Part shown: piece after piece, positions 1-64,000 of the stretch | Numbering within the stretch: position 1 is the stretch's first letter | Layout: every line of letters starts with the position of its first letter | DNA from: a virus | Reading direction: 5' to 3' (one strand) | Virus record (IMG/VR): IMGVR_UViG_3300033148_003591 | Span: 37,996 to 101,995 of that record | DNA length: 64,000 nt | Position numbers and translations under genes: made by a program | Notes under the pieces: model-generated | Databases searched by the model: none | What the model was told of the DNA's origin: nothing | The model's input: only the letters and a program-made list of their open reading frames with translations

Positions 1-2
1 GA

Positions 3-2303
3 ATGGTGGATTATCCATTAATTCATGTATTTAATAAATCTTCAGGAGCTTCTTTATACACAGCTAATATTGGTAATGGTTCTCAATATAAATTATCATC
101 AGATACTACCCATGCTTCAAGTATAGAGCATAGGCGTGCACAATTTGGGTGGGATAGTGCCAATAATATAATATATTCTTTGGCTCATGATACAAATGAA
201 ACAAGCGATAACGGAATAATTGCTTATTCTGTTGGAAATTCTGCTTTAACTTTTAACAAGTATTATTCACAATTAGATGGAAATCCCACAGGATTATTGC
301 CAAGTCCAGATGTTTTAACGGATAAAATATCTTTTATTAGAGGTGTACAATTTAATACTTTAAATAAAAGGTTATACATTCAATCTTATACAACGTTAAA
401 TAGTGGTGGTGGTCAAGATGAATATTATTATAGTGTATTGAATACTAATATGCATCAAGTATTAGAATATTATTCTAATATAGATTCTGTTACATATCTG
501 ACCAATTTTCCAGCAATAGATTCAGTTATCAACAAATTACTCTTTAGTACATCGGCTACATTTTTTGGTAATTATTGGCTTATTGAATCTACTGATGATA
601 AAGAATTAATTTTTCAAACAACATCCGGTAATTATTATTGGCATATTTTAACCACTGAATCATCAGACCAAAGAGTGTATTATAGAAAATCATCCAATGA
701 TTCTGATTGGACAGCTCAAGCTTATTTAACGAATAATTCAAAAGATACATATGTAAATTTAGGTTATTCCGATTCACGTTTAAAAGCATTTTGGGATAGA
801 TTAGGAGATTCTATATATGAATTAAGGTGGGATGAAGATTTAAGTGGTGAATTAAATATTACAGAATATGTTCAATCGGTTGAACGATTAATGACAATTG
901 AAAATGAAGCCAATAGTTGTGATATTGTATTAACAGATGGTAGTGGGTTATTTAATCCCACAAATTATAATTCATTGTATTATGATTATTTACAGGAAAA
1001 TAATATTATTAGAATTGAAAAAGGAAATAATGGTGAATATACTCCATATTTTTATGGATTTATTGGAGCTGGAGATTCTGATTATATTCGTGGTGATGGT
1101 ATATTTTATAGATTAACTGTATGGGATAAAAGTAAAAATTACTATAAAAATAAAGTTACTACAGGACTTTATCTCAATCAAACTGTTACCGCTATCGCTG
1201 AAGATATTGCCAGTACACATATGAATTTATCTGGTGGTGAATATGATTTTCCTACAGTTTCTACAATAATACCACAAGTCCAATTTATTGATGAAACGCC
1301 AATGGATATATTACGAAAAATATTTCAGATAGATAATTATTATCCTGATTTTGATGAAGAAGGATTATTAATAGCAACATTAATAAATTATGATGCGTCT
1401 GTTGATTTTACTTATTATAAAAATGGAACAGATACTGTTGCAGCCAATAAAGCTCCCGAAATGAATATTAATTCTGTGAATTTTTCTTGGGATGATAATG
1501 AATTAATAAATAAAGTAACTGTTATAGGTCAGGAAGAGGCAACCGGAGAAGAAGAATTTGCTGAAGAATTTATGGGATTTTTAAATGGTGTTGCGGGATG
1601 GTTTTCAAAACGAAATCAATTTGAATTTTATTATTCTACTGATAAACAATTAAAAGCCAATAAACCACGATTGGTTGTTCAGGACAGTTGTGGAAATCAA
1701 TTTTTTGGTGGTGGAGAATCATTAACAGTTGACGGTGGAGATTTATCGGTTGAACAAGACCATTGTATAGTAAATCAAAATGTGTCAAATTTACTAGCTG
1801 CTATTTTTACATTAATTTTTGTTGCAATGATTTGGTTAGCACTTTTTGGAGTTGGTATTGGAGCAGTTTGGGTTTATAATGGATTAGCATTAGTAGTTAG
1901 TTTGGGCTATACATTTTTAGGTCAAATAGGAAGTTATTATTATGAAATTTATGCACGACCTATTGGTGAACCAATTCCTGATTTAATTTATGCATCAACA
2001 CAGGATGATGATTTGATAGATAAATATAATGGTGAAAATGAACTTGAAATAGATAATCCGTTATTATCATCTTATGCTAAATGTAAAACTTTATCTGAAA
2101 ATGAGTTACAAAAAGCAAAATGGTTTCGGTATAATATTCGCTTAAATATTATGGCTAATTTGGCGATACAACCAGGTGATGTAATTGAATTATATAATTC
2201 TACATTTGGTTTGACACAAAAAATATATGTTAGAGAAATTAGTTCAACATATGCTCGTGGTAATTCAGATGTTGATGAAATAACTGGAGCACTTATAATT
2301 TAA
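3..2303 (+). CDS. Tail hub/baseplate-like structural protein, possibly 5'-truncated
   Basis: Long protein (766 residues from the first visible ATG) at the window edge; no upstream sequence is available, so the true start may lie outside. Residues about 1-270 are beta-rich, aromatic-rich and resemble a repetitive propeller or adhesin-like region. From about residue 275 the sequence (LRWDEDLSGELNITEYV, then a domain with IIRIEKG and YFYGFIG) looks like the tail-hub/baseplate fold of long-tailed phages, and the end (QPGDVIELYNSTFGLTQKI) fits a hub C-terminus. Residues about 597-643 form a strongly hydrophobic hairpin, unusual in a tail protein. It is followed by three small + strand genes with the same AGGAGA-type ribosome sites. 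Structural role is inference from composition and context. Confidence 0.6.
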   Translation: MVDYPLIHVFNKSSGASLYTANIGNGSQYKLSSDTTHASSIEHRRAQFGWDSANNIIYSLAHDTNETSDNGIIAYSVGNSALTFNKYYSQLDGNPTGLLPSPDVLTDKISFIRGVQFNTLNKRLYIQSYTTLNSGGGQDEYYYSVLNTNMHQVLEYYSNIDSVTYLTNFPAIDSVINKLLFSTSATFFGNYWLIESTDDKELIFQTTSGNYYWHILTTESSDQRVYYRKSSNDSDWTAQAYLTNNSKDTYVNLGYSDSRLKAFWDRLGDSIYELRWDEDLSGELNITEYVQSVERLMTIENEANSCDIVLTDGSGLFNPTNYNSLYYDYLQENNIIRIEKGNNGEYTPYFYGFIGAGDSDYIRGDGIFYRLTVWDKSKNYYKNKVTTGLYLNQTVTAIAEDIASTHMNLSGGEYDFPTVSTIIPQVQFIDETPMDILRKIFQIDNYYPDFDEEGLLIATLINYDASVDFTYYKNGTDTVAANKAPEMNINSVNFSWDDNELINKVTVIGQEEATGEEEFAEEFMGFLNGVAGWFSKRNQFEFYYSTDKQLKANKPRLVVQDSCGNQFFGGGESLTVDGGDLSVEQDHCIVNQNVSNLLAAIFTLIFVAMIWLALFGVGIGAVWVYNGLALVVSLGYTFLGQIGSYYYEIYARPIGEPIPDLIYASTQDDDLIDKYNGENELEIDNPLLSSYAKCKTLSENELQKAKWFRYNIRLNIMANLAIQPGDVIELYNSTFGLTQKIYVREISSTYARGNSDVDEITGALII

Positions 2304-2315
2304 GGAGAAAATAAG

Positions 2316-2660
2316 ATGGCAAGAATACGTAGACCATTGGGGTATAGAACTAGACAATTGTTAAAGTACCAAAAACAGACACTCACTGGAATTATTATAT
2401 ATGTCAATACAGATGATAATTGGTGTAATGTTGAACTTCCTTCTGGTGCAATAATTTATCGTGTTCCATTTAGAGCTTCAAACATACGCTACCGTAGATT
2501 GAAACAACCGGTCATTCTTTCGCAAACTGTCGGAAGTCGTTATAAATATGTTATAACCGATGCTGCTGAAAGAAAAGTTGTAAGTACAGTGTTTGCAGAT
2601 AAAGGTTTCTTTAAATGGAATGATGGCACAAAATGGAATGATTTTCATCAATGGAAATAA
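2316..2660 (+). CDS. Small basic tail/baseplate-associated protein
   Basis: 114 residues, starting 8 nt after an AAGGAG ribosome site and 12 nt after the tail hub gene. The N-terminal half has alternating hydrophobic residues with a G-x-I-I-x-V pattern and a GAIIYRVPF turn, compatible with an OB-like beta barrel as found in baseplate or spike proteins; the C-terminus is rich in Trp and Lys. I do not recognise the family. Position between the hub and fibre-like genes suggests a virion or virion-assembly role. Confidence 0.5.
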   Translation: MARIRRPLGYRTRQLLKYQKQTLTGIIIYVNTDDNWCNVELPSGAIIYRVPFRASNIRYRRLKQPVILSQTVGSRYKYVITDAAERKVVSTVFADKGFFKWNDGTKWNDFHQWK

Positions 2661-2669
2661 GGAGAAATT

Positions 2670-2939
2670 ATGCCAATTTTAGTTTATAATAAAGATAAAA
2701 TATATAATCCACAAGCACAATGTAATGTTTTAAGACGAGCTATGAAAAAACAAATTCGTCTTAAATATGTAAAACGACCAATATGTATTCCAGCTTTAAA
2801 TATGTTACTGAGAATCCCAGGTATGAAATTTTTATATAAACTTACAATGATGAGTGGAATAACAGTTTTGAAATTATTGGCAAATAAAGAACAAAGAGAA
2901 TTTTTAAATATTAAAGAAGAAACATTATTACTAAAGTAA
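2670..2939 (+). CDS. Small hypothetical tail-region protein
   Basis: 89 residues, strongly basic, with AAGGAG just upstream of the ATG and 9 nt after the previous gene. Contains a moderately hydrophobic middle (IPALNMLLRIPGMKFLY) and three Cys-containing basic turns, but no motif I recognise. It belongs to the same late + strand operon as the flanking structural genes, so a tail or chaperone role is the simplest guess. Confidence 0.45.
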   Translation: MPILVYNKDKIYNPQAQCNVLRRAMKKQIRLKYVKRPICIPALNMLLRIPGMKFLYKLTMMSGITVLKLLANKEQREFLNIKEETLLLK

Positions 2940-2951
2940 GGAGAAAATAAA

Positions 2952-3782
2952 ATGGCAGCTTTACCTTATACTATAAGTTCAGGACAAGACGCTGACGCAG
3001 AACCAGTTCAAGCGAATTTTGATGCAATAAATGGTCGTGTAAATTCAATTGAGGCTGTGATAGATAATATAGTTGTTGATGCTGATACCTATGGGAACGG
3101 AGTTTTTCCCGATGGATTAGCTGCATCCGAAGTAGGAACTGATTTAGTTTATAGTTCTGGAACAGCTATTGTTAGTCATATTACATATTATAAATCTACT
3201 ATTACAGTTGCATTTAGTGGTCAAGCAGCAGATACTTATTATGTTGAAATGGATTCAGCCGGAGATACAGCGTTATATACCTCTCATGATGCATCAAGAA
3301 CTAATCTGAACACAGTTGTTTGGAATGGTTCGAGTTTTGATAGTGTTACAACAGCAGACAGAAATGTATTGGCTACATATCAGGAAATAATAGATGCTAG
3401 AGATTCCGAAACAGATTTAGATGCAAGGCTTGACAAAATAGAAGATGGCACACGTAGAGAAGATAAAATAACTATACAAACATCATCTACATTAACATTG
3501 GATGATACACATAAAATAGTAAATTGTAATACTACATCAAATGCTATTGCGATTACTGTGCCATTAGCTAATTCTCACTTGGGGCGAAGTTATTTGGTGT
3601 ATGTAGGAACGGTCACATCTGCTTATGCCGTCACTTTGGCTAGAAGTAGTTCAGATGTGTTTATCTATCAAGGAGTGGAATATACTGGTATGACTATGGC
3701 TCACCACGATTTTGTGAACATTACTGCTGTTAATACTGGAATATGGTTGGTAGAAAATCAATACGGAGTTGCCTTTTCATAG
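2952..3782 (+). CDS. Tail fibre-like protein
   Basis: 276 residues with a good AAGGAG site. The N-terminus (SGQDADAEPVQANFDAING) matches the usual opening of phage fibre/appendage proteins that attach to the baseplate. A short heptad-like stretch around residues 25-40 and another around 140-160 (ARDSETDLDARLDKIEDG) can form trimeric coils. The rest is beta-rich, Ser/Thr-rich and low in charge, as in fibre shafts and tips. Last gene of the visible late operon; no terminator-like hairpin was found behind it. Receptor binding is an inference from family resemblance. Confidence 0.6.
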   Translation: MAALPYTISSGQDADAEPVQANFDAINGRVNSIEAVIDNIVVDADTYGNGVFPDGLAASEVGTDLVYSSGTAIVSHITYYKSTITVAFSGQAADTYYVEMDSAGDTALYTSHDASRTNLNTVVWNGSSFDSVTTADRNVLATYQEIIDARDSETDLDARLDKIEDGTRREDKITIQTSSTLTLDDTHKIVNCNTTSNAIAITVPLANSHLGRSYLVYVGTVTSAYAVTLARSSSDVFIYQGVEYTGMTMAHHDFVNITAVNTGIWLVENQYGVAFS

Positions 3783-3836
3783 TAATATAAATTGTGTTAT
3801 TAGAAATATAGTGTAGTAGTTTATGAAAATAAACCC

Positions 3837-3864
3837 TTGACAAATCTAAATTATGTGGTATACT
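3837..3864 (+). promoter_or_regulatory. Early-type sigma70-like promoter for the HNH gene
   Basis: TTGACA at 3837-3842, 16-bp spacer, extended TGG and TATACT at 3859-3864, followed by GGAGGG and the ATG at 3885. This is the same layout as the - strand early promoters of the window and the only copy seen on the + strand. It sits between the last tail gene and the homing endonuclease, so that gene is probably expressed early although it follows late genes. Confidence 0.75.
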
Positions 3865-3884
3865 TATAGTGGAGGGTTATAATC

Positions 3885-4652
3885 ATGAAAAGTAAGATAT
3901 GTACAAAATGTGGTAATGAAAAATTGTTGGATGAGTTTTCTCTCGATAAACGACGCCCAAATGGAAAAGGTTCTTGGTGTAAAGAATGCTGTAATATTCC
4001 GTCTAAAAAATATCGCCAAAAACATAAAAAAGAACGTAAAGAATATTATTTAGTACATAAAGAAGAAAATAAAGAAAAAGAAGCAACACGTCAGAAAAAA
4101 TGGTATAATGAACACAAAGAAGAAATAAAAATTAAAGGCAAAAAATATAGAAATAAGCATAAAGATGAAATGAAAAAACAAAAGAAAAAATATCGTGAAG
4201 ACCATAAAGAACAAATCGCTATTAAAGTTAAAAAATATCAACAGGAACATAAAGAAGAATTACGCAAACTGCGAAATAAACATTTAAAGAAAAGACGCAA
4301 AACAGACCTGCGGTTTAAAATAATAAGTAATTTAAGAGGATGTGTTAGACAAACAATCAAAGACAGCACAAAAACTCTGTCCACAATGTTTCTAATAGGT
4401 TGTGAAATTGACTACTTATTGTTTCATTTACAAAGTCAGTTTAAAGAAGGAATGTCGTGGGATAATTATGGGCGTGGTGATAATGGTCTAAAAGAATGGC
4501 ACATAGACCATCGTAGACCATGCGCCAGTTTTGATTTAAGCAAACCAGCAGAACAACAGAAATGCTTTAACTACAAAAATTTACAACCTCTTTGGGCAAA
4601 AGATAATTTATCCAAAGGTGCTAAGTGGAATATTAAGGATTCTGAGAATTAA
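3885..4652 (+). CDS. HNH homing endonuclease with zinc ribbon and Lys-rich repeat linker
   Basis: 255 residues. Residues 4-37 hold a zinc ribbon (CTKC ... CKEC). Residues about 44-145 are an extended lysine-rich linker built from five or six near-repeats of the form KKY-x-x-x-HKEE. The C-terminal domain carries the HNH core (WHIDHRRPCASFDL ... FNYKNLQPLWAKDN), the last part being the typical N-x-QPLW motif of this nuclease group. It is a paralogue of the gene at 23308-23889, which has the same ends but a shorter linker. It has its own early promoter and converges on, and overlaps by 20 nt, the gene at 4633. Probable selfish mobile gene rather than a phage function. Confidence 0.85.
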   Translation: MKSKICTKCGNEKLLDEFSLDKRRPNGKGSWCKECCNIPSKKYRQKHKKERKEYYLVHKEENKEKEATRQKKWYNEHKEEIKIKGKKYRNKHKDEMKKQKKKYREDHKEQIAIKVKKYQQEHKEELRKLRNKHLKKRRKTDLRFKIISNLRGCVRQTIKDSTKTLSTMFLIGCEIDYLLFHLQSQFKEGMSWDNYGRGDNGLKEWHIDHRRPCASFDLSKPAEQQKCFNYKNLQPLWAKDNLSKGAKWNIKDSEN

Positions 4653-5355
4653 GTTTTGTTCTTATGTAACTTCTCAATTTTTCTTGATTATAATTATATC
4701 CCTCAATTTTTCTAAGAAAAGATATAACACTTATTTTTTCAAATACATTAATTTGGCTGCTAGCAGATACATTATAGATTTTCAATGACTTTTCTGTAGT
4801 ATACGGCAAAAAAAGTTTATTCAAATCTGTATTTACATAGTAATCACGGTATCCACTTCCACGATGCATTGTGCTATAATAATGTGTATTACCTGTTTTA
4901 TTTGCATCAAACCCCAATAAATAAATACTTCCACTAAAATCTAACAAATAGCACGCCAAACTTAATGCTAAATGACCAGTGAGTGCATGGCAGTAGAAGC
5001 CTTTTACGAGACTTTTATCACGAAACCATGTGTGACTGTGTGCCTTTATAAAAACCGTGTTTAAAAGTTGGTTTTCTAGCGATTGTGTGGTATTTAAAGC
5101 GATAATAAGGGGTAATTTTGATAGATTTTCACGGTGAACCGGATTAAACTTGTTCCAGAGCTGAACCGTTGGGTCAAAATCAACCTTACCTTGATAAAAT
5201 TCACCATCTGCACACACTAATGCTGTTGGTGTAATATCTTTATATGAGTGATTACAAGCTAATGTGAATTTAGTAGATAGTGTTTGCCAGATATTTTGTG
5301 GGAACTTAGATAGACTATTTCCGCCACCGATGATTATAAGCTGTTTGGGGTTCAT
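4633..5355 (-). CDS. DUF115-like / sialyltransferase-like Rossmann protein
   Basis: 240 residues. Opens with IIIGGGNSLSKFP, then ACNHSYKDI and a DGEFYQG segment, and later GHLALSLACYL with IYLLGFDANKTGNTHYY. This order (G-G-G-x-S loop, Asn near a substrate, a central GxxA helix and a GFD-x-N motif) is seen in DUF115/MAF-like proteins and related glycan-handling enzymes. It is the last gene of the leftward operon and overlaps the methyltransferase-like gene upstream by 4 nt (ATGA). Together with the glycosyltransferase and KdsA genes further upstream it suggests sugar modification. Substrate unknown; family assignment is by eye. Confidence 0.5.
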   Translation of the reverse strand: MNPKQLIIIGGGNSLSKFPQNIWQTLSTKFTLACNHSYKDITPTALVCADGEFYQGKVDFDPTVQLWNKFNPVHRENLSKLPLIIALNTTQSLENQLLNTVFIKAHSHTWFRDKSLVKGFYCHALTGHLALSLACYLLDFSGSIYLLGFDANKTGNTHYYSTMHRGSGYRDYYVNTDLNKLFLPYTTEKSLKIYNVSASSQINVFEKISVISFLRKIEGYNYNQEKLRSYIRTKLNSQNP

Positions 5356-5948
5356 AATAATTTACCCCATTGAGTAGCCATAGCTTTAGCTATTCCAGGA
5401 AAAGTTTTACTTCTATTTATCTGTCTGTTTTTTCCACCTTTATTAAACCAATTTCCAGCAAGTTTGGTTGATTCAATTTTTTCAACTATATTGGTGGGTT
5501 TTAATAGCGGAAGATTTTTTAACCATAAACAAGTTCTTTTTGAATATGGATGACCATGTTCAAAGGGTTGTATTATTTGAGTATATTTTGGTAAACCGAA
5601 TATTCTACTTGGTATTGGATTTTCGATACAAATTTTTTTGATATTTGCATTTAATAATTTTATAAAAAATTTAACAGATTTATCACCAAATCGTTTTCTT
5701 TTTAAATTTAATTTTCCTTTTGGATAAAGATGTCTTGCACCTGCGTTACTAATGTATGTACACGGAGGATGTGCTATCATCATATCCCACCCTTTATCTA
5801 GTTGTTCTAAAACATTTCCTAAAATATGCCATTCAGGATGTCCTCCTGAACAAGGAAGTATATCACAAGAGTATGCTTCTATTCCTAATTTCCGCATTTC
5901 TATTGTTACTACTTGGGATTCTTCACATGCTATTAAAATTCTGCTCAT
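5352..5948 (-). CDS. Phage-type DNA cytosine methyltransferase-like protein
   Basis: 198 residues. N-terminal Rossmann start ILIACEESQVVTIEMRKLG and the acidic YSCDILP correspond to SAM-binding motifs. The catalytic-type motif HPPCTYISNAG (Pro-Cys in PPC) and a following ENPIPSR motif (equivalent of ENV) match the small C5-cytosine-like methylases found in many phages. It is short and has no obvious target-recognition domain, so activity or specificity is uncertain. The start overlaps the stop of the 57-residue gene upstream (ATGA). Likely role: methylating phage DNA or a nucleotide to avoid restriction. Confidence 0.7.
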   Translation of the reverse strand: MSRILIACEESQVVTIEMRKLGIEAYSCDILPCSGGHPEWHILGNVLEQLDKGWDMMIAHPPCTYISNAGARHLYPKGKLNLKRKRFGDKSVKFFIKLLNANIKKICIENPIPSRIFGLPKYTQIIQPFEHGHPYSKRTCLWLKNLPLLKPTNIVEKIESTKLAGNWFNKGGKNRQINRSKTFPGIAKAMATQWGKLL

Positions 5949-6118
5949 GATTCACCTACATTTATAGCTAAATATTTAATATTATCAGAATGTTTGAAAA
6001 TTATTTTCTTCTTTAAATCTATAGCCATTTGTCTTGCTTCTTCTTCATTTTTTGCATCTATTGTAATATCACCTTCGGCTATTACCTTAAAAACGTGAAC
6101 ATGAAATTTTTTACTCAT
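5945..6118 (-). CDS. Small DpnD/PcfM-like protein
   Basis: 57 residues: one short beta strand pair (FHVHVFKVIAEGDITID) followed by AKNEEEARQMAIDL, a pattern seen in DpnD/PcfM-like small proteins. AAGGAG precedes the ATG at 6118, and the stop overlaps the next start by 4 nt, so it is translated together with the methylase. Function unknown. Confidence 0.55.
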   Translation of the reverse strand: MSKKFHVHVFKVIAEGDITIDAKNEEEARQMAIDLKKKIIFKHSDNIKYLAINVGES

Positions 6119-6140
6119 CTTTTCTCCTTGTATGTTTATA

Positions 6141-6524
6141 TTAAATGTCCTCCTCTTTATAAGAAGTTATTTTAGTACCCCATTTATATTCTAAAATTTT
6201 AAATTGTTTTTTAATGGCAAATTCCTCGGCTCTTTGTTTTAAAAGTTTTAACTGGTCGGTTGAAGGTTTTTCATAGAAAAAAATATCAAGACTATTACTA
6301 TCATTAGTATTAAGAGAAACAGGTCTATTACATCCATGTTCATCGGGTACATAAGGATTGACTATTTCTTCAAAGATATCCTCGAATTTATTAATGAAAT
6401 CTTCAGCTTGGTTTTTACCTACTTCACAATCTCCGTATTTACCAGTACAATAAGCACATAGTTCTCTTTCAAAATTACCAGCATAGGAATCCGTTTTAAT
6501 TGTTAAATAATATTCTTTATCCAT
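6141..6524 (-). CDS. Hypothetical acidic protein
   Basis: 127 residues, not recognised. Starts with an alternating strand (EYYLTIKTDSYAGNFER) and contains two cysteines spaced CAYC plus a third in YGDCEVG, which might bind metal. The C-terminal half has a Pro-x-x-x-Gln-x-x-x-Leu-Lys helix and ends acidic. Fits between small early genes with AGGAGA ribosome sites; may be a host-takeover or regulatory protein, but nothing in the sequence shows it. Confidence 0.5.
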   Translation of the reverse strand: MDKEYYLTIKTDSYAGNFERELCAYCTGKYGDCEVGKNQAEDFINKFEDIFEEIVNPYVPDEHGCNRPVSLNTNDSNSLDIFFYEKPSTDQLKLLKQRAEEFAIKKQFKILEYKWGTKITSYKEEDI

Positions 6525-6537
6525 TTTGTTATCTCCT

Positions 6538-6822
6538 CTATTTTTTACTTATAAATATGTTTACATCTTTAGGGCGGAAATCAGTTATCAATTCTCCTTG
6601 TGGAGTTTCAAGTCTACTATGAATTACACCGTTGACAGCAGCCCGTAATGTGATATTTAAATCACCAAAGACTTTTCCTTCTACTGCATCATATCTAATA
6701 TTTGTAATTTTACTTATTGATGATTTTAAGGTTTTATTCTTTTTTGCAAATTCTTTTAAACAATCATCTGTGAACTGTGTTTGACCATTATTTTTTGATA
6801 ATAACACCACTGTAGCTATCAT
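6538..6822 (-). CDS. Hypothetical protein
   Basis: 94 residues, no recognised motif. Predicted mixed alpha/beta: an N-terminal strand (MIATVVLLS), a charged helix, then strands in GDLNITLRAAVNGVIHSRLE. AAGGAG lies ahead of the ATG. Part of the leftward chain of small early genes. Confidence 0.45.
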   Translation of the reverse strand: MIATVVLLSKNNGQTQFTDDCLKEFAKKNKTLKSSISKITNIRYDAVEGKVFGDLNITLRAAVNGVIHSRLETPQGELITDFRPKDVNIFISKK

Positions 6823-6836
6823 ATTATTCTCCTTTA

Positions 6837-7172
6837 TTAAAATTTTTCATATTTATTTCCACAGTATTCCCAATCAGACCAATTTATATCAATCAAATGT
6901 TCATCACCCAAAAAGAAACTTCCTTGTTCCCATTCTATAGTTTTAATAACGTCATAATCACTAAGCCATCTAAATTGGTCTCCATTATAAATCTCTCTAT
7001 TATCTTTATCATTAACAGTAGTATATTGTAGTAAAGTAGTAATACCATTTGGTCTATAACTCCATCTTTCTCCAACAACTTCCCATTTAATATCGCCAGA
7101 TTCAGGCAGAATACCAACATTATATTGCATTCCTACTGTGTTGTTTGTATAGGCATTAAATTTTAGTTTCAT
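6837..7172 (-). CDS. YopX-family protein
   Basis: 111 residues with the typical YopX centre LLQYTTVNDKDNREIYNGDQ, corresponding to the family's (L/M)-x-QYTGLKDKNGKEIYEGD consensus, and the usual ending GNKYEKF. YopX-like proteins are common small genes of phages and prophages of low-GC bacteria; no biochemical function is established. Its start shares 1 nt with the stop of the glycosyltransferase-like gene upstream. Confidence 0.75.
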   Translation of the reverse strand: MKLKFNAYTNNTVGMQYNVGILPESGDIKWEVVGERWSYRPNGITTLLQYTTVNDKDNREIYNGDQFRWLSDYDVIKTIEWEQGSFFLGDEHLIDINWSDWEYCGNKYEKF

Positions 7173-7951
7173 TAAAAGCTCCTATAGTTATATTGAATCC
7201 ATCCTTCACGATTATCAACCATACCATTTATCTTACGCATCTTTTGGACAAATTCACTATACAATCTATTACGCATTTGTTTATATTCATCTGGCTTATC
7301 ATCTATGTAGTCTGCACTAATTTTATCTGTATAGTAAACTTCTACATTGTTTTCTTTTAATTGGTTGAAAAACGTCTCATGTTCACATAATTTTAATTCA
7401 TTATTCCAGGGATATTTTATTAATAATGCTGTAGGAGCTATAAAGAAATTTTTTACTATATCACACCGCTTATATTGTATTCCAGAAACTATTTCAAGGT
7501 CTCTGCATGGTCTATCTAAAATAAACTTACCCAATTCACGGTCTAACGTCATATCGTACTCAAATGGCTGTCTGTTGGCTAATTTCAGCCCAACAATAGC
7601 GTTATTATTTCTGGTTTTTATAAAATCAATAATAGGCTCAAAATTATACTTATCAGTAAATGCTATACTGTCTGCTGAAATAAGGCAGTATTTAATGCCC
7701 ATTTCGTGAGCTTTTTGAACTAAAAAGTTACGGGAGAAACTTAAACCACAGTCGTGAGGTAATCTATAAGCCAATGTTCGTTCATGTTGTAAACATTCTT
7801 TATAATATCCACAAGAGCATTTCATTAATGTATTTTGGTCGCCAATTAAAAGATAATAGTTATCTTTCATATTTTTAATAATAGAGGTTGTTGTTTTATA
7901 CACTAATTCATTTCTTAAAAATGTAGTATAAATTATAGCGATTTTTTCCAT
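7172..7951 (-). CDS. GT2-like glycosyltransferase
   Basis: 259 residues. Begins with the GT-A signature IAIIYTTFLRNELVYKTTTSI, followed by YYLLIGDQN, GLSFSRNFLVQKAHEMG and LISADSIAF, where SADS takes the place of the usual DxD sugar-nucleotide motif. A later CEHETFF motif is the acidic base region of GT2 enzymes. Contains a Cys cluster (CSCGYYKEC) that could bind a metal. Sits in the cluster that also holds the KdsA, fusion transferase and radical SAM genes, so it probably adds a sugar to a host glycan, phage protein or DNA base. Substrate unknown. Confidence 0.65.
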   Translation of the reverse strand: MEKIAIIYTTFLRNELVYKTTTSIIKNMKDNYYLLIGDQNTLMKCSCGYYKECLQHERTLAYRLPHDCGLSFSRNFLVQKAHEMGIKYCLISADSIAFTDKYNFEPIIDFIKTRNNNAIVGLKLANRQPFEYDMTLDRELGKFILDRPCRDLEIVSGIQYKRCDIVKNFFIAPTALLIKYPWNNELKLCEHETFFNQLKENNVEVYYTDKISADYIDDKPDEYKQMRNRLYSEFVQKMRKINGMVDNREGWIQYNYRSF

Positions 7952-8352
7952 ATCTTAAACTCCTCTAATGCTCGTTTGAAAGCTTCTCCATACCATCTTT
8001 TATTAGATTTAATTACTTTTTTTGTCCATTTTAAACTAAAGTCTGTTCTGAAATATTTGTATATAGTTTTTAAAGCAAACAATTGTGCTTTATATTCACT
8101 TATTAACCTCTTGCTATGCATATATTTAACATGACCCAATTCATGAGCAGCGATTTCAACTATTTCCTTCGTATTACAATCGGCTAAATAATCAGGATGA
8201 TAACTGATAGTATAATTATTTAATTTTTTCTTCCAAGAACACCAAGCAGTGTATTTTCTTAATTTATAAGGTTTAACTATTGGTCTTTTTATCTTTTCAT
8301 ATTTGCAAATTAATATAATTATAGATATAAAAAGATATATTTTATCTTTCAT
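7933..8352 (-). CDS. Membrane-anchored HExxH metallopeptidase-like protein
   Basis: 139 residues from ATG 8352, chosen because GAGGA lies about 8 nt upstream and the stop of the preceding small gene overlaps it (ATGA). An upstream in-frame start at 8394 would overlap that gene. N-terminal hydrophobic segment (IYLFISIIILICKY), then IVEIAAHELGHVKYMH with a zinc-binding HExxH and a downstream Glu (SEYKAQ), as in M48/ImmA-like peptidases. Could cleave a repressor or membrane protein; target unknown. Its end overlaps the GT2-like gene by 19 nt. Confidence 0.6.
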   Translation of the reverse strand: MKDKIYLFISIIILICKYEKIKRPIVKPYKLRKYTAWCSWKKKLNNYTISYHPDYLADCNTKEIVEIAAHELGHVKYMHSKRLISEYKAQLFALKTIYKYFRTDFSLKWTKKVIKSNKRWYGEAFKRALEEFKIWKKSL

Positions 8353-8519
8353 GAAAATATCCTCAATAAAAGTATGCACAAATAAAATCCACATGGAATA
8401 CTTATTATTAAAATAGCCGTTATTTTACATGCTTCATTTATAGTTTTACTTATATAGTTATCTGGAAATTTAGTTTTTAAATTAGCCACATCTTCTATAA
8501 ATCCTTTATAGCTAGTCAT
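8349..8519 (-). CDS. Small single-pass membrane protein
   Basis: 56 residues: a charged N-terminal helix, then a hydrophobic segment from about residue 31 to 53 (ITAILIISIPCGFYLCILLL). AAGGAG precedes ATG 8519. The stop overlaps the next start (ATGA), which ties it to the HExxH protein; the two may act together at the inner membrane. No family recognised. Confidence 0.55.
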   Translation of the reverse strand: MTSYKGFIEDVANLKTKFPDNYISKTINEACKITAILIISIPCGFYLCILLLRIFS

Positions 8520-8531
8520 TATTTTCTCCTT

Positions 8532-8711
8532 TTATTTTTCCACCAATCTATTTACAATCGTTACAGGTAAACTAAATTGTTCTAATGCATTATTATTTTT
8601 AAAAATTTGAATGTTATAACCTCGTTCTGATACTATTGGATATACTTTTAATCTTATTTTACTTGGTTCAGGAAAAGCTCTATTCAAAATTTCTTCTAAT
8701 TTTGTGTGCAT
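8532..8711 (-). CDS. Small protein, paralogue of 9097-9300
   Basis: 59 residues. The opening LEEILNRAFPEPSKIRLKVYP and a later QIFKNN line up with LEIILNRAFPIESGIVMNVRY and EIFKGD of the gene at 9097-9300, so the two are duplicates separated by a membrane protein gene and a promoter. Short alpha/beta fold, function unknown. GGGGA-type ribosome site. Confidence 0.55.
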   Translation of the reverse strand: MHTKLEEILNRAFPEPSKIRLKVYPIVSERGYNIQIFKNNNALEQFSLPVTIVNRLVEK

Positions 8712-8714
8712 AGT

Positions 8715-9047
8715 TTATTTCCCCACTCCTATTTTAATTATAACAAACCCAATTAGACACATCGTTAATCCTACCCACTGTAAACAATTAAAACTTTTAC
8801 ATGCACCCATTTTAATTAACGCCCCTGTAAAAGCTGTAAACATTATTAAATCATACAATAACGCATCAAACATCATATTCTTAGTTACTTTGGCTACAAT
8901 TGTCCATAATGGAATACAACCAGCAATCCACAACATAGTAAAATATCTCCAGTGAGATGCCGGAGCATTAACTTTTTGTGACAACCATGCTTGCCATATA
9001 TACATTACTATAACTGCTGGTATCCACCATAGATAGTGATAATTCAT
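8715..9047 (-). CDS. Four-helix membrane protein
   Basis: 110 residues with four hydrophobic segments at about residues 6-24, 36-55, 64-82 and 88-106, and short loops. Size and topology resemble small four-helix transporters such as the SMR/EamA half-unit, but no diagnostic residue was found, so I leave it as a membrane protein. First gene after the promoter at 9066-9093, with AAGGAG ahead of the ATG. Confidence 0.55.
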   Translation of the reverse strand: MNYHYLWWIPAVIVMYIWQAWLSQKVNAPASHWRYFTMLWIAGCIPLWTIVAKVTKNMMFDALLYDLIMFTAFTGALIKMGACKSFNCLQWVGLTMCLIGFVIIKIGVGK

Positions 9048-9065
9048 ATGTTTCTCCTTACTATA

Positions 9066-9093
9066 AGTATACCATACATTTGTATTTTGTCAA
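9066..9093 (-). promoter_or_regulatory. Early sigma70-like promoter
   Basis: On the - strand: CCCTTGACA (-35 at 9088-9093), 16-bp spacer, TGG then TATACT (-10 at 9066-9071), followed by TTATAGTAAGGAG and the ATG at 9047. The upstream gene stops (TAG) four bases before the -35 box. Same design as the other early promoters of the window. Confidence 0.85.
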
Positions 9094-9096
9094 GGG

Positions 9097-9300
9097 CTAG
9101 ATATCATTTTCTTCGTCTAGTTCAATCATTTTAGTTGCGCATGTTTCATTAATACTGAAATCGTCTTGAAATTCGTCACCTTTGAATATCTCCACAATAT
9201 AGGCTTCATCTGATACATCATATCGAACATTCATTACAATTCCGCTTTCAATAGGAAATGCTCTATTTAAAATAATTTCTAATTTTCTACCTGTGGTCAT
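9097..9300 (-). CDS. Small protein, paralogue of 8532-8711
   Basis: 67 residues from ATG 9300; a TTG 12 nt earlier lies in frame, but GGAGA sits just upstream of the ATG. Shares the LE-x-ILNRAFP-x-x-S motif and following strands with the 59-residue gene at 8532. Very acidic C-terminus (ELDEENDI). Function unknown. Its stop abuts the promoter at 9066-9093. Confidence 0.55.
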   Translation of the reverse strand: MTTGRKLEIILNRAFPIESGIVMNVRYDVSDEAYIVEIFKGDEFQDDFSINETCATKMIELDEENDI

Positions 9301-9301
9301 T

Positions 9302-10138
9302 TTATTCTCCAATCCTTTCTAAAAAATGGCAAGTGTTACATGGATATGATTTTTTACCATTTTTACTAACCGATTTTCTAAATTTATTAGCCTTTTTATT
9401 ATTAAAAATACTGAATATAGTTTCATTTTTATCTGTTAATTCACCCAAAATAAATTGTTCATGTTCTTTCCAATCACTTCTTAAATTACAGCACGGCATA
9501 ACAGAGCCATTATAGTCAATGTAAATACCATTAGTGGGTATAAAACATGGTGCAATTCTGTGTGGGGGTTTATTTAATGCTTTTAATATTCCTCCTCTAT
9601 TTGAACCAACATTTTTAAAATTTCTATAATATATTAATATTTCCATATCATTAAAATTAGTATCTTTTTGAATAAGTTCACTATTTATTTTATGACTATT
9701 AGGCTTCAATTTTAGTTCGGCAAGCTTATCACCAATCATGTCTAATACTTTTTCTTGTTTATCAGTATATATTTGAATATTTAAACTCCTTAATCCGTTG
9801 TCGTATAATTTAGAAATTTTATTTGCTGTTAAAAAATCGCCATTAGTATTAAAGTGTAATGTTGCATTTGGAAGATTTATTTTTGCATAATTTAATCTAT
9901 TATAAATTATATCATCTGCTAAAGGTTCATTATACCTAGAATATGTTATTATTTTATTATAGTTTATTTCTTTTAAATTAGCGATTATTTTATTATATGT
10001 ACAAGTATTCATAAATATATTTTTAGAATTTCTATCAATTATTGAATTAGGACAATGCCAGCACTGTCTATTACAATAAGAAAATGTTTCTATTTCTATT
10101 AAGTTTACAAGTTTTTTAAATCGTTTCATATTATTCAT
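9302..10138 (-). CDS. Radical SAM protein with SPASM-type C-terminus
   Basis: 278 residues from ATG 10138, which has GGAGA 7 nt upstream and overlaps the end of the fusion gene by 8 nt. The 4Fe-4S/SAM motif CNRQCWHC (CX3CX2C) is at residues 22-29, followed by FNTNGDFL (GGE-like/SAM binding) typical of the barrel. The last third (PCFIPTNGIYIDYNGSVMPC, then CC-N and a final CNTCHF) looks like a SPASM or twitch domain holding extra iron-sulfur clusters, as in peptide- or sugar-modifying enzymes. Directly coupled to the giant fusion and the KdsA gene, so it probably works on the same substrate, which is unknown. Confidence 0.8.
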   Translation of the reverse strand: MNNMKRFKKLVNLIEIETFSYCNRQCWHCPNSIIDRNSKNIFMNTCTYNKIIANLKEINYNKIITYSRYNEPLADDIIYNRLNYAKINLPNATLHFNTNGDFLTANKISKLYDNGLRSLNIQIYTDKQEKVLDMIGDKLAELKLKPNSHKINSELIQKDTNFNDMEILIYYRNFKNVGSNRGGILKALNKPPHRIAPCFIPTNGIYIDYNGSVMPCCNLRSDWKEHEQFILGELTDKNETIFSIFNNKKANKFRKSVSKNGKKSYPCNTCHFLERIGE

Positions 10139-13100
10139 GATTTCTCCAGTTTTTCCCGTATAACTGTTCAAGATACCCTATAACTGGCATTGGTACTGAT
10201 AGATTGCATCCATATAAACTTCTTGGTTTAGTATTTTTTGTCCATTTTAAAATATGAACTTTTATGCCATTTTTTGCATATGTATTTTTTTCTTCATCAT
10301 GTATAAACATTTTTTGCCTTAATAGGTTACTATTAATCTCTGGTGCTGATATAAAAATATCTGTTGTTGTACTTGATAATTTTGATTTTTTAATAGCTTC
10401 AAGGCATGTTCTTTGAAGTAAACAACAATCAGGAACTATATTTATAAAATCTAAAAATACACTTTGTATATTATCACTTACTTTAGGTACAATATTTGTT
10501 GTCTTTTTTTCTACTTCAATTATATCGGCAACTGGATAATTAACCAATTCGTATGGAGTTTGGTATCTAATATGTTTAACACGTTCTAATGTGCTACTAC
10601 CTCTTGAAGTCATTTTCATTTCGCACTCCATATAAAATTTATTTTTTAAATAATGCAAGAATTTTTCAACCAAATGCATATCGGGTTTTCTTGGATGATG
10701 AATATATTTTTTAAGTTTTCTTATACTATTCGCTTTTTTATTTATACCTTTAAAATTATAGAAACACTTACCTACAGTTATTACAGGTTTTCCCCACATC
10801 ATTGCTTGCAACCCAATACCAGAATTTATTGTTAAAACTATATCCGAATATTTAATGCAGTCTTTATAATGATATTTATCTACGATTTTAACATTTTTAC
10901 TTTCAGTCATTAATGTTGTTTCCACCGGATGATTCTTAACTAGAAATTCTACATTTCTCATACTGCATCCTAATTCCTTTATAATGTTTTGAAAATTAGG
11001 CATAGATTTTACCCAATCACTCCATAATAATATAGTTGTATCATTATATACCTGTGACGCAACGAAAACTTTAATTGTATCTTTAGATAAATCTAATTCT
11101 TCATAGAAGGTTTTTTTAGTAACAAATTCAGCATGCTGTTTTTCTAAGCTACATTCATCCTCAGTGAAAGATTTAATATATTCTTTAATTTGTTTCTTTT
11201 CATAGGCTGTTATTTTAACATCCCAATTTTTCTTTTTATATGAATCACTAAAGTATAAAAAGTTGTGCATATCTAAATAAATGCTTCCAGGTAATGCTCC
11301 ACGTTCAAGTACATAAGCTAATTTTCCAGCTTCTTTAAATTCATGCAACAAATCGTATTTCCATTGAAACTTCTTTGCTATTGTATAACTATATGTATTC
11401 CAAAGAATTAATGCTTTATTAGATTTTTTAACTCTTTCTATATTTCTGTCTAATTCAATGTCTAAATATTTGCTTAATTCTACAACATAAGGGTGTCTAA
11501 CTTCAGGACTGATAAATTGTATTTTTTTGATTTGACTAATTTTATCTTGTACTATTTTAAATTTAGGATTATTTTGGTCTGTAAAGAAATTTTTTTCTTT
11601 ATTAGAACATTCTTCAGTAAATAAAGACCCAAATGCTCCTAATAAGGCATACAGGTTTAATTCCGTTGGGTTTTTTTGTAGAATCTTCCATAATTTTACA
11701 GGAACTTTGGTATATTTATCTTTATTATTTTTAGTTCTATCCATCATATTATAATATCTTTGAAATATTGTGTAGTTTGACCAATAAGGACAATGGTCTC
11801 CCATAACCCTTCTGTCGTTTATTGTAGTAAAACCGTCATTTAGCAGTGCGATTTTTTGAGTATTTTCGCAGCATAAAGTATCTTCAAAAGGATACTTTTT
11901 TAATATTTCCGTTCTATTAATTCTAACGCCTTTAATTTTTCTATTCATATGTACATCATACAGGGAAAATAATAATGTAGAAACAGTTGGTTCATTTTTT
12001 AACATACTTGTGTGCATATTATTAACAGCTTCAGGTTTTAAAATGATATCTTCATCACATTGGATAAAGTATGGTGTTTTACACCTAATCATCATTTGAT
12101 TAAATGCGTCTGACATGGGTGCAATATCTTCTATTATGTCTAGTTTAAAATCAACGGTTTGGTTTTTTAAAGCCAATAGACATGCTTGATAATTTTTTTT
12201 CTTTTCAACAGCAATTACAAATACAGTTACATCTGAAGAAATATCTTGTTTTCCCTTATCCCATGCCCGCACTACATTTTTTGTTCTATAATGAATATCT
12301 CTATTCGTCATTCCTTTTTTTGATAAATCTATATCAGTATAAAATTTCGTGCCAGGAAAAGGTTCAAATTTATACCACCCTTGTACAGATAATTTATTTT
12401 TTTTAATAAAATCCAAAGTCATTTGTCTTTCTTCTTCTGTTTCTCCTGGTATATGATGCATAAAAGATGCTCGAACTGGTAACTTAATTGAACGTGCTAT
12501 GTCTATAGTATTTTGATTGTCGGCTACTGTGTTACCTTTGTTTAATATTTTTAGCACCCTATCACTTCCACTTTCAGCACCAAATCTAACTTCGTAATAA
12601 CCCATCTCTTTCATTTTTATAGCCGTTTCTAATGTAAACACACCGGCTCTAACAAAACTTCTTATCTTTAACCTTTTATGCCATCCTCTTGCCATCCACA
12701 TTTCATGAATTTTATTAAAGCGTGGTTTGTTTACGATAAATAAATCATCATAAATGTACAATGTTTTAATTTGAGGATATTTTTTAATTAAGAAATCAAC
12801 TTCTTTTATAAAATATTCAGCACTATGGAATCTTGTATTACCCCAAAAAACTTGTGAGCTACAAAAATTACAAGAAAATGGACACCCTCTTGAAGTGAAA
12901 ATAGGAATAACATCTGTACACCGACCTCGTTCTGGATAATTTAATGTATCAATATTTTCAATGTTTGGTAATTGAATAATTTTTTCGCTTGGGTTATTTT
13001 TTATAATATGATTTAAAGCTTGTTCACCCTCACCTTTTATTATATGTTTAAATGGGTATTTTTCTAAATCTTCCCAAAGCGTACATTGTCCACCAATAAT

Positions 13101-13319
13101 GATAGGAATGTTTTTAATTGATTTTAGAATTTGAATAGCTTCTTGAATACCCCAAGCATTAGAAGATAATCCTATATAGTCACAGTTTTTTAATTCCTTT
13201 GGGTTTCTAATTAATTCAATATCAGCATTACAATTGGTTTTTAGATAACCTATGCTCAATGGATATTCATTGTCAACAGGGTCTTCCCACCCACACTGAT
13301 ACATTTTAATTTTTTTCAT
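10131..13319 (-). CDS. Giant fusion: B12-binding radical SAM, GT2 and capsule-type transferase
   Basis: 1062 residues with several domains in one frame. Residues about 1-125: B12-binding-like Rossmann region (DYIGLSSNAWG, IPIIIGGQCTLW, GEGEQAL), though the cobalamin His motif is not obvious. About 135-335: radical SAM barrel with C146/C150/C153 (RGCPFSCNFC) and RFGAESGSDRVL. About 363-470: GT2-like domain (VTVFVIAVEKKKNYQACL ... IQCDEDIIL, DED at 422-424). About 610-880: capsule-polysaccharide/KpsS-like transferase (LERGALPGSIYLD, FLVKNHPVE, VLTINSGIGLQAMMWGKPV). The end (PVIGYLEQLYGKNW) recalls LicD-type enzymes. Lies directly before a SPASM protein and after KdsA. Likely builds or attaches an unusual sugar; acceptor unknown. 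Confidence 0.8.
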   Translation of the reverse strand: MKKIKMYQCGWEDPVDNEYPLSIGYLKTNCNADIELIRNPKELKNCDYIGLSSNAWGIQEAIQILKSIKNIPIIIGGQCTLWEDLEKYPFKHIIKGEGEQALNHIIKNNPSEKIIQLPNIENIDTLNYPERGRCTDVIPIFTSRGCPFSCNFCSSQVFWGNTRFHSAEYFIKEVDFLIKKYPQIKTLYIYDDLFIVNKPRFNKIHEMWMARGWHKRLKIRSFVRAGVFTLETAIKMKEMGYYEVRFGAESGSDRVLKILNKGNTVADNQNTIDIARSIKLPVRASFMHHIPGETEEERQMTLDFIKKNKLSVQGWYKFEPFPGTKFYTDIDLSKKGMTNRDIHYRTKNVVRAWDKGKQDISSDVTVFVIAVEKKKNYQACLLALKNQTVDFKLDIIEDIAPMSDAFNQMMIRCKTPYFIQCDEDIILKPEAVNNMHTSMLKNEPTVSTLLFSLYDVHMNRKIKGVRINRTEILKKYPFEDTLCCENTQKIALLNDGFTTINDRRVMGDHCPYWSNYTIFQRYYNMMDRTKNNKDKYTKVPVKLWKILQKNPTELNLYALLGAFGSLFTEECSNKEKNFFTDQNNPKFKIVQDKISQIKKIQFISPEVRHPYVVELSKYLDIELDRNIERVKKSNKALILWNTYSYTIAKKFQWKYDLLHEFKEAGKLAYVLERGALPGSIYLDMHNFLYFSDSYKKKNWDVKITAYEKKQIKEYIKSFTEDECSLEKQHAEFVTKKTFYEELDLSKDTIKVFVASQVYNDTTILLWSDWVKSMPNFQNIIKELGCSMRNVEFLVKNHPVETTLMTESKNVKIVDKYHYKDCIKYSDIVLTINSGIGLQAMMWGKPVITVGKCFYNFKGINKKANSIRKLKKYIHHPRKPDMHLVEKFLHYLKNKFYMECEMKMTSRGSSTLERVKHIRYQTPYELVNYPVADIIEVEKKTTNIVPKVSDNIQSVFLDFINIVPDCCLLQRTCLEAIKKSKLSSTTTDIFISAPEINSNLLRQKMFIHDEEKNTYAKNGIKVHILKWTKNTKPRSLYGCNLSVPMPVIGYLEQLYGKNWRNHE

Positions 13320-14122
13320 TACATCCCTTCCATTATTTTTAAAGTTTGTTTAACTACGTTTTCCGCTTCTGAGAAATTAAGAGAATTACTACCGTCACAT
13401 AAAGCTTTTTTTGGTGTTGGGTGAATTTCCATAAATATACCATTAACTCCATATGCTACTGAAGCTCTTGCTAAAGGTAAAATAAATTCTTTATTACCTA
13501 ATGATTTATTTCCACCAGCACTCGGTAACTGAACAGAATGAGTGCAATCAAATACTACAGGGTAATATTGTTTCATTATTGTAAACCCTGTAAAATCTAC
13601 TACTAATCTATGATACCCAAAAGAAGTTCCACGTTCTGTAAGTATAATATTAGTATTATTTTGGCTTTCAATTTTTTTAATTACATGTACTATATCATCT
13701 GGAGCTATAAATTGCCCCTTTTTAATATTAATTATTCTGCCTGTCTTTGCTAACCCTCCAACTAAATCTGTTTGTCTGCATAAGAATGCGGGTATTTGCA
13801 GAATATCTAAAGGTGATTTTTCTACCTCTTTTATTTCTGCTACAGAATGAACATCTGTTAATATTGGCAAATCGTATAAAATTTTTACTTGAGTTAAAAG
13901 TTCTATACCTCTTTTAATGCCCAAACCTCTATAAGCATCGTAAGAGGTTCTATTAGCTTTATCATAACTAGCTTTAAAAATAAACTGACACCCATATTTC
14001 ATTTTTAATTTTTTGACAAATCTTGCAGTTTCAAATAAAATCTTGTAATTTTCTATAGCACAATTTCCTACAATAAAAAATAATTTTGATTTTTTTATTT
14101 TGTCATACAATTTATTTTTCAT
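13319..14122 (-). CDS. kdsA: 3-deoxy-8-phosphooctulonate (Kdo-8-P) synthase
   Basis: 267 residues, near full family length. Condenses phosphoenolpyruvate with arabinose 5-phosphate, the first dedicated step to Kdo. Family motifs in order: GNCAIEN, FKASYDKANR, PILTDVHSV, LQIPAFLCRQTDL, NIKKGQFIAP, ERGTSFGYH, VVFDCTHSVQ, FMEIHPTP. The Cys at residue 21 in GNCAIEN corresponds to the metal-ligand Cys of the metal-dependent class. Start shares 4 nt with the upstream cupin gene and its stop shares 1 nt with the fusion gene, so the three are co-translated. A phage kdsA is rare; related NeuB-like enzymes are the main alternative, but the motifs favour KdsA. Confidence 0.88.
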   Translation of the reverse strand: MKNKLYDKIKKSKLFFIVGNCAIENYKILFETARFVKKLKMKYGCQFIFKASYDKANRTSYDAYRGLGIKRGIELLTQVKILYDLPILTDVHSVAEIKEVEKSPLDILQIPAFLCRQTDLVGGLAKTGRIINIKKGQFIAPDDIVHVIKKIESQNNTNIILTERGTSFGYHRLVVDFTGFTIMKQYYPVVFDCTHSVQLPSAGGNKSLGNKEFILPLARASVAYGVNGIFMEIHPTPKKALCDGSNSLNFSEAENVVKQTLKIMEGM

Positions 14123-14517
14123 AGGTTTAATAATCCTTTATCTTTTAACTCTGGTATAGGTATTTCTGCACCATCAATAATTAACCCACCCTGAATCTGT
14201 CTAATTATATCATCTGGATTTATATCAGTGTCAATTGTATAAGCTATTTCAATTAGCACAGAATTTTCTAAAGCTTTAAATTTATGCACTAATGGTGGAT
14301 GAACTTCAAAAGTTTCATTTATGCCTAATACTTTAGTACCAAGTTCACTTATAATTTCCACTTTACCAGAAACCAATATAAACTTGTTTATTTTTTCTTT
14401 GTGATGATGCACAGAGCAAAAACTATCTCTCTTTAACTGCAATAAATCTATTTCGTTGTGATTATCAAGATGAATTCTTTGTTTAATACCCCAAATTTTA
14501 AAACTATTATTTGACAT
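14119..14517 (-). CDS. Cupin-domain sugar isomerase-like protein
   Basis: 132 residues, one cupin barrel. Metal-binding motif 1 is SVHHHKEKINKFILVSG (His-His-His then Lys/Glu spacing), motif 2 is HPPLVHKFKAL. This is like mannose-6-phosphate-isomerase type cupins and nucleotide-sugar epimerases. Translationally coupled to kdsA (ATGA) and to the basic gene upstream (TAATG), which suggests a step in preparing the sugar, for instance an isomerisation feeding KdsA. Reaction not proven by sequence. Confidence 0.65.
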   Translation of the reverse strand: MSNNSFKIWGIKQRIHLDNHNEIDLLQLKRDSFCSVHHHKEKINKFILVSGKVEIISELGTKVLGINETFEVHPPLVHKFKALENSVLIEIAYTIDTDINPDDIIRQIQGGLIIDGAEIPIPELKDKGLLNL

Positions 14518-14882
14518 TATTTTAGCTCCTTTAATTCTTTAGCTACAAGTTTACTTATTTTCTTTTTTCTTACTAATTTTTTAATTAACCGATGCTGTTT
14601 CCTTGCATCTTTTTCAGGATTGATTTTAAGAACCTCATCTAATGCATTACGATTAACTAATAATTTTTTCATCAATGTTGCATGAATAAAACCTCTATCA
14701 ATAACATCTCTTCTGAATTGCTTTTTGGCAAGTCTATTTTTACAATATCCTTTTTCAACTATTTTAATTAGCTGATATAATTTTTTAATTTGTTCAAGAA
14801 TCTGAATTTTTTTAATATCAGCAGCCTTTTGCATTTGTTTCATTTTATAATTTCTAATTATATTTTTAATCCATTTTAACAT
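14517..14882 (-). CDS. Basic helical hypothetical protein
   Basis: 121 residues, mostly lysine-rich helices with no recognised motif; likely nucleic-acid binding by charge alone. AAGGA-type ribosome site 8 nt before the ATG. It links the Rad50 C-terminal-half gene upstream to the cupin/kdsA genes downstream, with a 1-nt stop/start overlap on the downstream side. Confidence 0.45.
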   Translation of the reverse strand: MLKWIKNIIRNYKMKQMQKAADIKKIQILEQIKKLYQLIKIVEKGYCKNRLAKKQFRRDVIDRGFIHATLMKKLLVNRNALDEVLKINPEKDARKQHRLIKKLVRKKKISKLVAKELKELK

Positions 14883-14895
14883 AATCTATCCTTTC

Positions 14896-15495
14896 TTATT
14901 TGAATTCTATTACGTTATCACCGAAATCTAAAAAATCTCCTTTGTGATGTGTTATGAGAATTGTTTGCATATCGAATTTTTTAACTATAGATTTTAAGCA
15001 TTCTCCTGTTTGTTTAATATCACCTGCACCAATTTGACTGAATGGTTCATCCAATTTTAAAATAATACCTCCTTCCGGTTTGACAAAACCCAACACAACC
15101 ATTCTTAATATCAAAGCAATTAAATCCTTTTGTCCACCAGCATTAGAGTCTTCAGGCTCGTGTGGTTCGGACATATCTGGTGTTTTAATGTACACCTTTG
15201 CTTCTGGAATAGCTCCTCTACGGTCAAATTCTAACTCTAAATGATGACCATCGCCAAATACTGACTGCAATGCATTGGTGCTGACTAACTCAAATCCTTC
15301 TTTCATTTTTTGCTGCAATGCCTTTTGAGCAATATCCAATACTTCAATACATTTTTGAAATAATTCTTTATTGGCTTTATTGGTGTCCACTTTTGTTTCA
15401 AGTTCATTGATTTTGAGTGTTAATGATTTATGAACACCATCTAAACTATAGACTTCTTTTTCTAAATTTTGATAGGTTTCTAATAAATTATTCAT
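14896..15495 (-). CDS. Rad50/SbcC-like ATPase, C-terminal half
   Basis: 199 residues from ATG 15495 (AGGAG ahead; the stop of the preceding small gene overlaps it as TAATG). Residues 1-70 are coiled coil. Then comes the C-terminal lobe of a Rad50/SbcC ATPase: signature motif NAGGQKDLIALILR (LSGGQ-like), Walker B IILKLDEPFSQIGAG with the catalytic Glu, and the switch His in TILITHHKGDFL. There is no Walker A. The matching N-terminal half with Walker A is the gene at 22015, about 6.5 kb upstream in the transcript. The two presumably assemble with the SbcD-like nuclease at 16376. Confidence 0.82.
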   Translation of the reverse strand: MNNLLETYQNLEKEVYSLDGVHKSLTLKINELETKVDTNKANKELFQKCIEVLDIAQKALQQKMKEGFELVSTNALQSVFGDGHHLELEFDRRGAIPEAKVYIKTPDMSEPHEPEDSNAGGQKDLIALILRMVVLGFVKPEGGIILKLDEPFSQIGAGDIKQTGECLKSIVKKFDMQTILITHHKGDFLDFGDNVIEFK

Positions 15496-15623
15496 TATTT
15501 TACTCCTTGATGATACCATATAGAAAAATCTTTCAAAGGAATTTCTATTATAATCTTTACAACTTTTAAACGGTTAGATTTGTCATAAATATATATGTAT
15601 TTATTTTTCCCTTTTTTATTCAT
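15495..15623 (-). CDS. Small basic hypothetical protein
   Basis: 42 residues (KNKYIYIYDKSNRLKVVKI centre), a predicted beta-rich mini protein with alternating hydrophobic residues. Its start overlaps the stop of the gene upstream by 1 nt, and its stop overlaps the Rad50 half gene start by 1 nt, so it is likely translated. Function unknown. Confidence 0.5.
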   Translation of the reverse strand: MNKKGKNKYIYIYDKSNRLKVVKIIIEIPLKDFSIWYHQGVK

Positions 15624-15841
15624 TATTCTTCCTCTTCATTTGATGGTAAAACATCAGGCAATATAAATGCTTTAATAATCTCAACTAACCCTAAACATTT
15701 TATAGAGTCACCATTGAATGTATGAACCATTTCAGCTTCTCCATCATTCAATATTTTCTCTCCTATTATAACAATACTATCTGTTCTGTTTACTAATTCT
15801 TCTATTAAATCATCCATAGGCACTAAACTTAATTCACTCAT
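15623..15841 (-). CDS. Small acidic hypothetical protein
   Basis: 72 residues, acidic, ending SNEEEE. Core alternates helix and strand (SIVIIGEKILNDGEAEMVH). Chained by a 4-nt overlap to the coiled-coil gene upstream and a 1-nt overlap to the next gene. No family recognised; the acidic tail could bind a DNA-metabolism partner. Confidence 0.5.
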   Translation of the reverse strand: MSELSLVPMDDLIEELVNRTDSIVIIGEKILNDGEAEMVHTFNGDSIKCLGLVEIIKAFILPDVLPSNEEEE

Positions 15842-16068
15842 TTTATTCCTAACTTTTTTTTGCCATCAGCAAGTAATTTACTATATTCTTCTTCAGAATT
15901 TTCTAACACAACTTCTGCTTCATCTATAGCTATTCCCATTTCTGTAATAGTTTTTACCTCTTCATCTCTTTCTTTTTTTTGATTTGCAATTCTTTCTTCT
16001 AATTTAACTATTTCCATTTTGTTATCATTATTAACTTTTTCTAATTGTTCAAGCTCTTTATCTGCCAT
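15838..16068 (-). CDS. Small coiled-coil protein
   Basis: 76 residues from ATG 16068, which has GGAGG about 8 nt upstream; a TTG at 16083 is in frame but lies just upstream of that site. Nearly the whole protein is one charged heptad-type helix (LEQLEKVNNDNKMEIVKLEE). It lies between the SbcD-like nuclease and the Rad50 C-terminal half, so it might supply coil for the split Rad50 complex; this is speculation from position and composition. Confidence 0.55.
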   Translation of the reverse strand: MADKELEQLEKVNNDNKMEIVKLEERIANQKKERDEEVKTITEMGIAIDEAEVVLENSEEEYSKLLADGKKKLGIK

Positions 16069-16069
16069 T

Positions 16070-16375
16070 TTATTTTCCTCCAAATTTAATTTTATCTTCT
16101 AAAATTATTGTTAATCTGTTTGTTCCTCCTATCCATTCACATGGATTGCCAGAAAAATATTTACCTTTTATTTTAAATTTAAATTCTGATAATTTATTTC
16201 CAAATAATTTTAGAATGAATTTTAAATCAACATCTACTATAATAATTTTGGTTTTTTTAATTGAAGTTATAAAATGTTCAATTTCTGGATATGGATAAGT
16301 AGCAGCGTCAAAAATATTTGATATTATTAAACTTTCGAGTGTGCCAATTGGTTTGTTTCTATAATATACTTTCAT
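16070..16375 (-). CDS. Hypothetical protein next to SbcD-like nuclease
   Basis: 101 residues, beta-rich with several Lys/Ile strands (KKTKIIIVDVDLKFILKLF) and a turn NPCEWIGGTNRL. Not recognised. Sits immediately after the SbcD-like gene (stop and start adjoining), in the recombination operon. Confidence 0.5.
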   Translation of the reverse strand: MKVYYRNKPIGTLESLIISNIFDAATYPYPEIEHFITSIKKTKIIIVDVDLKFILKLFGNKLSEFKFKIKGKYFSGNPCEWIGGTNRLTIILEDKIKFGGK

Positions 16376-17320
16376 TTATTCTCCTTTTTCGCATAACCCA
16401 ATTCGTTCTCTCAAATTTTTCACAACAGGTTCTTCAGTTTTTGACGACTCACACACTCCCATAACCACATCTATCACCTTCATTGTTTGAATTTTAATAT
16501 TTTTTAATCCGGCTGTAAACATTTCCATTTTCTTTTTATTCTCTTTTTGAATAGATAATGCTTTTAAATCAAATATATCTTCTACCTTTTTAGCTGATTT
16601 TAATGGTATAATATCAATATCATATAATTTATTTTTTTTAATAGTTATTATGGCAATAGAAGGTATTCTATTTATATCATATTCATCAGCTTTACATCTT
16701 GCTATTGCTCCAGGGGCAATAAAAACAGGGTCTTGTTCTTTTTTAATACCCCAATACTTATGATTGTGTGAAACTAGCACTATATCGTAATTAGTTTTTA
16801 TATTTTCATAATAAACGCTAGTAGTAAACCACACTTTTACATCCACTATCATTGCATGGGGAACGTATATAGTTAATTTATCTTTTTTATCATGCTGTGG
16901 AAATTCTTTATTTAAATCATCTTCAATTCCTACATAATACTCTTGTCCTTTAATATAAATATTTTCATCTTCATATTCACCAAGTTGTTTAATATATTTA
17001 CTTCTTCTAAACATATGAGCTAATGATGTTGCATTTGATAGTGACCAATTATTAAACGCTTCATCATGATTACCAGGAGCTATAAGAATATTTATTTTAT
17101 ATTTTTCAATTAAATCAATAAACCAATCACTTAAAACATTACTCACTAAATAACCGTCATATACATCTGCTCCACAAATGATTAATTTTACTTTTTCTTT
17201 TTTAGCAATATCGAGTGATTCTACTATTTTAGCTTTAATGGCTTCACAATAGTTATCTGTGCGATTGCGTGGATTAACACCTTTAAGGTGCATATCTGTG
17301 ATGTAGAGTATCTTAGACAT
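16376..17320 (-). CDS. SbcD/Mre11-like nuclease (T4 gp47-type)
   Basis: 314 residues. Calcineurin-like phosphoesterase motifs in order: ITDMHLKG (D9, H11), GADVYDG, IAPGNHDE, VSHNHKYWG, matching the two-metal site of SbcD/Mre11 nucleases. Partner of Rad50/SbcC ATPases in processing DNA ends and hairpins for recombination and replication. The two ATPase halves flank it in the same leftward transcript (C-half downstream, N-half upstream). The C-terminal helical segment (KMEMFTAGLKNI) may bind the ATPase coil base. Confidence 0.82.
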   Translation of the reverse strand: MSKILYITDMHLKGVNPRNRTDNYCEAIKAKIVESLDIAKKEKVKLIICGADVYDGYLVSNVLSDWFIDLIEKYKINILIAPGNHDEAFNNWSLSNATSLAHMFRRSKYIKQLGEYEDENIYIKGQEYYVGIEDDLNKEFPQHDKKDKLTIYVPHAMIVDVKVWFTTSVYYENIKTNYDIVLVSHNHKYWGIKKEQDPVFIAPGAIARCKADEYDINRIPSIAIITIKKNKLYDIDIIPLKSAKKVEDIFDLKALSIQKENKKKMEMFTAGLKNIKIQTMKVIDVVMGVCESSKTEEPVVKNLRERIGLCEKGE

Positions 17321-17337
17321 AAATAATTCCTATTTTA

Positions 17338-17469
17338 TTAATCTTCTACTTCAACAAAAAATACTTCCGGTTCAGGTAAGTTTAATTCTTTAACTTTTAA
17401 AACATAATATCCAACAAATTGTATTGGTTCGCCTTTATAATCTTCTTTTCTAATCATTTTATATTTCAT
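17338..17469 (-). CDS. Small hypothetical protein
   Basis: 43 residues, basic N-terminus and acidic C-terminus (EPEVFFVEVED). Start overlaps the upstream gene's stop by 4 nt (ATGA). Too short to classify. Confidence 0.45.
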   Translation of the reverse strand: MKYKMIRKEDYKGEPIQFVGYYVLKVKELNLPEPEVFFVEVED

Positions 17470-17690
17470 TTGTCATGATACTCCTTTAAATGTTCTGCGA
17501 AATAAAACGTTGATTTTTTTTGAAGGCTTTTTATATATTTAAATAAATCGTCTCTCCAATCATCATATGAATGAATATCTCTATCGTTGGTTTTTATGTA
17601 ATAATCAAATTCGTGGTCGCCACCTATTTTTAATGTTCCTTCTTTTTCTGGTAGATGTCCTCTATCTATTTTAATAATTTCAAATCCCAT
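17466..17690 (-). CDS. Small acidic hypothetical protein
   Basis: 74 residues with many Asp/Lys and an aromatic centre (DHEFDYYIKTNDRDIHSYDD). No recognised motif. AAGGAG ahead of the ATG. Coupled by 4 nt to the next gene. Confidence 0.5.
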   Translation of the reverse strand: MGFEIIKIDRGHLPEKEGTLKIGGDHEFDYYIKTNDRDIHSYDDWRDDLFKYIKSLQKKSTFYFAEHLKEYHDK

Positions 17691-17692
17691 GA

Positions 17693-18013
17693 TTATTCTC
17701 CTTTCAAAGTTAAAACTATAACTGATGATTGTTCAGTAATTCCAAATGTTCTAAATAATTTTCTAGCTTCTTTAAAGTTCATTCCTGTATCAGTACATAT
17801 TAATCCTTTGGGAATACTATTAAAATTTAAATATTCAGCGTTTATTAAAGTAGCTTTACAATGTAGTTTACCATTAAGTAACACATTAAATTCAGTATCT
17901 TCTTGACCCTTATAATAATTCCATTTTTTATAATCATACTTACGAATAGTAGTAAATATTTGTTGATTTAATTTCAAATTCCAATTATGACTGAAACGTA
18001 TATTATTCATCAT
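17693..18013 (-). CDS. ASCH/PUA-like domain protein
   Basis: 106 residues. The opening FSHNWNLKLNQQIFTTIRKYD, the FNVLLNGKLHCKATLI strand pair and the ICTDTGMNFKEARKLFRTF helix fit ASCH-type small domains of phages, thought to bind RNA or nucleotides. Start overlaps the upstream stop (ATGA). Assignment by pattern only. Confidence 0.5.
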   Translation of the reverse strand: MMNNIRFSHNWNLKLNQQIFTTIRKYDYKKWNYYKGQEDTEFNVLLNGKLHCKATLINAEYLNFNSIPKGLICTDTGMNFKEARKLFRTFGITEQSSVIVLTLKGE

Positions 18014-18291
18014 TTACCTCTTTTATCCATTAATTTAGCTATTTTTACAATATCATGGTCAGCATTTTCGATAGCATTAATATCTTTCCACAACATCTCT
18101 GATAAATCTTCAGCACCATGCTTATCAGCTATTTCTATTATTTCAGCCACAATTTGTCTCATTTGTTGATAAAGCTCATTTAATTTCAACGCATCTGTAT
18201 GGAAATTAGTTTTCTTTAAATATGAAGATTTCCATTTAATTCCCAATTTTTTACATATTGATTCTATTCTATATGCGATACGGTAACACAT
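18010..18291 (-). CDS. Helical hypothetical protein
   Basis: 93 residues, almost all alpha-helix, with regularly spaced Leu/Ile (LNELYQQMRQIVAEIIEIAD), likely a small helical bundle. Translationally coupled to both neighbours (1-nt overlap before, 4-nt overlap after). Unknown function. Confidence 0.5.
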   Translation of the reverse strand: MCYRIAYRIESICKKLGIKWKSSYLKKTNFHTDALKLNELYQQMRQIVAEIIEIADKHGAEDLSEMLWKDINAIENADHDIVKIAKLMDKRGK

Positions 18292-18557
18292 TATTTATCT
18301 CCAGTTGATATTTCATAAATTTTATTTCCATTTATATCATGTTTAATATTATCAATTTTTAGTATAGGCATTTTGGTATTCCATTTTGATTTATCAATAG
18401 ATTTAGTATCCATATTAATTTTATACCACATATTATCTTTTGTGTTTTTTGGTAACACATTTATATGGAATTCACCATTGTGTTCACAAATGGATATTCG
18501 ATGTCCATTATCTGTTTTTAAAATCATTGAATTATTAAATTGATTTATGATTTTCAT
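18291..18557 (-). CDS. Hypothetical protein, paralogue of 25866-26081
   Basis: 88 residues. The block LKTDNGHRISICEHNGEFHINVL lines up with LETKEGNQICICMRDDTFEINVL of the 71-residue gene at 25866, followed in both by a Trp-Tyr/His strand and an IDK/IEK ending, so they are duplicates about 7.5 kb apart. Beta-rich small domain, function unknown. Confidence 0.55.
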   Translation of the reverse strand: MKIINQFNNSMILKTDNGHRISICEHNGEFHINVLPKNTKDNMWYKINMDTKSIDKSKWNTKMPILKIDNIKHDINGNKIYEISTGDK

Positions 18558-18560
18558 TAT

Positions 18561-18683
18561 TTATTCTCCTAATAGTAATTCTCTCATTTCCTTTAAGCAT
18601 TTTAATAATTGATTAAATTTTTGAGGTGTAACTTTTTCACCTTTTGCTAATATTATTGGGTCAGGTAACTTTTCTAATTGCAT
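18561..18683 (-). CDS. Very small hypothetical protein
   Basis: 40 residues (LPDPIILAKGEKVTPQKFNQ then a Leu-rich helix). GAGGAGG sits just before the ATG, and that ATG overlaps the stop of the SprT-like gene by 1 nt, which supports real translation. Confidence 0.5.
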   Translation of the reverse strand: MQLEKLPDPIILAKGEKVTPQKFNQLLKCLKEMRELLLGE

Positions 18684-19273
18684 TATTTTTCCTCCTCAAA
18701 TCTTTTTTGACACAATTCACATACTGCACTTAATTCAGTGGCACACCTAACAACAGTACATCCACAATTAAATTTTTTCATTTTAGTTGGTGCTGCAATT
18801 TTACTTGATTCTTTTCTCACCATTTTAAACACATTATAATTAACATTCATTTCTTCTACGGCTAATTTAAGTTTATCACTCATACATGTCATTGCCCATC
18901 CGAACCTACCAGCCTTTTGTACGTTTAAACCGTAATTTTCAGCACGCTCTCTAAATGCTTTATTATGATACTGAGAAGCACTGCAATCTGGAATTTTATC
19001 TACACAATTATGATAATGTGCCATCTCATGTATTAGTGTTTCAATTGGGTTTCTGTTTAATACTTCTGCACAGATGTTAATCTCACTCAATTTAATATCA
19101 TCGCCATTACTCCATTTTTCTGTCCAATGCCATCCTAATGTTTGACCTCTACCCTTACTTTGAATAGTTATAATAGGTCTACGAGCTGTAAATTTATATC
19201 TATCTGCTATAAGGTCATATATTCTTTCTAATTCTCTTATTGCTGGACATATGCTATTTTGTTTAGTTTTCAT
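18683..19273 (-). CDS. SprT-like zinc metalloprotease
   Basis: 196 residues from ATG 19273 (GAGGG upstream; a longer start at 19300 would run further into the upstream gene). Contains ETLIHEMAHYHN, the HExxH zinc site of SprT/Spartan-type proteases, a downstream HNKAFRERAENYGL segment providing the third ligand region, and a C-terminal zinc ribbon (CGC ... CELCQKRF). Spartan-type enzymes cut proteins cross-linked to DNA; in phages the role is inferred. Lies in the DNA-metabolism operon. Confidence 0.78.
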   Translation of the reverse strand: MKTKQNSICPAIRELERIYDLIADRYKFTARRPIITIQSKGRGQTLGWHWTEKWSNGDDIKLSEINICAEVLNRNPIETLIHEMAHYHNCVDKIPDCSASQYHNKAFRERAENYGLNVQKAGRFGWAMTCMSDKLKLAVEEMNVNYNVFKMVRKESSKIAAPTKMKKFNCGCTVVRCATELSAVCELCQKRFEEEK

Positions 19274-19275
19274 TT

Positions 19276-19497
19276 TTAACCCTCTAAATTTTTTAACCAT
19301 ATTTCATATGCATAATCGAATTTTTCAGACCCTTGACCTGGAGCAGTTTCACATAGGTGTATAATTTTTTCAACTTCTTCAAATGGATTAAGATTATGTT
19401 TTTTGCACTCAGGATAAATAATAGAAACAATACTACTATCTCCTAGTTGTTCTACTATTCCATCTAAAATTGATTGTAATAATATATCATTTGTCAT
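19276..19497 (-). CDS. Small helical hypothetical protein
   Basis: 73 residues from ATG 19497, chosen because GGAGA lies upstream and the stop of the preceding gene overlaps it (ATGA); an in-frame start 60 nt earlier lies inside that gene. Helical, mildly acidic. No family recognised. Confidence 0.5.
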   Translation of the reverse strand: MTNDILLQSILDGIVEQLGDSSIVSIIYPECKKHNLNPFEEVEKIIHLCETAPGQGSEKFDYAYEIWLKNLEG

Positions 19498-19769
19498 AAA
19501 AATTTCTCCAAGTATTTTAAGGGTTCTGTTTCTAATACCATTTGTTGTAAGTGCCATTTCCAGTTTTCAATAGGAATAAAATTCATTGCATTTGTAATAA
19601 TTTTATCTTTTAACATTTCTTCACCCCAAAAAGCTTTAGCAAAATCGTGTGAAAAAATATAATTAAAAATCAATAATTCTTCATTAGATTTATTACATTC
19701 AAAATCTAATAATCTTAAATCTCTACCTGTATTTTTAAATATTTTATTTAATATTTCTTTATCTGTCAT
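19494..19769 (-). CDS. Hypothetical protein of the HDFAKAFWG/WxxHLQQM family
   Basis: 91 residues from ATG 19769 (AAGGA upstream; an earlier GTG is less well placed). Shares HDFAKAFWGEEM, the NWKWHLQQMV block and the LKYLEKFL end with the 148-residue gene at 51467, so it is a shortened paralogue. These motifs look like a small conserved phage family without known function. Confidence 0.6.
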   Translation of the reverse strand: MTDKEILNKIFKNTGRDLRLLDFECNKSNEELLIFNYIFSHDFAKAFWGEEMLKDKIITNAMNFIPIENWKWHLQQMVLETEPLKYLEKFL

Positions 19770-19783
19770 TATATTATCCTTTA

Positions 19784-20317
19784 TTAATCCCACAAATTGA
19801 AAAAGTATTTTCTAAATAAATCAAATCCCTTATAAAATTTTTTACTCTCTTGATGTGTAAATACTATTGAATTATCGTATAAATCAGAATTATCTCTCAT
19901 CATTGTTCTCAATTTAAGATATTGTTTTCTATTTTTTGTTAAATAAACTTCATGATTAGATACTTTTTGAGCCATTTTAAAAGTCCAAGTGATTCTCTTT
20001 AAAATATCATCCCATTTTTGTTTAGTTAAATTTGTTGGATACCCATGACTATTTTTTCTAAGATGTTCTACACTATCAGCTATAACATTAGCAAGGTAGG
20101 TATCTAATCCCCATGTATCATAATTAGCCCACCCTTTGTTAGCTCTTTGAAAATAGCCTGGTAATAACACACGGAAAAAGAAAAGTATGTCTTTCCATTT
20201 TACTACGATAGATAACCAAATATTATAATACAACCAACCAGCAATAGTTTTTTCTTTGGCTTCTCTTTCTTTTCTAATTTCATCCATCATTTCTTTAACT
20301 GATTTATATTTCTTCAT
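19784..20317 (-). CDS. Conserved phage protein with hydrophobic N-terminus
   Basis: 177 residues. Residues about 25-55 form an amphipathic-to-hydrophobic helix (GWLYYNIWLSIVVKWKDILF). The centre ANKGWANYDTWGLDTYLAN followed by KNSHGYPTNLTKQKWDDI matches a recurring phage protein pattern (a Gly-Trp/Tyr-x-x-x-Asp-x-Trp core and HGYP motif) of unknown function. First gene after the promoter at 20336-20363, with AAGGAG before the ATG. Confidence 0.55.
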   Translation of the reverse strand: MKKYKSVKEMMDEIRKEREAKEKTIAGWLYYNIWLSIVVKWKDILFFFRVLLPGYFQRANKGWANYDTWGLDTYLANVIADSVEHLRKNSHGYPTNLTKQKWDDILKRITWTFKMAQKVSNHEVYLTKNRKQYLKLRTMMRDNSDLYDNSIVFTHQESKKFYKGFDLFRKYFFNLWD

Positions 20318-20335
20318 TTAATTCTCCTTACTATA

Positions 20336-20363
20336 ATTATATCACATAAAATGGATTTGTCAA
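20336..20363 (-). promoter_or_regulatory. Early sigma70-like promoter
   Basis: - strand: TAAGCCCTTGACA (-35 at 20358-20363), 16-bp spacer, TGA then a perfect TATAAT (-10 at 20336-20341), then TATAGTAAGGAG before the gene at 19784. The TAA is the stop of the HNH gene upstream, so the promoter begins right at a gene border. Confidence 0.85.
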
Positions 20364-20367
20364 GGGC

Positions 20368-21084
20368 TTATTTATCTTTATTCTCCATTATATATGTAAA
20401 ATAAGCATACCAATAATCTCTATTAAAATTAGCTCTAAGATTACAGCATCTGCAAGTTGTTATTAAATTATTATCATCACAATTTTGTTTGTCATAATCA
20501 ATATGATGAATATGTAATAATTGATGATATTTTTCTTTATGCTTAGTTTCTATTATTCCACAGACCTGACATTTATAATTATCTCGTATTTTAATTTTAC
20601 GTTTTAATATTTTTGAAAATGTTAACGGATATGGTTTATTACCTTCTCCATGAATATAGGATGAATTATTTTCGCCCATATTTATTTTACTCCAGCAATC
20701 ATAACATCTTTGTGCTGTCCAACTAATTTCTTTTTTACATTTTTTACAATAATTGGGAGTAATACTTTTTCCATGTTTATAACTAGGTGCATTCTTACCA
20801 ATTCTTAATTTACCACCTCTAGGCTTGTTTTTTCGGCTTTTAGGAAAGCAAATTATACATAGTTTACTATCATAATTCATTAATTGCTTTCCACAATTCA
20901 AGCAAAATGGTTTCCCACCTTTCCAATTAGGATTATCTTTCCCTCCCCGTCGCTTACCATATTGAGGATTTAATTTGCCTAAATTAGCACATCTTCTGCA
21001 TCTTTGGTTTCCATAAAGAGCTGTTCTTTTACATATTTTATTTACTTTACAATTTTTGCAATAGTATTTTTTAATCTTTATCAT
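20368..21084 (-). CDS. HNH homing endonuclease with multiple zinc fingers
   Basis: 238 residues. Four CxxC-type zinc knuckles in the first two thirds (CKNC, CRRC, CLNC with CIIC, CKKC with CYDC) alternate with NUMOD3-like DNA-binding motifs (NPQYGKRRGGKD, NPNWKGG, GENNSSYIHG). The C-terminal nuclease is CQVC ... HIHHIDYDKQNCDDNNL ... CRCC, a zinc-stapled HNH. Starts 14 nt inside the end of the DNA ligase gene and stops beside the early promoter at 20336, as expected for a mobile gene dropped behind a conserved one. Confidence 0.85.
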   Translation of the reverse strand: MIKIKKYYCKNCKVNKICKRTALYGNQRCRRCANLGKLNPQYGKRRGGKDNPNWKGGKPFCLNCGKQLMNYDSKLCIICFPKSRKNKPRGGKLRIGKNAPSYKHGKSITPNYCKKCKKEISWTAQRCYDCWSKINMGENNSSYIHGEGNKPYPLTFSKILKRKIKIRDNYKCQVCGIIETKHKEKYHQLLHIHHIDYDKQNCDDNNLITTCRCCNLRANFNRDYWYAYFTYIMENKDK

Positions 21085-22015
21085 TTCTATATCTCACAAA
21101 AACAGGATGTCTAGGTACATTTAATGCTCCCTCCAGCATTCCTTTATATTCAATTATTTTATTTATATAGTTTTCTTTATTATCCCAAATTTCCTCTTTT
21201 TCCTTATCAGTTAATGCAATTACTACCTTTAAATCATTACCTTTATATTCAACCAAAAATGCTGCTGCTTTATTAATTAAAATTCTATCATCTTTCTTTT
21301 TTGAAGTTTTTGAATATCCAAGTTCGGTAATTTCTTTTTCAGCAGACGGATTAACAACAGTCGCTTGAATTACATCTTTAATTTTACTATCAAATGTACG
21401 AAAATTTTTTATTTTATATACTAAACCTTCTTTTAATGTTCCACGTCCACATTTATAGTGTCCGTTTGGGTCTTTTAATATTAATCCTTCATATCCATCT
21501 TTTAATGCATCTTCAAAAAAATTCTCTATATCGCTTTTTGAATTTAAAGAAGTTTGAATGACTGGAATTATTAAATCATTTCGGCAAATTGAAATCACAG
21601 TAACATTTTTATTTCTGTTAATGAATTGGTTATTATAATTTTCATTTGCAATACAATCAAACATATAAAATTTTAATACTTCTGGTATTTCTAATATCTC
21701 ACCGAATTTTTTAATGCTCTTTTTATCTTCAAAATCTTGTGTCATTACATATCTTGTGATTTCTTGGAATGTCATTCTATGTGCATAAATTTCTCCATCT
21801 AAAATTACATTAAATTCTTTTGAATAATCTTTTAATGGTTGAAATTTTTTTTGAAGCTGTTTATTTTGTATTTGTTTTAAAGAACGGCTTAACATTTCTC
21901 CGTTTTTAAATATACATCTTATTCCATCCAATTTATAGCTCGCTAATATAGGATAATTTATTTCATCTAAATTAACAGATTGATTTGGTGCAAGAAACGG
22001 TTTAAATGATTTCAT
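21071..22015 (-). CDS. ATP-dependent DNA ligase
   Basis: 314 residues, a minimal phage ligase. Nucleotidyltransferase motifs in order: ASYKLDGIRC (KxDG, AMP-accepting Lys), LDGEIYAHR, DCIANENY, DGYEGLILKDPNG and VYKIKNF. The C-terminal part (about 230-314) is the OB domain. Seals nicks during phage replication. Overlaps the Rad50 N-half upstream by 1 nt and the HNH gene downstream by 14 nt. Confidence 0.88.
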   Translation of the reverse strand: MKSFKPFLAPNQSVNLDEINYPILASYKLDGIRCIFKNGEMLSRSLKQIQNKQLQKKFQPLKDYSKEFNVILDGEIYAHRMTFQEITRYVMTQDFEDKKSIKKFGEILEIPEVLKFYMFDCIANENYNNQFINRNKNVTVISICRNDLIIPVIQTSLNSKSDIENFFEDALKDGYEGLILKDPNGHYKCGRGTLKEGLVYKIKNFRTFDSKIKDVIQATVVNPSAEKEITELGYSKTSKKKDDRILINKAAAFLVEYKGNDLKVVIALTDKEKEEIWDNKENYINKIIEYKGMLEGALNVPRHPVFVRYRNDKD

Positions 22016-23295
22016 TATTTATCTCCTAAATTGTATTTACAGTTAGGACACATTCCAGTATCCTTACCAATTTTAATTAATTCCTTTATTTTCACATCAT
22101 TTTGCTCTATTTGGCTTGTAAGAGCACTTTTCTGACTTTCGAGTGTCTTTATTGCTTTATTAGCAGAAGTAAGCTGTATCACGCTGTTTTTAATGGTTTT
22201 GACCCTATTATGCAACTCTTTTAAGGCTGATATATCTATCTGCTGAGATTTTTTAGTTAAAAGCTCCTTTTCGTATGTTTTAATGTTTGTAGTAGATATT
22301 TTATACTCATTTAATAATCTGGACAATTTATCTATTTTTTTGGACAGTTCTTTAATTGGTGATAAATTTATTACATGTAATGTTGATAATTTTTCTTCAT
22401 CACTTTTAATATTAACAGTAAGTCTATTATGATTTTTTATTAAAGGGGTTAATAAATTGTTCTTATTGTTTATTTTTTTGAGTGTATCAATTTCATCTTG
22501 ATTAATAATTTTTATTTTACTTTTTGATAAATTTAGTTCCTGTAAATTGCAATTAATTTCTTCTATTTTATCAACAGCTATTCTAAGTTTTTTATTACGT
22601 TTTTCTAATTCTGTTATTTCATCTATTATTGTTTTAACTTCATTTAATAAAACTCTTTTTGTGGTTAATTCATAATCTACTTTATTTGCATGTTCTCTAT
22701 TACTATTTAATTCTGTTTCTAAAATTCCTTTTTCTCTATTAATTCCAGAGATATCTTTGTTATATGAATGAACAGTTCTATCTATTACTTCACAGCCCGT
22801 AAGTTTATTTAATATTTTCATTCTAAACGAACCCTTTTCACCTAAAAAGAAATAAGGCTCTTTTTGTTTAGTAAAATCCAATAGTAATTTTTCACCATCA
22901 ACTTCTAATTCTACCTTACCTAATAGTTCTGCAATTTTAGGAGGAATAATTTTACCTACTTTTTTATATTCATCAGGTTTTACTTTGCCAGGATAATAAA
23001 CTTCATAACGATTAATAGTGCTAGATTTAATTTTTCCAGTTTTTTTATCTCTAGTTACGTGCTTAATTCTTTTAATCTTAATTCCACTATCTAATGTAGC
23101 AGTAAATGAACATTTAGTTTCTCCATCACGTACAATAGAGCGTTGTGGTTCTCCGTATAACCACATTAAACCTCTTAACACACCAGTCTTGCCCATTCCA
23201 CTATCACCATGTAATATGTTAAGACCTTTTGTAAGAGGTAAAGTTAAATCCTTATGTTTTTGTATATTTTTTAATTTAAACTCTGTGAAGTGCAT
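22015..23295 (-). CDS. Rad50/SbcC-like ATPase, N-terminal half ending in the zinc hook
   Basis: 426 residues. Residues 1-150 are the N-terminal ATPase lobe: F-x-L-K-N-I-Q-K-H start, Walker A HGDSGMGKTGVLRG, and a Q-loop-like FTKQKEPYFFLGE. Residues about 165-405 are coiled coil, and the protein ends with CPNCKYNLG, the CxxC zinc hook. There is no signature motif and no Walker B; these are encoded by the separate gene at 14896. A full Rad50/SbcC has both lobes in one chain with the hook in the middle, so this is a split at or near the hook. Partner nuclease is at 16376. Confidence 0.83.
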   Translation of the reverse strand: MHFTEFKLKNIQKHKDLTLPLTKGLNILHGDSGMGKTGVLRGLMWLYGEPQRSIVRDGETKCSFTATLDSGIKIKRIKHVTRDKKTGKIKSSTINRYEVYYPGKVKPDEYKKVGKIIPPKIAELLGKVELEVDGEKLLLDFTKQKEPYFFLGEKGSFRMKILNKLTGCEVIDRTVHSYNKDISGINREKGILETELNSNREHANKVDYELTTKRVLLNEVKTIIDEITELEKRNKKLRIAVDKIEEINCNLQELNLSKSKIKIINQDEIDTLKKINNKNNLLTPLIKNHNRLTVNIKSDEEKLSTLHVINLSPIKELSKKIDKLSRLLNEYKISTTNIKTYEKELLTKKSQQIDISALKELHNRVKTIKNSVIQLTSANKAIKTLESQKSALTSQIEQNDVKIKELIKIGKDTGMCPNCKYNLGDK

Positions 23296-23307
23296 TATTT
23301 ATTTTCC

Positions 23308-23889
23308 TTATTTCGTTTTCCATTTAGAACCTTTAGTTAAATTATCTTTTGCCCACAAAGGCTGTAAGTTTGTGTAATTAAAGCATTTACGTTGTTCAGA
23401 TTTTTTACTTAAATCAAAGCTGATACATGGTCTTTTGTGGTCAATGTGCCACTTACCATAGTTATCCCAATTCATTCCTTTAGTAAATTGAGACTGAAGA
23501 TGATATAATAAATAGTCAACTTCGCAACCAATTAAAAACATTGTGGATAGTGATTTATTATTATTTTTTATAGAAGCATTCATACGTCTTCGTAAATTAC
23601 GCAGAATTTTAAAATTTATATCTTTTTTATATTTATCTGTAAACCATTTATTCTTTTCTTTTTTATGTTTTGAATTATATTTTTTAACATCCAGAGATAT
23701 TTTTTCTTTATTTTTTAATCTATAAATAACTCGCCATTTTTTATATTCAAACTTATGATTATCTCTGTATTTTTTATTTCTTATATTATCACATATTTTA
23801 CACCAACTACATTTTCCATCAACATGGGATGCATTTGGATAAAATTCATCTAAAGATTTTTCTATTTTACATTTAGTACAAATTTTCAT
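23308..23889 (-). CDS. HNH homing endonuclease, paralogue of 3885-4652
   Basis: 193 residues from ATG 23889, which shares 1 nt with the stop of the A1-like gene; an in-frame ATG at 23901 is also possible. Zinc ribbon CTKC ... CKIC, a Lys-rich linker shorter than in the paralogue, then LSTMFLIGCEVDYLL and the HNH core WHIDHKRPCISFDL ... NYTNLQPLWAKDNL. Inserted between the A1-like gene and the Rad50 N-half. Confidence 0.85.
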   Translation of the reverse strand: MKICTKCKIEKSLDEFYPNASHVDGKCSWCKICDNIRNKKYRDNHKFEYKKWRVIYRLKNKEKISLDVKKYNSKHKKEKNKWFTDKYKKDINFKILRNLRRRMNASIKNNNKSLSTMFLIGCEVDYLLYHLQSQFTKGMNWDNYGKWHIDHKRPCISFDLSKKSEQRKCFNYTNLQPLWAKDNLTKGSKWKTK

Positions 23890-25481
23890 TACAGTTTCCA
23901 TTTCCCATATACAGAAAATATCATTTGTCTACTTCCATTAGAATAAACTAAGCATCCAGCATTAGCCCATCCACTAGCCCCTCTATTATAACCCACTTTA
24001 AGATATGTACTTGTTCCTACAACCCACACACCACGAACAATGGCTGGAGAATGAGCATGACCAATTATACAATTACCATAAGCATTTTCTAAGTTTCTAA
24101 TATTTCCTCTTGAGCCATTGCTACCTAAATCACCGTGAGCACCACATTCAATCTTGGCAATTACATAATCTTCATCCCTATTTAGCCATTTAATTGATTT
24201 TCTTAATCTCTTGGGTAATCTGCCTACACTTTCAATGGCATATTTTAATGGGTCACAACCCTTAATTTGTGCTTCGGCTAAATGTAAAGCTGTTCTTAAA
24301 TTATATGGGTCATGAATATAATCTCCACTTTCTAACCATTTATCAAGCCATTCATCATGATTTGATTTAACAATAACAATTTCTTTAACACCGTTTAATC
24401 GTATACCTTTAATATAATTTGCTATTTTAATAAACTCATTATCCATGTTTAATTGTCCTTTTATAGCCTTTCTTGCTTGTAATGAGCGTCTTTTTTTATC
24501 GTGATGGCATACTGCTGTACCATTGTATAAATCATGAATAATCCATTTTTTACAATTTGTGAATTTTGAAATTTCATACCAATTTCTTATTACCTCTAAA
24601 TCTGTATCACCAATATGAAAATCTCCAGGTACAAATGCTGTAGGAGCTAATTTAGATACTTTATTGTTATTATATAACTTACCTAAATCCACAAATGAAC
24701 CATTTGCATCTGCTTGAATCTGTCTAAAATAAAATACACGGCTATCTTTAATTTCAACAATGATAGCACCTAATGTATGGTCACTTTCAGCAATATAAGC
24801 AGTTCGTTTGCTAAAATAATAACTACTGTCATAATCTGATTCTGTAATTGCGCCTGTGGTCATTAATACGGCAGGTATTTTTACATTTGAAACAGGCACT
24901 GCTTCTAAGAACTGTTTAGGTGATGCATAAATACAGCTTCCATTCCTTTGACCTATACGTTTTAATCCGGTTAATGGATTAATTTGTTTGGCTGAAATTT
25001 TGATTGAAGAAATGAATAAATTATTATTTAACTTCGTATCTCTCATAATAACTTGTTCGCCCTTTAAATCATTACTTAAATAGAATTCTGTTTTACTTCT
25101 TCTTTTTGCAGGGTCTTCAATTGGAAGAATAAGTAATTTGGCTTTATTTACTTTACAATAGTGTTTAATACTATTTAAAAATTTAACATTTACTTTTCCA
25201 TCAGATACGGCTGTTGTTACTATAAATTTATCTCCTGGCTTTACATTTAATTGTTCTTTTTTTACAGTGCCATCGAAAATATTAAATCCAATATTATTTT
25301 CAATTAATTTTTTATTTTCTTTTATAACTATTTTCTTTAAATTTGTAAGACAAGCAAAATGTTTCCTGATAATATTTCGATTTATACCAGCATTAAACAT
25401 GTCTGTTCTTGTAGGAAAGGTTTTTTTAGTTTTTAATATTGATAAATAAATATCTATTATTTGTTTATCTCTTTTTGTCAT
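23889..25481 (-). CDS. T5 A1-like metallophosphoesterase
   Basis: 530 residues. N-terminal helix-turn-helix-like region (RDKQIIDIYLSILKT), then a calcineurin-type phosphoesterase core: VPGDFHIGDTD, IIHDLYNG, IVKSNHDEWLDKWL, CGAHGDLGSNGSRG, IIGHAHSPAIV. This arrangement resembles the A1 protein of T5, which is needed for host DNA breakdown and completion of DNA entry. A role in degrading host DNA is inferred from that resemblance. The start lies 2 nt after the stop of the small gene upstream, with GGAG inside that gene's end. Confidence 0.7.
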   Translation of the reverse strand: MTKRDKQIIDIYLSILKTKKTFPTRTDMFNAGINRNIIRKHFACLTNLKKIVIKENKKLIENNIGFNIFDGTVKKEQLNVKPGDKFIVTTAVSDGKVNVKFLNSIKHYCKVNKAKLLILPIEDPAKRRSKTEFYLSNDLKGEQVIMRDTKLNNNLFISSIKISAKQINPLTGLKRIGQRNGSCIYASPKQFLEAVPVSNVKIPAVLMTTGAITESDYDSSYYFSKRTAYIAESDHTLGAIIVEIKDSRVFYFRQIQADANGSFVDLGKLYNNNKVSKLAPTAFVPGDFHIGDTDLEVIRNWYEISKFTNCKKWIIHDLYNGTAVCHHDKKRRSLQARKAIKGQLNMDNEFIKIANYIKGIRLNGVKEIVIVKSNHDEWLDKWLESGDYIHDPYNLRTALHLAEAQIKGCDPLKYAIESVGRLPKRLRKSIKWLNRDEDYVIAKIECGAHGDLGSNGSRGNIRNLENAYGNCIIGHAHSPAIVRGVWVVGTSTYLKVGYNRGASGWANAGCLVYSNGSRQMIFSVYGKWKL

Positions 25482-25482
25482 T

Positions 25483-25632
25483 TTATTTCTCCTTTGGATA
25501 AAGTTTACTAAACACTCTTAGGGCAAAGTCATGTTCCATTTCACCTGAAGTTTCTAGTCCATGTTCTTCCGCCCATTCTTGTGCAACACCTATAAGGTCT
25601 ATCATTATCGCTCTTTTTTTATCGTAATCCAT
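25483..25632 (-). CDS. Small acidic protein before the A1-like gene
   Basis: 49 residues, helical (KRAIMIDLIGVAQEWAEEHG), acidic. First gene after the promoter at 25650-25677 and only 2 nt ahead of the A1-like gene, with AAGGAG before its ATG. May be a regulator or simply a leader gene; no family recognised. Confidence 0.55.
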   Translation of the reverse strand: MDYDKKRAIMIDLIGVAQEWAEEHGLETSGEMEHDFALRVFSKLYPKEK

Positions 25633-25649
25633 TATTTCTCCTTACTTAA

Positions 25650-25677
25650 AGTATATCACACATTCTGTATTTGTCAA
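25650..25677 (-). promoter_or_regulatory. Early sigma70-like promoter
   Basis: - strand: TAAGCCCTTGACA (-35 at 25672-25677), 16-bp spacer, TGA then TATACT (-10 at 25650-25655), followed by TTAAGTAAGGAGAAA. The stretch from -10 to the ribosome site is the same as in the promoter at 51453, which suggests a duplicated cassette. Drives the 49-residue gene and the A1-like gene. Confidence 0.85.
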
Positions 25678-25681
25678 GGGC

Positions 25682-25864
25682 TTATTGTCTTTCTTGAATA
25701 AAAGTATCAGCTAAATAAACACTTCCATTTAAAGGTACTACAGAATCCACCACACGATTACTATTTAATTTATTTATACTATCTACAAGTTCTTTATGTC
25801 CATCTGCTATCACATAAGTAAAACTATCTCCATCATAATTATTTATTTGTATTAAATATTTCAT
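25682..25864 (-). CDS. Small hypothetical protein
   Basis: 60 residues. Beta-alpha-beta pattern (KYLIQINNYDGDSFTYVIAD then a helix), no recognised motif. Its stop lies immediately before the promoter at 25650-25677. One base separates it from the gene upstream. Confidence 0.5.
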   Translation of the reverse strand: MKYLIQINNYDGDSFTYVIADGHKELVDSINKLNSNRVVDSVVPLNGSVYLADTFIQERQ

Positions 25865-25865
25865 T

Positions 25866-26081
25866 TTAATCTCCCATCTTTTCTATTGTTCCATTTTGCA
25901 TATTAACAACATGCCAATTATGTATTCCTTTTATTTTTTCAGTATTAGTTAATACATTTATTTCAAATGTGTCGTCACGCATACAAATACAGATTTGATT
26001 TCCTTCTTTAGTTTCTAATGTAATACCATTATAAACTTCTTTAAGTAATAATTCTCCACAATTAGATATTTCAATTTTCAT
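25866..26081 (-). CDS. Small protein, paralogue of 18291-18557
   Basis: 71 residues, sharing the ICIC-x-R/EH-x-D/G-x-F-x-INVL block and flanking strands with the 88-residue gene at 18291. Beta-rich; function unknown. Overlaps the small membrane-protein gene upstream by 11 nt. Confidence 0.55.
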   Translation of the reverse strand: MKIEISNCGELLLKEVYNGITLETKEGNQICICMRDDTFEINVLTNTEKIKGIHNWHVVNMQNGTIEKMGD

Positions 26082-26253
26082 GATTAAATCCTTTCATTAT
26101 TTTATCTAACAATACATCTCTTGCATTTAACGAAAAGGTTAAAAATAAACCTAAAGCTAAAGGTATAGATTTTAATGCAACAAAAAATATAATTATTCCA
26201 CAAAGATAATTTGATAAAGTCATACCTATTTTCAATGCAGATTTTTTATCCAT
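26071..26253 (-). CDS. Small membrane protein
   Basis: 60 residues with two hydrophobic segments, about 8-26 and 28-44 (YLCGIIIFFVAL and PLALGLFLTFS), and a basic tail. Coupled to the DNA polymerase gene by a 1-nt stop/start overlap. No family recognised. Confidence 0.5.
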   Translation of the reverse strand: MDKKSALKIGMTLSNYLCGIIIFFVALKSIPLALGLFLTFSLNARDVLLDKIMKGFNHEN

Positions 26254-28328
26254 TATTTACTCTCCTTTGGTTTCTCATATTTAATAAAAGCTTCTAATTC
26301 TGCCCATAGTTTTTCTAAATCTAAATCTTTAATAGTTAAATTATTATCTAATGCCTCTTGTGGCGTACAGTATTTCTCGCCCTTCCCAGCGTTCCCAATT
26401 TTATGATTCTTTATAAGTTTAATTACACCGCTTCCACCATTAAAATACCCACGACTAATTTGGCATTGTATTTGTGATTCTTTTTTATATGTATCAGCAG
26501 GTTTGGTTTTAAATTCCCTAGCAATTAATTCCATTACATTTGGTTTTTGTAAATAATCTTCAACAGTTTTTTCAATAAAATCTCTGCTAAATTTTGCAGT
26601 TGATTTCTTTATCATTAATGGTTTTAATACTTCATTAAATATTTTTATCCCTAATGCAGTAGCTCCATCTTTTTTAATTGGAAGACCTTTAAGTTTTACT
26701 TTTGTTTCACCATCTTCTTTATAAATCATCACATAATTTTTCTTTAATCCCATTCGTTCTTTAACCCATGACCTACCTTTTTTCATAATTTTATCAGTAG
26801 ATTTTTCTACAATACATTTTTTACCAAGTATTTCTTCTAATTTATATTTTTCTTTAATATCCATTAGTTCTTTTTCATACTCACCATAATCATCAGAAAA
26901 TAATTTATTTAAATCTTTCCAACCAATTATCGCCTGTCGTGTTTTTAAATCAACTATTTCTTGTTCCATAAAAGGAAACATAATATAATCCAAATACTTT
27001 TCAATCACAATATTAAATGTATCTACTGGAAATGGTACATTATCAAATATTTTTTTAATAACTTTTTCTAAACATTCTTTTACATATTCTTTATTATTAA
27101 ATTTTTCTTCATTGGCTAATAAAGCAAACGAATCAGTGTCACCCATAATTGATTCAAATCCAAATTCACTCATCATGTCTTCAGTTAGTTTGTGCATCTG
27201 TTGACCCAACCAACAACAATCCCATCCAGCGTTGGGTGTATGTACCTTTTCAAAGATAGAAGACCTAACAGTTCCATAGAGAGTATTTAAAAAATTCTTC
27301 AAAGCTTCTATCATTGGGTTCTTAGGGTCATTCTTTTTTAAATCCATTCTTTCTTTTAATTTAGCTTGTACTTGTATAGATAAAGGATGTTGAGAATTAT
27401 CAAAATAATAACCCTTTACTTTAAAAACATCATTGCCATGCCATCCAGATTTTACTTCTGTTTCTTGATTTTCTGCAAATAAATTAAACATACAAAATAT
27501 ATGTGGATAAAGACTACTAAAATCTACCATCCAAACATTTCTTTTTTCTTCATACTTAGGCATAATAACTCTACCGCCCATTTCTTCTTTAGGCGTTCCG
27601 CTATTTGAATATGTAGGTTCTACACCCATTAATGTACAAGCTGCTTTATATGTTAATGATGCCATTGAATTTCTTATCCATGATAAATCCTGTACAAAAT
27701 TTTGTGATAATAATTCAGTAAAAGGTTTCCAGAAATCCCATAATGATTCAAACAATTGTTTAGTTATAAGAATATCATTTTTTAAATATTTTATTATATC
27801 AGTTTTTTCTTGTTCTGTATATGTTCTTTTCTCAAAAAGTCCATAATCAATTTCTCCTTTTTGAACATCAAACTTCATCACTTCAGCCATATGCTTTAAT
27901 GAATTCTTTTTAAATTTAAACTTCATGAATTCACCACGATTCTTATACGCATATCCGGCTTTATTTCTAAAATTAGGTCTTCCTAAAATCTGCATACAAT
28001 CAACTTGTAAATATCGTTTTGTGTTATCTATTAAATTGTTATTTTTTAAAATAGGAAAATCAAATTCTTCACTGTTAAATCCGATTAGGGTACTGTGGTC
28101 AGCTAATATCTCTTTTATTTGACCTATATTATTTTTGTATTCCAATAAATAAATTTTATCATGTTTAAAGGAATATGCACCAAACCATCTCACATCAGCC
28201 ATTTCAACATACTGGTCAAATTGAGAGTTAATATTAATAGCATTACCATCCCAATCTTCGGCATAGGTTTCTAAATCAAATACTAAACATTGGTCTAAGA
28301 TAGATTTAAATAGATAGTTATATTTCAT
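26253..28328 (-). CDS. Family B DNA polymerase
   Basis: 691 residues. 3'-5' proofreading domain: VFDLETYAED (Exo I), LIGFNSEEFDFPIL (Exo II), YLKNDILITKQL (Exo III). Polymerase domain: DFSSLYPH (motif A), LNTLYGTVRSS (motif B), MGDTDSF (motif C). Replicates the phage genome. Short compared with T4 gp43; no protein-priming TPR insertion is evident, in agreement with the primase-helicase and ligase encoded nearby. Ribosome site is weak (AGGAG with short spacing). Confidence 0.92.
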   Translation of the reverse strand: MKYNYLFKSILDQCLVFDLETYAEDWDGNAININSQFDQYVEMADVRWFGAYSFKHDKIYLLEYKNNIGQIKEILADHSTLIGFNSEEFDFPILKNNNLIDNTKRYLQVDCMQILGRPNFRNKAGYAYKNRGEFMKFKFKKNSLKHMAEVMKFDVQKGEIDYGLFEKRTYTEQEKTDIIKYLKNDILITKQLFESLWDFWKPFTELLSQNFVQDLSWIRNSMASLTYKAACTLMGVEPTYSNSGTPKEEMGGRVIMPKYEEKRNVWMVDFSSLYPHIFCMFNLFAENQETEVKSGWHGNDVFKVKGYYFDNSQHPLSIQVQAKLKERMDLKKNDPKNPMIEALKNFLNTLYGTVRSSIFEKVHTPNAGWDCCWLGQQMHKLTEDMMSEFGFESIMGDTDSFALLANEEKFNNKEYVKECLEKVIKKIFDNVPFPVDTFNIVIEKYLDYIMFPFMEQEIVDLKTRQAIIGWKDLNKLFSDDYGEYEKELMDIKEKYKLEEILGKKCIVEKSTDKIMKKGRSWVKERMGLKKNYVMIYKEDGETKVKLKGLPIKKDGATALGIKIFNEVLKPLMIKKSTAKFSRDFIEKTVEDYLQKPNVMELIAREFKTKPADTYKKESQIQCQISRGYFNGGSGVIKLIKNHKIGNAGKGEKYCTPQEALDNNLTIKDLDLEKLWAELEAFIKYEKPKESK

Positions 28329-28346
28329 TTATTACTCCTATAGTTT

Positions 28347-28586
28347 TCATTCATCAAACCCATCTTTGTCATATATCCATTCACAACATGGTAACAATCT
28401 TCCTTTATTATCTCTTTCTTGTTCATCAGAAAATTCTATAGTTCCAGTTAACTCATTATCTGGTTTAATAATTATTGAATTACAAGAACATCCTCTAGGC
28501 ACGCAATCATCACAGCACGCCCAAATTCCTTTTCCTGGCATGTATACCCACACAGCGATTTTTCCACAATTACATTTTACTTTCAT
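28347..28586 (-). CDS. Cysteine-rich zinc-binding protein
   Basis: 79 residues with nine cysteines, spaced as CNCG, ACCDDC, GCSC and LPCC, which should bind one or two zinc ions. Overlaps the end of the ClpP-like gene upstream by 4 nt. Small zinc-ribbon proteins near phage polymerases are often regulators, but nothing more can be said. Confidence 0.55.
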   Translation of the reverse strand: MKVKCNCGKIAVWVYMPGKGIWACCDDCVPRGCSCNSIIIKPDNELTGTIEFSDEQERDNKGRLLPCCEWIYDKDGFDE

Positions 28587-29146
28587 AATATCTTATCCAC
28601 CACCCCATATTTTAAACATTCTTCAGCATTTAACCAAACTTCACCATTTCTGCATTTCTGTATTAATACTTCTGGAACATTTGTATTATCTTCATAAATT
28701 TTTATCAGTTTGTTATTCAAAGTTTTCATGAATTCAACTCTATCCAATACATAGGGAAAATAATCATTAGCTCCACCAGCCATCGGATGCATCATGTAAT
28801 AAGCGTTCTCTGTTATAAATCGCTTACTACCTACTACTGATATAATAGAACCCATACTACAAGCATTACCGGTGATGATAGTATATACAGGTGTACCAGA
28901 GTTTTTTAATCTTTTAATAGTGTCAACAATAGAAAAACCTTGAGTGCAATATCCACCAGGAGAATTTATTTCAATTGTTACTGGTTTCTTTTTCTTCCGA
29001 AGATGCATAGCTACTAATTTTTTATTTACTAATTCAGCACTTGCATCATCTATATCGTCATATAAATAAATTAACCTATTTTTATTAAGGATTTCATCAT
29101 AATATTTGTCATCATATCTTACTACAGATTTTTTCTTCTTACCCAT
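28583..29146 (-). CDS. ClpP-like serine protease 1
   Basis: 187 residues, the length of a ClpP subunit. Motifs: VTIEINSPGGYCTQGFSI (oxyanion-side Gly-Gly), TGNACSMGSIIS with the catalytic Ser, and YYMMHPMAGGAND with the catalytic His; the last helix ends KYGVVDKIL as in ClpP. Two bases downstream of a second ClpP-like gene. No ClpX/ClpA unfoldase is visible in the window, so it would need the host ATPase or act alone. Expressed with replication genes, not with the head genes, so not a typical prohead protease. Confidence 0.82.
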   Translation of the reverse strand: MGKKKKSVVRYDDKYYDEILNKNRLIYLYDDIDDASAELVNKKLVAMHLRKKKKPVTIEINSPGGYCTQGFSIVDTIKRLKNSGTPVYTIITGNACSMGSIISVVGSKRFITENAYYMMHPMAGGANDYFPYVLDRVEFMKTLNNKLIKIYEDNTNVPEVLIQKCRNGEVWLNAEECLKYGVVDKIL

Positions 29147-29147
29147 G

Positions 29148-29777
29148 TTAACCTCCCATTACACTATCAGCTAAACCTAATCTGACAGCTTCTTTAGGTG
29201 ATAAATAAGTGTCATACATCATTGTTTCCTGTAATTGTTCTCTAGTATATCTTGGGTGTTTTTCTCTAATTCGATTCAAATAAATATCTTCCATAACTTT
29301 ATTAACTTTTTTAGCTTCATCAGCCGATGCTAGAATATCTTTTGTTTGAGGAGAAGTATCTCCAATACCTGAACCATAATGAATTAAAAACTCACAGTGA
29401 GCTGATAAAATACGCTTATTAGCTGCTTGCAATATAATTGTACCCATAGAACGTATTCGACCATATGCTTTAAGTGTTATTGGGCTTTTAATTTGTTTCA
29501 TATAATCAAAAAGAGCCATACCAGCATTCCAATCACCACCGTAACTCATCCAAACAATTGTAATCGGAGCTATTTTTGATTGTTCAAGAATATACAATCC
29601 TTTAAGAGCATTTTGTACAGACCAATCATTAACTTCCCATGATTTTTCTTCATCTATCATTTCTTCATTAGGTTGCCAAGGACAAAAATAAAGAATGCGG
29701 TTTTTAATATCCAAATTTCTAGTATAAAGCATTTCTGTCTCTTCGATATTCATATTTCTTTGGATTCGTTTTTTCAT
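29148..29777 (-). CDS. ClpP-like serine protease 2
   Basis: 209 residues from ATG 29777; AAGGAG lies 10 nt upstream and an in-frame TTG (29783) would be closer to it. Motifs: ITIVWMSYGGDWNAGMAL, GRIRSMGTIIL (catalytic Ser) and CEFLIHYGSG (catalytic His), ending LSPKEAVRLGLAD. More divergent than the neighbour, with a longer N-terminus, so the two may form a hetero-oligomer like ClpP1P2 or cyanobacterial ClpP/ClpR pairs. Confidence 0.78.
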   Translation of the reverse strand: MKKRIQRNMNIEETEMLYTRNLDIKNRILYFCPWQPNEEMIDEEKSWEVNDWSVQNALKGLYILEQSKIAPITIVWMSYGGDWNAGMALFDYMKQIKSPITLKAYGRIRSMGTIILQAANKRILSAHCEFLIHYGSGIGDTSPQTKDILASADEAKKVNKVMEDIYLNRIREKHPRYTREQLQETMMYDTYLSPKEAVRLGLADSVMGG

Positions 29778-29792
29778 TACCAATCATCTCCT

Positions 29793-30137
29793 TTATTTAG
29801 TTCGTAATCCTTTAACGATATTACGATATACTTTGTTAAATTCCTTTATTTGTTTATTTGATGTTTTTTCACTTGGAGCTTGTTTTTCAAAAATAACAAT
29901 CCCTATTTTATAAATATGTCCATTTTTTATTTCTGTGTATATATCTTTAATAAGACATGGCAAATCCTGAATAAAAATAGTTTCACCCACTTTCATTGGT
30001 ATATCTTTTGATAGATGTAATTCTCTTGTTTCTTTTACAGGGTCTTTGTAATTATTAATATTAATAATTAAATGAATTTTTATAATAGTTTGAACATCTT
30101 GTGCTGATGTTATTTGTATTTTATTAATATTTTTCAT
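29793..30137 (-). CDS. Hypothetical protein
   Basis: 114 residues, beta-rich, Ile-rich (IQDLPCLIKDIYTEI and YKIGIVIFEK), with a Lys-rich tail. May be a small OB- or Tudor-like fold, but no motif is diagnostic. GGAG ribosome site. Confidence 0.45.
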   Translation of the reverse strand: MKNINKIQITSAQDVQTIIKIHLIININNYKDPVKETRELHLSKDIPMKVGETIFIQDLPCLIKDIYTEIKNGHIYKIGIVIFEKQAPSEKTSNKQIKEFNKVYRNIVKGLRTK

Positions 30138-30146
30138 AATTCTCCT

Positions 30147-30662
30147 TTAACTACATTGATTGTGTAAATTAACAATATCTTTATATAATTTACTAAAAAG
30201 TATATCGGTTTTTTCTTTTGGAATCAATGTTTCAAATGTACATTGTGCTTGATATTTTTCTATTGATTCCGACTTATTATTCGGTTTTATAAAACCTTCT
30301 CCTATAGCCATATCTGCCCATAACTGTTTATTGTGTTTATAAGCTGCGAATAAATCCTTATCTGCAATTGGGTGTCCACATTCCTCAATTCTTCCTCCTT
30401 GTAAACCATCTAAATCAGTTTCTATTTTAAAATCAATAGGTACATCTAATCCTATATCCCAACAGTTTTCTTCGGATTTAATGGTTATTGTTTTATTATT
30501 AAATTTTATCTTTTGATTAATTTTTTCAATTTCAGCAACAGATTCAAATACTAAAATCACAGAATTATAAATTATCTTAAACACTGTGTCTAATTCTTCT
30601 TTATAAATATACAATAAAAATAACATAACCCATAAAATATTTGATATTAATAATATGTCCAT
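30147..30662 (-). CDS. Membrane-anchored hypothetical protein
   Basis: 171 residues from ATG 30662, which shares 1 nt with the stop of the exonuclease gene and has AAGGA upstream. N-terminal transmembrane helix (LISNILWVMLFLLYIYKE, about residues 5-22), then a soluble domain with WDIGLDVPIDFKIETDLDG and ECGHPIADKDLF. No family recognised. Coupled to the DnaQ-like gene. Confidence 0.5.
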   Translation of the reverse strand: MDILLISNILWVMLFLLYIYKEELDTVFKIIYNSVILVFESVAEIEKINQKIKFNNKTITIKSEENCWDIGLDVPIDFKIETDLDGLQGGRIEECGHPIADKDLFAAYKHNKQLWADMAIGEGFIKPNNKSESIEKYQAQCTFETLIPKEKTDILFSKLYKDIVNLHNQCS

Positions 30663-31225
30663 TATACAATCCTTTCTGATAACTTTTTCCATAACAATCT
30701 AGTTGCTCTTACATCGGCTAAAGCATTGTGTGCGTTATCTAATGTAATACCAAATTCTTTACAAGCTGTTTCTAACTTAATATTTTTCATATCAAATTTA
30801 CCAACAGAGACTAAACTTAATAACAATGCTGCTGTATCCATTTTATGATAGTCAAGATAACTACCGCAAAAATTGTTACCACCCTTTTTAAAAAATTCAA
30901 ATAAAAATCCTACATCAAATCCTATAACATGCCCACAAGAAATAAACTTATCATGCTTATTATATTTATCAATATACTTATCAAAAATAGTAACAATCTT
31001 ATTTAATACTACTTTAGGTGCTGGATAAGTTTTTAATTGTTCAACTGTTGTTTTATTTATTTCTAAGGCTCGTTGAGATATATTAATAAAATTATGTGGT
31101 CTAACATTAAAATCAAATTCTTCCTTTACTATACTATCAATTTCTATTATTCCCGCAATTTCAATAATATCATTTTCTACAGGATTAACACCTGTTGTTT
31201 CAGTGTCTAAGTAAAATATCTTCAT
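30662..31225 (-). CDS. DnaQ-like 3'-5' exonuclease (DEDDh)
   Basis: 187 residues from ATG 31225 (an in-frame GTG precedes it directly; the upstream stop overlaps as TGATG). DEDDh motifs: FYLDTETTG (Exo I), VIGFDVGFLFEF (Exo II) and LDNAHNALADVRAT (Exo III with the catalytic His). Probably extra proofreading or repair nuclease, since the polymerase carries its own exonuclease domain. Directly downstream of a homing endonuclease gene. Confidence 0.82.
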   Translation of the reverse strand: MKIFYLDTETTGVNPVENDIIEIAGIIEIDSIVKEEFDFNVRPHNFINISQRALEINKTTVEQLKTYPAPKVVLNKIVTIFDKYIDKYNKHDKFISCGHVIGFDVGFLFEFFKKGGNNFCGSYLDYHKMDTAALLLSLVSVGKFDMKNIKLETACKEFGITLDNAHNALADVRATRLLWKKLSERIV

Positions 31226-31683
31226 CACTCATTCTCTCCTTTAACATGTTTCCAAATATAACCATTTGCTGTTTTACGTTTACCTAAACAAACTTTGGAA
31301 ATATTTTGATTAGCGAAACCTAACTTTCTTTCAACTTCATGCATACTTTTCCAACTTCTAATAAAATTTCCTTGTAAATCGTATTGGTTAACTGGTTTTT
31401 CTTTATCTTTTCCGGCATTTATAGGCATTTCAATAAATCTACAATTTTCAAAGGTGTAATTTTCGTTATTATCCTTTCTATCTATACTAGGTTTTTCAAG
31501 CAACCATGCTTTATCCCTAAACCATAATCTCTTTACTTCTTTTGTAGTAATTAAACATTTAATTCCTCTACCGCCATAACGATGATAACCACAGTAATTT
31601 TTATTTGTGCATCTATTTTTAGCATCTGCTCTGATTGAAATCCAGGGATGTTCTTTTCTCCATCTTTTTATTGTGTTATTCAT
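31225..31683 (-). CDS. HNH/NUMOD1 homing endonuclease copy 1
   Basis: 152 residues from ATG 31683, which overlaps the upstream gene by 8 nt. Core: RYGGRGIKCLIT ... LEKPSIDRKDNNENYTFENC, followed by the DNA-binding NUMOD1 part QYDLQGNFIRSWKS ... ISKVCLGKRKTANGYIWK. Paralogue of the genes at 32861 and 40121. Its stop overlaps the DnaQ-like gene's start. Confidence 0.8.
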   Translation of the reverse strand: MNNTIKRWRKEHPWISIRADAKNRCTNKNYCGYHRYGGRGIKCLITTKEVKRLWFRDKAWLLEKPSIDRKDNNENYTFENCRFIEMPINAGKDKEKPVNQYDLQGNFIRSWKSMHEVERKLGFANQNISKVCLGKRKTANGYIWKHVKGENE

Positions 31684-32137
31684 TCTCGCCAACACCTTGT
31701 TTTTTAAACTCATATTTCTTATTTAGCGACTGTCTCTCACAATCTTTAATTCCGCAATAAGACCTGCTAATATATCCTTCTAACACTGTAACCAAATCAT
31801 AATAACTCTTAATTGCAATTTCCGCTTTAGACTTTACAGCCGTATCTGTCATTCCTTTTTCACCACTTTTTTTATATTCATAAATCTTTTCGTGTTTAAT
31901 GTTGTGCCTATATGATTCTCCTTTAACCGAAATAGATTTTAAAAACATAATACATCCGGTTAATTTCTTAGTTATGTTATCATAATCTGCAAATGTCAAT
32001 CCATCATTGTTTAAAAGGTCTCCGTTTACTACATCAATCATTTCCATCACAGGTTCACAATTATCTAATAGTTCTACAATACCTTCTTCTGTCTGTATTA
32101 ATTCCTTAATTTTTTCATAACTCAATGGTAATATCAT
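31676..32137 (-). CDS. Conserved-looking hypothetical phage protein
   Basis: 153 residues, helical and charged. The central stretch TGCIMFLKSISVKGESYRHN and IYEYKKSGEKGMTDTAVKSK, then YISRSYCGIKDCERQ, looks conserved but is not a family I can name. Start shares 1 nt with the previous stop. Lies among recombination genes and is followed directly by a homing endonuclease gene, a pattern that often marks a conserved essential gene. Confidence 0.5.
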   Translation of the reverse strand: MILPLSYEKIKELIQTEEGIVELLDNCEPVMEMIDVVNGDLLNNDGLTFADYDNITKKLTGCIMFLKSISVKGESYRHNIKHEKIYEYKKSGEKGMTDTAVKSKAEIAIKSYYDLVTVLEGYISRSYCGIKDCERQSLNKKYEFKKQGVGENE

Positions 32138-32310
32138 TATATTCCTCCTAAATCTATTTCTATAATTAATTTTCCATCTGAATTATAATAAGCGTGTGAT
32201 ACTTCAACAGAACACCCCCATTGATTAGGTTCAATAACTTCTGCATTTAATACATCATCCATTAAATTTATTTGACAATTTTTGATAAATCTTTGTATCC
32301 ATTTAATCAT
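32137..32310 (-). CDS. Small hypothetical protein
   Basis: 57 residues. Basic N-terminal helix (KWIQRFIKN), then an acidic Val-rich strand region with Trp-Gly-Cys. GGAGG precedes ATG 32310; the start overlaps the upstream stop by 4 nt and the stop overlaps the next start by 1 nt. Unknown. Confidence 0.5.
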   Translation of the reverse strand: MIKWIQRFIKNCQINLMDDVLNAEVIEPNQWGCSVEVSHAYYNSDGKLIIEIDLGGI

Positions 32311-32603
32311 CGTATTTCCTCCTTAAAATTTTTTAGCCATTGCTCATAAGCTTCAGCTTGTTGTTCTGTTATCTTAACATTTTTTAATAAACTATAATCA
32401 TCATGATGTTCTCTGCATATTGGGAAACAGTTAAATATTGATTGTAAAAATAAAGGAAATTTTTTAAAATTAAGCTTGGTATTTGATAATCTATGATGTA
32501 AATCGTTTACTTGATTTAAACATCCATGAACCATACAAAAACCATTAGTCATATCCATAGCTAATTTATAAACATATTCTGAAAAGTTTGGTTTCTTATC
32601 CAT
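32307..32603 (-). CDS. Small HNH-type nuclease-like protein
   Basis: 98 residues: CMVHGCLNQVNDLHHRLSNT with a paired FPICREHHDDYS, the zinc-stapled H-N-H arrangement of small phage nucleases. Unlike the homing endonucleases it has no linker or DNA-binding repeats. Could be a genuine DNA-processing enzyme of the phage. AAGGAG ahead of the ATG. Confidence 0.6.
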   Translation of the reverse strand: MDKKPNFSEYVYKLAMDMTNGFCMVHGCLNQVNDLHHRLSNTKLNFKKFPLFLQSIFNCFPICREHHDDYSLLKNVKITEQQAEAYEQWLKNFKEEIR

Positions 32604-32615
32604 TAACAGTTCTCC

Positions 32616-32861
32616 TTATTTATAACTATTATAATACATTTTCAATTCTTCTTTTGTTGCATTTCTTTTTAATCTACATTCAGCCACTATTTCAACATTA
32701 CGTGTTCTGCCATTAAATACTGATGCAACAATAATCATATATTTCCTCATTGTTATATTGTGTTTTTCTTTTAATTCTTTTTTAATATAATTTAAAATTA
32801 ATTTTGTCTTTTTACCCCATAATTTTTTAGGTAAATTAACAATAACTCTATAACTATCCAT
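32616..32861 (-). CDS. Small basic hypothetical protein
   Basis: 81 residues from ATG 32861 (GGAGG upstream; an in-frame GTG precedes it). Basic, with a long Lys-rich helix (KTKLILNYIKKELKEKHN) and a strand pair. Start overlaps the HNH gene stop by 1 nt. Possibly nucleic-acid binding by charge. Confidence 0.45.
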   Translation of the reverse strand: MDSYRVIVNLPKKLWGKKTKLILNYIKKELKEKHNITMRKYMIIVASVFNGRTRNVEIVAECRLKRNATKEELKMYYNSYK

Positions 32862-33385
32862 CACTCCTCCTTAAATTTCCAAACAAATCCCCACATCTGT
32901 TTATATTTTCCATTACACACTTGAGAAATGCCCGTATGTACCAATCCCAATTTTCTTTCAATTTCTCTTGCACTCTTCCAACTCCTAATAAAATTTCCTT
33001 GTAAATCATATTGGTTTATAGGTTTTGAAGAAACCCAAACATTTTTTTCTGCAACATTTTTAGCTAATTCAATAAATCTACAATTTTTAAAAATATAATC
33101 TCCATCATTATCTTTTCTATCAATACTTGGTTGTACTTGTGAATAGGCTTTATCACGAAACCAAAGTTCTTTTAATTCTTCTACAGTGATTAAACACTTA
33201 ATACCACGACCACCATAACTATCATAATTAATACATTTTGAATTATTACACCGTTCTTTAATGTGATTAAAAACCACTTTCCAGGGATATTTTTTTCGCC
33301 ACTGTTTATTTTGATAATTACGTTTGATTTTATTTTTTAAATAATGATTGTGGTCATAAATTTTCTTTTCTTCTTTTGTCATCAT
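32861..33385 (-). CDS. HNH/NUMOD1 homing endonuclease copy 2
   Basis: 174 residues, starting on the ATGA that ends recA. Core SYGGRGIKCLIT ... VQPSIDRKDNDGDYIFKNC, NUMOD1 part QYDLQGNFIRSWKSAREIERK. Differs from copies at 31225 and 40121 mainly in the N-terminal 40 residues. Classic placement of a homing gene directly behind recA. Confidence 0.8.
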   Translation of the reverse strand: MMTKEEKKIYDHNHYLKNKIKRNYQNKQWRKKYPWKVVFNHIKERCNNSKCINYDSYGGRGIKCLITVEELKELWFRDKAYSQVQPSIDRKDNDGDYIFKNCRFIELAKNVAEKNVWVSSKPINQYDLQGNFIRSWKSAREIERKLGLVHTGISQVCNGKYKQMWGFVWKFKEE

Positions 33386-34386
33386 TCTTCCTCAATAATT
33401 TGTAATATTTCTTCTTTAATTTTGTTATAAACATCATTATTATCCTTTAAAAATTGTATTGTTTTAAATTCACCTTGACCTATTTTTTGATTATTATATG
33501 ATATCCATGCACCGCTTTTTTCTATTATATTATACTTTAATCCCGCATTAAGAATATCTGAATATTTAGATAATCCATCTGTAAAAAATATAGTAAATTC
33601 AGTTATTTTATATGGGTCAGCCAATTTATTTTTAAGAATATCCGCCTTAACAATTATTCCATATTTATTCTTTTGACTATCTTCTAATTTTTTTATGCGT
33701 GTTAATCTAATTCTGATTGAACTATAAAATTTAAGAGCATTGCCACCTGATGTAACATACTTTTCACCAAACCCAAATTTTTGGATATTTGCTCGCATTT
33801 GATTAATAAATACAACACAGCATTTTGATTTGCTAATTTTACCTTTTAATCTATTTAATTCTTGACTCATTAATCTAGCAAGTTGTGCCATGTGTGAATC
33901 TCCAACGTCACCTTCTAATACCGCTTTAGGAGTAAGAGCTGCAACTGAATCTATTACTATTAAATCAACAGCTTCAGACTCTATTAATTTTTCTAAAATA
34001 GTCAATCCTTGTTCTGCTGTATCAGGTTGTGAAAATAATAACTTATTCACATTAACGCCAATTTTTTTGGCATAGGTTAAATCACAAGCATGTTCTGTAT
34101 CAATAATAGCACATTTACCACCTGATAATTGACATTCTCTGATTGCCGATAAAGCAAATGTGGTTTTCCCACTTGATTCTTGACTTGAAAAAACTTCTAC
34201 AATTCTTCCTTTAGGTAATCCGCCTATACCAAGTGCTTTATCTACTAAAATACTACCAGTAGAAATTACTTCAACAGGCTCAATAGGAGTTTTACCTAAT
34301 TCTCGGATTGCACCCTTACCATACAACTTTTCTATTTCTTTTAATTTAATTTCGAGTGGTGATAATTTTTTCTCTTCTTTAGCCAT
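33382..34386 (-). CDS. recA: RecA/UvsX-type recombinase
   Basis: 334 residues, RecA length. Starts KLKEIEKLYGKGAI, Walker A SSQESSGKTT, then IDTEHACD, VDLIVIDSVAAL (Walker B), QLARLMSQELNRLKG, VVFINQMRANI and SGGNALKFYSSIRIRL, all in the bacterial RecA order. Catalyses strand exchange in recombination-dependent replication. The C-terminus ends acidic (EEE). Its stop overlaps the HNH gene (ATGA). Confidence 0.92.
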   Translation of the reverse strand: MAKEEKKLSPLEIKLKEIEKLYGKGAIRELGKTPIEPVEVISTGSILVDKALGIGGLPKGRIVEVFSSQESSGKTTFALSAIRECQLSGGKCAIIDTEHACDLTYAKKIGVNVNKLLFSQPDTAEQGLTILEKLIESEAVDLIVIDSVAALTPKAVLEGDVGDSHMAQLARLMSQELNRLKGKISKSKCCVVFINQMRANIQKFGFGEKYVTSGGNALKFYSSIRIRLTRIKKLEDSQKNKYGIIVKADILKNKLADPYKITEFTIFFTDGLSKYSDILNAGLKYNIIEKSGAWISYNNQKIGQGEFKTIQFLKDNNDVYNKIKEEILQIIEEE

Positions 34387-34583
34387 TATAATTCTCCTAT
34401 TATTTTTCGATTATCATCCATGTAACATTCTTGTTTACACCACAAATTATTAGCCCAAAGTTTAGTTTGATTTTTACATACTCCAATTGGATTATTACCT
34501 TTACTCCAATCATCTTCATAATGATTATATTCATATCTTTTAGTTTTATAATTAAATTTATACCAAGTAGTTATTTTTTTCAT
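34386..34583 (-). CDS. Small hypothetical protein before recA
   Basis: 65 residues, rich in Trp, Tyr and Lys (ITTWYKFNYKTKRYEYNHYE), with two Cys that could bind metal. Stop overlaps the recA start by 1 nt, and GGGGA is its ribosome site. Unknown. Confidence 0.5.
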   Translation of the reverse strand: MKKITTWYKFNYKTKRYEYNHYEDDWSKGNNPIGVCKNQTKLWANNLWCKQECYMDDNRKIIGEL

Positions 34584-34600
34584 TTATTCCCCTTAAATAT

Positions 34601-34612
34601 AATAGACAGGCA
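34601..34612 (+). repeat. 12-bp inverted repeat, left copy, with hairpin
   Basis: AATAGACAGGCA at 34601-34612 has its exact reverse complement at 34947-34958, so the pair flanks the 100-residue gene between 34619 and 34921. The left copy also forms its own 7-bp hairpin (34602-34622, ATAGACA/TGTCTAT with a 7-nt loop) at that gene's 3' end. Could be a weak terminator, operator or insertion end. Confidence 0.6.
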
Positions 34613-34618
34613 AATTGT

Positions 34619-34921
34619 CTATATTCTTTCTATTGTTTTACCTTCGTCATTTAATAAATAAACTACTAAATTGGTAACAAAATTCATCGGTTCATCTTTT
34701 CCTCTTAACCAAGCTGTGATATGATTATAATATTCTGCATCTTCGAGAATTTTTCCATTTTTATCTAGTCTTTGAATGTAATCATTTAACATTAAATCGG
34801 TATTAACATTGGGTTTTTGTCTTTGTTTCTTACTTATCGGTTGATGTCTTACTGATGATACATTCTCAATTAATTCCCACGCTTCTCCAAACATTCCATT
34901 TACTTTTAATTTCAATATCAT
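34619..34921 (-). CDS. Hypothetical protein flanked by inverted repeats
   Basis: 100 residues: KQRQKPNVNTDLMLNDYIQR and WLRGKDEPMNF stand out but give no family. Mixed alpha/beta. The upstream leader is purine-rich (AAAGGTAGGTAGAT before the ATG), with no clean AGGAG. The flanking 12-bp inverted repeats make it look like a separately inserted unit between recA and the RuvC-like gene, but this is only inference. Confidence 0.45.
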   Translation of the reverse strand: MILKLKVNGMFGEAWELIENVSSVRHQPISKKQRQKPNVNTDLMLNDYIQRLDKNGKILEDAEYYNHITAWLRGKDEPMNFVTNLVVYLLNDEGKTIERI

Positions 34922-34946
34922 ATCTACCTACCTTTCTATCTATATC

Positions 34947-34958
34947 TGCCTGTCTATT
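34947..34958 (-). repeat. 12-bp inverted repeat, right copy
   Basis: TGCCTGTCTATT on the + strand, reverse complement of 34601-34612. It overlaps the last codons of the RuvC-like gene (stop at 34954). Confidence 0.6.
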
Positions 34959-35544
34959 TATTTTCTGCATAATAAGCCAATCCTAATATAATTGAATCAG
35001 CAGTGTCTTCACCTATTCCAATTTCATCATCAATTAATTTACTTATCTTTTCCATTCTATATTTAAATTTTGTTGCTTTTATATCTTTAGCCTTATACTG
35101 ATTTTTCATTTGAAGAATCATATATTCATATTTTTCAATTAATTCTTTATCTCCCCAACCATATTTTTGAGCAACATAAAGTTGTATTTCTGCTTTATGA
35201 GAATTACCTTTTGCACCTGCTAATGGTCTTGCCCTATTAGCCATATAGAAATGTGGTATTTTATATTTCTCATTTATCCATGAATAAACAACTGCACCAG
35301 ATATTCTAGCTAAATATTTCAATACATCAACATTTTTAAACCGCATATTTAAAAATACATCTTCAACTACAAGTTCATCTATTCCATTATATAATTCTTT
35401 AATTTTATTTACTAAGTAATGTATTTTTTTAAAAGGATGAATCTCAGGAGAAGGTGTTATTCTACCCTTATCTATCAACTTACAATCTTTGCTGAATTTA
35501 CACCAACCTGTGCATTTACTTGAAAGGTCTAAACAAAGTATCAT
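34954..35544 (-). CDS. RuvC-like Holliday junction resolvase
   Basis: 196 residues. RNase H-fold start ILCLDLSSKCTGWC (catalytic Asp 5), ELVVEDVFLNMRFKN (second acidic residue), then HFYMANRARPLAG and the paired acidic motif IGEDTADSIILGLAYY at the C-terminus, as in RuvC and phage resolvases. Expected to cut four-way junctions before packaging. A RuvB-like ATPase is encoded at 58247, but no RuvA was seen. Confidence 0.78.
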   Translation of the reverse strand: MILCLDLSSKCTGWCKFSKDCKLIDKGRITPSPEIHPFKKIHYLVNKIKELYNGIDELVVEDVFLNMRFKNVDVLKYLARISGAVVYSWINEKYKIPHFYMANRARPLAGAKGNSHKAEIQLYVAQKYGWGDKELIEKYEYMILQMKNQYKAKDIKATKFKYRMEKISKLIDDEIGIGEDTADSIILGLAYYAENK

Positions 35545-35549
35545 TTTTA

Positions 35550-37556
35550 TTATCTCCTCTTTTCAGCTTCTATTTCTTTTATTGTACGTACTTGACAAGT
35601 GTTCTCGTCATAGTAAGTAGGTATCAATCTTGTTTCAGGATGTTTTGGTTTATTATTTTTCGTAACAAGAAATTTGCCATTTTTACGATTGGTATTTACA
35701 TCTTCTAATAAAAATTTTACAGCAAGTGATGGGTAATGTTTACAAGAATTTGGCGAGAACCATCCGTTTTTATTTATACCATCTTCTTTTAATTGCATAA
35801 AGGTTATTAAAAAACTATTACTTTTTATAAGTTGATTTTTTAATCGTTTAAACATACTAGGAACTTGAGTAAAATCTTCAGATGGGTCTAACCAATCAAT
35901 AATTATAATAGAATTTTTTTCAAATTCCACTTCTAATGGGTCACTCTCATCATCATAAAGAAAATCACATTCTTTTAAACCTCTTGCCAATGCAATTTCG
36001 ATAAAGTTCTTCACTTCAGTTTCAAATAATTTGGGTGTTTTACCTTGTTTAACTAATCGTTCTATAATGTTCATCACAAGTGTAGTTTTTCCCGAACCTG
36101 ACTGAGCACCAATTAAAATTTGCTCACCATACTTTAACCTAGTAATATCATCAAAATATGGTATTTTAAAATCTAATGGTTTTGCTCTGTCAATTAAACT
36201 TGTTTTCCAATTAGCTTTTTTGATTAAAAAATATTCATTTTTCTTACGCTGAATTTTATCCTCTTGAATTAATTCTACTAAAATACTAGCTAATAATAAT
36301 TTTTTCTCGCCCTTTACTCTTTCACTGAACACACAAATCTCAATCTCATCACTTCTTCCTCTTGTTGCTTTTTCTAAATAATTTAACACTTCATTTTTAA
36401 TATTTCGCTCATCTTGTTTAGTGTAGTTTCTAATACTTTTTAATACTGTTTTTTCTAATCCAATGTCTGGAATTGGCGGATTACAGTGTGTTTGATTAAC
36501 TAATTTAATCATTTTCTCAGTCATATGTATTGGAAAATTGTTTCTTAAAATACCACCGAATTTAATTAAATACTCACTACGACCTTGACCCTTATCAACT
36601 AATCCAAAATTCATCCCTTCATAATTACCAAGATTAGGATTATCAGATGTATTTGTCTTAACTGGAGATTCCATTTTTTCTAATAAAAACTTTTTCAATT
36701 CTTCCGGTATATCTGCTGTTTTATCACCAATAACTTGTCTTGTGGTATCTCCTATTTTACTTGGTTGAATAGCAATATATCCACCATCATGTTCAACATC
36801 AATATGTAATTCATTAATTTTAGTTTTTCTAAATCCTTCCACATAATTAAATATAATATGCATCCCACCATTAGTAATCTGATGCATTGTTAATTTTTCA
36901 GGATGTCCTAATTTTCCTAAAATTTCATCGAGTAATTTATTGCTATCTGCTATTGCCTGTTTTTTTTCTTCTTCTGATGCTTTTCCTGAATAAATTTTCT
37001 CTTTAATTATCTTCGGCATAGTATCAATATCTATAGTTGTTTTCTTTGATAATCCACACACCATACCAACATTTAATCCTAACTTAATCCAATTCAGCCA
37101 TTCTTTAATGTTAGTATATGAAGTTTTTTGCCAATTGTTATTACCTTTAACTGGCATTTTTCCAAAATGACCTTCTGGAATAGAGTTACTATTTTTACAT
37201 AACGGTGTTAAACAAAACCCATTATCTTTATACTTCTGAAATAGTTTTTCTAAATCACTTTGTTCATTATCTGTGACAACAGGAATGTTAAACAAATCCC
37301 GTATGTGCTTAATAATTTTTTCATCATTAGAATCCTTAAATTCCGGCTCTATTTTCTTAACGAAATCTAAGATAGTAAATTTTTTACAAGTGAAACAATT
37401 TATCTTAGGTACATTAGGAATTTTTTGTCCAGTAAACGGTTCTTTACCACATTTAGGGCATTTAACCATCGTTAAAGCACCACTCTTTTTGAATGGATAT
37501 TTTTTTAACGTAAGATAATCCATTAACTTATTATAAATTGCATCTTGATATGCCAT
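35550..37556 (-). CDS. Primase-helicase (zinc finger, prim-pol, RecA-like helicase)
   Basis: 668 residues. Zinc-binding N-terminus CPKCG ... CFTCKK (about 33-57), then a prim-pol/AEP-like domain with TPLCKNSNSIPEGHFGKMP, VGMVCGLSKKTTIDIDTM (acidic pair) and NGGMHIIFNY. The C-terminal helicase has Walker A IGAQSGSGKTTLVMN and Walker B SIIIIDWLDPSEDF. Acts at the replication fork to prime and unwind. Fusion of all three modules is typical of phage primase-helicases. AAGGA ribosome site. Confidence 0.85.
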   Translation of the reverse strand: MAYQDAIYNKLMDYLTLKKYPFKKSGALTMVKCPKCGKEPFTGQKIPNVPKINCFTCKKFTILDFVKKIEPEFKDSNDEKIIKHIRDLFNIPVVTDNEQSDLEKLFQKYKDNGFCLTPLCKNSNSIPEGHFGKMPVKGNNNWQKTSYTNIKEWLNWIKLGLNVGMVCGLSKKTTIDIDTMPKIIKEKIYSGKASEEEKKQAIADSNKLLDEILGKLGHPEKLTMHQITNGGMHIIFNYVEGFRKTKINELHIDVEHDGGYIAIQPSKIGDTTRQVIGDKTADIPEELKKFLLEKMESPVKTNTSDNPNLGNYEGMNFGLVDKGQGRSEYLIKFGGILRNNFPIHMTEKMIKLVNQTHCNPPIPDIGLEKTVLKSIRNYTKQDERNIKNEVLNYLEKATRGRSDEIEICVFSERVKGEKKLLLASILVELIQEDKIQRKKNEYFLIKKANWKTSLIDRAKPLDFKIPYFDDITRLKYGEQILIGAQSGSGKTTLVMNIIERLVKQGKTPKLFETEVKNFIEIALARGLKECDFLYDDESDPLEVEFEKNSIIIIDWLDPSEDFTQVPSMFKRLKNQLIKSNSFLITFMQLKEDGINKNGWFSPNSCKHYPSLAVKFLLEDVNTNRKNGKFLVTKNNKPKHPETRLIPTYYDENTCQVRTIKEIEAEKRR

Positions 37557-37656
37557 AATTTTCCTTTTATGGTCAGGTAGAAAGACATTTCATCTTCCAT
37601 CTCCTCGCTGTAAGCATGGTATTTTATACTTAAACTATACCTGATAAATTTAACAT

Positions 37657-38178
37657 TTATTTATTCTGTATTTTTACAAGAGCTGCATCAAACATTATTT
37701 CATACGCCTTTTTCAATACATCCAAATTATCACCATTAATATGTCCGGCAAGAACTTGAATAGATGTAGATGCTGTTATAGACGCTTGTTGTCGTTCAAT
37801 ACTATTTTGTGTATCATTTGGTACATATCCAGGCTTAGAACCCTGTTTTTTAGCGTATGGTGTGGCTATATCCTTAGTTTTCTTGGTGTCCGGCTTGGTA
37901 GCTACTGTTTGTTCCTTTGTTGGCTCTACGGGCTTACCATCCTTTATTTCTTTAATTGAAGTAATCTTTAATCCTTTTTTACCTTCAGCTTGAGTGTATT
38001 CAATTTCAACTTCTCCATCTGCATTGGTTTCAAATAATTTTTTCGCATAATTGTGTTGCTGTTCTGCTGTTAAATTACCATCGCCTTGAAATTTTCCCCA
38101 TACTACATCATCGTCTTTTGGAAGTTGAATACCAAAAAATGCTGAACCCATTTTAATTATTTTTACTGTTAATTTCAT
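37657..38178 (-). CDS. Putative ssDNA-binding/replication accessory protein
   Basis: 173 residues. N-terminal half (LTVKIIKMGSAFFGIQL ... EVEIEYTQAEGKKGLKI) looks like a small OB fold; the middle is Pro/Lys/Thr-rich and disordered; the C-terminal helix begins SIERQQASITASTSIQVL, a pattern seen in phage single-strand-binding or recombination-associated proteins. About 100 nt of untranslated leader lies between it and the primase gene. Function inferred from layout. Confidence 0.45.
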   Translation of the reverse strand: MKLTVKIIKMGSAFFGIQLPKDDDVVWGKFQGDGNLTAEQQHNYAKKLFETNADGEVEIEYTQAEGKKGLKITSIKEIKDGKPVEPTKEQTVATKPDTKKTKDIATPYAKKQGSKPGYVPNDTQNSIERQQASITASTSIQVLAGHINGDNLDVLKKAYEIMFDAALVKIQNK

Positions 38179-38420
38179 GATTTATTTTCTCCTTTTATTT
38201 TATCAATTAATTTACTAAATTCTACTAGCCCATATTCAAAAGTATATACCTTTTTAGATTTTTTTACTAAAATAACAGAAATATACATTCTTCTATCAGA
38301 AGGAATATTAGTTCCTTTTTTACATTTTACATACGGAGTCGGATTTATTTTAACTGATAACCCCGATTGTTTTGGTAATAAACTATTTAACAATACTTCA
38401 TATTTTGAAATTTCTTTCAT
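38175..38420 (-). CDS. Small basic hypothetical protein
   Basis: 81 residues. LLNSLLPKQSGLSVKINP loosely resembles the opening of the 8532/9097 family (LNRAFP-x-x-S), though weakly. Strand-rich and basic. Overlaps the next gene by 4 nt (ATGA); AAGGAG in front of the ATG. Confidence 0.45.
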   Translation of the reverse strand: MKEISKYEVLLNSLLPKQSGLSVKINPTPYVKCKKGTNIPSDRRMYISVILVKKSKKVYTFEYGLVEFSKLIDKIKGENKS

Positions 38421-38454
38421 ATGATTTCTCCTTATTTTATGTTTAAACTATAAT

Positions 38455-39051
38455 TTAAAAATCATCTGCACTTGGCTCATCATTGGCTGGCTCAACTTCA
38501 ATTCCATTTTCTTCATTAAACCTTCCAATTTGTGCCTGTAATACATTGTATAAAAATTCCTCAACTTTTTTATAATCCAATTTCTTTTTACCAAGTTCAA
38601 CTGTTTCTACTGGTAATGGTAAACCATTTGGTTCATCTTTAGTATGCTGAAATTTAACATTCTCGCCATTTTGTTTTACTAATAAAACATTTCTTTTAGC
38701 ATCTGTTTTATCTGAAAACGCATTGATTCTGACTTGTGAAGAAAAATCAACATTCGGTAACTGTGAAACAATATTTCTCTTCATACTTGACTTCCAAGGA
38801 ACTGATAAAATATACTTATCATCAATTTCAATGTTAATAAATGCACCAAAATCTTTTACATCATAAGTAATCCCTGTTATTTTACCATCTAAATATTGAT
38901 AGTGCTGTTCATAAACTAATTTACCTTGATTTTTACCTGCTGCTAATACCCTTGATACTGCTCCCTGTGTTCCTTCGCTTACTCTTATAGCCATCATTCC
39001 ACCAACTACTTGTACAAATGTTTTCCCATTACCGCTGTTACCTAAACCCAT
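38455..39051 (-). CDS. Putative single-stranded DNA-binding protein
   Basis: 198 residues with Gly-rich start (MGLGNSGNGKTFVQVVGGMM), a beta-rich centre (VYEQHYQYLDGKITGITYDV, AFINIEIDDKYILSVPW) and a very acidic C-terminal tail (EVEPANDEPSADDF), the hallmark arrangement of phage ssDNA-binding proteins whose tail recruits partners. Sits just behind the flap exonuclease and before the primase region. Good AAGGAGG site. Alternative: a structural or regulatory protein. Confidence 0.55.
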   Translation of the reverse strand: MGLGNSGNGKTFVQVVGGMMAIRVSEGTQGAVSRVLAAGKNQGKLVYEQHYQYLDGKITGITYDVKDFGAFINIEIDDKYILSVPWKSSMKRNIVSQLPNVDFSSQVRINAFSDKTDAKRNVLLVKQNGENVKFQHTKDEPNGLPLPVETVELGKKKLDYKKVEEFLYNVLQAQIGRFNEENGIEVEPANDEPSADDF

Positions 39052-39074
39052 TTTGCCCTCCTTAGTTAAAGTTA

Positions 39075-39224
39075 TTATTTAATTATTTTTTCTATTGCGG
39101 TTTCAACATCAATAATTGCACACCTTATTTCTTCTAATTTTTTATTAGCTTTTTGTATAAGAGCATTTAGACTTATAACTAGAAACCCAATCCCCCATAA
39201 TGCTAACAATATTAAGAAATCCAT
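39075..39224 (-). CDS. Small single-pass membrane protein
   Basis: 49 residues: hydrophobic helix at about residues 2-22 (FLILLALWGIGFLVISL) then a charged helix. AAGGAAGG-type site; the start is next to the flap exonuclease stop. Unknown function. Confidence 0.5.
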   Translation of the reverse strand: MDFLILLALWGIGFLVISLNALIQKANKKLEEIRCAIIDVETAIEKIIK

Positions 39225-39225
39225 C

Positions 39226-40128
39226 TTACCTTCCTTCCTTTAATTTTTGAGCTTTTAAAGCCAACCTTTTAGCTTTCCCTTTTTCAGACTGTTTTTTCTT
39301 CTGTGCCTTTTCTTTTTTAATATAATATTTTTCACATTCTTCCATTGTTAATATATTACTTTTACCATAAGCTTGTTGTATTCTATATTGAAATTTATCA
39401 AAGTACGGCAAATCTTCCCAATTATATCCAGCACTCATGTCTAACTTTAAAATTATTTTCTTTAATGGCTCAGTCACGAAATTAGGAAGAGAAATTAAAT
39501 CATTGCAAAGCTTCCGATTATCATAGGCTTCCTCTGTATAGGTTTCATTTTCCATCCCATCTTTGGCTTCTTTTTGTGATTTCTTAGCAATTATTTTTAC
39601 TACATCAAAATTTTTGGGTTTTATTTTCCACGCACCCTTACTGGATTTATATTTCTTTTTGGGTGAAAAAATAGATACGTTTGGATAATACCACATTTGC
39701 TCAATATCGCCATCTGATGTAATAAATACTAATTCTTTATCCTTTATAACTTGCGGAAGGATACCAAAAAAATCATCCGCCTCAAACCTATTAAGACATA
39801 AGAATTTTATTCCTATCCATTCTAAATCCTGTTGTAACTCTTCTGCTAACCGCCAAATTAATGTCCAATTCCTCCCTGATTTTTTTCTCATGTCTTTACG
39901 TTGGTGCTTATATTTTTTTTCGTAGTCGGAACGCCAACAGCCTTCTAAATGTGTTAAATCTTTCGCCACAACTATAACATCATTTTCATTTAAACCAATT
40001 TTACGCAAATGTGATGTCATCATATTTAATACTTGATATTTTAAACCGTATTCTGGTATAGCTTTAGCAAAGCCTATCACATGGATGTAGATTAAATAAT
40101 CAAAAACTATAATTTTTTGCTTATCCAT
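39226..40128 (-). CDS. 5'-3' exonuclease/flap endonuclease (T5 D15-like)
   Basis: 300 residues, the length of T5 D15. Motifs: IIVFDYLIYIHVIGF (first Asp), VVAKDLTHLEGCWRSDYEKK YK region (basic arch for the 5' end), NRFEADDFFGIL and ITSDGDIEQM (metal-binding Asp clusters). Removes RNA primers and flaps in replication. C-terminus is strongly basic (KKKQSEKGKAKRLALKAQK). Starts inside the end of an HNH gene. Confidence 0.82.
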   Translation of the reverse strand: MDKQKIIVFDYLIYIHVIGFAKAIPEYGLKYQVLNMMTSHLRKIGLNENDVIVVAKDLTHLEGCWRSDYEKKYKHQRKDMRKKSGRNWTLIWRLAEELQQDLEWIGIKFLCLNRFEADDFFGILPQVIKDKELVFITSDGDIEQMWYYPNVSIFSPKKKYKSSKGAWKIKPKNFDVVKIIAKKSQKEAKDGMENETYTEEAYDNRKLCNDLISLPNFVTEPLKKIILKLDMSAGYNWEDLPYFDKFQYRIQQAYGKSNILTMEECEKYYIKKEKAQKKKQSEKGKAKRLALKAQKLKEGR

Positions 40129-40672
40129 TACTATACCTCCAAATAAACCTATTGGCTGTTTTTCGTTTTCCCAAACAAACTTTAGAAATATTTTGATTAG
40201 CGAATCCTAAAAGGTTTTCTATTTCAACTGCACCCTTCCAACTTCTAATAAAATTACCTTCTAAATCATATTGATTAATTGGTTTATATCTGTCTTTTAT
40301 AGTATTTATAGACATCTCTATAAATTTACAATTTTCAAATATATAATCTCCATTATTATTTTTTCTGTCAATTGATGGTTTTTGCAACAACCAAGCTTTA
40401 TCTCTGAACCAAAGTTCTTTTAATTCTTCTGCGGTGATTAAACATTTTATACCACGCCCACCCCAATCTTTATATCGTTTATCATTTGGATTATTACACC
40501 TTTGCTTAATATGATTAAAAACCACTTTCCAAGGATACTTTTTACGATATTCTTTTCTCAAAAAATTAAAACAAAATTTGCACTGAGAACGTTTTCCGTT
40601 TTTACCTCTTTTATTTGAATAAAACTCATCAAATATTTTCTCTTCACTGCATTTACTACAAATTTTCTTCAT
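40121..40672 (-). CDS. HNH/NUMOD1 homing endonuclease copy 3 with zinc ribbon
   Basis: 183 residues. N-terminal zinc ribbon ICSKCSEEKIFDEFYSNKR ... CKFC is like those of the genes at 3885 and 23308, whereas the rest (DWGGRGIKCLIT ... QKPSIDRKNNNGDYIFENC ... QYDLEGNFIRSWKG ... VCLGKRKTANRFIWR) matches the NUMOD1 copies at 31225 and 32861. So this gene is a combination of two endonuclease types. Overlaps the MazZ-like gene end by 17 nt and the flap exonuclease start by 8 nt. Confidence 0.82.
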   Translation of the reverse strand: MKKICSKCSEEKIFDEFYSNKRGKNGKRSQCKFCFNFLRKEYRKKYPWKVVFNHIKQRCNNPNDKRYKDWGGRGIKCLITAEELKELWFRDKAWLLQKPSIDRKNNNGDYIFENCKFIEMSINTIKDRYKPINQYDLEGNFIRSWKGAVEIENLLGFANQNISKVCLGKRKTANRFIWRYSNG

Positions 40673-41219
40673 TATTATCCTTTATAGTATAATGTTTTGG
40701 GTTCTTATCTTTATGTTTTTCTTTTAATTCTTTAATCATTGGTGTAAATTTATCTATTAGTTTAGAATATCCACCTTTAATCATTCTATCATCATTTAAT
40801 TTTCCGGCTTCCATCGCATCGGCTATAACCGCTAAACACGCTCCAGCTTTATATAAATGATTTAATCCACTATCAGGGTCTATATCTTCTCCCTCAAACC
40901 ATGCGATAAGATGTCTTAATGCAGCATCATAATAAATACTAGCTCTAACTCCTACAGCCCTAAAATTACTTCTTCCATACTTTAAGCACCCTTCTAAAAA
41001 CGCCATAGATACACCCGCAGTAAAGGTTGTTGGACAAAGATGAAATGGTAATTTATTTGACCCTATTATATCTTTAGGATTAGTTAGTTTAGTAGATTTT
41101 ACATCTCTAAAAAAATCACAAGCTATACCAACAAGCATTTTTACTTCTGCTCCTTCACAACGCATATTATCTTTATCTATACATTTTTCACACCAAGGAT
41201 TGATATATTTTCTTTCCAT
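40656..41219 (-). CDS. MazZ/DUF5664-like dATP/dGTP pyrophosphohydrolase
   Basis: 187 residues. The core NPKDIIGSNKLPFHLCPTTF, LEGCLKYGRSNF and YYDAALRHLIAWFEGEDID, with NHLYKAGACLAVIADA, matches the DUF5664 helical hydrolases that include MazZ of Z-genome phages (2-aminoadenine DNA). N-terminal Cys-rich segment CEKC. No PurZ-type gene and no special polymerase are present in the window, so it may simply clean or balance the dNTP pool. Confidence 0.65.
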   Translation of the reverse strand: MERKYINPWCEKCIDKDNMRCEGAEVKMLVGIACDFFRDVKSTKLTNPKDIIGSNKLPFHLCPTTFTAGVSMAFLEGCLKYGRSNFRAVGVRASIYYDAALRHLIAWFEGEDIDPDSGLNHLYKAGACLAVIADAMEAGKLNDDRMIKGGYSKLIDKFTPMIKELKEKHKDKNPKHYTIKDNNEENL

Positions 41220-41233
41220 CTTACTTAATCTCC

Positions 41234-41863
41234 TTATTTGTTTAAAAATTTATATTTTTCTTTCAAAAATTTAACCAATTCTTTAGTACAATTACTACCA
41301 GAAAAAACAACCCCACCTGAATCTCTAACCATATTTATTAAAGTCGAATTAGCATCTGTTACTGTGTCATCTGGCAATAATAAATATACTGGAATATTAA
41401 GTAAATACGCTGTATGAATTTCTTTAATAGTTCCAACAGTTTTAACATTCTTTTCCATATAAGCAATTATAAAATCACTTCTAATCACAGCTTGATAGTC
41501 TGCCCAATGATTTAAATCATCTATTGTATTACCATGTTTTAAAAAATCCATTCGCAGTGATAATATCATTTCTATTTTTTTTGCTCCAGGTTTAAGAATC
41601 CCCCACCATATTTTATCCATCTCTTCATCAAATCTATCTAAATGTCCAGCTTTTTTAAGATTTTTAATATACTGATTGGCAAGTTTACAATCTTTGCCTG
41701 ATTTTTGTCCTTCTCTTGCTACAGGGTCATAAATACCAAAATAAGGATTTGAAAGCTCATTAACAATAATCTCTTTATGACTTTCCTTATCTAAATCTTG
41801 AACTACTTTATTATGTTCTATAGCTGATGCTAAATATGTTGTGATAAGTAATTTTTCAAACAT
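41234..41863 (-). CDS. Nucleoside 2-deoxyribosyltransferase-like protein
   Basis: 209 residues. The pattern DYQAVIRSDFIIAYMEKNVKT then VGTIKEIHTAYLLNIPVYLLL (S-D-x-h-h-x-Y ... G-T-x-x-E-h-x-x-A-x-x-x-x-x-P-V) is that of N-deoxyribosyltransferases and related dNMP glycosidases. N-terminal KLLITTYLASAIEH fits the substrate loop. Together with the MazZ-like enzyme suggests nucleotide salvage or removal of particular bases. Confidence 0.6.
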   Translation of the reverse strand: MFEKLLITTYLASAIEHNKVVQDLDKESHKEIIVNELSNPYFGIYDPVAREGQKSGKDCKLANQYIKNLKKAGHLDRFDEEMDKIWWGILKPGAKKIEMILSLRMDFLKHGNTIDDLNHWADYQAVIRSDFIIAYMEKNVKTVGTIKEIHTAYLLNIPVYLLLPDDTVTDANSTLINMVRDSGGVVFSGSNCTKELVKFLKEKYKFLNK

Positions 41864-41868
41864 TTAAA

Positions 41869-42483
41869 TCATCTCCTTTTGCGTAAGTTCTTAGTTATTT
41901 CTTTATTAATCATTATATATTCTTTTTTACTATACAATCTTGGTCGAAATTTTTTAATAAACCATTTAGTATATTTCTTTATTTGATTCGTTTCTACTAA
42001 AAAATTATATGCTTGTTTATGTAATGATTGATGAGCTGCATCAATTAAATATAAAATATTATTATTTCTATTATCTATACGATTTAAATCAATATGATGC
42101 CTATTGATTAAATTTTTTCTACTACCCACACCTTTAATTGAATCTGAATGACCTTTTTTAAAAGCACCTGGTGTTGTTATTTTATTCTTAATTTGAGTTC
42201 TTTTCATCTCCATTATTGCTTCAGGATGTAATTCCCAACGAGATTTCCCCTTTATCCAATCAGAATTGACAACACCGTTTTTACGATTTTTCTTCATAGT
42301 TGCACTTTTACTAATTCTTCCTTGGAACGATATCTTTCTTATTGGTATATTGTATTCGTGCAATCTTCTACAAATTGTAGTCATATCACACCCTATTTCT
42401 TCTGCTATGGTATAAGTTGTTTTATCTTTATCAATATATTCTTTTAATAAAAATTCTTTAGTAATATTATATTTCTTTTTCAT
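41869..42483 (-). CDS. HNH homing endonuclease with helix-turn-helix
   Basis: 204 residues from ATG 42483 (GAGGT upstream). N-terminal HTH region (TTYTIAEEIGCDMTTICRRL), basic linker, then INRHHIDLNRIDNRNNNIL and AHQSLHKQAYNFLV, the HNH type related to phage group I intron-associated nucleases. Sits directly behind the RNA ligase gene. Confidence 0.8.
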   Translation of the reverse strand: MKKKYNITKEFLLKEYIDKDKTTYTIAEEIGCDMTTICRRLHEYNIPIRKISFQGRISKSATMKKNRKNGVVNSDWIKGKSRWELHPEAIMEMKRTQIKNKITTPGAFKKGHSDSIKGVGSRKNLINRHHIDLNRIDNRNNNILYLIDAAHQSLHKQAYNFLVETNQIKKYTKWFIKKFRPRLYSKKEYIMINKEITKNLRKRR

Positions 42484-42490
42484 TTTTACC

Positions 42491-43132
42491 TCATCTTTGT
42501 ATTGATTTTGGCTTTTCATCATTTTCTATTGTTTTCTTAAATAATTGTTTTGAAGCTGTATGATAAATAACTATTCCTTCTGGCTTCATAAATCCTGGTG
42601 CAGCCACACTCCCATTCTTTTGTAATTTATCAATTTCCCACCATGCATTTTCGGTTTCAAACATACCCCTGTATAAAACTGGAACTACTCTACAACATTT
42701 AGGACATAATTCTCTTTTATCCTCAACATCTAATCTGGGGGTTTCAACTTCTATCCATCTACCAGTATTAAATAAAGAGAATACTTTTTCTTCCATGTTA
42801 TATCCTCTTGCTATTCCTTGACCCCACCATTCTCCATAATGATGCCCTGCACCAAGTTTTAATAATTCTTCAGCATTTTCTTTAACCCATTTTGCAAAAC
42901 CCTTATTATCTTTAGTAGTTGTTATCCATTTATTTCTTGAACCTGGAACAACACCATATAAAAAATCACCATTTTCAATTACTGCCCAATCTCTTGATTT
43001 GAAATCATTCCCAATGTTGGTATGTTTATCAATAGGTAAAATAAATATCTGTGCATTAGTTCCATCTATTTTTTCTGTAATCACACACTCTCTACTTAAT
43101 CTTGCTATCTTTTCAAATTTTTGAAATTCCAT
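42491..43132 (-). CDS. RNA ligase (T4 Rnl2-like)
   Basis: 213 residues. Adenylation motif TEKIDGTNAQI (motif I, KxDGTN), HHYGEWWGQGI (motif III/IIIa), PEGIVIYH (motif IV) and LFKKTIEND (motif V). Compact, without the C-terminal domain of T4 Rnl2. RNA ligases in phages repair tRNAs cut by host anticodon nucleases; a PNK-like kinase at 50011 could supply the end-healing step. Confidence 0.82.
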   Translation of the reverse strand: MEFQKFEKIARLSRECVITEKIDGTNAQIFILPIDKHTNIGNDFKSRDWAVIENGDFLYGVVPGSRNKWITTTKDNKGFAKWVKENAEELLKLGAGHHYGEWWGQGIARGYNMEEKVFSLFNTGRWIEVETPRLDVEDKRELCPKCCRVVPVLYRGMFETENAWWEIDKLQKNGSVAAPGFMKPEGIVIYHTASKQLFKKTIENDEKPKSIQR

Positions 43133-43136
43133 TGTT

Positions 43137-43376
43137 TTATACCCTCTCTATTTGAATTAATCCATCTTTACATTTTATTTTTACTTTATTTTTTGGGGGA
43201 CAATTAAACCCAATCCCTAAATATTTATAAATTAACTCTTGAAACATTCTCTTATTTGATAAAAATATTCCATCCCATGTAGGATAAAACTGAGAATTAA
43301 ACTCTTCTTGCCAATTAGGTTCTGGCTTTCCTAAACATTCTTGAGCTATTTCTAAAAACTTCTTTTCCTTCATCAT
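43137..43376 (-). CDS. Small hypothetical protein
   Basis: 79 residues. Helical start (KEKKFLEIAQECLG), then WQEEFNSQFYPTWDGIFLS and a basic strand tail. Start overlaps the MgtC-like gene stop by 4 nt; no motif recognised. A second in-frame ATG directly follows. Confidence 0.5.
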   Translation of the reverse strand: MMKEKKFLEIAQECLGKPEPNWQEEFNSQFYPTWDGIFLSNKRMFQELIYKYLGIGFNCPPKNKVKIKCKDGLIQIERV

Positions 43377-43792
43377 TTAATCCTCTCTTCTAATATTTTT
43401 AATTTTAAAATACCATAAATAGTTAGTGTTGAAATAATAGATAATTCAAACATTCCAAGTCCAATTAATAATGAAATACCAACAGTCGACCACAGAACTG
43501 CTGCTGTTGTAATACCCTGTGCATGACCCTTCTTTTCAATAATAACTCCACTACCTAAAAACCCTATACCTATAATAGGGGCATATAGAATCCGTGTCAT
43601 ATCTAAATTCATTTGGTCTTTAAATGTTAATGCAATTATAGCAAATAAAGTAGTACCTAAAGTAACAAGCATTATTCCTCGTAAGCCCATTGGTTTGTCT
43701 GTTGTTTCTCGTTCTATACCAATAAGACTACTTAGTAATAATGATAATCCTATTTTTGCTATTGGTATTAATTCTGGAAAATATTTAATCAT
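43373..43792 (-). CDS. MgtC/SapB-family membrane protein
   Basis: 139 residues from ATG 43792 (GAGGAGA upstream). Family motifs: SLIGIERETTDKPMGLRGIM, LVTLGTTLFA, ILYAPIIGIGFLGSGVII, GHAQGITTAAVLWSTVGISL. Four or five transmembrane helices and no C-terminal ACT domain, i.e. the short form. In bacteria these proteins affect Mg2+ limitation and the F-ATP synthase; in a phage a role in host membrane energetics or superinfection exclusion is speculation. Confidence 0.8.
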   Translation of the reverse strand: MIKYFPELIPIAKIGLSLLLSSLIGIERETTDKPMGLRGIMLVTLGTTLFAIIALTFKDQMNLDMTRILYAPIIGIGFLGSGVIIEKKGHAQGITTAAVLWSTVGISLLIGLGMFELSIISTLTIYGILKLKILEERIK

Positions 43793-43828
43793 TGTTCTCC
43801 TCAATTTTATATTTTTTAATTTATCTAT

Positions 43829-43999
43829 TTAATTATCCTCAAATTCTAATATTATAATTTCTTTTTCTTCTTCCTTTGTGGTTTCTTCAATTTTTACATT
43901 ATTTATAGTTTCTTTTTTTCCAAGCACATACCCTTTAGTAAAAAAATAAGTGCAAAGTATAGTAGTAACTAACACAAAAACTACGAATGATTTTTTCAT
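43829..43999 (-). CDS. Small membrane protein with acidic tail
   Basis: 56 residues from ATG 43999 (AAGGAG upstream; longer in-frame starts overlap the next gene). N-terminal transmembrane segment (FVVFVLVTTILCTYFFT), then a charged, Glu-rich tail. Stop-start overlap of 1 nt with the gene upstream. Possible membrane anchor or antitoxin-like tail; unknown. Confidence 0.5.
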   Translation of the reverse strand: MKKSFVVFVLVTTILCTYFFTKGYVLGKKETINNVKIEETTKEEEKEIIILEFEDN

Positions 44000-44187
44000 T
44001 ATATCTCCTTTTTTAATAAATTTTTTACCATCGAATAAAAACCCAAGAATGTAAAACTTATACACATAAAGTTTAATGGATATAAAAACCCAGGCTGCCA
44101 CCATCCTTCTTGTATCTCTGGTTGTGCTAAATGATATGATAAAAACATAGTTAATACAATTAAAAATATAAGTATTAGTTTTTTCAT
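43999..44187 (-). CDS. Small two-helix membrane protein
   Basis: 62 residues with two hydrophobic segments (LILIFLIVLTMFLSYHL and LNFMCISFTFLGFYSM) around a Trp-rich loop EGWWQPGF. Overlaps the protease gene by 4 nt. May belong to the same envelope function as the protease; no family recognised. Confidence 0.5.
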   Translation of the reverse strand: MKKLILIFLIVLTMFLSYHLAQPEIQEGWWQPGFLYPLNFMCISFTFLGFYSMVKNLLKKEI

Positions 44188-45335
44188 TTTAAATTCTCCT
44201 CTAAGAATTTTTTAATATAAAACCCCTTTACAACATTGGTTCTTGTGGTGTCCATTTGTAAATTACCAAAAGCCTCAAACCCACTACCACTATATATTAA
44301 CCCTAGTAATTCTCCGTCTTTATTAAATACCCCACTACCTGATTGCCCTGGAGAGCCAGGAATCTGATAAATATCATGTTTCAAAATTGTACCAGAAAAT
44401 ACACCTTCACCATAAATAAAGGGTCTTGCAAGAGAATGCCCGATTGTAAATACTTTTTCAGTAATTTCAGGGTAAGCTAAACCTCTTACAACATCCTTTC
44501 CAGGTATTGTTCCCTCTATTTTAAGAAGTGCTAAATCTACTGATTCATGTAATTTTACCACATCACAAGCTACCATTTTTTTACCAACTTTTACTGATAT
44601 TAAAGAAACAAATGGGTCATAACCACCGACTACATGTTTATTAGTTAGTATGTAAGTATTATTCTCATCAACTTTAACTATAACACCTGTACCACACCAA
44701 CTAACAGGTGGAGTATGGTCATAATTTACTTCTTTTCCAGTTACAATTACTGTTACAGATTTTAAATATTTATGTGTGGGTTTTTTATTAATTTCCTCTA
44801 TATTTTCTTTATTAAGAATAGAGCATTCTTTATTAGATATTATGTTTGCCTCATTCAAATAAATCTTATTCACGTTCTCATTAACTATGGCTGTTGTTTT
44901 TTTATCTCTTTCATTATTCACTTCAATATTTTCTTTATTACGTGCAAAGAGAGTTCTATTAAAATTTATGTTCTGCTCATTTAAACAAGTTTTGCCAGTG
45001 TTTCCAGCAACCATGCCAGTTATCTTTTTATCCCTCGCTGTATTTGCTTCAGATTGTTTTTCATTGATAAAAATGTTAGCTTTATTTTCAAGAATTTGAT
45101 TGCCCCAAATACCATTTCTTACCCTAATTGAATCTTTATATTTTGTATAACCTCTTGCAAGTCTATTTAAAGAATCACACAAAACTATTGTAGTTCCGGC
45201 TAATCTAATAGTTGCTATTGCATTTGAGTTACAATGTTTAGTATTTAGCTTAATATTATATGAATTTGAACATATAAGCACTAATACTAAAAGTATATAG
45301 AGATGCTTTTTTAATTCTTTAACTAAATTATTCAT
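44184..45335 (-). CDS. Exported or membrane-anchored trypsin-like serine protease with internal repeats
   Basis: 383 residues. N-terminal signal/anchor (LYILLVLVLICSN, about 12-24). Residues about 84-185 hold two and a half Asn-rich repeats of about 45 residues, each starting NK(A/E)NI and containing RDKK and LNE-x-NI. Residues about 190-380 form a trypsin/HtrA-like domain: TNKHVVGG (His 234), ESVDLALLK (Asp 267) and GSPGQSGSGVF (Ser 332). No PDZ domain. Expected to act at the cell surface or periplasm. An unusual phage cargo; target unknown. Confidence 0.78.
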   Translation of the reverse strand: MNNLVKELKKHLYILLVLVLICSNSYNIKLNTKHCNSNAIATIRLAGTTIVLCDSLNRLARGYTKYKDSIRVRNGIWGNQILENKANIFINEKQSEANTARDKKITGMVAGNTGKTCLNEQNINFNRTLFARNKENIEVNNERDKKTTAIVNENVNKIYLNEANIISNKECSILNKENIEEINKKPTHKYLKSVTVIVTGKEVNYDHTPPVSWCGTGVIVKVDENNTYILTNKHVVGGYDPFVSLISVKVGKKMVACDVVKLHESVDLALLKIEGTIPGKDVVRGLAYPEITEKVFTIGHSLARPFIYGEGVFSGTILKHDIYQIPGSPGQSGSGVFNKDGELLGLIYSGSGFEAFGNLQMDTTRTNVVKGFYIKKFLEENLK

Positions 45336-45360
45336 TTATAATCACTTATCCTTTCTATGT

Positions 45361-45660
45361 TTAAATAATAGATGCTTCTATCATAGCTTCCATTGTATCT
45401 TCATAATCTTTAATAGTTTCTTTATATTCTTCAATAATTTTTATAAGTTGTTTTATATAATTCTGATTTTCTTTATAAGCTTGTTTATACTTATCTATCA
45501 TAGTGTCTTGGAGTTTAATAGTAACTTTCTGCTCATTAATTACTTTATTACAGATAATCACACATTCTTTGTATGTTCTAATAGTATTAAAATTTGTTAC
45601 AACTGTTCCACTAAATATAATATTGGTTAATAAAAGTATACCAATAATAATATTCTTCAT
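45361..45660 (-). CDS. Secreted or membrane-anchored coiled-coil protein
   Basis: 99 residues. Signal/anchor sequence at residues 2-20 (NIIIGILLLTNIIFSG), then a coiled coil with Tyr/Gln heptads (KQAYKENQNYIKQLIKI). Layout resembles the i-spanin of phage lysis systems, but no o-spanin or holin is next to it, so this is only possible. AGGTAA-type site. Confidence 0.45.
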   Translation of the reverse strand: MKNIIIGILLLTNIIFSGTVVTNFNTIRTYKECVIICNKVINEQKVTIKLQDTMIDKYKQAYKENQNYIKQLIKIIEEYKETIKDYEDTMEAMIEASII

Positions 45661-45676
45661 TATTTACCTCCGTTAA

Positions 45677-46009
45677 TTAAATATCACCATTAAGTTCGCA
45701 TTTCTCATCTTCGTATTTCATAACATGTTTAATAAAAAACACCTGCCACGCTAATTCATATGCTCTTTTTGAATCTTCATCCATAAAATTTTGTTTTACA
45801 CAATTACGCATTATTTTATAAACATTATGAGCTGTAGCCCATCTTCGTTCCTTATGCCATTTTATCATCATCTTTTTATAAAAATAGTAGCATTTATCAC
45901 CAACATCAAATCCAGCTTCAACTGATTTATATGTTAATAAAATATGTTTAACTTCATCATCAGTTAATGCATCTACTTTTTTACGCTTATCGGGTGTTGT
46001 GAATGACAT
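45677..46009 (-). CDS. Hypothetical helical protein
   Basis: 110 residues: DKRKKVDALTDDEVKHILL, then an aromatic-rich helical block (CYYFYKKMMIKWHKERRW, YKIMRNCVKQNF). No known motif. AAGGAG in front of the start, 11 nt from the DUF6899-like gene. Confidence 0.45.
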   Translation of the reverse strand: MSFTTPDKRKKVDALTDDEVKHILLTYKSVEAGFDVGDKCYYFYKKMMIKWHKERRWATAHNVYKIMRNCVKQNFMDEDSKRAYELAWQVFFIKHVMKYEDEKCELNGDI

Positions 46010-46020
46010 TAATTATCTCC

Positions 46021-46737
46021 TTAATATACTTCAATATTTTTACAACCGTATACATCTAATCCATTATCATTCTTTCTTTCAATCATAACCTCTTGATAGC
46101 CAACATGATGTCCATCTTGGTCTATAATTTCAATTAATTTAGTATAATAAGGAGTGTCATAACAATCTCCTGACTTTACTATTTGAGCAGCTTCATAACC
46201 TGGGTTTACCCTTCGTTTATATTCATCCTTAATATCTTCAAAAACTCCACCAATTCCTACCATTTGTTCCTTATTATTAAAATAATTAGTAGTCTTTACT
46301 AATGCCTCTACAGTTAAAGCATAAATAAAATATCTTAATTCGCTTTTCTGTTTCCCTTGCTCAACTAATCTTTTTGGAACTTCTTGAATTAAGCGAGTAA
46401 TAGCATAATTTAACTCACCTAAAAAAGCTCCTTCATAGTTATAAGCTTTACCTACTTTCCAAATTGTTCTTGCCAAAAAAACTTCATCTTCATATATATA
46501 AGTTTCCTCCGCTTGAGATACATCACCTAAATCCTGTATAACTAAACTAAGAAAATTTCCAATATTTATAAAACAACGAAATAATTCTTCGGCAATGCTG
46601 TTATTTAAATAAATCTTCTTAGCTATTTCTCCAGATAACATTTTTACATCCTTATCAATTAAAACTCTATCTTGTGCTTTTCCATCTTTTACTATTCCAC
46701 TTGGATTAGGTGTTATTTCACTTGGTACATATGGCAT
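46021..46737 (-). CDS. Conserved phage protein (DUF6899-like)
   Basis: 238 residues. The block AFLGELNYAITRLIQEVPK, followed by ALVKTTNYFNN, YKRRVNPGYEAAQIVKSGDC, follows a pattern (GELNY ... Tyr/Arg-Arg-x-x-x-PYE-x-x-K-I-x-x-xGD-x) seen in a common phage family of unknown function. N-terminus MPYVPSE is also typical. Probably early, non-structural; function unknown. Confidence 0.6.
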   Translation of the reverse strand: MPYVPSEITPNPSGIVKDGKAQDRVLIDKDVKMLSGEIAKKIYLNNSIAEELFRCFINIGNFLSLVIQDLGDVSQAEETYIYEDEVFLARTIWKVGKAYNYEGAFLGELNYAITRLIQEVPKRLVEQGKQKSELRYFIYALTVEALVKTTNYFNNKEQMVGIGGVFEDIKDEYKRRVNPGYEAAQIVKSGDCYDTPYYTKLIEIIDQDGHHVGYQEVMIERKNDNGLDVYGCKNIEVY

Positions 46738-46749
46738 AATATTCCTCCT

Positions 46750-47076
46750 TTATAGTTTCATGTTTAAAAAATATTCAATACTTCCTGATGCTTTATCATC
46801 CACATAAATATCTGCATTTATTTTTCGTGGGTCTCCAAACCGACATCTAAACTCATCGCATTGTTTATTTACTTCATCAAAATATATTTCATGTGAACGA
46901 CACCATTGTACTGCCTCTGCTAAATAGTGTTCCTCATCTCTACAAGTCCATAAAATAACAGTATGACCCAACCCAAATGCCATTTTAACTTTTGCAATAA
47001 CATCATAATGAGGTTTACCAATACTAGGATATGCAAAATCACATAAAGTACCGTCAAAATCAATTGCTATTATCAT
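46750..47076 (-). CDS. HAD-type phosphatase-like protein
   Basis: 108 residues. Motif I AIDFDGTLCDF (nucleophile Asp), motif II TVILWTCRDEEH, motif III/IV region INADIYVDDKASGS. Resembles the small BT0820-like HAD hydrolases with minimal cap. Likely dephosphorylates a small metabolite or nucleotide; substrate unknown. Confidence 0.75.
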   Translation of the reverse strand: MIIAIDFDGTLCDFAYPSIGKPHYDVIAKVKMAFGLGHTVILWTCRDEEHYLAEAVQWCRSHEIYFDEVNKQCDEFRCRFGDPRKINADIYVDDKASGSIEYFLNMKL

Positions 47077-47084
47077 TTATCTCC

Positions 47085-47246
47085 TTATATAAGACATGTA
47101 TTTAAAGACCATCTAATTCTGGCTATTTCATCTTCTATTTTTCCTAATCTCTTTTCATTTGTAGTATTCTTTTTTTCAGCTTCTAAATCTTCTATTTTTC
47201 TTTTTACTGTGCAATAAATTTCATCTAATTTCCAATCCTGTATCAT
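47085..47246 (-). CDS. Small coiled-coil protein
   Basis: 53 residues, one charged helix (YCTVKRKIEDLEAEKKNTTN and KIEDEIARIRW). Start shares 1 nt with the stop of the next gene upstream. Unknown. Confidence 0.5.
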   Translation of the reverse strand: MIQDWKLDEIYCTVKRKIEDLEAEKKNTTNEKRLGKIEDEIARIRWSLNTCLI

Positions 47247-47431
47247 TATTGAATCCCTCCGGCTTTCATTTCTCTAATAACAATATCAAAGGCTTTCCTG
47301 ATATTAAGTTCTGCTTTTACAAATTTTCCAACTAATTCTTTTGATGCACCAGCTTCAAGTGGGTTCATAACTTGATAAAGCGCACTTATAACTAATTCTT
47401 TTGTTATTTTTACATCTTTTAAATGCAACAT
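47246..47431 (-). CDS. Small hypothetical protein
   Basis: 61 residues, helical (VKITKELVISALYQVMNP and FVKAELNIRKAFDIVIREM). AGGAGA site. Coupled by 1 nt to the downstream gene. Unknown. Confidence 0.5.
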   Translation of the reverse strand: MLHLKDVKITKELVISALYQVMNPLEAGASKELVGKFVKAELNIRKAFDIVIREMKAGGIQ

Positions 47432-47446
47432 ATTATCTCCTATATT

Positions 47447-47584
47447 TTATACGAATGGCACAACACAAACAGTTTCTTCATTTATAAAATATTCTAATAC
47501 TACATGAATTAATTCACCATCTTTAAATACTTGAAAACAATGCTCTTCATACTGATTATAAACTCTTCGTAATCTTAATTTCAT
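47447..47584 (-). CDS. Very small hypothetical protein
   Basis: 45 residues, basic start (KLRLRRVYNQYEEH) then strands with Val/Cys. AAGGAGA before ATG 47584. Too short to classify. Confidence 0.45.
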   Translation of the reverse strand: MKLRLRRVYNQYEEHCFQVFKDGELIHVVLEYFINEETVCVVPFV

Positions 47585-47597
47585 TTTATTATTCTCC

Positions 47598-47762
47598 TTA
47601 TATTAAACAATATAATATTAAAGCGTTATACGATGATAAATAACTTTTTTGATATTTAATGTTTTTCACTTCAATTGTTTTTTCATTTTCTTTTAAAAAT
47701 TTATTTATTTTATCTTCTAAAAGCTTTGATGTATAATCCTGAAAAATTTTTACTTGAAACAT
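47598..47762 (-). CDS. Cse60-like small protein
   Basis: 54 residues. Begins MFQVKIFQDYTSKLLEDKIN and ends with a Tyr/Leu strand, in the style of the small Cse60 (sporulation) family, where an N-terminal strand is followed by LED-x-I-N-x-F. GGAGG site. Function unknown even in bacteria. Confidence 0.5.
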   Translation of the reverse strand: MFQVKIFQDYTSKLLEDKINKFLKENEKTIEVKNIKYQKSYLSSYNALILYCLI

Positions 47763-47770
47763 AAATCCTC

Positions 47771-47914
47771 CTATTTAACAAAATACAAAAATATATACAG
47801 AAAAAATAACGCAATATTAATTCCGGTAAATTTCCAACTATGAGCAACAGCATTCATTATACCCATTATACCAAAACAACTTGTAGCAATTATTTGTAAT
47901 ATTCTTTCTAACAT
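47771..47914 (-). CDS. Small two-helix membrane protein
   Basis: 47 residues: hydrophobic stretches at about 5-22 and 31-46 (GINIALFFLYIFLYF). GGGAGA site. Possible membrane-active early protein; unknown. Confidence 0.5.
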   Translation of the reverse strand: MLERILQIIATSCFGIMGIMNAVAHSWKFTGINIALFFLYIFLYFVK

Positions 47915-47925
47915 TCTTTTCTCCC

Positions 47926-48129
47926 TTAATCTAAACGTAATAGAAAATGCATGCCGTTTTTTAATGCTTTCATATCCTTTTTATCAAATATTTTTTCTTT
48001 GATATTCATTTTTTCTAATTTATTTATATCGGTACACATAACTCCAACTCCTCCATCTGGAAAAGTAAATTCTAATCCAGAATGTTTATGCACCCATTGT
48101 TCAAATTTTTGCGAATTAGTTCTTTTCAT
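47926..48129 (-). CDS. Small hypothetical protein
   Basis: 67 residues, basic, with VHKHSGLEFTFPDGG and a Lys-rich second half. Start shares 1 nt with the stop of the HNH gene. Unknown. Confidence 0.5.
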   Translation of the reverse strand: MKRTNSQKFEQWVHKHSGLEFTFPDGGVGVMCTDINKLEKMNIKEKIFDKKDMKALKNGMHFLLRLD

Positions 48130-48599
48130 TAATATACCCCACTTGTTTTTATTCTATGACAATTTGAACAAAGTAATTTACATTTCATTAGCTCTTTTAA
48201 AATTATCTTCCAATTCTTGTCTCCAATATTTCTAACATTTAATAAAAAATGTTTATCTCTCAAATGATGAAAATCAAAAACACAAGCATTAGTTCCATTA
48301 TATAACAAATTGCATTGGGTGCATTTTCCACCTTTTAATAAAATTAATTCTCCTTTTCTTCGCTGATATCTAAGTTTTTTATATAGATATATTTTATGTC
48401 TATTTTTGCGACTCCATTCTCTTTTATATTGGGTAGGATTATCATATTTTCTTCCATTATGACCATTAATATACTTCCTATCTCTGCCGTATTTATCCTT
48501 ATTTTTAATTTGAATTCCACAGCCACATGCACAAGAAACAACCCTTGCTTCTTTATAAACTTTATTAAAATGACGTTGTTTAATTTCTTGTTTAGTCAT
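48129..48599 (-). CDS. HNH endonuclease
   Basis: 156 residues. N-terminal CACGCG zinc turn and a basic region with YINGHNGRKYDNP, then HNH core CTQCNLLYN ... DFHHLRDKHF and CKLLCSNCHRIK. First gene after the promoter at 48628; good AGGGAG site. Either a free-standing homing endonuclease or a host-DNA nuclease. Confidence 0.75.
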   Translation of the reverse strand: MTKQEIKQRHFNKVYKEARVVSCACGCGIQIKNKDKYGRDRKYINGHNGRKYDNPTQYKREWSRKNRHKIYLYKKLRYQRRKGELILLKGGKCTQCNLLYNGTNACVFDFHHLRDKHFLLNVRNIGDKNWKIILKELMKCKLLCSNCHRIKTSGVY

Positions 48600-48627
48600 T
48601 ATTATTCTCCCTTATCTGCCTATTATA

Positions 48628-48655
48628 AGTATACCACACAAATCGTATTTGTCAA
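48628..48655 (-). promoter_or_regulatory. Early sigma70-like promoter overlapping a gene end
   Basis: - strand: CCCCTTGACA (-35 at 48650-48655), 16-bp spacer, TGG then TATACT (-10 at 48628-48633). The TGA within TTGACA is the stop codon of the gene at 48652, so promoter and coding end are interlocked. Confidence 0.85.
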
Positions 48656-48819
48656 GGGGTGATTATTATTTTCTTACATTTAGAACAAATCTGCCCTAAT
48701 TTTTTATCCCACAAAGTAATCAATGGTTTTTCCTTGCATTTACATATATTAATATTAAATATCTTGTCGTAATTATTTCTGTATTCTTCTGTTGCTGCTC
48801 GCTGCTTATAATCAAACAT
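48652..48819 (-). CDS. Small zinc-ribbon-like protein
   Basis: 55 residues, with cysteine pairs CKCK and CSKC that can bind one zinc. AGGAGA site; its last bases form the -35 box of the promoter at 48628. Unknown function. Confidence 0.5.
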   Translation of the reverse strand: MFDYKQRAATEEYRNNYDKIFNINICKCKEKPLITLWDKKLGQICSKCKKIIITP

Positions 48820-49114
48820 TGTTTTCTCCTAATTCTTTAAATATCCATCCTTTTCCTAAACATGTCTTGCATCCTATTCTTTTAAACATATCATGTAAAT
48901 GCCCCATTGACCAATTTTTATCCTTACACGTTGATACACAATCAGGGCATGGAGATATTTCTTTTCCATAAATATACCAATGAACACCACTTAAAGTTAA
49001 TTTCACACAATTATTACAAATATAAGTTCCATCTTTAAATTTTTCGTTTAAGTCAGAAAGATTTTTAAACTTTCCACATAATATACATTTGTGTATTTTT
49101 ACTGGATTATTCAT
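48812..49114 (-). CDS. Zinc-binding hypothetical protein
   Basis: 100 residues with three or four zinc knuckles (CILC, CNNC, CPDC, CKTC). Ends with a Gly-rich strand. Starts next to the acidic gene upstream and overlaps the next one by 8 nt. Not classified. Confidence 0.5.
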   Translation of the reverse strand: MNNPVKIHKCILCGKFKNLSDLNEKFKDGTYICNNCVKLTLSGVHWYIYGKEISPCPDCVSTCKDKNWSMGHLHDMFKRIGCKTCLGKGWIFKELGENNV

Positions 49115-49387
49115 TTACTTATCCTTTAAATAACTGTTAATAAAATTCCTCTTTGCACCATTAAGAGTTTTAAATTGTTTTACATATTGACTATCTTTCA
49201 TTGGAAATTCACAACGCCATCCTCTTTTAGCTACCCATGAATATAATCCTCTATCAGCAGCAATGTAAGTATCAAGTGGGTTCTGGTCAAATTCTACTGA
49301 TGTTAATCCTAAATCATACTCTTTGAGATTTATTATTTCATCTACTTTAGCACTCATAATTCGTTCAATTAAATTTGTATAGTCCAT
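49115..49387 (-). CDS. Hypothetical protein
   Basis: 90 residues: EYDLGLTSVEFDQNPLDTY, then Trp/Arg-rich AADRGLYSWVAKRGWRCEF. Good GGAGG site inside the preceding gene's end. No motif. Confidence 0.45.
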   Translation of the reverse strand: MDYTNLIERIMSAKVDEIINLKEYDLGLTSVEFDQNPLDTYIAADRGLYSWVAKRGWRCEFPMKDSQYVKQFKTLNGAKRNFINSYLKDK

Positions 49388-49389
49388 AT

Positions 49390-49560
49390 TTACTCCTCCT
49401 TAATTATGCTTAATAATAAATCTCCGGCATCGTACAATCCAAATTTATTAGCTATTAATTTTAAAAAATATAATTGGTCATTTAAAGAATATTGCCTTTG
49501 TTGTAATTGTTTTAGATTATTAAAATTTTTCATAAATTCTACATCATCTGCAATTTTCAT
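49390..49560 (-). CDS. Small helical hypothetical protein
   Basis: 56 residues, Asn/Gln/Leu-rich helix (NNLKQLQQRQYSLNDQLY). Start overlaps the upstream stop by 4 nt; AGGAG supplied by the upstream gene end. Unknown. Confidence 0.5.
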   Translation of the reverse strand: MKIADDVEFMKNFNNLKQLQQRQYSLNDQLYFLKLIANKFGLYDAGDLLLSIIKEE

Positions 49561-49691
49561 TCTTGCTCCTTAATTATATTATTTAAAAATTTATCAAAAA
49601 TAATTTTATCAACTAAATCTTTTAGTGCTTCTAATTCACTAATTTCAAATTTATAAAGTCGTTTATATAACATTTTCTCATCTGGTGTCAT
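49557..49691 (-). CDS. Very small hypothetical protein
   Basis: 44 residues, helical and acidic (KFEISELEALKDLVDKII). ATG 49691 overlaps the previous stop by 1 nt and its stop overlaps the next start by 4 nt. Unknown. Confidence 0.5.
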   Translation of the reverse strand: MTPDEKMLYKRLYKFEISELEALKDLVDKIIFDKFLNNIIKEQE

Positions 49692-49837
49692 TATTTTTCC
49701 TCTTCTAAAGAAGTTTTTATTACACCATCATAATCATCCCATGCATTATCAGCAACTCTACAAGCATTATCGTGATGTACAATATGTTCTTTTATTTTCC
49801 TACTGCCATCTTTGAAATAAATAGTTACTCGATACAT
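49691..49837 (-). CDS. Very small hypothetical protein
   Basis: 48 residues: strand start (YRVTIYFKDGSRKIKEH), then CRVADNAWDDYDG and an acidic tail. 1-nt overlaps on both sides. Unknown. Confidence 0.5.
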   Translation of the reverse strand: MYRVTIYFKDGSRKIKEHIVHHDNACRVADNAWDDYDGVIKTSLEEEK

Positions 49838-50007
49838 TATATCTCCTCTATTTCTTGAATATGATATTCACTTCTATTAGCTATTTGTTTAGCTTTTTCT
49901 ATCGCCAAATGGTCAGTGGTAGCTTTTACTTTAATTATAATTGGAGAAGAACATAATATAAAACCATTTGAACCAAAACTATATCCCTTTATTGTATATT
50001 TATACAT
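49837..50007 (-). CDS. Small hypothetical protein
   Basis: 56 residues, strand then helix (YKYTIKGYSFGSNGFIL ... LAIEKAKQIANRS), a pattern like small KTSC/DpnD-type folds. GGAGG before ATG 50007. Unknown. Confidence 0.5.
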   Translation of the reverse strand: MYKYTIKGYSFGSNGFILCSSPIIIKVKATTDHLAIEKAKQIANRSEYHIQEIEEI

Positions 50008-50010
50008 TAT

Positions 50011-50475
50011 TTACCTCCAGATAATTTCATCAATACCTTCTTTAATTGTGGGTTTTTCATATTGTTTTTTAAATTTATTATAAACCATTGTCCATACATT
50101 ACTACCTTGCCCATGAGTAACTTTCAACTTTCTTCTTAATGTTTCCTTTAAAGATATTTTTGGTAAAACTATTACCGTGATTTTATAATTATAAAATTTC
50201 GCCAAAGCAATATATTTCCTCCTACTTAATTTATTGATTCCTACTTCATCAACTATTATCGGCATAACGCTACACATATATGCTTCTAAAATAGCAATTT
50301 CAGATTCATGTATCAAAGGCTCATTTTCTTCTTCAAATCTATAATTTCCTCCGCCAATCATATATCTTAATGCATCTCTTGAAATAACATAATATCCTTT
50401 TTTAACATATTCTTTTGCTAATGTAGATTTACCTGTTCCAATATTACCAGTTAATATAATTAAATGATTATTCAT
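50011..50475 (-). CDS. P-loop kinase, polynucleotide-kinase-like
   Basis: 154 residues. Walker A TGNIGTGKSTLAKEY at residues about 9-23, Asp-rich ISRDALRYMIGG (substrate Asp), IIVDEVGINKLSRRKY, and the LID-type basic stretch LKETLRRKLK. Matches the kinase domain of T4 PNK-like AAA_33 proteins, without a phosphatase domain. With the RNA ligase could form an RNA-repair pair. Start 4 nt after the integrase stop. Confidence 0.65.
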   Translation of the reverse strand: MNNHLIILTGNIGTGKSTLAKEYVKKGYYVISRDALRYMIGGGNYRFEEENEPLIHESEIAILEAYMCSVMPIIVDEVGINKLSRRKYIALAKFYNYKITVIVLPKISLKETLRRKLKVTHGQGSNVWTMVYNKFKKQYEKPTIKEGIDEIIWR

Positions 50476-50478
50476 ATT

Positions 50479-51303
50479 TTATTTACCTTTCATTTTAGTA
50501 GCATATTCATCTTCAATTTCTTTCATTGAAATCTTTAAATAGTTATTCCAAATTGTTTCTGGTGTTATGCCTATTATTTTTGCTATCTTTTCAACTTCCC
50601 ATTTACAATCATGATAAAGATAATTTATAGCACTACCTCTAAATATATGCGGATGCAAATGAATATCTGAAACCATTCCATCTAATCTATTGAGCAGATT
50701 TTTTAGTGTGGTTTGTTTCAAATTAAAAGCATTATCTATTTCTTCTGTTGTATCGAAATAATTAACTATATATTTTATTGCTGTCTTTGGAAAAAATATC
50801 TTTTTATTAAATTTATTTTTCTTAACATATACTGTTGTATATCCGTAATCTTCTTTAAACACAAAATTACTCCTATGCAAATTCATGTAGTCCTGTAATC
50901 TTAAACCAGTATAGAACATAAAAATTAAAATAGCCTTTGTTTGATATGTATCATGAAAATCACCAATATCTACACTTCCAAATATATCATTGATTAAATA
51001 ATCATACGTTACTACTTGTTTAGTATCATTTTTAATTTTCTTTATTTCTTTTGGAATTTTAATATCTAATTTTCTAAAACCAACATAATGCCGGAGCGAG
51101 TTTAATATTACATTAATGTAACTAGGACAATGATTTTCTTTTAGCATAAGATAATAATTATCCACTCGTTCTTGTGATATACATTCATGGTGTTTAAAAA
51201 AGGTTTCTACATTATTCACATATGTTGATACACTACCTTTACTTAATGAAAAATCTGGATTGCACGTTAAATAATACTGAAAATCTTTTTTGTCTTCAAA
51301 CAT
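50479..51303 (-). CDS. Tyrosine recombinase/integrase
   Basis: 274 residues. Core-binding SAM-like N-terminal domain (about 1-90), then the catalytic domain: TGLRLQDYM (Arg 135), a Lys in VYVKKNKFNKK, LHPHIFRGSAINYLY (His 219, Arg 222) and TPETIWNNYLK (Tyr 255 nucleophile). The usual His/Trp of the Gly-His box is replaced by Ile-Thr. Might integrate the phage or resolve genome multimers. A tRNA-His gene ends 22 bases upstream; no core attP repeat was identified. Confidence 0.85.
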   Translation of the reverse strand: MFEDKKDFQYYLTCNPDFSLSKGSVSTYVNNVETFFKHHECISQERVDNYYLMLKENHCPSYINVILNSLRHYVGFRKLDIKIPKEIKKIKNDTKQVVTYDYLINDIFGSVDIGDFHDTYQTKAILIFMFYTGLRLQDYMNLHRSNFVFKEDYGYTTVYVKKNKFNKKIFFPKTAIKYIVNYFDTTEEIDNAFNLKQTTLKNLLNRLDGMVSDIHLHPHIFRGSAINYLYHDCKWEVEKIAKIIGITPETIWNNYLKISMKEIEDEYATKMKGK

Positions 51304-51324
51304 TTTATTTCCTCTATAAATTTA

Positions 51325-51400
51325 TGGGGTGTCCGAGGGAATTTGAATCCCTAATCTTTAGAGCCACAATCTAATGCTTTACCAATTAAGCTACGGACAC
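51325..51400 (-). tRNA. tRNA-His (GTG anticodon), 3' CCA encoded
   Basis: 76 nt, perfect 7-bp acceptor stem (GTGTCCG/CGGACAC), D stem GCTT/AAGC, anticodon stem TTAGA/TCTAA with anticodon GTG (reads CAC/CAU), T stem AGGGA/TCCCT with loop TTCAAAT, discriminator C73 and encoded CCA. The base before G1 is T on the - strand, so the normal extra G-1 of bacterial tRNA-His is not encoded, although C73 is present. Lies between the early promoter at 51453 and the recombinase gene. Confidence 0.9.
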
Positions 51401-51452
51401 AGATTAAATGTAAACCAATTTGGAATACATTCTTATTTTTCTCCTTACTTAA

Positions 51453-51480
51453 AGTATATCACAAAATCACGTTTTGTCAA
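51453..51480 (-). promoter_or_regulatory. Early sigma70-like promoter for tRNA-His and recombinase
   Basis: - strand: CCTTGACA (-35 at 51475-51480), 16-bp spacer, TGA then TATACT (-10 at 51453-51458), then TTAAGTAAGGAG as in the promoter at 25650. It lies inside the last codons of the gene at 51467. After the AAGGAG comes a mini ORF of 8 codons (MYSKLVYI) just before the tRNA. Confidence 0.85.
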
Positions 51481-51913
51481 GGAATTTCTCTAAATATTTC
51501 CATTTTTCTTCATCCGGTAAAATAACTATTTGTTGAAGATGATATTCCCAATTACCAGTATTAATTGTTGGATTTAATTCGTACATACAAAAACTACTAA
51601 CCATTGTCTGTCCAAATTTTTTAAGTTCTTCCATTTGCATTTCTGAAATATCATCCTTTAATTCATTTAAATTATTTCTTATTTTATTTGAGTCACACCA
51701 AATAGAACCATCTGTTATTTTCTGTTTTCCATCACCCCAAATAGCTTTAGCAAATTCATGTGTTGAAACACAAGCGAACCAAATTCCATCTTCTATTATT
51801 TTATTTATAGACCACATCTTCTCTGAAAAACACATATCATTCCAACCTTTTTGTGAGCATCCGTTTAAAATAGCTTTATCTATCATCTTTATTAATATCT
51901 CTGCTTTATTCAT
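51467..51913 (-). CDS. Hypothetical protein of the HEFAKAIWG/WxxHLQQI family
   Basis: 148 residues from ATG 51913 (GGAGA upstream; an in-frame TTG lies 12 nt before it). Shares THEFAKAIWGDG, NWEYHLQQIV and KYLEKFL with the shorter paralogue at 19494. Extra central part contains CFSEKMWS. Its final codons overlap the early promoter at 51453. Function unknown. Confidence 0.6.
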   Translation of the reverse strand: MNKAEILIKMIDKAILNGCSQKGWNDMCFSEKMWSINKIIEDGIWFACVSTHEFAKAIWGDGKQKITDGSIWCDSNKIRNNLNELKDDISEMQMEELKKFGQTMVSSFCMYELNPTINTGNWEYHLQQIVILPDEEKWKYLEKFLDKT

Positions 51914-53102
51914 TATCTTCTCCAATCTTTAAATGAGGAATTATAAATAGGCATAATGATGTACAAATACTTGCAATTATCACATTTGTATTATACCCAA
52001 AATTATCATAAATTATCCCACCAATTGCACTTCCTATTTTACTGGCTAAATTATTAGCTGAAGTAACTAACGCATAAAATAGAGCCTCACTTCCTGTTGG
52101 TAATATTTTCACCATAAAACTCATTACCGCTAAAAACGAAATCCCTTCAAATGCACCGAACAATAAACTATAATAAATAAGAAACCATTTATTAGGAATA
52201 TATAAATAAAATAAATTAGTTATCGCTCCAAAAATTATTGTAAAATATAACATCTTTTTCAATGGAAAATTATGTGCTTTCCAATAATACAATCCATACC
52301 CAACCAACCCAATCACAGTTCCAATAACTCCAACATAACCTAAAAATATTTTACCTATAAATAATTCTTCTCTGCATTTTATCATTAAAGCTGTACCAAA
52401 TCCAGGGCTAAATCTCAGTAAAACCAAAAATGCCAAACCAAGTAAAAAATCCTTGTTCTTCAAATACTTAAACACACTCCACGTAAATTTTTTAACCTCT
52501 TTAATTGGTTGTTCAAAATACTTTGTTTTAAGGTAAATTAAAGCACTTATTGGTATTATTAAGCAGATAGCATAGGCTACCTTATAATTTAGCGGTGTGG
52601 GCAGTGTAGAGGCTAAATATGCACCTAATAGTGATACTACAAGACTGCAAATAGCTAGTGCACTCCACTGCACGGACTGGATTTTGCCCTTTAAATTATG
52701 CTTCCGTTCAAGTATACACATCTGTTTATCATTGGCTACATCTGCCAAAGCAATGCCTATATTAATTAATAATCCGGTAATAATAAGACTGATTAAATTT
52801 AACCCAAAAATAACAATATAAATTATACAAGCTATAATTAGCCAATAAGCAATATACAAATAGTATTTAGATAAATACCCCTTTATGGGTCTATAATCAT
52901 TAAGGTAGCCCCATATAACTTTTGTATACCACGCTAAACCAGTTATTAATCCAATCACCCCTAATGTGGTCGCAGAAAGACCCCATGATTCTCTAAGAAG
53001 GTAATATAAGCATTGGTCTGGTAATCCAGATAATCCTTGATTAGAATAACATATCACAAAAAATAAAAATGTCCAAAATGGAATTTTGTATTCCTTTTTC
53101 AT
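51906..53102 (-). CDS. MFS/BT1-like 12-helix transporter
   Basis: 398 residues with about twelve transmembrane helices and a central basic loop (LKTKYFEQPIKEVKKF). Start helix WTFLFFVICYSNQGLSG, later ALADVANDKQMC and RFSPGFGTALMIKCREEL, and a final Gly-rich pair of helices (SKIGSAIGGIIYDNFG). The layout and the PGFGTA motif resemble BT1/folate-biopterin or PucC-like members of the major facilitator superfamily. A full transporter gene is very rare in phages. Substrate unknown; it shares the operon with a B12-radical SAM protein. Confidence 0.65.
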   Translation of the reverse strand: MKKEYKIPFWTFLFFVICYSNQGLSGLPDQCLYYLLRESWGLSATTLGVIGLITGLAWYTKVIWGYLNDYRPIKGYLSKYYLYIAYWLIIACIIYIVIFGLNLISLIITGLLINIGIALADVANDKQMCILERKHNLKGKIQSVQWSALAICSLVVSLLGAYLASTLPTPLNYKVAYAICLIIPISALIYLKTKYFEQPIKEVKKFTWSVFKYLKNKDFLLGLAFLVLLRFSPGFGTALMIKCREELFIGKIFLGYVGVIGTVIGLVGYGLYYWKAHNFPLKKMLYFTIIFGAITNLFYLYIPNKWFLIYYSLLFGAFEGISFLAVMSFMVKILPTGSEALFYALVTSANNLASKIGSAIGGIIYDNFGYNTNVIIASICTSLCLFIIPHLKIGEDNE

Positions 53103-53103
53103 A

Positions 53104-53871
53104 TCATCTCCTACTCTTTCTTACCATTTGGCTAAATTCGTCAATTATAGTATTGGTATCATTCATAAAGCATTTAAAATCTAAATACTCATGATATACA
53201 GATTTACCTAAAGTTTTATCCAAAATATGATTTACCTGCATCATACATAAACTAAAATTGACTTTCTCGAATGGATGTCCTATAACAAATAAATGAATAT
53301 AATGACCTAATAAATTAATCAATGTACCCTGAAATGGTCTACAATACCACCACATATTACCATTTGCTCGGTCTTTAATAAGTGCTTTTATTTGTAACAT
53401 TAAATTACTCATTAAAATTAAATAATATTTAACATTCTCGTTAGCCGGTAGTTCTAATGATAAACCATTATGTGTATTTGATATCCGATGCCATGCAAAT
53501 CCATGTATTCCATTTATTGTTGGTCGAATAATATCTCCAAATTTTAATTTATATTTTTTCAATTCTTTATTATACCATTCTTTTTTTAAACATGGTCTCT
53601 GTAAATTAATATGAAACTCAGGCTCATCCCTTAATGCATTAATTACAGGTCTATTTAATACAGGTGTTTTTGTATAACCTTTATAACCTCGCTCAGTCAT
53701 AGCCCTATGTTGTGCTTTTAAAGAATCTCTAAACCATATATAATTAGCCGATTCACTAAGTGTATTATTAATATCTGTATTAAGATATTGTTCAAATAAT
53801 GCTCGTGCATCTAATATATTCATGACATAATTTTGATTAATTTTCTTTTGATAAAATTTAGTTATCTTCAT
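53104..53871 (-). CDS. Unknown protein with possible degenerate Fic-like motif
   Basis: 255 residues, helical. The segment LLGHYIHLFVIGHPFEKVNF resembles the Fic/Doc region (helix, then HPF-x-D-G-N-G-R), but Asp-Gly and Gly-Arg are replaced (HPFEKVNFS), so AMP-transferase activity would not be expected. N-terminal LDARALFEQYLN and WFRDSLKAQHRAMTERGYKG are not recognised. Start overlaps the B12-radical SAM gene stop by 4 nt (ATGA), so both are made together. The Fic link is a weak inference. Confidence 0.4.
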   Translation of the reverse strand: MKITKFYQKKINQNYVMNILDARALFEQYLNTDINNTLSESANYIWFRDSLKAQHRAMTERGYKGYTKTPVLNRPVINALRDEPEFHINLQRPCLKKEWYNKELKKYKLKFGDIIRPTINGIHGFAWHRISNTHNGLSLELPANENVKYYLILMSNLMLQIKALIKDRANGNMWWYCRPFQGTLINLLGHYIHLFVIGHPFEKVNFSLCMMQVNHILDKTLGKSVYHEYLDFKCFMNDTNTIIDEFSQMVRKSRR

Positions 53872-55451
53872 TTTGCCTCATATCTTTTTATTTCATTTAA
53901 TAATATTTTATTAGTATCATCTATTATCTTTTTCTTAATATTTATTTTAATTTTATTAATTAATTCATGGCGAGCATTTCTGAAAAAATCAATTGGTTTA
54001 TTATCAAATCTAAAAATTAATTCACGAATTAAATTAATCTGTAATATATTATGTACAACATGTATATCATGCAATATATTATTACCATTATCATTTCTAC
54101 TCATTCTATTGGAGCGTGATTTTAATTTGGCTAAATACATTATTGACCCAACTTCATTTTCTAACGATTTAATTACATTTATAATAGATTGTATTTTTTT
54201 ATTTTTATATGAAACGTCATACAATAATGTCTCACTATTATATCCAATTATTAAATTTTCTTTTAAACATTTATTAAAAAATTGTGTTCCTTTTTGGATT
54301 TTAAGTTGATTTAATGGATAACTCATTGCATCATACAAATCTAAATCGTCTACAAAATTTATAGTTTCCATTACTTCTTCTGGTGTTACAAACGGGTCAA
54401 ACATAATTACACCTATAGAAATTTCTTTCCATATTTTTTTAATACGTTTAATAGCTTCATAATTTTCAATTGGTAATATACCTTTATTATATCGTTTTAA
54501 TTGTGTTTTAGAATTTGTTTCAATACCTAAAAATGGCAAATTAAATCCGGCTTTCTTCATAACATTTAAAACTGTTAAATTAAAATTGTTCTCATCATCA
54601 GACATATTTGATTTAAATACATCATCTGCTCTTAAAGAAAATGCAATATTTATATCATAAGTATTTTTGATAAGTTCATAGCATAATTTAATCATCCTGT
54701 TCTTGGCTATTTTTCCAATTGGTGTTGCTCCTCCTAATACACATGGGTCGGTAATTGATATATCTTTATATCCTAATTGTTTAGCATATTTTAATTCTTG
54801 TAAAAATATATCACTATTTAATAACTCGAATTTATGAAAACGATTTGGGTCTTTAAAACAATAACTACATGCACCCCATCCACATCCTCTTGATGTCCAT
54901 AATAAAATATCTCCTTTATAATCTATGGTTTTATTTAATGATTCCTTATTTACAGGAATAATATTAATCAAATTTGTTTTGACTGATTTATTCATTTGTA
55001 ATTTATTATCATAATAAACTATTCCACGTATTTCTGATATTTTAATTTGATTTTTAATATACTTTATGTAATCTATAATTGTATTTTCTCCTTCACCAAT
55101 AGCCATAATTAAATTATTGTATTTATTTAAAATATTTTCATAACTATTAGATATTAAATTTCCGCCAACAATAATTTTTCTATTTTTTAAATAATCTTTT
55201 AATAAGCGGTGATTTAAAAATTTAAACAATTCATTTTGCGATTCAAGTTGAGCCGAAATGCCTATAAAATCATAATTATTTTTGGATATATGTATTAATA
55301 AATCATCAAATTTTGTATACTGATTGTCAATCAAATCAATTCGGGCATCGGAATAAACAGAACGAATAGCACAGTCTATGCGATTCAATCCCAATGGATA
55401 ACTAAATTGTTGATGTCTTTTTGATGGAAAACTTATTAATAGAATTCTCAC
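53868..55451 (-). CDS. B12-binding radical SAM protein
   Basis: 527 residues, GTG start with AGGAG 6 nt ahead. N-terminal B12-type Rossmann part (RILLISFPSKRHQQFSYPLG ... FIGISAQLESQNE ... KIIVGGNLISNS ... AIGEGENTI). The cluster motif is RGCGWGACSYC (CX4CX2C, a known variant in this group), followed by SITDPCVLGG and LGIETNSKTQLKRYNKG in the barrel. The C-terminal 150 residues are unknown and helical. Possibly methylates or rearranges an unactivated carbon; substrate unknown. Neighbours: transporter and membrane proteins. Confidence 0.78.
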   Translation of the reverse strand: MRILLISFPSKRHQQFSYPLGLNRIDCAIRSVYSDARIDLIDNQYTKFDDLLIHISKNNYDFIGISAQLESQNELFKFLNHRLLKDYLKNRKIIVGGNLISNSYENILNKYNNLIMAIGEGENTIIDYIKYIKNQIKISEIRGIVYYDNKLQMNKSVKTNLINIIPVNKESLNKTIDYKGDILLWTSRGCGWGACSYCFKDPNRFHKFELLNSDIFLQELKYAKQLGYKDISITDPCVLGGATPIGKIAKNRMIKLCYELIKNTYDINIAFSLRADDVFKSNMSDDENNFNLTVLNVMKKAGFNLPFLGIETNSKTQLKRYNKGILPIENYEAIKRIKKIWKEISIGVIMFDPFVTPEEVMETINFVDDLDLYDAMSYPLNQLKIQKGTQFFNKCLKENLIIGYNSETLLYDVSYKNKKIQSIINVIKSLENEVGSIMYLAKLKSRSNRMSRNDNGNNILHDIHVVHNILQINLIRELIFRFDNKPIDFFRNARHELINKIKINIKKKIIDDTNKILLNEIKRYEAK

Positions 55452-55462
55452 TATATCTCCTA

Positions 55463-56017
55463 TTATTTAATTAACCATAATATAAACCCCATACCCAATA
55501 TACCTTCTACTATTTTCCATGAATCTAAAATATAAGTCTTTGCTATTTTATTGAATACTCTTAATTGTAGATATTTTGCAAATGGGAATACTACAAATCC
55601 CAACAAAGCAATAGTTAAATATACAATAGGACATTTATTAGGGTGTAATATCATGTACGGAAATAAATAATAACTCATACTTACAAATCCTAAATAAACA
55701 TATCTTTCTTTAACAGGTGTAACATTCGGATAAGTTTTTAAATTCAATTTAACTCTGGCGATATAATTACCATTAATGTCTCCACAGGTTTCTCCGTATC
55801 CTAGTGCGCTTTCTAATGTTGTTAAAACAACTACCACAAACATAGGATTAATATTAAACACTGATTGTTCTGTAAACCATAAACAATATAACCCCACAAT
55901 CATAAACGCTGATAAGAACGCTCTAAAATATCCATGTACCAAGTTAGGTACACTATACCCCCTCCACATCCAAATTAATCCACATATAATTGAAAATAAT
56001 AATAATTTAATAATCAT
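55463..56017 (-). CDS. Multi-helix membrane protein
   Basis: 184 residues, about five transmembrane helices (LLLFSIICGLIWMWRGY, YFRAFLSAFMIVGLYCLW, FVVVVLTTLESALGYG, YLTIALLGFVVFPFA and GILGMGFILWLI) and short loops. A GYGETCGDINGNY loop is notable but not assigned. Probably part of the same membrane-associated module as the transporter and B12-radical SAM protein. Confidence 0.55.
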   Translation of the reverse strand: MIIKLLLFSIICGLIWMWRGYSVPNLVHGYFRAFLSAFMIVGLYCLWFTEQSVFNINPMFVVVVLTTLESALGYGETCGDINGNYIARVKLNLKTYPNVTPVKERYVYLGFVSMSYYLFPYMILHPNKCPIVYLTIALLGFVVFPFAKYLQLRVFNKIAKTYILDSWKIVEGILGMGFILWLIK

Positions 56018-56026
56018 AAATTCTCC

Positions 56027-56104
56027 TTAATTAAAAATTTCCGGTATAAAAATTACTACAAACAATAAACCAAAACATATGATAAGCATTATTGTTTCTA
56101 CCAT
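56027..56104 (-). CDS. 25-residue membrane peptide
   Basis: Encodes a single hydrophobic helix (ETIMLIICFGLLFVVIF), with a strong GGAGG 8 nt before ATG 56104. Very short, but clear site and position in the cluster support it. Confidence 0.4.
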   Translation of the reverse strand: MVETIMLIICFGLLFVVIFIPEIFN

Positions 56105-56119
56105 ATATATTCCTCCATT

Positions 56120-56260
56120 TTAAATATCATCAATTTCTTTTTGTGATTGACGTTTATTTTTATTACGGTTATATTTCTTCTTACTTTTCTTAATTTTTTC
56201 CACTGGATTTATAGTCCAAGTCTTTCTTACTTTTTTATTAAAATCATAATTAGTGGTCAT
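56120..56260 (-). CDS. Small basic hypothetical protein
   Basis: 46 residues from ATG 56260, overlapping the upstream stop by 4 nt. Lys/Asn-rich (KKSKKKYNRNKNKRQ). Possibly disordered and nucleic-acid or membrane-surface binding. Unknown. Confidence 0.5.
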   Translation of the reverse strand: MTTNYDFNKKVRKTWTINPVEKIKKSKKKYNRNKNKRQSQKEIDDI

Positions 56261-56694
56261 AATGCTCTTCCAATAATAATCAAATAAGTTCCTGTTAAAA
56301 TAAACGCCCAATAATCAATAGGAACACCTAAAAACCATTTCTTATGCCAACGAACCTTTTGTTTAAAAAATTTCTTTATATCATAATAAGGATTAACAAC
56401 AAACCATAAAAAATCTTCTACAATTAAATAATTTAAAAGTGCTCCTATACATATTAATTCCTTACCAAGTGTCCAAGCATTAAATAAGAAATATCCGTGA
56501 AATACTAAACAAAATATTAACACCATAAATGTGTGATATCCAGTAATGCATTTTCCATTAAAAACTTTTTTATAAGGAATAGATATACGCCAGGTAGGAA
56601 GATTCTTAGCCCATCCACCTGTCTCTCCTTCAATTTCTGATTCAAAAAGTGCATGAAGAATTGCTAATACAAATAAATATATGATATATTTCAT
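56257..56694 (-). CDS. Conserved-looking membrane protein
   Basis: 145 residues, four hydrophobic segments, with ILHALFESEIEGETGGWAKN (charged residues inside a helix-loop), IVEDFLWFVVNPYYDIKKFF and VRWHKKWFLGVPIDYW. The conserved His, Glu and Asp-Trp pattern suggests a membrane enzyme or metal site, but the family is not recognised. Part of the 51.5-58 kb cluster. Confidence 0.55.
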   Translation of the reverse strand: MKYIIYLFVLAILHALFESEIEGETGGWAKNLPTWRISIPYKKVFNGKCITGYHTFMVLIFCLVFHGYFLFNAWTLGKELICIGALLNYLIVEDFLWFVVNPYYDIKKFFKQKVRWHKKWFLGVPIDYWAFILTGTYLIIIGRAL

Positions 56695-56695
56695 A

Positions 56696-56914
56696 CTATC
56701 TATTCCTTTTAATTTTGTTTTTTCGTTCTTCTATATAATCAGATAAATTTAAACACAATTCAATACCTCCAATATAAATAAATAGACACCCAAAACTCAT
56801 ATTAAATATTAAAGGAAAGGGTATAGGTTCACTTGCCCCATATTTAATAAGTACACTACTTAATAATACTGCACCTACAATTAGACAGCATAAACTTTCT
56901 TTTACATTAAACAT
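56696..56914 (-). CDS. Small membrane protein
   Basis: 72 residues with two hydrophobic helices (CCLIVGAVLLSSVLIK and LIFNMSFGCLFIYIGGI) and a basic C-terminal tail. One base upstream of the next gene. Unknown. Confidence 0.5.
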   Translation of the reverse strand: MFNVKESLCCLIVGAVLLSSVLIKYGASEPIPFPLIFNMSFGCLFIYIGGIELCLNLSDYIEERKNKIKRNR

Positions 56915-56926
56915 AATTAAAACTCC

Positions 56927-57208
56927 TTATAATTCATCTATATTTTCAAGTAACCAATCATAAGTGTCACATTTTGCTTTATCAATTTGATTATCTGGAA
57001 AATCTCCACCATAATCTTCAAGTAATTCATCAAGTCTATCTTTAGTATCTCCATATGTCCAAAGGTTTTTAAGAAATCTTTCTAATATTCTAACTTCTGC
57101 ATCTATTATTTTCCAATTCTCATCACCAAAATTGGAATATTCAGGGAGTTTTTTCCGTTCCGCATATAACTCTTTAATTTTCTTTTTTACTTGTGTATTA
57201 GTTCTCAT
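56927..57208 (-). CDS. Hypothetical acidic helical protein
   Basis: 93 residues, helical, with GDENWKIIDAEVRILERFLK and an acidic tail (DYGGDFPDNQ). GGAGG site. Unknown. Confidence 0.5.
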   Translation of the reverse strand: MRTNTQVKKKIKELYAERKKLPEYSNFGDENWKIIDAEVRILERFLKNLWTYGDTKDRLDELLEDYGGDFPDNQIDKAKCDTYDWLLENIDEL

Positions 57209-57228
57209 TGTCTCCTCCTATTTAATTA

Positions 57229-57876
57229 TCATAATTCAACACTAAAATAAAGAAGTCCTCTATCCTCTCCTTTATATCCTTTTCCTCCTCCTAATCCAAT
57301 TGAAGAATTTGGTAAATACTTCCAACTTGGCTTATAAGAAAATCCTAAATAACCACCCCTATTAGTTCCTATAACTTCACTCCTTATCTGCCATAATTTA
57401 GCGTATCTAATAGCTAATCCAGCTTCTAAACCAATATTATCTATACCAGAACCAACACCCTCAACAAAAAGTAAATGACTCATGAACCCATACGGCTTTA
57501 ATTTCTTACGTAATTCCTTAATATCCTCTACTTTAATAGGCTTTCCTAATACTCCTGTTCGCCAATCAGCATAATGTAAAAGACTGGAATTTTTAGGTTT
57601 TCTTAAAGCAGGGTCTTCATTTTTTGCTAATTCTTTCGGGTTTAAACGTAATGTAAACTCCTGTTCATAATTAAATAAATCTTTTCCAATTTCTACAGGC
57701 GTATTTTTAATACCTTTCCAATAAAATATACCAGCAACTAACGATAATATAATTACTATTGTTACCAATCCTTTCGGGTCTAATAAACCCATTCTTATCC
57801 ATGTTTGACACCAAGCACCTAAACCCCATTTGTTCCAAGATTTAGTAAATTCTTTTTTATCAAATTTAAGTATCAT
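57229..57876 (-). CDS. Membrane-anchored hypothetical protein
   Basis: 215 residues. Residues about 37-54 (GLVTIVIILSLVAGIFYW) cross the membrane; the C-terminal domain is Gly/Arg-rich with beta character (GLEAGLAIRYAKLWQ, GYLGFSYKPSWKYL, SIGLGGGKGYKG). Might be a periplasmic or outer-envelope part. No family recognised. Confidence 0.5.
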   Translation of the reverse strand: MILKFDKKEFTKSWNKWGLGAWCQTWIRMGLLDPKGLVTIVIILSLVAGIFYWKGIKNTPVEIGKDLFNYEQEFTLRLNPKELAKNEDPALRKPKNSSLLHYADWRTGVLGKPIKVEDIKELRKKLKPYGFMSHLLFVEGVGSGIDNIGLEAGLAIRYAKLWQIRSEVIGTNRGGYLGFSYKPSWKYLPNSSIGLGGGKGYKGEDRGLLYFSVEL

Positions 57877-57887
57877 GATTTAATCTC

Positions 57888-58100
57888 CTAACTTATATCT
57901 TTATAATTATCTGAATTTTGTTTTTCCACTAATTCATTTATTTGTATTTCGAGTTTTCTGATTTCTTTATATCTATTACAATACGCTATCCATTCAGGCG
58001 AATGTGATTGTAAATGTTCTCTTTTTAATCTCTCCATATTATAAAAACCATTAATCCTTAATTCTTTTCTACAATGTTTACATATAGCTTTTTCTATCAT
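57888..58100 (-). CDS. Small zinc-finger-like protein
   Basis: 70 residues, CKHCRKEL then H...H spacing (KREHLQSHSPEW), a possible C2H2-type finger, with a coiled-coil tail. AGGAG site. Unknown. Confidence 0.5.
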   Translation of the reverse strand: MIEKAICKHCRKELRINGFYNMERLKREHLQSHSPEWIAYCNRYKEIRKLEIQINELVEKQNSDNYKDIS

Positions 58101-58118
58101 TTTATTCCTCCTATATTA

Positions 58119-58253
58119 TTAAATTCTATCTTCTACTCGTAATCTTATAAATGCCTCACAATCCGCTAAACTACCCTGAAATAAACTTTCAGTGAAATCA
58201 CTATCATCATAAACTTCATATTCATCATCAAAATAAGGTCTAACTTTTAACAT
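58119..58253 (-). CDS. Very small acidic protein
   Basis: 44 residues, acidic (YFDDEYEVYDDSDF). Overlaps the end of the RuvB-like gene by 7 nt; GGAGG just before the ATG. Unknown. Confidence 0.45.
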   Translation of the reverse strand: MLKVRPYFDDEYEVYDDSDFTESLFQGSLADCEAFIRLRVEDRI

Positions 58254-59413
58254 TTTAATTCCTCCAATAGTTTAATACCACTTTGACTAATAATCCGCTT
58301 ATGTGGTCTTTCTAAATATCCTTCTTCAACTAAAAATGGTTCAAAGTCAGTTATATAATCATCAGTATTTACACCTGCTTGTTGTGATAATGCACTGGCT
58401 GACATTGTTTTAGGATATTTACTATTAAGTATTTGTAATATCTTAATATCCATTGCAGTTAATCCATTTTTAATTATCTTATAATTGGTAATTAATTTAT
58501 TAATATCTTTATTTATTCTATAATGTTTAAGCATGTGGATTGCTTTTCTTGGTTCATTCCGGCAATTTTCTGCGACAACTTCCACAGCTTGCTTATCAAA
58601 GTTTTCTTTTGGATATACTTGCTCAATATACTGGTTTAATATATTTACAATATCATTTTTATTGTACTTATCAAACATAATAGGATAATTTACTCTGCCT
58701 AAAAAATCACCATTACCACGCTTAATTAATAAATTCTTATTAATGGTGCATCCTATAAATATAAAGGGGCGTAAATTTTTATCACCCAATTTGAAATCCT
58801 CAATCATAGGATTCATAACTTTACATAATTCTGGTTTAACAGTATCAACTTCATCAACAAATAAAATACAATATTCTTTATCTGACTTGTAAAATACATT
58901 CATAGCATTTATTAATGTGTCCATTGTAATTTGTTTACCTATCATTTCTATCATTTCAGCATCGAGTTCTTTTTGTATTACTCTCGCAAGAGAAGTTTTA
59001 CCAACACCTGGTTTGGCATAAAAGAAAAAATGAAATATCTCACCCATTCTAATTCCTTGTAGTGCATCTTTAATTATTTCCTTGTTTAAATCCTGTCCGA
59101 TAAATTCATCAAATGTGTTAGGTCTAAACTTAAATTTATTTGTTTTTGCACCCTCATAATTTAATAAATTGGCTGTATTTAATCCTTCATCTTTTATTAC
59201 AACTTCCATAGGTGAGTTATCATTGTGGCAATTCTCATTAGTATCTTTTAAATATTCTTCTAAACTTAATCCGGCTCTTGTAATATCGGACACTAATTCT
59301 TTTGAGTTATTTGTTTTTGTTTCACCGCATACAATCCAAGTAATTAAACTCTTACCTGAAAAATATAAACCAACACAAATAACTAATATAAATAATAGAG
59401 TGATTATATCCAT
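58247..59413 (-). CDS. RuvB-like AAA+ ATPase with N-terminal membrane anchor
   Basis: 388 residues. Residues 3-28 form a hydrophobic helix (IITLLFILVICVGLYFSG), followed by a disordered linker to about residue 92. The ATPase begins FRPNTFDEFIGQDLNKEI, as in RuvB (LRP-x-x-L-x-x-(Y/F)-I-G-Q), with Walker A AKPGVGKTS at about 133-141, Walker B FVDEVD at 185-190 and sensor 1 GCTIN. The C-terminal winged helix (GLTAMDIKILQIL ... FEPFLVEEGYLERPHKRIIS) also matches RuvB. No RuvA was found. The anchor is highly unusual. Confidence 0.78.
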   Translation of the reverse strand: MDIITLLFILVICVGLYFSGKSLITWIVCGETKTNNSKELVSDITRAGLSLEEYLKDTNENCHNDNSPMEVVIKDEGLNTANLLNYEGAKTNKFKFRPNTFDEFIGQDLNKEIIKDALQGIRMGEIFHFFFYAKPGVGKTSLARVIQKELDAEMIEMIGKQITMDTLINAMNVFYKSDKEYCILFVDEVDTVKPELCKVMNPMIEDFKLGDKNLRPFIFIGCTINKNLLIKRGNGDFLGRVNYPIMFDKYNKNDIVNILNQYIEQVYPKENFDKQAVEVVAENCRNEPRKAIHMLKHYRINKDINKLITNYKIIKNGLTAMDIKILQILNSKYPKTMSASALSQQAGVNTDDYITDFEPFLVEEGYLERPHKRIISQSGIKLLEELKC

Positions 59414-59646
59414 TAACTTTTTTTCTCCGTTTTTGGTAAGTTAGGAATAGTCATAGGAGTAAATACACCTTCCCCTGTTTCTTTTTTGGACATAAAATTA
59501 CCATTGCATATATAGGCAAAACCATTACTAATTTTCCTAACTCTAACAGCACATAGTTCTTTATTGTCTTCTCCTTGAAATACATAACCATAAAACCAAT
59601 ACCAGCCAACTTTATTAGGAAATTCTTTTGTCCATTTATTTTCCAT
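59413..59646 (-). CDS. Small hypothetical protein
   Basis: 77 residues. WTKEFPNKVGWYWFYG and RKISNGFAYICNGNF give a beta-rich, aromatic pattern seen in small phage proteins. Start follows the basic protein gene. Its stop shares 1 nt with the RuvB-like start. Unknown. Confidence 0.5.
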   Translation of the reverse strand: MENKWTKEFPNKVGWYWFYGYVFQGEDNKELCAVRVRKISNGFAYICNGNFMSKKETGEGVFTPMTIPNLPKTEKKS

Positions 59647-59662
59647 AATATATCATCCTTCC

Positions 59663-59872
59663 TTATTGACACTGTACACAAACAAATGTTTTCTCACGTT
59701 CTTCTGTATATAAAGGTCTGTTTCGTTCATTAATTCTAAATGTTCTTAATTCACCGCACTTTCCTGTGCATCTCCATGTTACTGATGGTAAATGATGTAA
59801 GGTTGTATCTTCTTTGCGTTGTTTCTTAATTTTTTTATTCTTTTTCTTTTCAGCTTTTTGCTTTTTTCTCAT
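59663..59872 (-). CDS. Small basic zinc-ribbon protein
   Basis: 69 residues. Very basic first third (KKQKAEKKKNKKIKKQRK), then CTGKCGEL and CVQCQ, a zinc ribbon. May bind RNA or DNA. GGGAGG site; first gene after the promoter at 59898. Confidence 0.55.
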   Translation of the reverse strand: MRKKQKAEKKKNKKIKKQRKEDTTLHHLPSVTWRCTGKCGELRTFRINERNRPLYTEEREKTFVCVQCQ

Positions 59873-59897
59873 GGTATATTATTCCTCCCAACAATAA

Positions 59898-59926
59898 AGT
59901 ATATCATATCCCTTTTAAAATTGCAA
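59898..59926 (-). promoter_or_regulatory. Probable sigma70-like promoter
   Basis: - strand: TTGCAA (-35 at 59921-59926), 17-bp spacer, TGA then TATACT (-10 at 59898-59903). The -35 box is weaker than in the others, but the TGATATACT and the position 25 nt ahead of the zinc-ribbon gene fit. Confidence 0.6.
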
Positions 59927-59934
59927 ATTTATTT

Positions 59935-60024
59935 TTAATCATACATTCCATCTTTTCCATATTTAATCATAACAAGTATAGCAATAAAAAGAAATAAAAA
60001 CCAACAAGCTGCAAATATTTGCAT
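59935..60024 (-). CDS. 29-residue membrane peptide
   Basis: One hydrophobic helix (FAACWFLFLFIAILVMI) and a charged tail; GGAGG just before ATG 60024. Small but well supported by its ribosome site. Confidence 0.45.
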   Translation of the reverse strand: MQIFAACWFLFLFIAILVMIKYGKDGMYD

Positions 60025-60025
60025 T

Positions 60026-60268
60026 TTACTTTCCTCCTGCGGTTCTACCAAGTTCGGTAATTTTAATATTAAATTTTGTCATATCTTCATTCGCTGTAAC
60101 TTGTGCATATCCTTTATCTATTAAACTCTCCATTGCTTCTATTCTTTCTTCTAATCCGATATTATTAGGAATATCTTTACCATTTTTAAAAACAAATGCT
60201 TTAATAATTGCCCTCATTGTTTTTCGTTGACCTTCTGGTAAATCTTTTATTAACGGTTTACTTCTCAT
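60026..60268 (-). CDS. Small hypothetical protein, winged-helix-like
   Basis: 80 residues, helical then strand (RIEAMESLIDKGYAQVTANE, FNIKITELGR), like the wing of small DNA-binding domains, where a helix before a beta-hairpin ends with a Leu-Gly-Arg turn. Overlaps the deformylase gene by 4 nt. Confidence 0.5.
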   Translation of the reverse strand: MRSKPLIKDLPEGQRKTMRAIIKAFVFKNGKDIPNNIGLEERIEAMESLIDKGYAQVTANEDMTKFNIKITELGRTAGGK

Positions 60269-60690
60269 TTTACTTTCCTCCCTTTATCAACAATAGTTAT
60301 TCCTTGTAAATGGTCGTACTCATGCTGAAATATAATCGCTTTCATTCCTGTTACACCACCCTTTATTAATCTTCCTCCGGCATCTAAAAATTCAGCCCAT
60401 ATTTCCAAAGAACGCTCAACCATATATTCACCGTCTACACTTAAACAACCCTCTTTAATTTGTCCTTTACGCTCACCATATTTAGTGATTACAGGATTAT
60501 AAAACACTTCATCGGTTATAATAAACATCTGTGATAATATACCAATTTGAACACCAGCAAGACCGTAACCGCCATTTTCACGCATTACTTTACGCATAAG
60601 TTTTATTCTTCCACCTAAAAATGGTATTAAATATTGACTTACTGGCACAGATGGCGAAGATAATATTGTATCGGGATATTTTCTAAGCAT
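60265..60690 (-). CDS. def: Peptide deformylase
   Basis: 141 residues. All three motifs: GLAGVQIG (motif 1), EGCLS (motif 2, metal Cys) and QHEYDHLQG (motif 3, two metal His and catalytic Glu). Shorter than chromosomal deformylases (about 160-190), lacking the usual C-terminal tail. Removes the formyl group from new proteins; phage-encoded forms are known mostly from marine phages. Start follows the previous gene by one base. Confidence 0.88.
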   Translation of the reverse strand: MLRKYPDTILSSPSVPVSQYLIPFLGGRIKLMRKVMRENGGYGLAGVQIGILSQMFIITDEVFYNPVITKYGERKGQIKEGCLSVDGEYMVERSLEIWAEFLDAGGRLIKGGVTGMKAIIFQHEYDHLQGITIVDKGRKVK

Positions 60691-60691
60691 A

Positions 60692-60988
60692 TTAAGCCCT
60701 TTCTGATTCTGCTATTATTTGTCTTAACATATTAATCATTTCTCTTTCAGTATATTTAGTAGATACTAAACCTTCTTCAATTTCTTTACAAACTTCAACT
60801 AATTTATCATGCATATTCCAGCATTTAACTAATCGTTTTGCGTTGGCTTTAGATTCGTTCAAAGACATTTCTTCATTACTTCTATAAAGATATACCTCGC
60901 AAATATAATCTTTATCACTTCCAATAAGTTGTGTACCTCTATCACAATGAATATCTGACAAAAATATTTTCCCTTTTGTATGTTCCAT
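60692..60988 (-). CDS. Small phage protein of the MxHTKG family
   Basis: 98 residues. MEHTKGKIF at the start and SKANAKRLVKCWNMHDKLVEVC later (A-N-A-K-x-h-V-x-x-x-N-x-H-D-x-L) are seen in many phages. Function unknown; usually early-expressed. AGGAGA site. Confidence 0.6.
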   Translation of the reverse strand: MEHTKGKIFLSDIHCDRGTQLIGSDKDYICEVYLYRSNEEMSLNESKANAKRLVKCWNMHDKLVEVCKEIEEGLVSTKYTEREMINMLRQIIAESERA

Positions 60989-61004
60989 ATTATCTCTCCT
61001 TATA

Positions 61005-61094
61005 TTAATATTCTATTCCACATTTTTCGCAACATTCTATACCCAATATATCATCATATAACATATCTCCACCACACCAATAACATTTTTTCAT
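61005..61094 (-). CDS. 29-residue zinc-ribbon peptide
   Basis: Two CxxC pairs (CYWCGG and CEKCG) in 29 residues, with a weak AGGAA site. Likely binds one zinc. Unknown. Confidence 0.45.
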   Translation of the reverse strand: MKKCYWCGGDMLYDDILGIECCEKCGIEY

Positions 61095-61112
61095 TATTAT
61101 ACGTTCCTTATA

Positions 61113-61274
61113 TTAATATTCATCTACATTTTTACGATGTAAACCAACTCCAGCCCTTGCCGGATTAATAAAGTTCTTCATAATATGTTTATAATCAGTA
61201 ATGACTTGCTTATCTTTTTTCGCTTCCATTTCTGCCTTCAATCCTTCTTTTGTGGGTTTCTGTTTGTTGCTCAT
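61113..61274 (-). CDS. Small basic hypothetical protein
   Basis: 53 residues from ATG 61274 (GAGGAGG upstream; the longer in-frame reading overlaps the previous gene). Lys/Glu-rich start, then HIMKNFINPARAGVGLH. Unknown. Confidence 0.5.
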   Translation of the reverse strand: MSNKQKPTKEGLKAEMEAKKDKQVITDYKHIMKNFINPARAGVGLHRKNVDEY

Positions 61275-61299
61275 TTTATTTTTCCTCCTCTGGTTAATT

Positions 61300-61605
61300 T
61301 TAAATAATATCTTTATATTCTTGTGCTTCTTCATTATCAAACTTTGGCGGATTTTCTGCTGGTAAATTATCATATTCTGTCAGTTCTTCCGTTACATCCT
61401 CTCCGGCTTCTACTGCCAGCGTATCAGCTAACTCCTGTGTTTCTGTTTCCTTTTGTACTTTCATCCCCTGCAACATAGGCAATGCGTGAGGTACTCTTTT
61501 TCCTTTTGAATTTGTATAGAACGCCTTACCGCCTATTTTATTAGCCATTGAATATCTAACCCTCATTTTTGCCTGATATTTACTTTTTTTCTTTTCTTGA
61601 GACAT
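61300..61605 (-). CDS. Small hypothetical protein with disordered acidic tail
   Basis: 101 residues. Basic N-terminus (MSQEKKKSKYQAKMRVRYSM), a short KGKRVPHALPML core, and a long acidic, low-complexity C-terminus. GGAGG site. May bind nucleic acid or a host protein; unknown. Confidence 0.5.
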   Translation of the reverse strand: MSQEKKKSKYQAKMRVRYSMANKIGGKAFYTNSKGKRVPHALPMLQGMKVQKETETQELADTLAVEAGEDVTEELTEYDNLPAENPPKFDNEEAQEYKDII

Positions 61606-61630
61606 TATATATGCCCTCCTATGTTAAAGG

Positions 61631-62257
61631 TTAATAACTCAGATAAACACATCTTCCGCTTGATAATTCAAAATAATTGTCATTATTTAATAAATCACTT
61701 GCAAACGCTTCATAATCAAAATACTTTTCTACACTTTTGAAATTTTCAATAAAGTTTTCCGCTTCTTCTATTCCTAATTTTTCGGCTGTATCAAAAACCC
61801 CTCCTAATATACCCCTATCCCGATACGACAAATAATATTCATCAAATACCTCGTCAATCTCTTCGTTAGTTAATCCTATTTCATCTTGAATATATTGTCT
61901 TTCTTCTTGTATTACTTCCTCAAATAGTTTTTGATTTTCTTCTGATTCCAGCTTTTTAAAAATCGGCTCAATACCTTCAAGGATATATAAGCCTTGTTTA
62001 TATCTTACAGAACCCTTTGTTATTCCATGTCCTAAAGTATTTAACTGTTTATCCGCTTCAACTAATAACATTAATTCTTCTTTTAATAATACAGATTTTA
62101 TATCTTTCGGCAATTCTAAACTCCTACTAAAACAAGCACCTAATAAATGGATTCCTCCAAAATAATGTCCGCATTCAAATTTAGGTCTCTCAATATAATT
62201 GACAACATCTCTATCGTCACTATTTAATTCTTTAAAAATAAATAATGTTTTACCCAT
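61631..62257 (-). CDS. Possible ArdA-like antirestriction protein
   Basis: 208 residues, acidic. The end YFDYEAFASDLLNNDNYFEL resembles the C-terminal signature of ArdA (YFDYEA-F/Y-x-x-DL), which mimics DNA to block type I restriction enzymes. The N-terminal CFSRSLELP part does not match the usual ArdA start, so the link is tentative. Promoter at 62302 lies directly upstream. Confidence 0.4.
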   Translation of the reverse strand: MGKTLFIFKELNSDDRDVVNYIERPKFECGHYFGGIHLLGACFSRSLELPKDIKSVLLKEELMLLVEADKQLNTLGHGITKGSVRYKQGLYILEGIEPIFKKLESEENQKLFEEVIQEERQYIQDEIGLTNEEIDEVFDEYYLSYRDRGILGGVFDTAEKLGIEEAENFIENFKSVEKYFDYEAFASDLLNNDNYFELSSGRCVYLSY

Positions 62258-62301
62258 AATATTAATCCTCCTATGTTAAGGTTAATTTCCTGATATAGTC
62301 A

Positions 62302-62330
62302 AGTATACACTAAAAAATAAATTTTGTCAA
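62302..62330 (-). promoter_or_regulatory. Sigma70-like promoter
   Basis: - strand: CTTGACA (-35 at 62325-62330), 17-bp spacer, TATACT (-10 at 62302-62307). It lies between the barrel-like gene and the ArdA-like gene and drives the latter. Confidence 0.75.
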
Positions 62331-62337
62331 GCTCTGG

Positions 62338-62835
62338 TTAAAATTTAAACATAAAGCGACATTGAACACCTTTATCTTTTGTTATGCCTATTAAAGCCAT
62401 TTTGTGTTTTTTATTACTTTCCCAACCTATTGAAATTCCAAAGTCTTTTGAATAGTCTATTGTTTTACTATACACAGGGCTTATAGACTTACCATTATAA
62501 TAAAAACCCTCTAACTGTTTATGTTTAAATTTGTTAATACCTATTTCTGTTATTATAGAAAAATTATTATTTACTTTTCTACCTACTAATAAAGAAATCC
62601 CTGTACCATAACAAATGTTATTATAGTTAGGAAAATATTTTTTTGTTATGTAAGGCAAAAAATAAGATAGGCTTGTGCCATAAATTAGCTTATTATCTAC
62701 TTTCAAATAAGTTATGCCTATATTTGACTGTTTACCTTTTCCACCAACATTTAACCCTAAGTAATCTTGACAGTAAGACAATTGACAAGTAAGCACTACC
62801 ATAAGACTTAAAATTAAACACATAAACTTTTTCAT
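62338..62835 (-). CDS. Exported beta-barrel-like protein
   Basis: 165 residues. Clear signal peptide (KKFMCLILSLMVVLTCQL, cleavage near residue 22), then alternating strands (LGLNVGGKGKQ, IGITYLK, YGTGISLLVG) and a final aromatic residue (CRFMFKF), as in outer-membrane proteins. Perhaps changes the host surface to exclude other phages. Promoter at 62858. Role is inference. Confidence 0.55.
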   Translation of the reverse strand: MKKFMCLILSLMVVLTCQLSYCQDYLGLNVGGKGKQSNIGITYLKVDNKLIYGTSLSYFLPYITKKYFPNYNNICYGTGISLLVGRKVNNNFSIITEIGINKFKHKQLEGFYYNGKSISPVYSKTIDYSKDFGISIGWESNKKHKMALIGITKDKGVQCRFMFKF

Positions 62836-62857
62836 TCTTTAGCCTCCCATATTGTAT

Positions 62858-62886
62858 AGTTTACACTAAAATTTTTTATTTGTCAA
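62858..62886 (-). promoter_or_regulatory. Sigma70-like promoter for the exported protein
   Basis: - strand: ATTGACA (-35 at 62881-62886), 17-bp spacer, TAAACT (-10 at 62858-62863), about 23 nt before ATG 62835. Confidence 0.65.
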
Positions 62887-62934
62887 TAGCATATAGCGTT
62901 TTATTCAATGTAACATGTTTATCGTTTTTATTGT

Positions 62935-63270
62935 TTATATATATATAGTGATAATACATTTATTGTTATTCACGACTAAAATTAAGTCTATATCATTTAT
63001 ATATGGCACTCTATAACATGTTTTTATTATTTTATTATCTTGACTGTAATATTCAAAAACTTGTCTGGCTTCTAAAACTAAATTTTTAATATACAATAAC
63101 ACGGCTTTATTATCTATTAACCTATACTTTAAATTATCCAGACAATGCGTGCTATATTGCCATTTTAAGCCATTTAATTTATCAGTCAAGGCTTGTATAT
63201 GTGCCAGCGCATTATTAGGAAAGTATATCTTTTTATGGTATCTTAGCATGGTTATATTATCCTTTTTCAT
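62935..63270 (-). CDS. Small basic hypothetical protein
   Basis: 111 residues, with TDKLNGLKWQYSTHCLDN and YRVPYINDIDLILVV; loosely like DUF4258/RelE-type proteins (S-x-H-x-x-x-R/K-L-x-x-R), but weak. Alternative start at the second Met (MLRYHKK) fits the AAGGA spacing about as well. Unknown. Confidence 0.45.
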   Translation of the reverse strand: MKKDNITMLRYHKKIYFPNNALAHIQALTDKLNGLKWQYSTHCLDNLKYRLIDNKAVLLYIKNLVLEARQVFEYYSQDNKIIKTCYRVPYINDIDLILVVNNNKCIITIYI

Positions 63271-63277
63271 GGTTATG

Positions 63278-63409
63278 TTATACTCTTATTTCAATTTTAT
63301 AATTATTATTAATTTTACCGCTTTTTAAATGCTTTTCAATTGCTGTCTGTGCTAAATAAAAACTTTTATGTCTTGATATTACCTTATTCATACAAATAAC
63401 ATAATACAT
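63278..63409 (-). CDS. Very small basic protein
   Basis: 43 residues. GGAGGG before ATG 63409. Strand then helix (YYVICMNKVISRHKSFYL). Unknown. Confidence 0.45.
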   Translation of the reverse strand: MYYVICMNKVISRHKSFYLAQTAIEKHLKSGKINNNYKIEIRV

Positions 63410-63426
63410 TTATACCCTCCTATTGT

Positions 63427-63600
63427 TTATAAAACCTTATTCATTTTTATAAGATTTTTTTGTATATTTTGCAAGCGTTCCATATCGCATTTATACGCCT
63501 TGTCTATCAATTTAAGCTGTGCTTTTTTATGTCTTAAGGCTTTAAATAGTTTATTCATGCTTTCCAGCCGTTCTGCTTGTCTTTTGTCTTGTGAGTTCAT
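63427..63600 (-). CDS. Small basic coiled-coil protein
   Basis: 57 residues from ATG 63600 (AAGGCGG upstream). Basic helix (QAERLESMNKLFKALRHKKAQ). Unknown. Confidence 0.45.
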   Translation of the reverse strand: MNSQDKRQAERLESMNKLFKALRHKKAQLKLIDKAYKCDMERLQNIQKNLIKMNKVL

Positions 63601-63616
63601 AACATACCGCCTTATA

Positions 63617-63805
63617 TTAATGTTTAATAACAAATACACTTGCATTTTCATATAACCACAAAAAACTTTTCCATGAATTAAATGTTCGTTTTACTTTATA
63701 AATGGCATGCTCTTTATTATTAGCCGATACAATACTGTTATTCGCTTCTATTCTCTCGTTTATTCCTGTTAAATTGTTTGTATAGTATACTTTATAATGC
63801 TTCAT
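63617..63805 (-). CDS. Small hypothetical protein
   Basis: 62 residues from ATG 63805 (GGAGG upstream). Beta start (HYKVYYTNNLTGI), then a helix AIYKVKRTFNSWKSFLWL. Unknown. Confidence 0.45.
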   Translation of the reverse strand: MKHYKVYYTNNLTGINERIEANNSIVSANNKEHAIYKVKRTFNSWKSFLWLYENASVFVIKH

Positions 63806-63818
63806 TAAAAACCTCCTA

Positions 63819-63950
63819 TTATTTATCAAGCATTAATTTTTCTATTTGTGCGTTCCTTTTATTTACAACATTAACACCAAGTTTAGCAACATTAACGGCA
63901 ATAAATATGTAAACGAGTATTACAATAACTATGATAATAGACTTGTACAT
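63819..63950 (-). CDS. Small single-pass membrane protein
   Basis: 43 residues. N-terminal hydrophobic helix (SIIIVIVILVYIFIAVNV, about residues 4-21), then a charged tail. GGAGGG site ahead of ATG 63950. Its end overlaps no gene. The remaining 50 bases to the window edge show no gene. Confidence 0.5.
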   Translation of the reverse strand: MYKSIIIVIVILVYIFIAVNVAKLGVNVVNKRNAQIEKLMLDK

Positions 63951-64000
63951 TTTATACCCTCCCATATTTAGTTGATAATTTTTACACCTCATATATAGGC

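Follow-up and report, generated by a model that had tools for sequence, protein, structure and literature searches.

In this article, I describe a phage protein of 1062 residues that joins a radical SAM head, a GT2-type glycosyltransferase module with a DED motif and a Capsule_synth module resembling retaining beta-Kdo transferases in a single chain, an exact combination of modules that was seen nowhere else. It is encoded within the window, as I will call the whole 64,000-nucleotide stretch analyzed here (positions 37,996 to 101,995 of the virus record IMGVR_UViG_3300033148_003591), which belongs to a phage record from environmental, metagenome-derived sequence. Since the fusion is encoded directly behind a Kdo-making gene, the product of this phage is probably an unusual surface sugar that contains Kdo and has been chemically altered. 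Phage glycosyltransferases are usually regarded as simple decorators, and the presence of radical SAM, GT2 and beta-Kdo-type modules in one protein behind Kdo synthesis leads to a testable prediction of a new sugar structure made by a phage. The features of the region are collected in Table 1.

Table 1. Positions in the window of the fusion protein, its modules and motifs, and the neighboring genes of the sugar region.
Feature	Position	Strand	Basis
Fusion protein, 1062 aa	10131..13319	minus	B12-like/radical SAM - GT2-type (DED) - beta-Kdo-transferase-like (Capsule_synth) - unassigned C-terminus
Residues 1-130, compact Rossmann region of B12-binding-like type	12930..13319	minus	partly supported
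Residues 131-345, radical SAM core	12285..12929	minus	PF04055 E 1.5e-18, 67.9 bits
CX3CX2C cluster motif, C146/C150/C153	12861..12884	minus	sequence motif
Residues 346-610, GT-A (GT2-type) module	11490..12284	minus	alignments, AF2, Foldseek
QCDED, residues 420-424	12048..12062	minus	neither D varies among 34 sequences
Residues 611-905, Capsule_synth module similar to retaining beta-Kdo transferases	10605..11489	minus	PF05159, profile matches
QXXXD (QVYND, residues 756-760)	11040..11054	minus	retaining beta-Kdo transferase nucleophile motif
HP motif (H797 P798)	10926..10931	minus	leaving-group acid in retaining beta-Kdo transferases
Residues 906-1062 and stop	10131..10604	minus	no family assigned
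KdsA, 3-deoxy-8-phosphooctulonate (Kdo-8-P) synthase	13319..14122	minus	TIGR01362, PDB 1fwn
Cupin, mannose-6-phosphate-isomerase C-terminal type	14119..14517	minus	PF01050 25.9 bits vs cut-off 23.6
Radical SAM/SPASM protein, 278 aa from ATG overlapping the fusion stop	9302..10138	minus	PF13186 E 5e-11, PF04055 E 7e-8
Probable small GT2-like glycosyltransferase (weak evidence)	7172..7951	minus	NF038299 E 4.4e-4
Sialyltransferase-like protein, encoded last in the sugar region	4633..5355	minus	phrog_4603 E 1.3e-4

One frame and its modules

The preliminary description of this DNA had claimed that a single frame of 1062 residues unites radical SAM, GT2 and capsule-type transferase parts in an order not known from any described phage enzyme, and the fusion of these three parts in one chain was confirmed. 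The open reading frame is uninterrupted and multi-domain, no second protein with the order radical SAM, GT2, capsule-type was found in the searches made, literature searches brought up no description of such a fusion, single-protein scans with the fusion returned zero close relatives and a degenerate DNA pattern for radical SAM gave zero matches. That an assembly chimera or a lost stop joined separate genes is very improbable: the record is metagenome-derived, with no identical second copy, and no full-length homologue was found, but the frame around the fusion stays open for 1072 codons with zero internal stops, base composition is homogeneous between the segments (GC 0.27-0.31), the fusion shares short overlaps with the genes on either side, and a distant relative, phage G006, encodes at the syntenic place a 1054-aa fusion that is built on the same GT2 module, although it is of different composition and is without a radical SAM domain.

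The head, proposed earlier to be a B12-binding/radical SAM unit with a CX3CX2C motif, belongs to the radical SAM superfamily by its cysteine motif and by a PF04055 match far above the cut-off of 29.5 bits, and both CX3CX2C and GAESGS are intact. The best NCBIfam subfamily models (PhpK, ApyD, HpnJ and BchE) all remain far below their cut-offs, the top score being 90 bits for TIGR04479 against a required 600, which places the head outside the named subfamilies. The B12-binding part of the proposal stands only in part, since PF02310 has no Pfam match in the head, whereas the NCBIfam B12-radical SAM models align colinearly from residue 56 and hhalign aligns the fusion from residue 42 with a Pfam-positive B12-radical SAM protein.

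No Pfam GT2 family passes its cut-off in the middle of the protein (even the relative L105 barely passes PF00535, with 23.4 against 23.3), and despite this the GT2-like reading with its DED (residues 422-424) was borne out by 33 non-redundant relatives, recovered from phages and bacterial MAGs, and by a confident model. D422 and D424, the metal/nucleotide-binding DxD, are invariant; the AF2 model (pLDDT 88.8, pTM 0.84) is predicted to adopt a GT-A fold, and the listed Foldseek matches in the PDB are GT-A/GT2-type glycosyltransferases (E 9e-9 to 1e-6, best 9e-9). The window's module falls in a supported phage-only group of eight (98/95). The possibility that this module was copied from the rhizobial GT2 domain was rejected (hhalign probability <1%).

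The capsule-type transferase had also been called correctly, with PF05159 matching residues 611-905 at E 4.9e-15 (56.2 bits, cut-off 20). A profile of this module, A1, matches KpsC (6mgd, E 1.8e-7) and WbbB (5fa0, E 2.3e-4), which makes retaining beta-Kdo transferases its nearest relatives of solved structure; the module is also homologous to rhizobial rkp-3-region proteins. It carries both the QXXXD motif defined in KpsC/WbbB-type enzymes (PMC10148158) and the HP motif, whose histidine is the leaving-group acid in retaining beta-Kdo transferases (PMC9587256), and both are unchanged between the phage module and the rhizobial capsule-region proteins. Judged from sequence, a beta-Kdo-type transferase activity may be predicted. 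Across A1, E726 never varies and position 672 holds either E or D, and assignment of the general-base glutamate would need a structure; the AF2 model of residues 600-1062 (pLDDT 38) is unusable for a fold search.

It is at the C-terminal end that the earlier reading failed. A LicD-like ending had been named there, and neither Pfam, NCBIfam nor the PDB gave a match to LicD (PF04991); hhalign with two real LicD proteins gave about 1%, the catalytic DDD of LicD aligns to TTD in the fusion, and 20 of 3000 shuffles score equally well, so this candidate was rejected. Strong independent matches in the proposed order thus extend to three of the four segments, the LicD segment being the exception.

The surrounding sugar region

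The cupin is the first gene of the cassette and overlaps kdsA, which lies directly upstream of the fusion, its stop and the fusion's start overlapping as TAATG. KdsA passes the equivalog cut-off (TIGR01362, 324.4 bits against 314; PRK05198, 344.7 against 242) and matches the PDB entry 1fwn at E 3.7e-75. Further sugar-transfer genes follow downstream, among them that of the sialyltransferase-like protein, which is 32% identical to L112:10636-11352 and has a homologue at the same place in G006, next to the fusion of that phage. No match to kdsB was found in the phage record, which may be incomplete, and PF03102 (NeuB) gave no significant match. The earlier idea of a chemical change to a sugar followed by its transfer fits this setting, on which the preliminary description had not drawn, because KdsA and a sugar-isomerase-type cupin lie upstream, sugar-transfer genes lie downstream and the fusion itself contains a beta-Kdo-type module; the channeling and C-methylation proposed with it have no direct evidence.

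Recurrence in other phages

Of 15 other phage records, 10 have a radical SAM enzyme in one chain with the GT2 module, next to it or two genes away, and in nine of those ten the radical SAM enzymes form one family, whose members find their best matches among peptide- or cofactor-maturase models. Both radical SAM proteins of the window lie outside that family, an observation that counts against the operon model given below; the SPASM protein was tried as a member and rejected, with no BLAST hit and 19 bits against 348-432 for members. That the coupling recurs in phage contigs unrelated to one another suggests a function for which annotation has no name yet: when 50,697 phage records were searched by tblastn with two members of the GT2 module, none matched at E 0.01. 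More tentatively, and with the odds somewhat against it, there may be a widespread, unnamed class of phage enzymes for glycan assembly that couples a DED-type GT2 physically or genetically to radical SAM, radical chemistry on sugars or on a glycosylated acceptor being a general phage strategy, and the version in the window making a Kdo precursor and attaching Kdo with the same chain.

Proposed function and rival explanations

From the domains, motifs, operon order and homology observed, one may propose activities, a donor, an acceptor, a radical reaction and a purpose: the locus would be a phage glycan-modification operon for the synthesis and attachment of Kdo or a comparable ulosonic acid, together with radical modification of a sugar, a model to which I give an even chance. 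Phage KdsA would make Kdo-8-phosphate, and host KdsC and KdsB, invoked because no KdsB was found in the phage record, would complete CMP-Kdo. The beta-Kdo-type module would then attach Kdo (or the similar ulosonic acid) via an aspartate adduct, using D760 with H797, while the GT2-type module (D422/D424) would add a neighboring sugar. Methylation, dehydration or epimerization of a sugar of the same glycan would fall to the N-terminal radical SAM module, perhaps in cooperation with the radical SAM/SPASM protein that is translated after the fusion. The product would most likely alter the host surface polysaccharide during infection, for example excluding rival phages, or could alternatively decorate the virion; for the glycosyltransferases of SAR11 phages, a role in changing the surface against coinfection has been proposed (PMC7029224). 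The model is further favored by the Kdo cassette of the huge phage LR756500 and the bacterial precedent of KrkA (both described below), by the recurrence of radical SAM genes near the GT2 module and by the G006 fusion at the same genome position. Also in its favor, the closest phage B12-radical SAM relatives inspected are surrounded by nucleotide-sugar and methyltransferase-like genes.

The strongest rival, though I consider it unlikely, takes virion decoration as the main purpose, in which radical chemistry would modify a side chain or sugar on a phage structural protein before GT2 and ulosonic acid transfer. The sugar region of the window adjoins tail genes, the GT2/radical SAM pairs of L109, L114, L118 and L120 appear on inspection of the sequence to sit among virion genes, and peptides are the substrates of many radical SAM/SPASM enzymes, and the GT2 partners have maturase-like scores; but KdsA, the cupin and the beta-Kdo-type module indicate sugars of an envelope type, and by eye the clusters of L112, L115, L144 and L145 appear with WbqC-, PIG-L-, sulfotransferase- and sugar-epimerase-like genes.

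A little less probable still is that the capsule module uses a pseudaminic or sialic CMP-ulosonic acid or an unrelated donor, with KdsA serving another step or boosting host LPS. Its nearest homologues sit in rhizobial capsule regions, which produce varied K-antigens. A sialyltransferase-like gene lies in the same sugar region, and Capsule_synth relatives can use non-Kdo donors, a KpsS1 Pse transferase being named in PMC12887879; against this stand the Kdo-8-P synthase encoded directly upstream, the NeuB result and the solved relatives, which are Kdo transferases. I find it doubtful that the radical SAM head is idle or regulatory, a recombination relic beside transferase modules that alone matter. 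Compared with its relatives the head is short, and it has no B12-binding match, the G006 fusion does without a radical SAM domain, and none of 80 viral B12-radical SAM loci has this GT2 or capsule module; yet the intact motifs and well-matched core argue for a working enzyme, as does the recurrence of radical SAM enzymes next to the GT2 module in other phages.

Comparison with known systems

The class B radical SAM enzymes (PhpK, ApyD, HpnJ and BchE) align with the fusion over the core and part of the N-terminal region, but the N-terminal domain of the fusion is short and the GT2 module replaces their C-terminal part. Phages of the DED-GT2 set (L104, L109, L110, L113-L116, L118 and L120) share the GT2 module and have a radical SAM enzyme joined to it in one chain or encoded by the adjacent gene; theirs, however, is SPASM-type and C-terminal or separate, whereas that of the fusion resembles the B12 class, is N-terminal and belongs to another family. 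The rhizobial GT2-Capsule_synth proteins encoded in capsule regions and in prophages (L006-L010, L011-L015) likewise place a GT2 module before a capsule module that is 24-31% identical to the one described here, but their GT2 is Glyco_tranf_2_2, outside the DED family, they are without a radical SAM head and several carry C-terminal TPR-type repeats, unlike the fusion.

Kdo synthesis genes borne by phages are also known from the huge phage LR756500 and the Synechococcus phage S-SCSM2R (kdsA/kdsB), and a comparison with these two gave no match to the fusion protein. In LR756500, a stretch of 8 kb holds kdsA, the probable kdsB and kdsD genes and the gene of a Capsule_synth protein with QXXXD and HP; these are separate genes, and for kdsB the window's record gave no match. 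KpsC (GT107), the GT99 module of WbbB and KrkA (GT140) share with the fusion a Capsule_synth-type module with QXXXD and HP, at low overall similarity and with no radical SAM module described in them, and KrkA, a single chain that adds both Kdo and ribose (PMC12887879), resembles the fusion further in joining a Kdo transferase to a second sugar-transfer activity.

The fusion protein and its operon

In the window, which spans bases 37996-101995 of the 101,995-base virus record, the 1062-residue fusion is a single intact frame, as the preliminary description had read it, without internal stop and with even base composition throughout. It belongs to a tight operon of cupin, KdsA, fusion and radical SAM/SPASM genes, whose neighbours share overlaps of a few bases (TAATG for kdsA/fusion; ATGAATAA for the fusion and the radical SAM/SPASM gene).

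Window positions of the operon and other genes discussed
Feature	Position	Strand	Remark
Cupin	14119-14517	minus	gene 1 of operon
KdsA	13319-14122	minus	gene 2, directly before fusion
Fusion	10131-13319	minus	gene 3
Radical SAM/SPASM	9302-10138	minus	gene after fusion
GT2-like gene, weak match	7172-7951	minus	downstream of operon
Sialyltransferase-like gene	4633-5355	minus	downstream, adjoins tail genes
Second B12/radical SAM and transporter region	53868-55451 with 51906-53102, 53104-53871
Endonuclease VII/HNH-like copies	3885-4652, 23308-23901, 31225-31713, 32861-33385, 40121-40672		also in retrieved loci L002/L003

A B12-binding/radical SAM head had been proposed, and the radical SAM part stands (Radical_SAM match at residues 141-305, E 1.5e-18; C146, C150, C153 and GAESGS all intact). 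The B12 part found no domain match within the first 130 residues and is left with a colinear alignment to B12-radical SAM proteins that starts only at about residue 42-56; the top subfamily models are B12-type (PhpK, ApyD, HpnJ, BchE), at scores far under their cut-offs.

Pfam gave no match for residues 346-610, and relatives were sought with a DNA pattern built around YFIQCDEDI, which brought up clear ones from viral contigs, the best at E 1e-53, whose alignment led to 18 viral and 18 bacterial-genome loci; tblastn of two family members against 50,697 phage records gave no match. T20, Q42, P56, A60, D77 and D79 (module numbering) are among the positions invariant in 34 sequences, AF2 with the family alignment gave a confident model (pLDDT 88.8, pTM 0.84), and the fold matches listed from the PDB, WrtF, SpsA and K4CP for instance, are glycosyltransferases of the GT-A type. 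Judged by sequence and predicted structure, the segment is a GT2-type module, as its earlier reading by eye had it.

The claimed capsule-type transferase is likewise borne out: residues 611-905 match Capsule_synth over cut-off, a PDB search with a profile built from the window sequence and rhizobial ones matched KpsC at E 1.8e-7 and WbbB at E 2.3e-4, and the QXXXD nucleophile motif (Q756-D760) and HP histidine (H797) are present and invariant. PDB 5fa0 is the WbbB module, in agreement with the 8cs entries that share its sequence group. The nearest homologues in the plasmid collection are rhizobial GT2-Capsule_synth proteins, some from the rkp-3 capsule region, and rhizobial-type prophages also carry such proteins. 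Five prophage-type viral contigs (L011, L012, L013, L014, L015) have one between apparent tail genes, possibly for lysogenic capsule modification.

The LicD-like end was rejected. Residues 906-1062 matched nothing; residues 965-997 resemble the LicD motif with TTD for the catalytic DDD, at a score equalled by 20 of 3000 shuffles and beaten by one unrelated ORF of the window, and hhalign of the C-terminus against two real LicD proteins gave about 1%. At most, residues 906-1062 could be a decayed LicD relic.

The window KdsA exceeds the TIGR01362 equivalog cut-off (324 vs 314) and matches a solved KdsA at E 4e-75. Among 34 records tested, Capsule_synth occurs only in the window record and huge phage LR756500, both with KdsA, a pairing that illustrates rather than tests because LR756500 was picked for its KdsA. 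There, probable kdsB and kdsD (named by sequence look) adjoin kdsA; one unannotated run (L004; LR756500.1, 116094-146870) holds these genes together with the Capsule_synth transferase and several more genes that look sugar-related.

A GT2 module with exchanged partners

Fifteen independent viral records carry the GT2 module, near-identical ones being counted once. A radical SAM domain shares its chain in six (L109, L110, L115, L116, L118, L120), lies in the adjacent gene in three (L113, L114 and, under Pfam cut-off, L121), two genes upstream in one (L112, from the relative phage G006) and about 3 kb away in one (L105); none was seen in four. A MAG contig, L104, adds a further GT2-radical SAM fusion. 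Ten of the partners, with L104 included and L121 left out, belong to a single family, about 300 aa long and roughly 27-42% identical. The control was sixteen other viral contigs (0.64 Mb), which are chance matches to the DNA pattern, related contigs among them, and not a matched sample; they had about 19 radical SAM matches, one per 34 kb, so that by our estimate about one in five would fall within 3 kb by chance. Both radical SAM proteins of the window locus fall outside the partner family, so the coupling is of the same kind with different enzymes, and the combination of B12-class radical SAM with a beta-Kdo-type transferase was seen only in the window.

The L104 protein (Bipolaricaulota) is a GT2-radical SAM-SPASM fusion whose neighbours look phage-like by eye, so the contig may be phage DNA binned into a MAG. 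Six Nitrospira MAG loci (L093, L096, L097, L099, L100, L101) hold the same module inside 2100-2300-aa proteins, joined in L093, the one scanned, to more glycosyltransferase and methyltransferase domains.

G006 (105,887 bases) is distantly related to the window phage: structural and replication proteins of the two are about 20-36% identical and largely keep their order. In the matching position G006 encodes a fusion of 1054 aa that joins the GT2 module to two GT4-type modules, and the sialyltransferase-like gene also has its homologue there. The tree places the window module in a phage-only group of eight, with support of 98/95. This synteny around a different fusion, together with the tree group, makes this a sugar locus whose position is fixed and whose content varies, built around the GT2 module, with its partners exchanged.

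Elsewhere in the window, a second B12-binding/radical SAM protein (PF02310 and PF04055) lies two genes away from a transporter of the BT1/MFS type (PF03092, E 7.6e-24), for which G006 has a 31% identical counterpart. Endonuclease VII/HNH-like genes are scattered in many copies over the record, several matching the same few G006 genes. At L002:14404-17427 (G000:C1:14404-17427), a 1007-aa terminase-like protein matches a 548-aa G006 protein in two pieces, and its middle looks, from the sequence, like an intein.

Proposed function

The operon would most likely make and attach Kdo or a related ulosonic acid, with radical chemistry modifying a sugar of the same glycan. Sequence supports each of the fusion's modules; their activities, the donor and the acceptor, the radical chemistry and what the operon is for are inferred. 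The glycan's target is probably the host surface, glycosylation of the virion itself being the main rival. For this Kdo reading the known systems to compare are KpsC and WbbB, which are retaining beta-Kdo transferases (PMC10148158, PMC9587256) and whose QXXXD and HP motifs are also found in the fusion.

Follow-up and report, generated by a model that had tools for sequence, protein, structure and literature searches.

The locus described here raises the question of whether a Mre11-Rad50 machine can be built around a Rad50 that is not one continuous chain. The window, by which is meant the whole stretch of 64,000 nucleotides analysed, covers the 64 kb at the end of a virus record of 101,995 bases, and a sequence-only reading of it had proposed that Rad50/SbcC is encoded there by two separate genes about 6.5 kb apart, with an SbcD-like nuclease gene between them. 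Both open reading frames are present as described, and the nuclease gene is placed between them. Transcription on the minus strand runs from the N-half through a DNA ligase, an HNH endonuclease and several small genes to an SbcD/Mre11-like phosphoesterase, and then through ORFs of 101 aa, 76 aa (the coiled-coil ORF) and 72 aa to the C-half. The features on which the argument depends are these:

22015-23295, minus strand: Rad50/SbcC N-half, 426 aa (AAA_23 and family profile match to Rad50)
about 23185-23208, minus strand: Walker A of the N-half
about 22039-22050, minus strand: CPNC hook of the N-half
16376-17320, minus strand: SbcD/Mre11-like calcineurin phosphoesterase, 314 aa (PF00149, E 1e-10; phrog_100, SbcD-like, E 3e-8)
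15838-16068 (ORF to 16083), minus strand: small coiled-coil protein, 76 aa (leave-out model match and position)
14896-15495 (ORF extends to 15519), minus strand: Rad50/SbcC C-half, 199 aa (family profile match to Rad50)
about 15133-15140, minus strand: signature motif of the C-half
about 15046-15060, minus strand: Walker B of the C-half
about 14947-14949, minus strand: His switch of the C-half

The surrounding genes are varied. The N-half and an HNH gene are directly preceded by a gene (23889-25481, minus strand) for a 530-aa protein matching phrog_1745, "DNA transfer protein" (E 2e-100), and free-standing HNH/endonuclease VII-like genes occur among the replication genes at 3885-4652, 20368-21084, 23308-23901, 31225-31713, 32861-33385, 40121-40672 and 48129-48599, several of these seven being alike in sequence. 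A 388-aa RuvB-like protein with RuvB_N and RuvB_C domains and a hydrophobic N-terminal stretch (58247-59413, minus strand) is unusual in a phage. Two adjacent Clp-protease-family genes of differing sequence (28583-29146 and 29148-29783, minus strand; PF00574, E 4e-35 and 1.5e-25), a trypsin-like peptidase gene (44184-45335, minus strand) and a gene for an MgtC-family membrane protein (43373-43804, minus strand) are also present. On the other side of the C-half, a 1,062-aa protein that combines radical SAM and capsule-synthesis domains (10131-13319, minus strand) is adjoined by genes for a DAHP/KDO8P-synthase-family protein (13319-14122) and a mannose-6-P isomerase-like cupin (14119-14517); these are surface sugar genes in a phage.

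The two halves carry complementary parts of one ATPase. In the N-half, Walker A (GDSGMGKT, residues 30-37) and the Q-loop glutamine (Gln144) are followed by a long coil and by CPNC at residues 416-419, after which 7 residues remain to the C-terminus, and AAA_23 scores above the Pfam cut-off. The C-half likely starts at the ATG at 15495, which is preceded by aaggag and gives 199 aa; about 62 residues of coil precede the signature (NAGGQ), Walker B (LKLDE) and the switch (THH), and Pfam reports nothing above cut-off in this protein. The motifs that the sequence-only reading had assigned to each gene, and its statement that each half lacks what the other holds, are thereby borne out. That reading had also allowed that one half might belong to another ABC-ATPase, or that a full-length SbcC might lie elsewhere in the genome. 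Against solved structures, the N-half family profile ranks M. jannaschii Rad50 first (E 7e-21) and the C-half profile the P. furiosus Rad50 C-terminal chain (E 8e-15), so that archaeal Rad50 is the best solved-structure match of both, a likeness to the cellular SbcCD/Mre11-Rad50 system; Rad50 chains top both rankings, with no closer match among RecN, SMC or ABC transporter proteins. Because both match Rad50 best, neither half belongs to another ATPase family. No further SbcC was found in the 102-kb record, itself possibly incomplete, which holds one N-half and one C-half only.

An ABC ATPase site requires both lobes, and the N-half and C-half would therefore have to meet. The two would co-fold into one ABC head, the N-half supplying the lobe with Walker A and Q-loop together with a single ascending arm that has a zinc hook at its very C-terminus, and the C-half contributing the signature/Walker B/His-switch lobe; if so, both halves would be needed for ATP binding and for head dimerisation.

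Split homologues were found in many related viral sequences. Locus searches with single sequences found nothing, and alignments proved too loose for this purpose when they comprised 15 divergent rows; scanning C-half alignments against IMG/VR yielded more than 120 further loci. After removal of false matches, 130 true C-half loci remained, falling into 101 clusters at 90% identity and 34 at 50%, with Bacillus phage vB_BboS-125 entered twice, as a GenBank record and as an IMG/VR contig. An N-half was in reach at 111 of the 130, the remainder being mostly cut by contig ends, and in all 111 it is a separate gene, upstream and on the same strand; among true family members, no fused form with both lobes on one polypeptide was seen. 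The N-to-C distance ranges from 0.2 to 6.5 kb over the 111 loci, the window having the largest, and C-halves are mostly 190-225 aa long. A scan of genome contigs gave five weak matches, none with an N-half and all taken as false; among them, L135 is a protein of ABC-transporter type that has a Walker A of its own, and L134 is a RecN-like ATPase. A RecN (MT835614) served as negative control, and Bacillus phage 0305phi8-36 lies outside the collection. Because more than 100 divergent loci keep the same arrangement, chance is excluded. In Bacillus phage vB_BboS-125, for example, the parts are gp32 (471 aa, ending CPLCEQTHKGGGC), gp34 (a 78-aa coil) and gp35 (211 aa). An assembly error or frameshift, by which a single gene would have been broken in the record, might be suspected of a metagenomic sequence; however, the same break is found in isolates (Bacillus phage vB_BboS-125, Microcystis phage Mvi-JY20) as well as in metagenomes, and other genes are located between the halves. 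As independent genomes share the break, this explanation is already refuted, and its probability is negligible.

The break had been placed at or near the hook, and this holds throughout the family. CPNC closes the N-half of the window, and a terminal C-x-x-C is present in 109 of 111 loci (counted after removal of the RecN control and of a duplicate of the window), the protein ending 2 to 23 residues after the last such motif. Wider-spaced hook cysteines, CPIHKCVC and CPIFSLPC, occur in the N-halves L100:6799-7869 and L120:7110-8210. Microbacterium phage Magritte gp155 (L144:7809-8891) is an N-half by profile (E 2e-36) without a terminal CxxC, and lies far from the Mre11 (gp228), coil (gp245) and C-half (gp2) of that phage; in the same genome gp247 (L005:15006-16244), annotated as an ASCE ATPase, resembles a sliding clamp. 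In 21 aligned N-halves the Walker A glycine and lysine, the Q-loop glutamine and the CP of the hook are invariant, and the second hook cysteine is kept in at least 90%; in 15 C-halves the GG of the signature, the LDE of Walker B and one glutamine are invariant, and the T and H of the switch nearly so.

The age of the split was approached through a tree of the head lobes (N- and C-lobes only), which is blind to the split itself. It separates 92 split loci from 10 intact proteins with no exception (support 0.83-0.97), the intact sequences being few and mostly T4-like. The nearest relative of the window is L118 (0.98), and the nearest intact relative of the split forms is Pseudomonas phage UAntarctica uan_082, which, unlike them, is one chain of 750 aa with arms of 208 and 228 residues and an internal CPTC hook. 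Since the split forms make up one clade, the sequences suggest that the division of Rad50 most likely happened once and is old. It has also to be asked if the halves are remnants of an sbcC broken by homing endonucleases or deletions, either decaying or employed in new, unrelated jobs, as HNH genes (20368-21084 and 23308-23901) do flank or separate the pieces in the window. However, more than 100 divergent loci retain every catalytic motif in the two halves, with the break always at the hook, and the split forms are one clade; decay of this kind is accordingly very improbable.

The Rad50 system probably has three parts, the third conserved member being a small coil that the first reading overlooked. 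A coiled-coil gene of 75-110 residues stands just upstream of the C-half in at least 123 of the 130 loci; the other seven are contig ends, save L036, where the match is on the opposite strand, and L044, where a coil is seen by eye. The family consensus is helix, LKEEFGCSTLEEAKKLL, helix, and in the window a helix, the break EMGIAIDEAE and a second helix. A model was built from 27 training examples, each group being left out in turn for testing; within each locus shown, the window included, it gave the correct ORF the best score; several single leave-out scores are weak, that of the window ORF being E 0.05, yet the best among all window ORFs. At 107 loci outside the training set the best short match falls at the same place in nearly all, and a search of 5,704 short ORFs gave only two besides the small coils with E < 0.01. 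Since the scan had selected for the C-half only, the position of the hook and the small coil are independent findings.

Most simply, the small coil may fill the missing hook-side stretch of the descending arm, packing against the N-arm over the stretch that separates the hook from the C-half coil. On the phrog_77 profile, the L118 N-half ends at position 645 and the window C-half extrapolates to a start near 737, and the gap between them matches the size of the small coil. A different reading is that Rad50 is in two parts joined only at the head, with the small coil as a regulator or adaptor that binds, for example, Mre11 or the coil base of the C-half; Nbs1 in eukaryotes is such a partner. 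Its position is conserved while its sequence is poorly so, its length stays constant while the N-arm grows, and it is parted from the C-half by other genes, even one for a sliding clamp, in several phages. However, its length fits the gap from hook to C-half in the shortest class as well as in the phrog_77 profile, and it nearly always adjoins the C-half even where Mre11 lies elsewhere; a regulatory role is thus deemed rather unlikely, though a serious contender.

The lengths of the arms bear on how the parts could fit together. The coils had been judged unequal (about 240 against 70 residues), and in the window the N-arm, counted from where the N-lobe ends up to the hook, has 241 residues, against about 62 in the C-half. 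Across the family, N-arms of 137-342 residues fall into classes of about 144, 174-197, 227-241, 294 and 340, the loci being related and their lengths not independent draws; these classes correspond to 3-7 units with a period of 47 residues, the window belonging to the 5-unit class. Pooled self-comparison of 94 N-arms gives a peak at offset 47 above the general helix background and a further one at 94; offset 47 is the top peak in the 3-, 5- and 6-7-unit classes and the third in the 4-unit class. In L131, four units spaced 45-49 residues apart are found outright, whereas the window arm alone has weak 47-residue periodicity, the period being clear only in pooled arms and the long classes. When the arms of 11 intact Rad50s are pooled, with E. 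coli SbcC and T4 gp46 among them, no peak appears at 47 and the best offset is 42. The cassette is also carried by L143, a 485-kb uncultured huge phage (LR745208), in whose N-half arm repeats are visible by eye.

In intact Rad50s the lengths of the ascending and descending arms rise together over a range of about 100 to 385 residues, but split forms lack such matching: there the coil and C-half together measure 283-305 residues, near 290, whatever the length of the N-arm. The idea that the coil compensates for N-arm length was rejected, the small coil being no longer where the N-arm is longer. In the shortest (3-unit) class the N-half through the hook has 304 residues and the coil plus C-half 283, while in intact members of the gp46 family the stretch up to and including the hook has 282-296 aa and the remainder 258-282 (291 and 269 in gp46), so that the parts sum to about a T4 gp46 cut twice; here the hairpin would be complete but nicked at two points. 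In forms of 4-7 units the N-arm is 40-200 residues longer than the descending parts, and a plain antiparallel hairpin is thus not the whole answer. The earlier suggestion that the usual hairpin could form only if another protein supplied coil finds an answer in the conserved small coiled-coil gene, but the arms stay unequal even with it (241 against about 62 plus 76 in the window). The 47-residue repeat in the long N-arms implies that the extra length probably folds on itself, the surplus helical repeats of the longer forms, such as the window, being without a partner.

The remaining member of the locus is the nuclease, which in the window retains the motifs DMH, GNHD and SHNH. Where nuclease and Rad50 genes are both seen, 70 loci have the Mre11-like gene between the N-half and the coil and 28 have it following the C-half, counts that are approximate because the nuclease profile cross-matches N-halves. 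In Bacillus phage vB_BboS-125 it falls just after gp35 (L002, about 11250-12230) and is unannotated in the public record. At L013 (7051-9174) Mre11 is fused to the Rad50 N-half in a 707-aa protein with metallophosphatase and AAA_23 domains that ends CPLCKQNLPESLVV, with the small coil and C-half separate and downstream; this fusion ties the N-half to the nuclease. Mre11/Rad50 fusions, Mimivirus R555 among them, are described in PMC3175470, where, for those of Bacillus phage 0305phi8-36 and Anaerostipes, one SbcC P-loop NTPase segment "was not observed"; in the accessible portion of that paper, neither a separate gene for the missing half nor a small coil is reported.

Taken together, these data indicate that the locus probably encodes a viral Mre11-Rad50 machine in which Rad50 consists of three polypeptides. 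The model proposes that two N-arms are joined at the hook by four cysteines, which would bind zinc, that rod length is set by the number of N-arm repeats, and that the complex with the SbcD-like nuclease may resect or cut DNA ends, in recombination-dependent replication or in host DNA breakdown. This function is read from T4 gp46/gp47, to which both roles are ascribed in PMC3175470 and PMC5105663. Like the split form, T4 gp46/gp47 (PHROG 77/PHROG 100) has Rad50-type lobes, a zinc hook, a Mre11 partner and, in the 3-unit class, a similar total size, but T4 gp46 is a single chain whose two arms match in length (112 and 124 residues). Likewise, the arms of cellular SbcCD/Mre11-Rad50 are covalently joined and of similar length (330 and 385 in E. 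coli SbcC), with no 47-residue period. More tentatively, with the case for and against nearly balanced, this may be a Rad50-class machine without a continuous hairpin; its free-standing, hook-ended arm would consist of tandem helical units, 3 to 7 in number and about 47 residues each, braced by the small coil, and arm length would evolve by unit addition, uncoupled from the other ATPase half.

Relatives of gp46 occur in 2,455 of 50,697 phage records, whereas the split form is found in very few isolates. PHROG 16465 ("exonuclease"), 15167 ("ATPase") and 18563 (function unknown) are the N-half, C-half and small coil of the Bacillus-type members, listed as separate families, and no literature joining them into one system was found. 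In the openly readable literature, outside which most subscription papers fall, no description of a split Rad50 was found, the closest pointer being PMC3175470 with its fusions that lack one NTPase segment; a survey of jumbo phages (PMC7824862) gives SbcC and SbcD as near universal and, in its accessible portion, does not mention a split.

The split system is a natural test of the need for Rad50's continuous hairpin, and bears on the open question of how the head communicates with a distant hook along the coil, as a natural Rad50 interrupted both at the hook and within the descending arm reveals which connections are dispensable. Its two lobes can be expressed separately, one arm piece can be removed, and the arms form a length series. 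With three separately annotated database families joined, a core recombination function becomes recognisable in numerous phages known only from uncultivated material, and also in isolates; in one of these, Microcystis phage Mvi-JY20, all four genes of the system are annotated "hypothetical".

Follow-up and report, generated by a model that had tools for sequence, protein, structure and literature searches.

An OxsB-like cobalamin-dependent radical SAM enzyme and a conserved BT1-family transporter in a probable cargo stretch of a tailed phage

Introduction

OxsB is the nucleotide ring-contraction enzyme in the biosynthesis of oxetanocin A, an antibiotic nucleoside (PDB 5UL2-5UL4), and has a homologue in AlsB (also AlbB). 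Among transporters, the BT1 family (PF03092) has bacterial members. In PMC13331322, class 1 of the cobalamin-dependent radical SAM enzymes is described as combining a Rossmann B12 domain, a radical SAM domain bearing three cluster cysteines and a C-terminal helical domain, and N186 of OxsB as coordinating cobalt via waters. For viruses, PMC9723712 reports 15 radical SAM enzymes in one huge virus, and BFVD contains B12-binding radical SAM proteins from uncultured Caudovirales phages. Searches of the PMC literature returned no article joining OxsB with phage and none on a phage cobalamin-dependent radical SAM enzyme as an auxiliary metabolic gene. The sole match for a phage BT1 family transporter concerns Toxoplasma, the sole match for phage and oxetanocin nucleoside analog concerns S-2L, and folate-biopterin is unnamed among the matches listed on the transporter question.

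Results

Genome setting and gene layout

The DNA analysed, hereafter the window, is a stretch of 64,000 bases (37996-101995) from a virus record of 101,995 bases (102 kb). The source is a tailed phage, since a tail tape-measure protein and tail proteins are encoded in the record. The locus at 51906-57876 belongs to an extended series of minus-strand genes, in which a clamp-loader-like gene precedes it and a primase-like gene follows downstream, and consists of the following features, whose coordinates and overlaps agree with those of the initial annotation:

51906..53102, minus strand: BT1/MFS-family transporter, 398 aa (Pfam BT1 E 7.6e-24)
53104..53871, minus strand: p255, orphan protein, 255 aa (start overlaps the radical SAM stop, ATGA)
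53868..55451, minus strand: predicted cobalamin-binding radical SAM enzyme, 527 aa, GTG start, CX4CX2C, OxsB-like fold (Pfam B12-binding and Radical_SAM; OxsB match)
55463..56017, minus strand: p184, membrane protein, three hydrophobic segments (hydropathy; homologue in L006, 45%)
56027..56104, minus strand: 25-aa hydrophobic ORF (read from the sequence; GGAGG upstream)
56257..56694, minus strand: p145, membrane protein, three hydrophobic segments (hydropathy)
56696..56914, minus strand: p72, membrane protein, two hydrophobic segments (hydropathy)
56927..57208, minus strand: p93, without hydrophobic segment (hydropathy)
57229..57876, minus strand: p215, one N-terminal hydrophobic segment (homologues in L006, L007 and L056, 33-47%)

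Four to six membrane proteins had been proposed, and hydropathy identified p184, p145, p72 and p215 as such, to which the 25-aa ORF can be added. The coupling of p255 to the enzyme was confirmed in the sequence, where the stop of the radical SAM gene and the start of p255 overlap as ATGA; a single base separates the p255 stop from the transporter ATG, and a GGAG-like ribosome-binding site precedes most starts of the stretch. Dense packing of this kind is general along the minus strand of the window and not peculiar to 51906-57876. Terminators were not in excess (one found vs 1.5 expected), and the repeats flanking the enzyme/p255 cassette were short or diverged pairs only, none of which was taken as significant.

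Several other features of the window were recorded. A near-consensus promoter-like site (11/12, extended TG) at 51453-51480 lies just upstream of a tRNA-His gene (51325-51400). The gene group at 9302-14517 encodes a SPASM radical SAM protein, a 1062-aa fusion of radical SAM and Capsule_synth, a DAHP-synthase family protein (the family that includes KDO8P synthase) and a MannoseP_isomer protein, and suggests phage-encoded surface-sugar work. Two ClpP-family proteins are encoded by adjacent genes at 28583-29783, and 61631-62257 gave a weak match, below cut-off, to the antirestriction protein ArdA.

A BT1-family transporter under strong constraint

The assignment of the 398-residue protein as an MFS/BT1-like transporter held, with matches over the Pfam cut-offs for BT1 (84.7 bits vs 22, residues 22-370) and MFS_1 (E 1.1e-11). 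BT1 was likewise over cut-off in all three phage records tested, i.e. the window and the related contigs L006 and L007. Of 14 control genomes, 5 also gave BT1 matches over the cut-off, and the match therefore says little on substrate. Of the 12 helices claimed, hydropathy recovered 8 peaks in strict and 10 in lenient mode, the figure of 12 being taken from the BT1/MFS family. A folate/pterin, cobalamin or tetrapyrrole substrate, suggested at the outset, found no support: the transporter differs from the folate/biopterin type in scoring 51.5 bits with TIGR00788, far below the curated cut-off of 216.4, the PucC model (PUCC) gave 18.5 bits vs 21, and the BchE model gave 53.5 bits vs 481 on the enzyme, for which OxsB is the nearest solved relative. 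No sequence match to the transporter was found in the PDB at E 1. Its best bacterial relatives at E 1e-20 were just 26% and 28% identical in two of the three phyla sampled, with none in the third (247, 239 and 249 genomes, respectively).

Three related viral contigs, L006, L007 and L056, were found via the transporter, which is 80-84% identical among the window, L006 and L007, with 83-84% between the window copy and each of the other two, and about 55% identical for L056. In the first three, four-fold third positions agree at 0.38-0.48 vs 0.30-0.35 by chance. With such protein identity kept despite near-chance four-fold sites, the transporter genes are old and the protein is under purifying selection. 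Protein identity is only 35-50% in the corresponding pairs for clamp loader, primase, p184 and p215. The only other tested pair as constrained as the transporter was that of window 40656-41219 (82%), whose product is presumably DUF5664-like; three more were at 53-55%. In L007 (10001-11289) the transporter is split: the loop that follows residue 74 is longer by about 90 bases, which gives two ORFs that overlap by ATGA. A run of seven A precedes this overlap, and the two ORFs could be joined by reinitiation or by a -1 shift.

The radical SAM enzyme compared to OxsB and its relatives

Both the B12-binding and the Radical_SAM domain of the 527-residue protein were over the Pfam cut-off, in line with its earlier description as a B12-radical SAM enzyme. 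Together with C190, C195 and C198, predicted helices at 418-526 and a match to OxsB over residues 1-527, these domains correspond to the class 1 definition, and on sequence and model the enzyme is assigned to class 1, with cofactor binding predicted. OxsB was the best PDB match by phmmer (E 2.7e-33, 118.6 bits), the next chain reaching only E 6.8e-5 and 25 bits. The AlphaFold model had a mean pLDDT of 75.8, with values below 50 in most of 162-211, the region that holds the cluster cysteines. OxsB was again the top match of this model in Foldseek (E 3.9e-31; CysS 1.2e-14) and in VIA-align (Z 28.6, 514 residues, rmsd 3.0; CysS next at Z 23.0). CysS, MgmA, TsrM and TokK all fell well below OxsB in fold, and among these only MgmA (9ccb) matched by sequence. 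As the alignment behind the model consisted of 15 OxsB/AlsB-like or near relatives and favours an OxsB fold, the fold result depends on the relatives chosen, whereas the sequence result is independent of them.

The phage enzyme and OxsB share cobalamin, radical SAM and C-terminal helical domains in the same order, with 28% identity over 327 columns. The CX4CX2C spacing was shared with OxsB only, among 29 rows (the L048 row was not parsed), and Q68 aligns with OxsB N186. The phage enzyme differs in being without the N-terminal domain of OxsB/AlsB and in having D235-P-C in the radical SAM domain where 20 of 20 OxsB/AlsB clade rows have D-E-E. Both trees left it outside this clade, which had support of 98/95 and 90/81, and gave it a long branch. 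Three placements were compared by AU tests and none was rejected: p was 0.084 for a grouping with OxsB alone, 0.26 for a position inside the clade and 0.10 for a grouping with the Sphingobium/Sphingomonas pair. Of 86 clade-conserved residues the enzyme keeps 42, near the outsider L048 (39) and fewer than L008 (49). With clade-conserved residues missing and the trees leaving the enzyme outside the clade, ring contraction is no more than a possible activity.

Plasmids searched by tblastn yielded enzyme relatives in seven records (22-27% identity), and four of these loci were examined. In three of them the relative lies near genes for SurE and NUDIX proteins, or near another radical SAM gene accompanied by a NUDIX or diphosphatase gene and an MFS gene. 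This neighbourhood is nucleotide-like and the phage has no such setting: none of the genes next to its enzyme was recognised as a phosphohydrolase, SurE or NUDIX gene or as another radical SAM gene. Strong matches were few in sampled genomes as well (1/198 at E 1e-20; 1/395 and 5/299 at E 1e-16).

The gene set had been thought undescribed in phages. For three of its proteins this stands, as neither the transporter, the enzyme nor p255 had a tblastn match in 50,697 deposited phage records; the class of B12-radical SAM enzymes as such does occur in phages. The BFVD proteins are of the same kind, but their query-based TM-scores (0.50-0.62) and their identities (12-14%) lie below those of the OxsB match (0.83, 21%). 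An OxsB fragment had no tblastn match in phages, nor the transporter in plasmids. Nothing emerged when viral contigs were scanned with the enzyme, with p255, with the enzyme and OxsB together, or with p184, and a further scan with the transporter, using poor patterns, returned the L006 contig again and nothing else. When the enzyme was combined with its plasmid relatives, one contig was found, IMG/VR contig L012. It carries an OxsB/AlsB-like gene amid genes resembling a bacterial biosynthetic cluster and is probably not a true virus; we take its ORFs to be actinomycete-like.

The orphan protein p255

As already noted in the initial annotation, p255 has no known family, with no match at E 1 in Pfam or NCBIfam. 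There was also no tblastn match at E 1 in plasmids or the phage records and no PDB match at E 10. Two very weak PHROGs lines (E 0.06 and 0.22) were taken as chance, and the structural model was unusable (pLDDT 33.5). A role as an OxsA-like HD hydrolase was rejected, the HD dipeptide being absent from the sequence in addition to the lack of a Pfam match. That p255 is a real gene rests on its open length in DNA of 27% GC, the ATGA coupling and its position.

A cargo site between p215 and the transporter

Gene-by-gene tblastn with window proteins covered 17-21 kb of each related contig, the contigs being probably fragments. Counting the window, the transporter and p215 were found in all four loci and p184 in two (window and L006), while the enzyme, p255, p145, p72, p93 and the downstream p152 were present in the window only. 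All four loci share one order, in which p215 is followed by 2.5-4.1 kb of other genes and these by the transporter. Since this order is the same while the intervening genes differ, the interval is, as judged from these comparisons, a putative cargo site between two kept genes, with the conserved p215 as its upstream marker. The two-gene cassette of enzyme and p255 occupies it here and is absent from the three related loci.

Searches beyond the loci (Radical_SAM, BT1, transporter) covered the 20-kb L006 and 90-kb L007 records, the 42-kb L056 record being compared at its locus only; no Radical_SAM domain was over cut-off in the former two. An enzyme copy may be present elsewhere in the related contigs, outside the 17-21 kb compared. 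The enzyme gene has a GC content of 0.235, the lowest among 58 genes of at least 120 aa (z -2.0), and looks like later cargo. Its codon usage is not unusual and did not mark it as foreign, so late arrival is argued from GC and absence in kin.

Discussion

We consider it probable, if well short of certain, that 51906-57876 forms a variable cargo region in a tailed-phage genome and not one pathway. The initial annotation had treated the genes as one operon and offered metabolite import or export as one reading. In the rival reading of a single module, the enzyme and p255 would make or alter a metabolite moved by the transporter, assisted by the small membrane proteins. The tight packing, the ATGA overlap, the one-base gap and the shared strand fit such a module, as does an MFS gene within about 5 kb of the enzyme relative in three of the four plasmid loci. 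Dense packing is, however, the rule along this strand, the plasmid-locus MFS proteins are no recognisable relatives of the transporter (no tblastn match at E 0.01), and three related loci keep the transporter without enzyme or p255, which makes a single module unlikely. Scattered, unrelated homologues had been named beforehand as evidence against it, and in part this is what was found: the transporter persists without the cassette and the p184 and p215 homologues stand apart among other genes, although the family call on the transporter was upheld.

What the enzyme does is a separate matter, and an ordinary cobalamin-dependent radical SAM methyltransferase, compatible with a cargo site, is a serious candidate that stops somewhat short of being probable. 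The OxsB match would then reflect the few solved structures; no reaction is commoner in this class than methylation (PMC11659888), and both the unplaced position in the trees and the residue count near that of an outsider agree with it. The gap in fold between OxsB and CysS, MgmA, TsrM and TokK, of which MgmA alone matches by sequence, and the scarcity of strong matches in whole genomes speak against it. We regard as quite improbable the more specific proposal that an OxsB-type enzyme rearranges a deoxynucleotide in infection with p255 as an OxsA/AlsA-like partner, the product marking phage DNA or poisoning competing replication and the transporter moving precursor or product. Least likely of all is a role of the enzyme in anti-phage or inter-phage defence, raised by a weak match to the PADLOC candidate PDC-M51A (E 4e-10); PDC-M51A is fitted slightly better by another radical SAM protein of this phage, the one of 1062 aa, and the match is therefore generic.

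Under the preferred reading of variable cargo, the transporter would be made in the infected cell and placed in the host inner membrane, where it would move one small solute by secondary transport, and the need of the phage would keep the protein nearly unchanged. The enzyme would bind cobalamin and a [4Fe-4S] cluster, cleave SAM to the 5'-deoxyadenosyl radical and rearrange or methylate a small substrate that may be nucleotide-like, while p255 would act as its translationally coupled partner; the neighbouring transporter may import a precursor or export a product. Of most interest are a strongly kept phage transporter and a cobalamin radical enzyme of predicted OxsB fold with an orphan partner. 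With a cobalamin radical enzyme nearest OxsB in a phage, radical chemistry on nucleotides by phages becomes testable. This phage lineage holds the transporter under tighter constraint than its replication proteins, which implies a testable dependence of infection on the movement of one particular solute.
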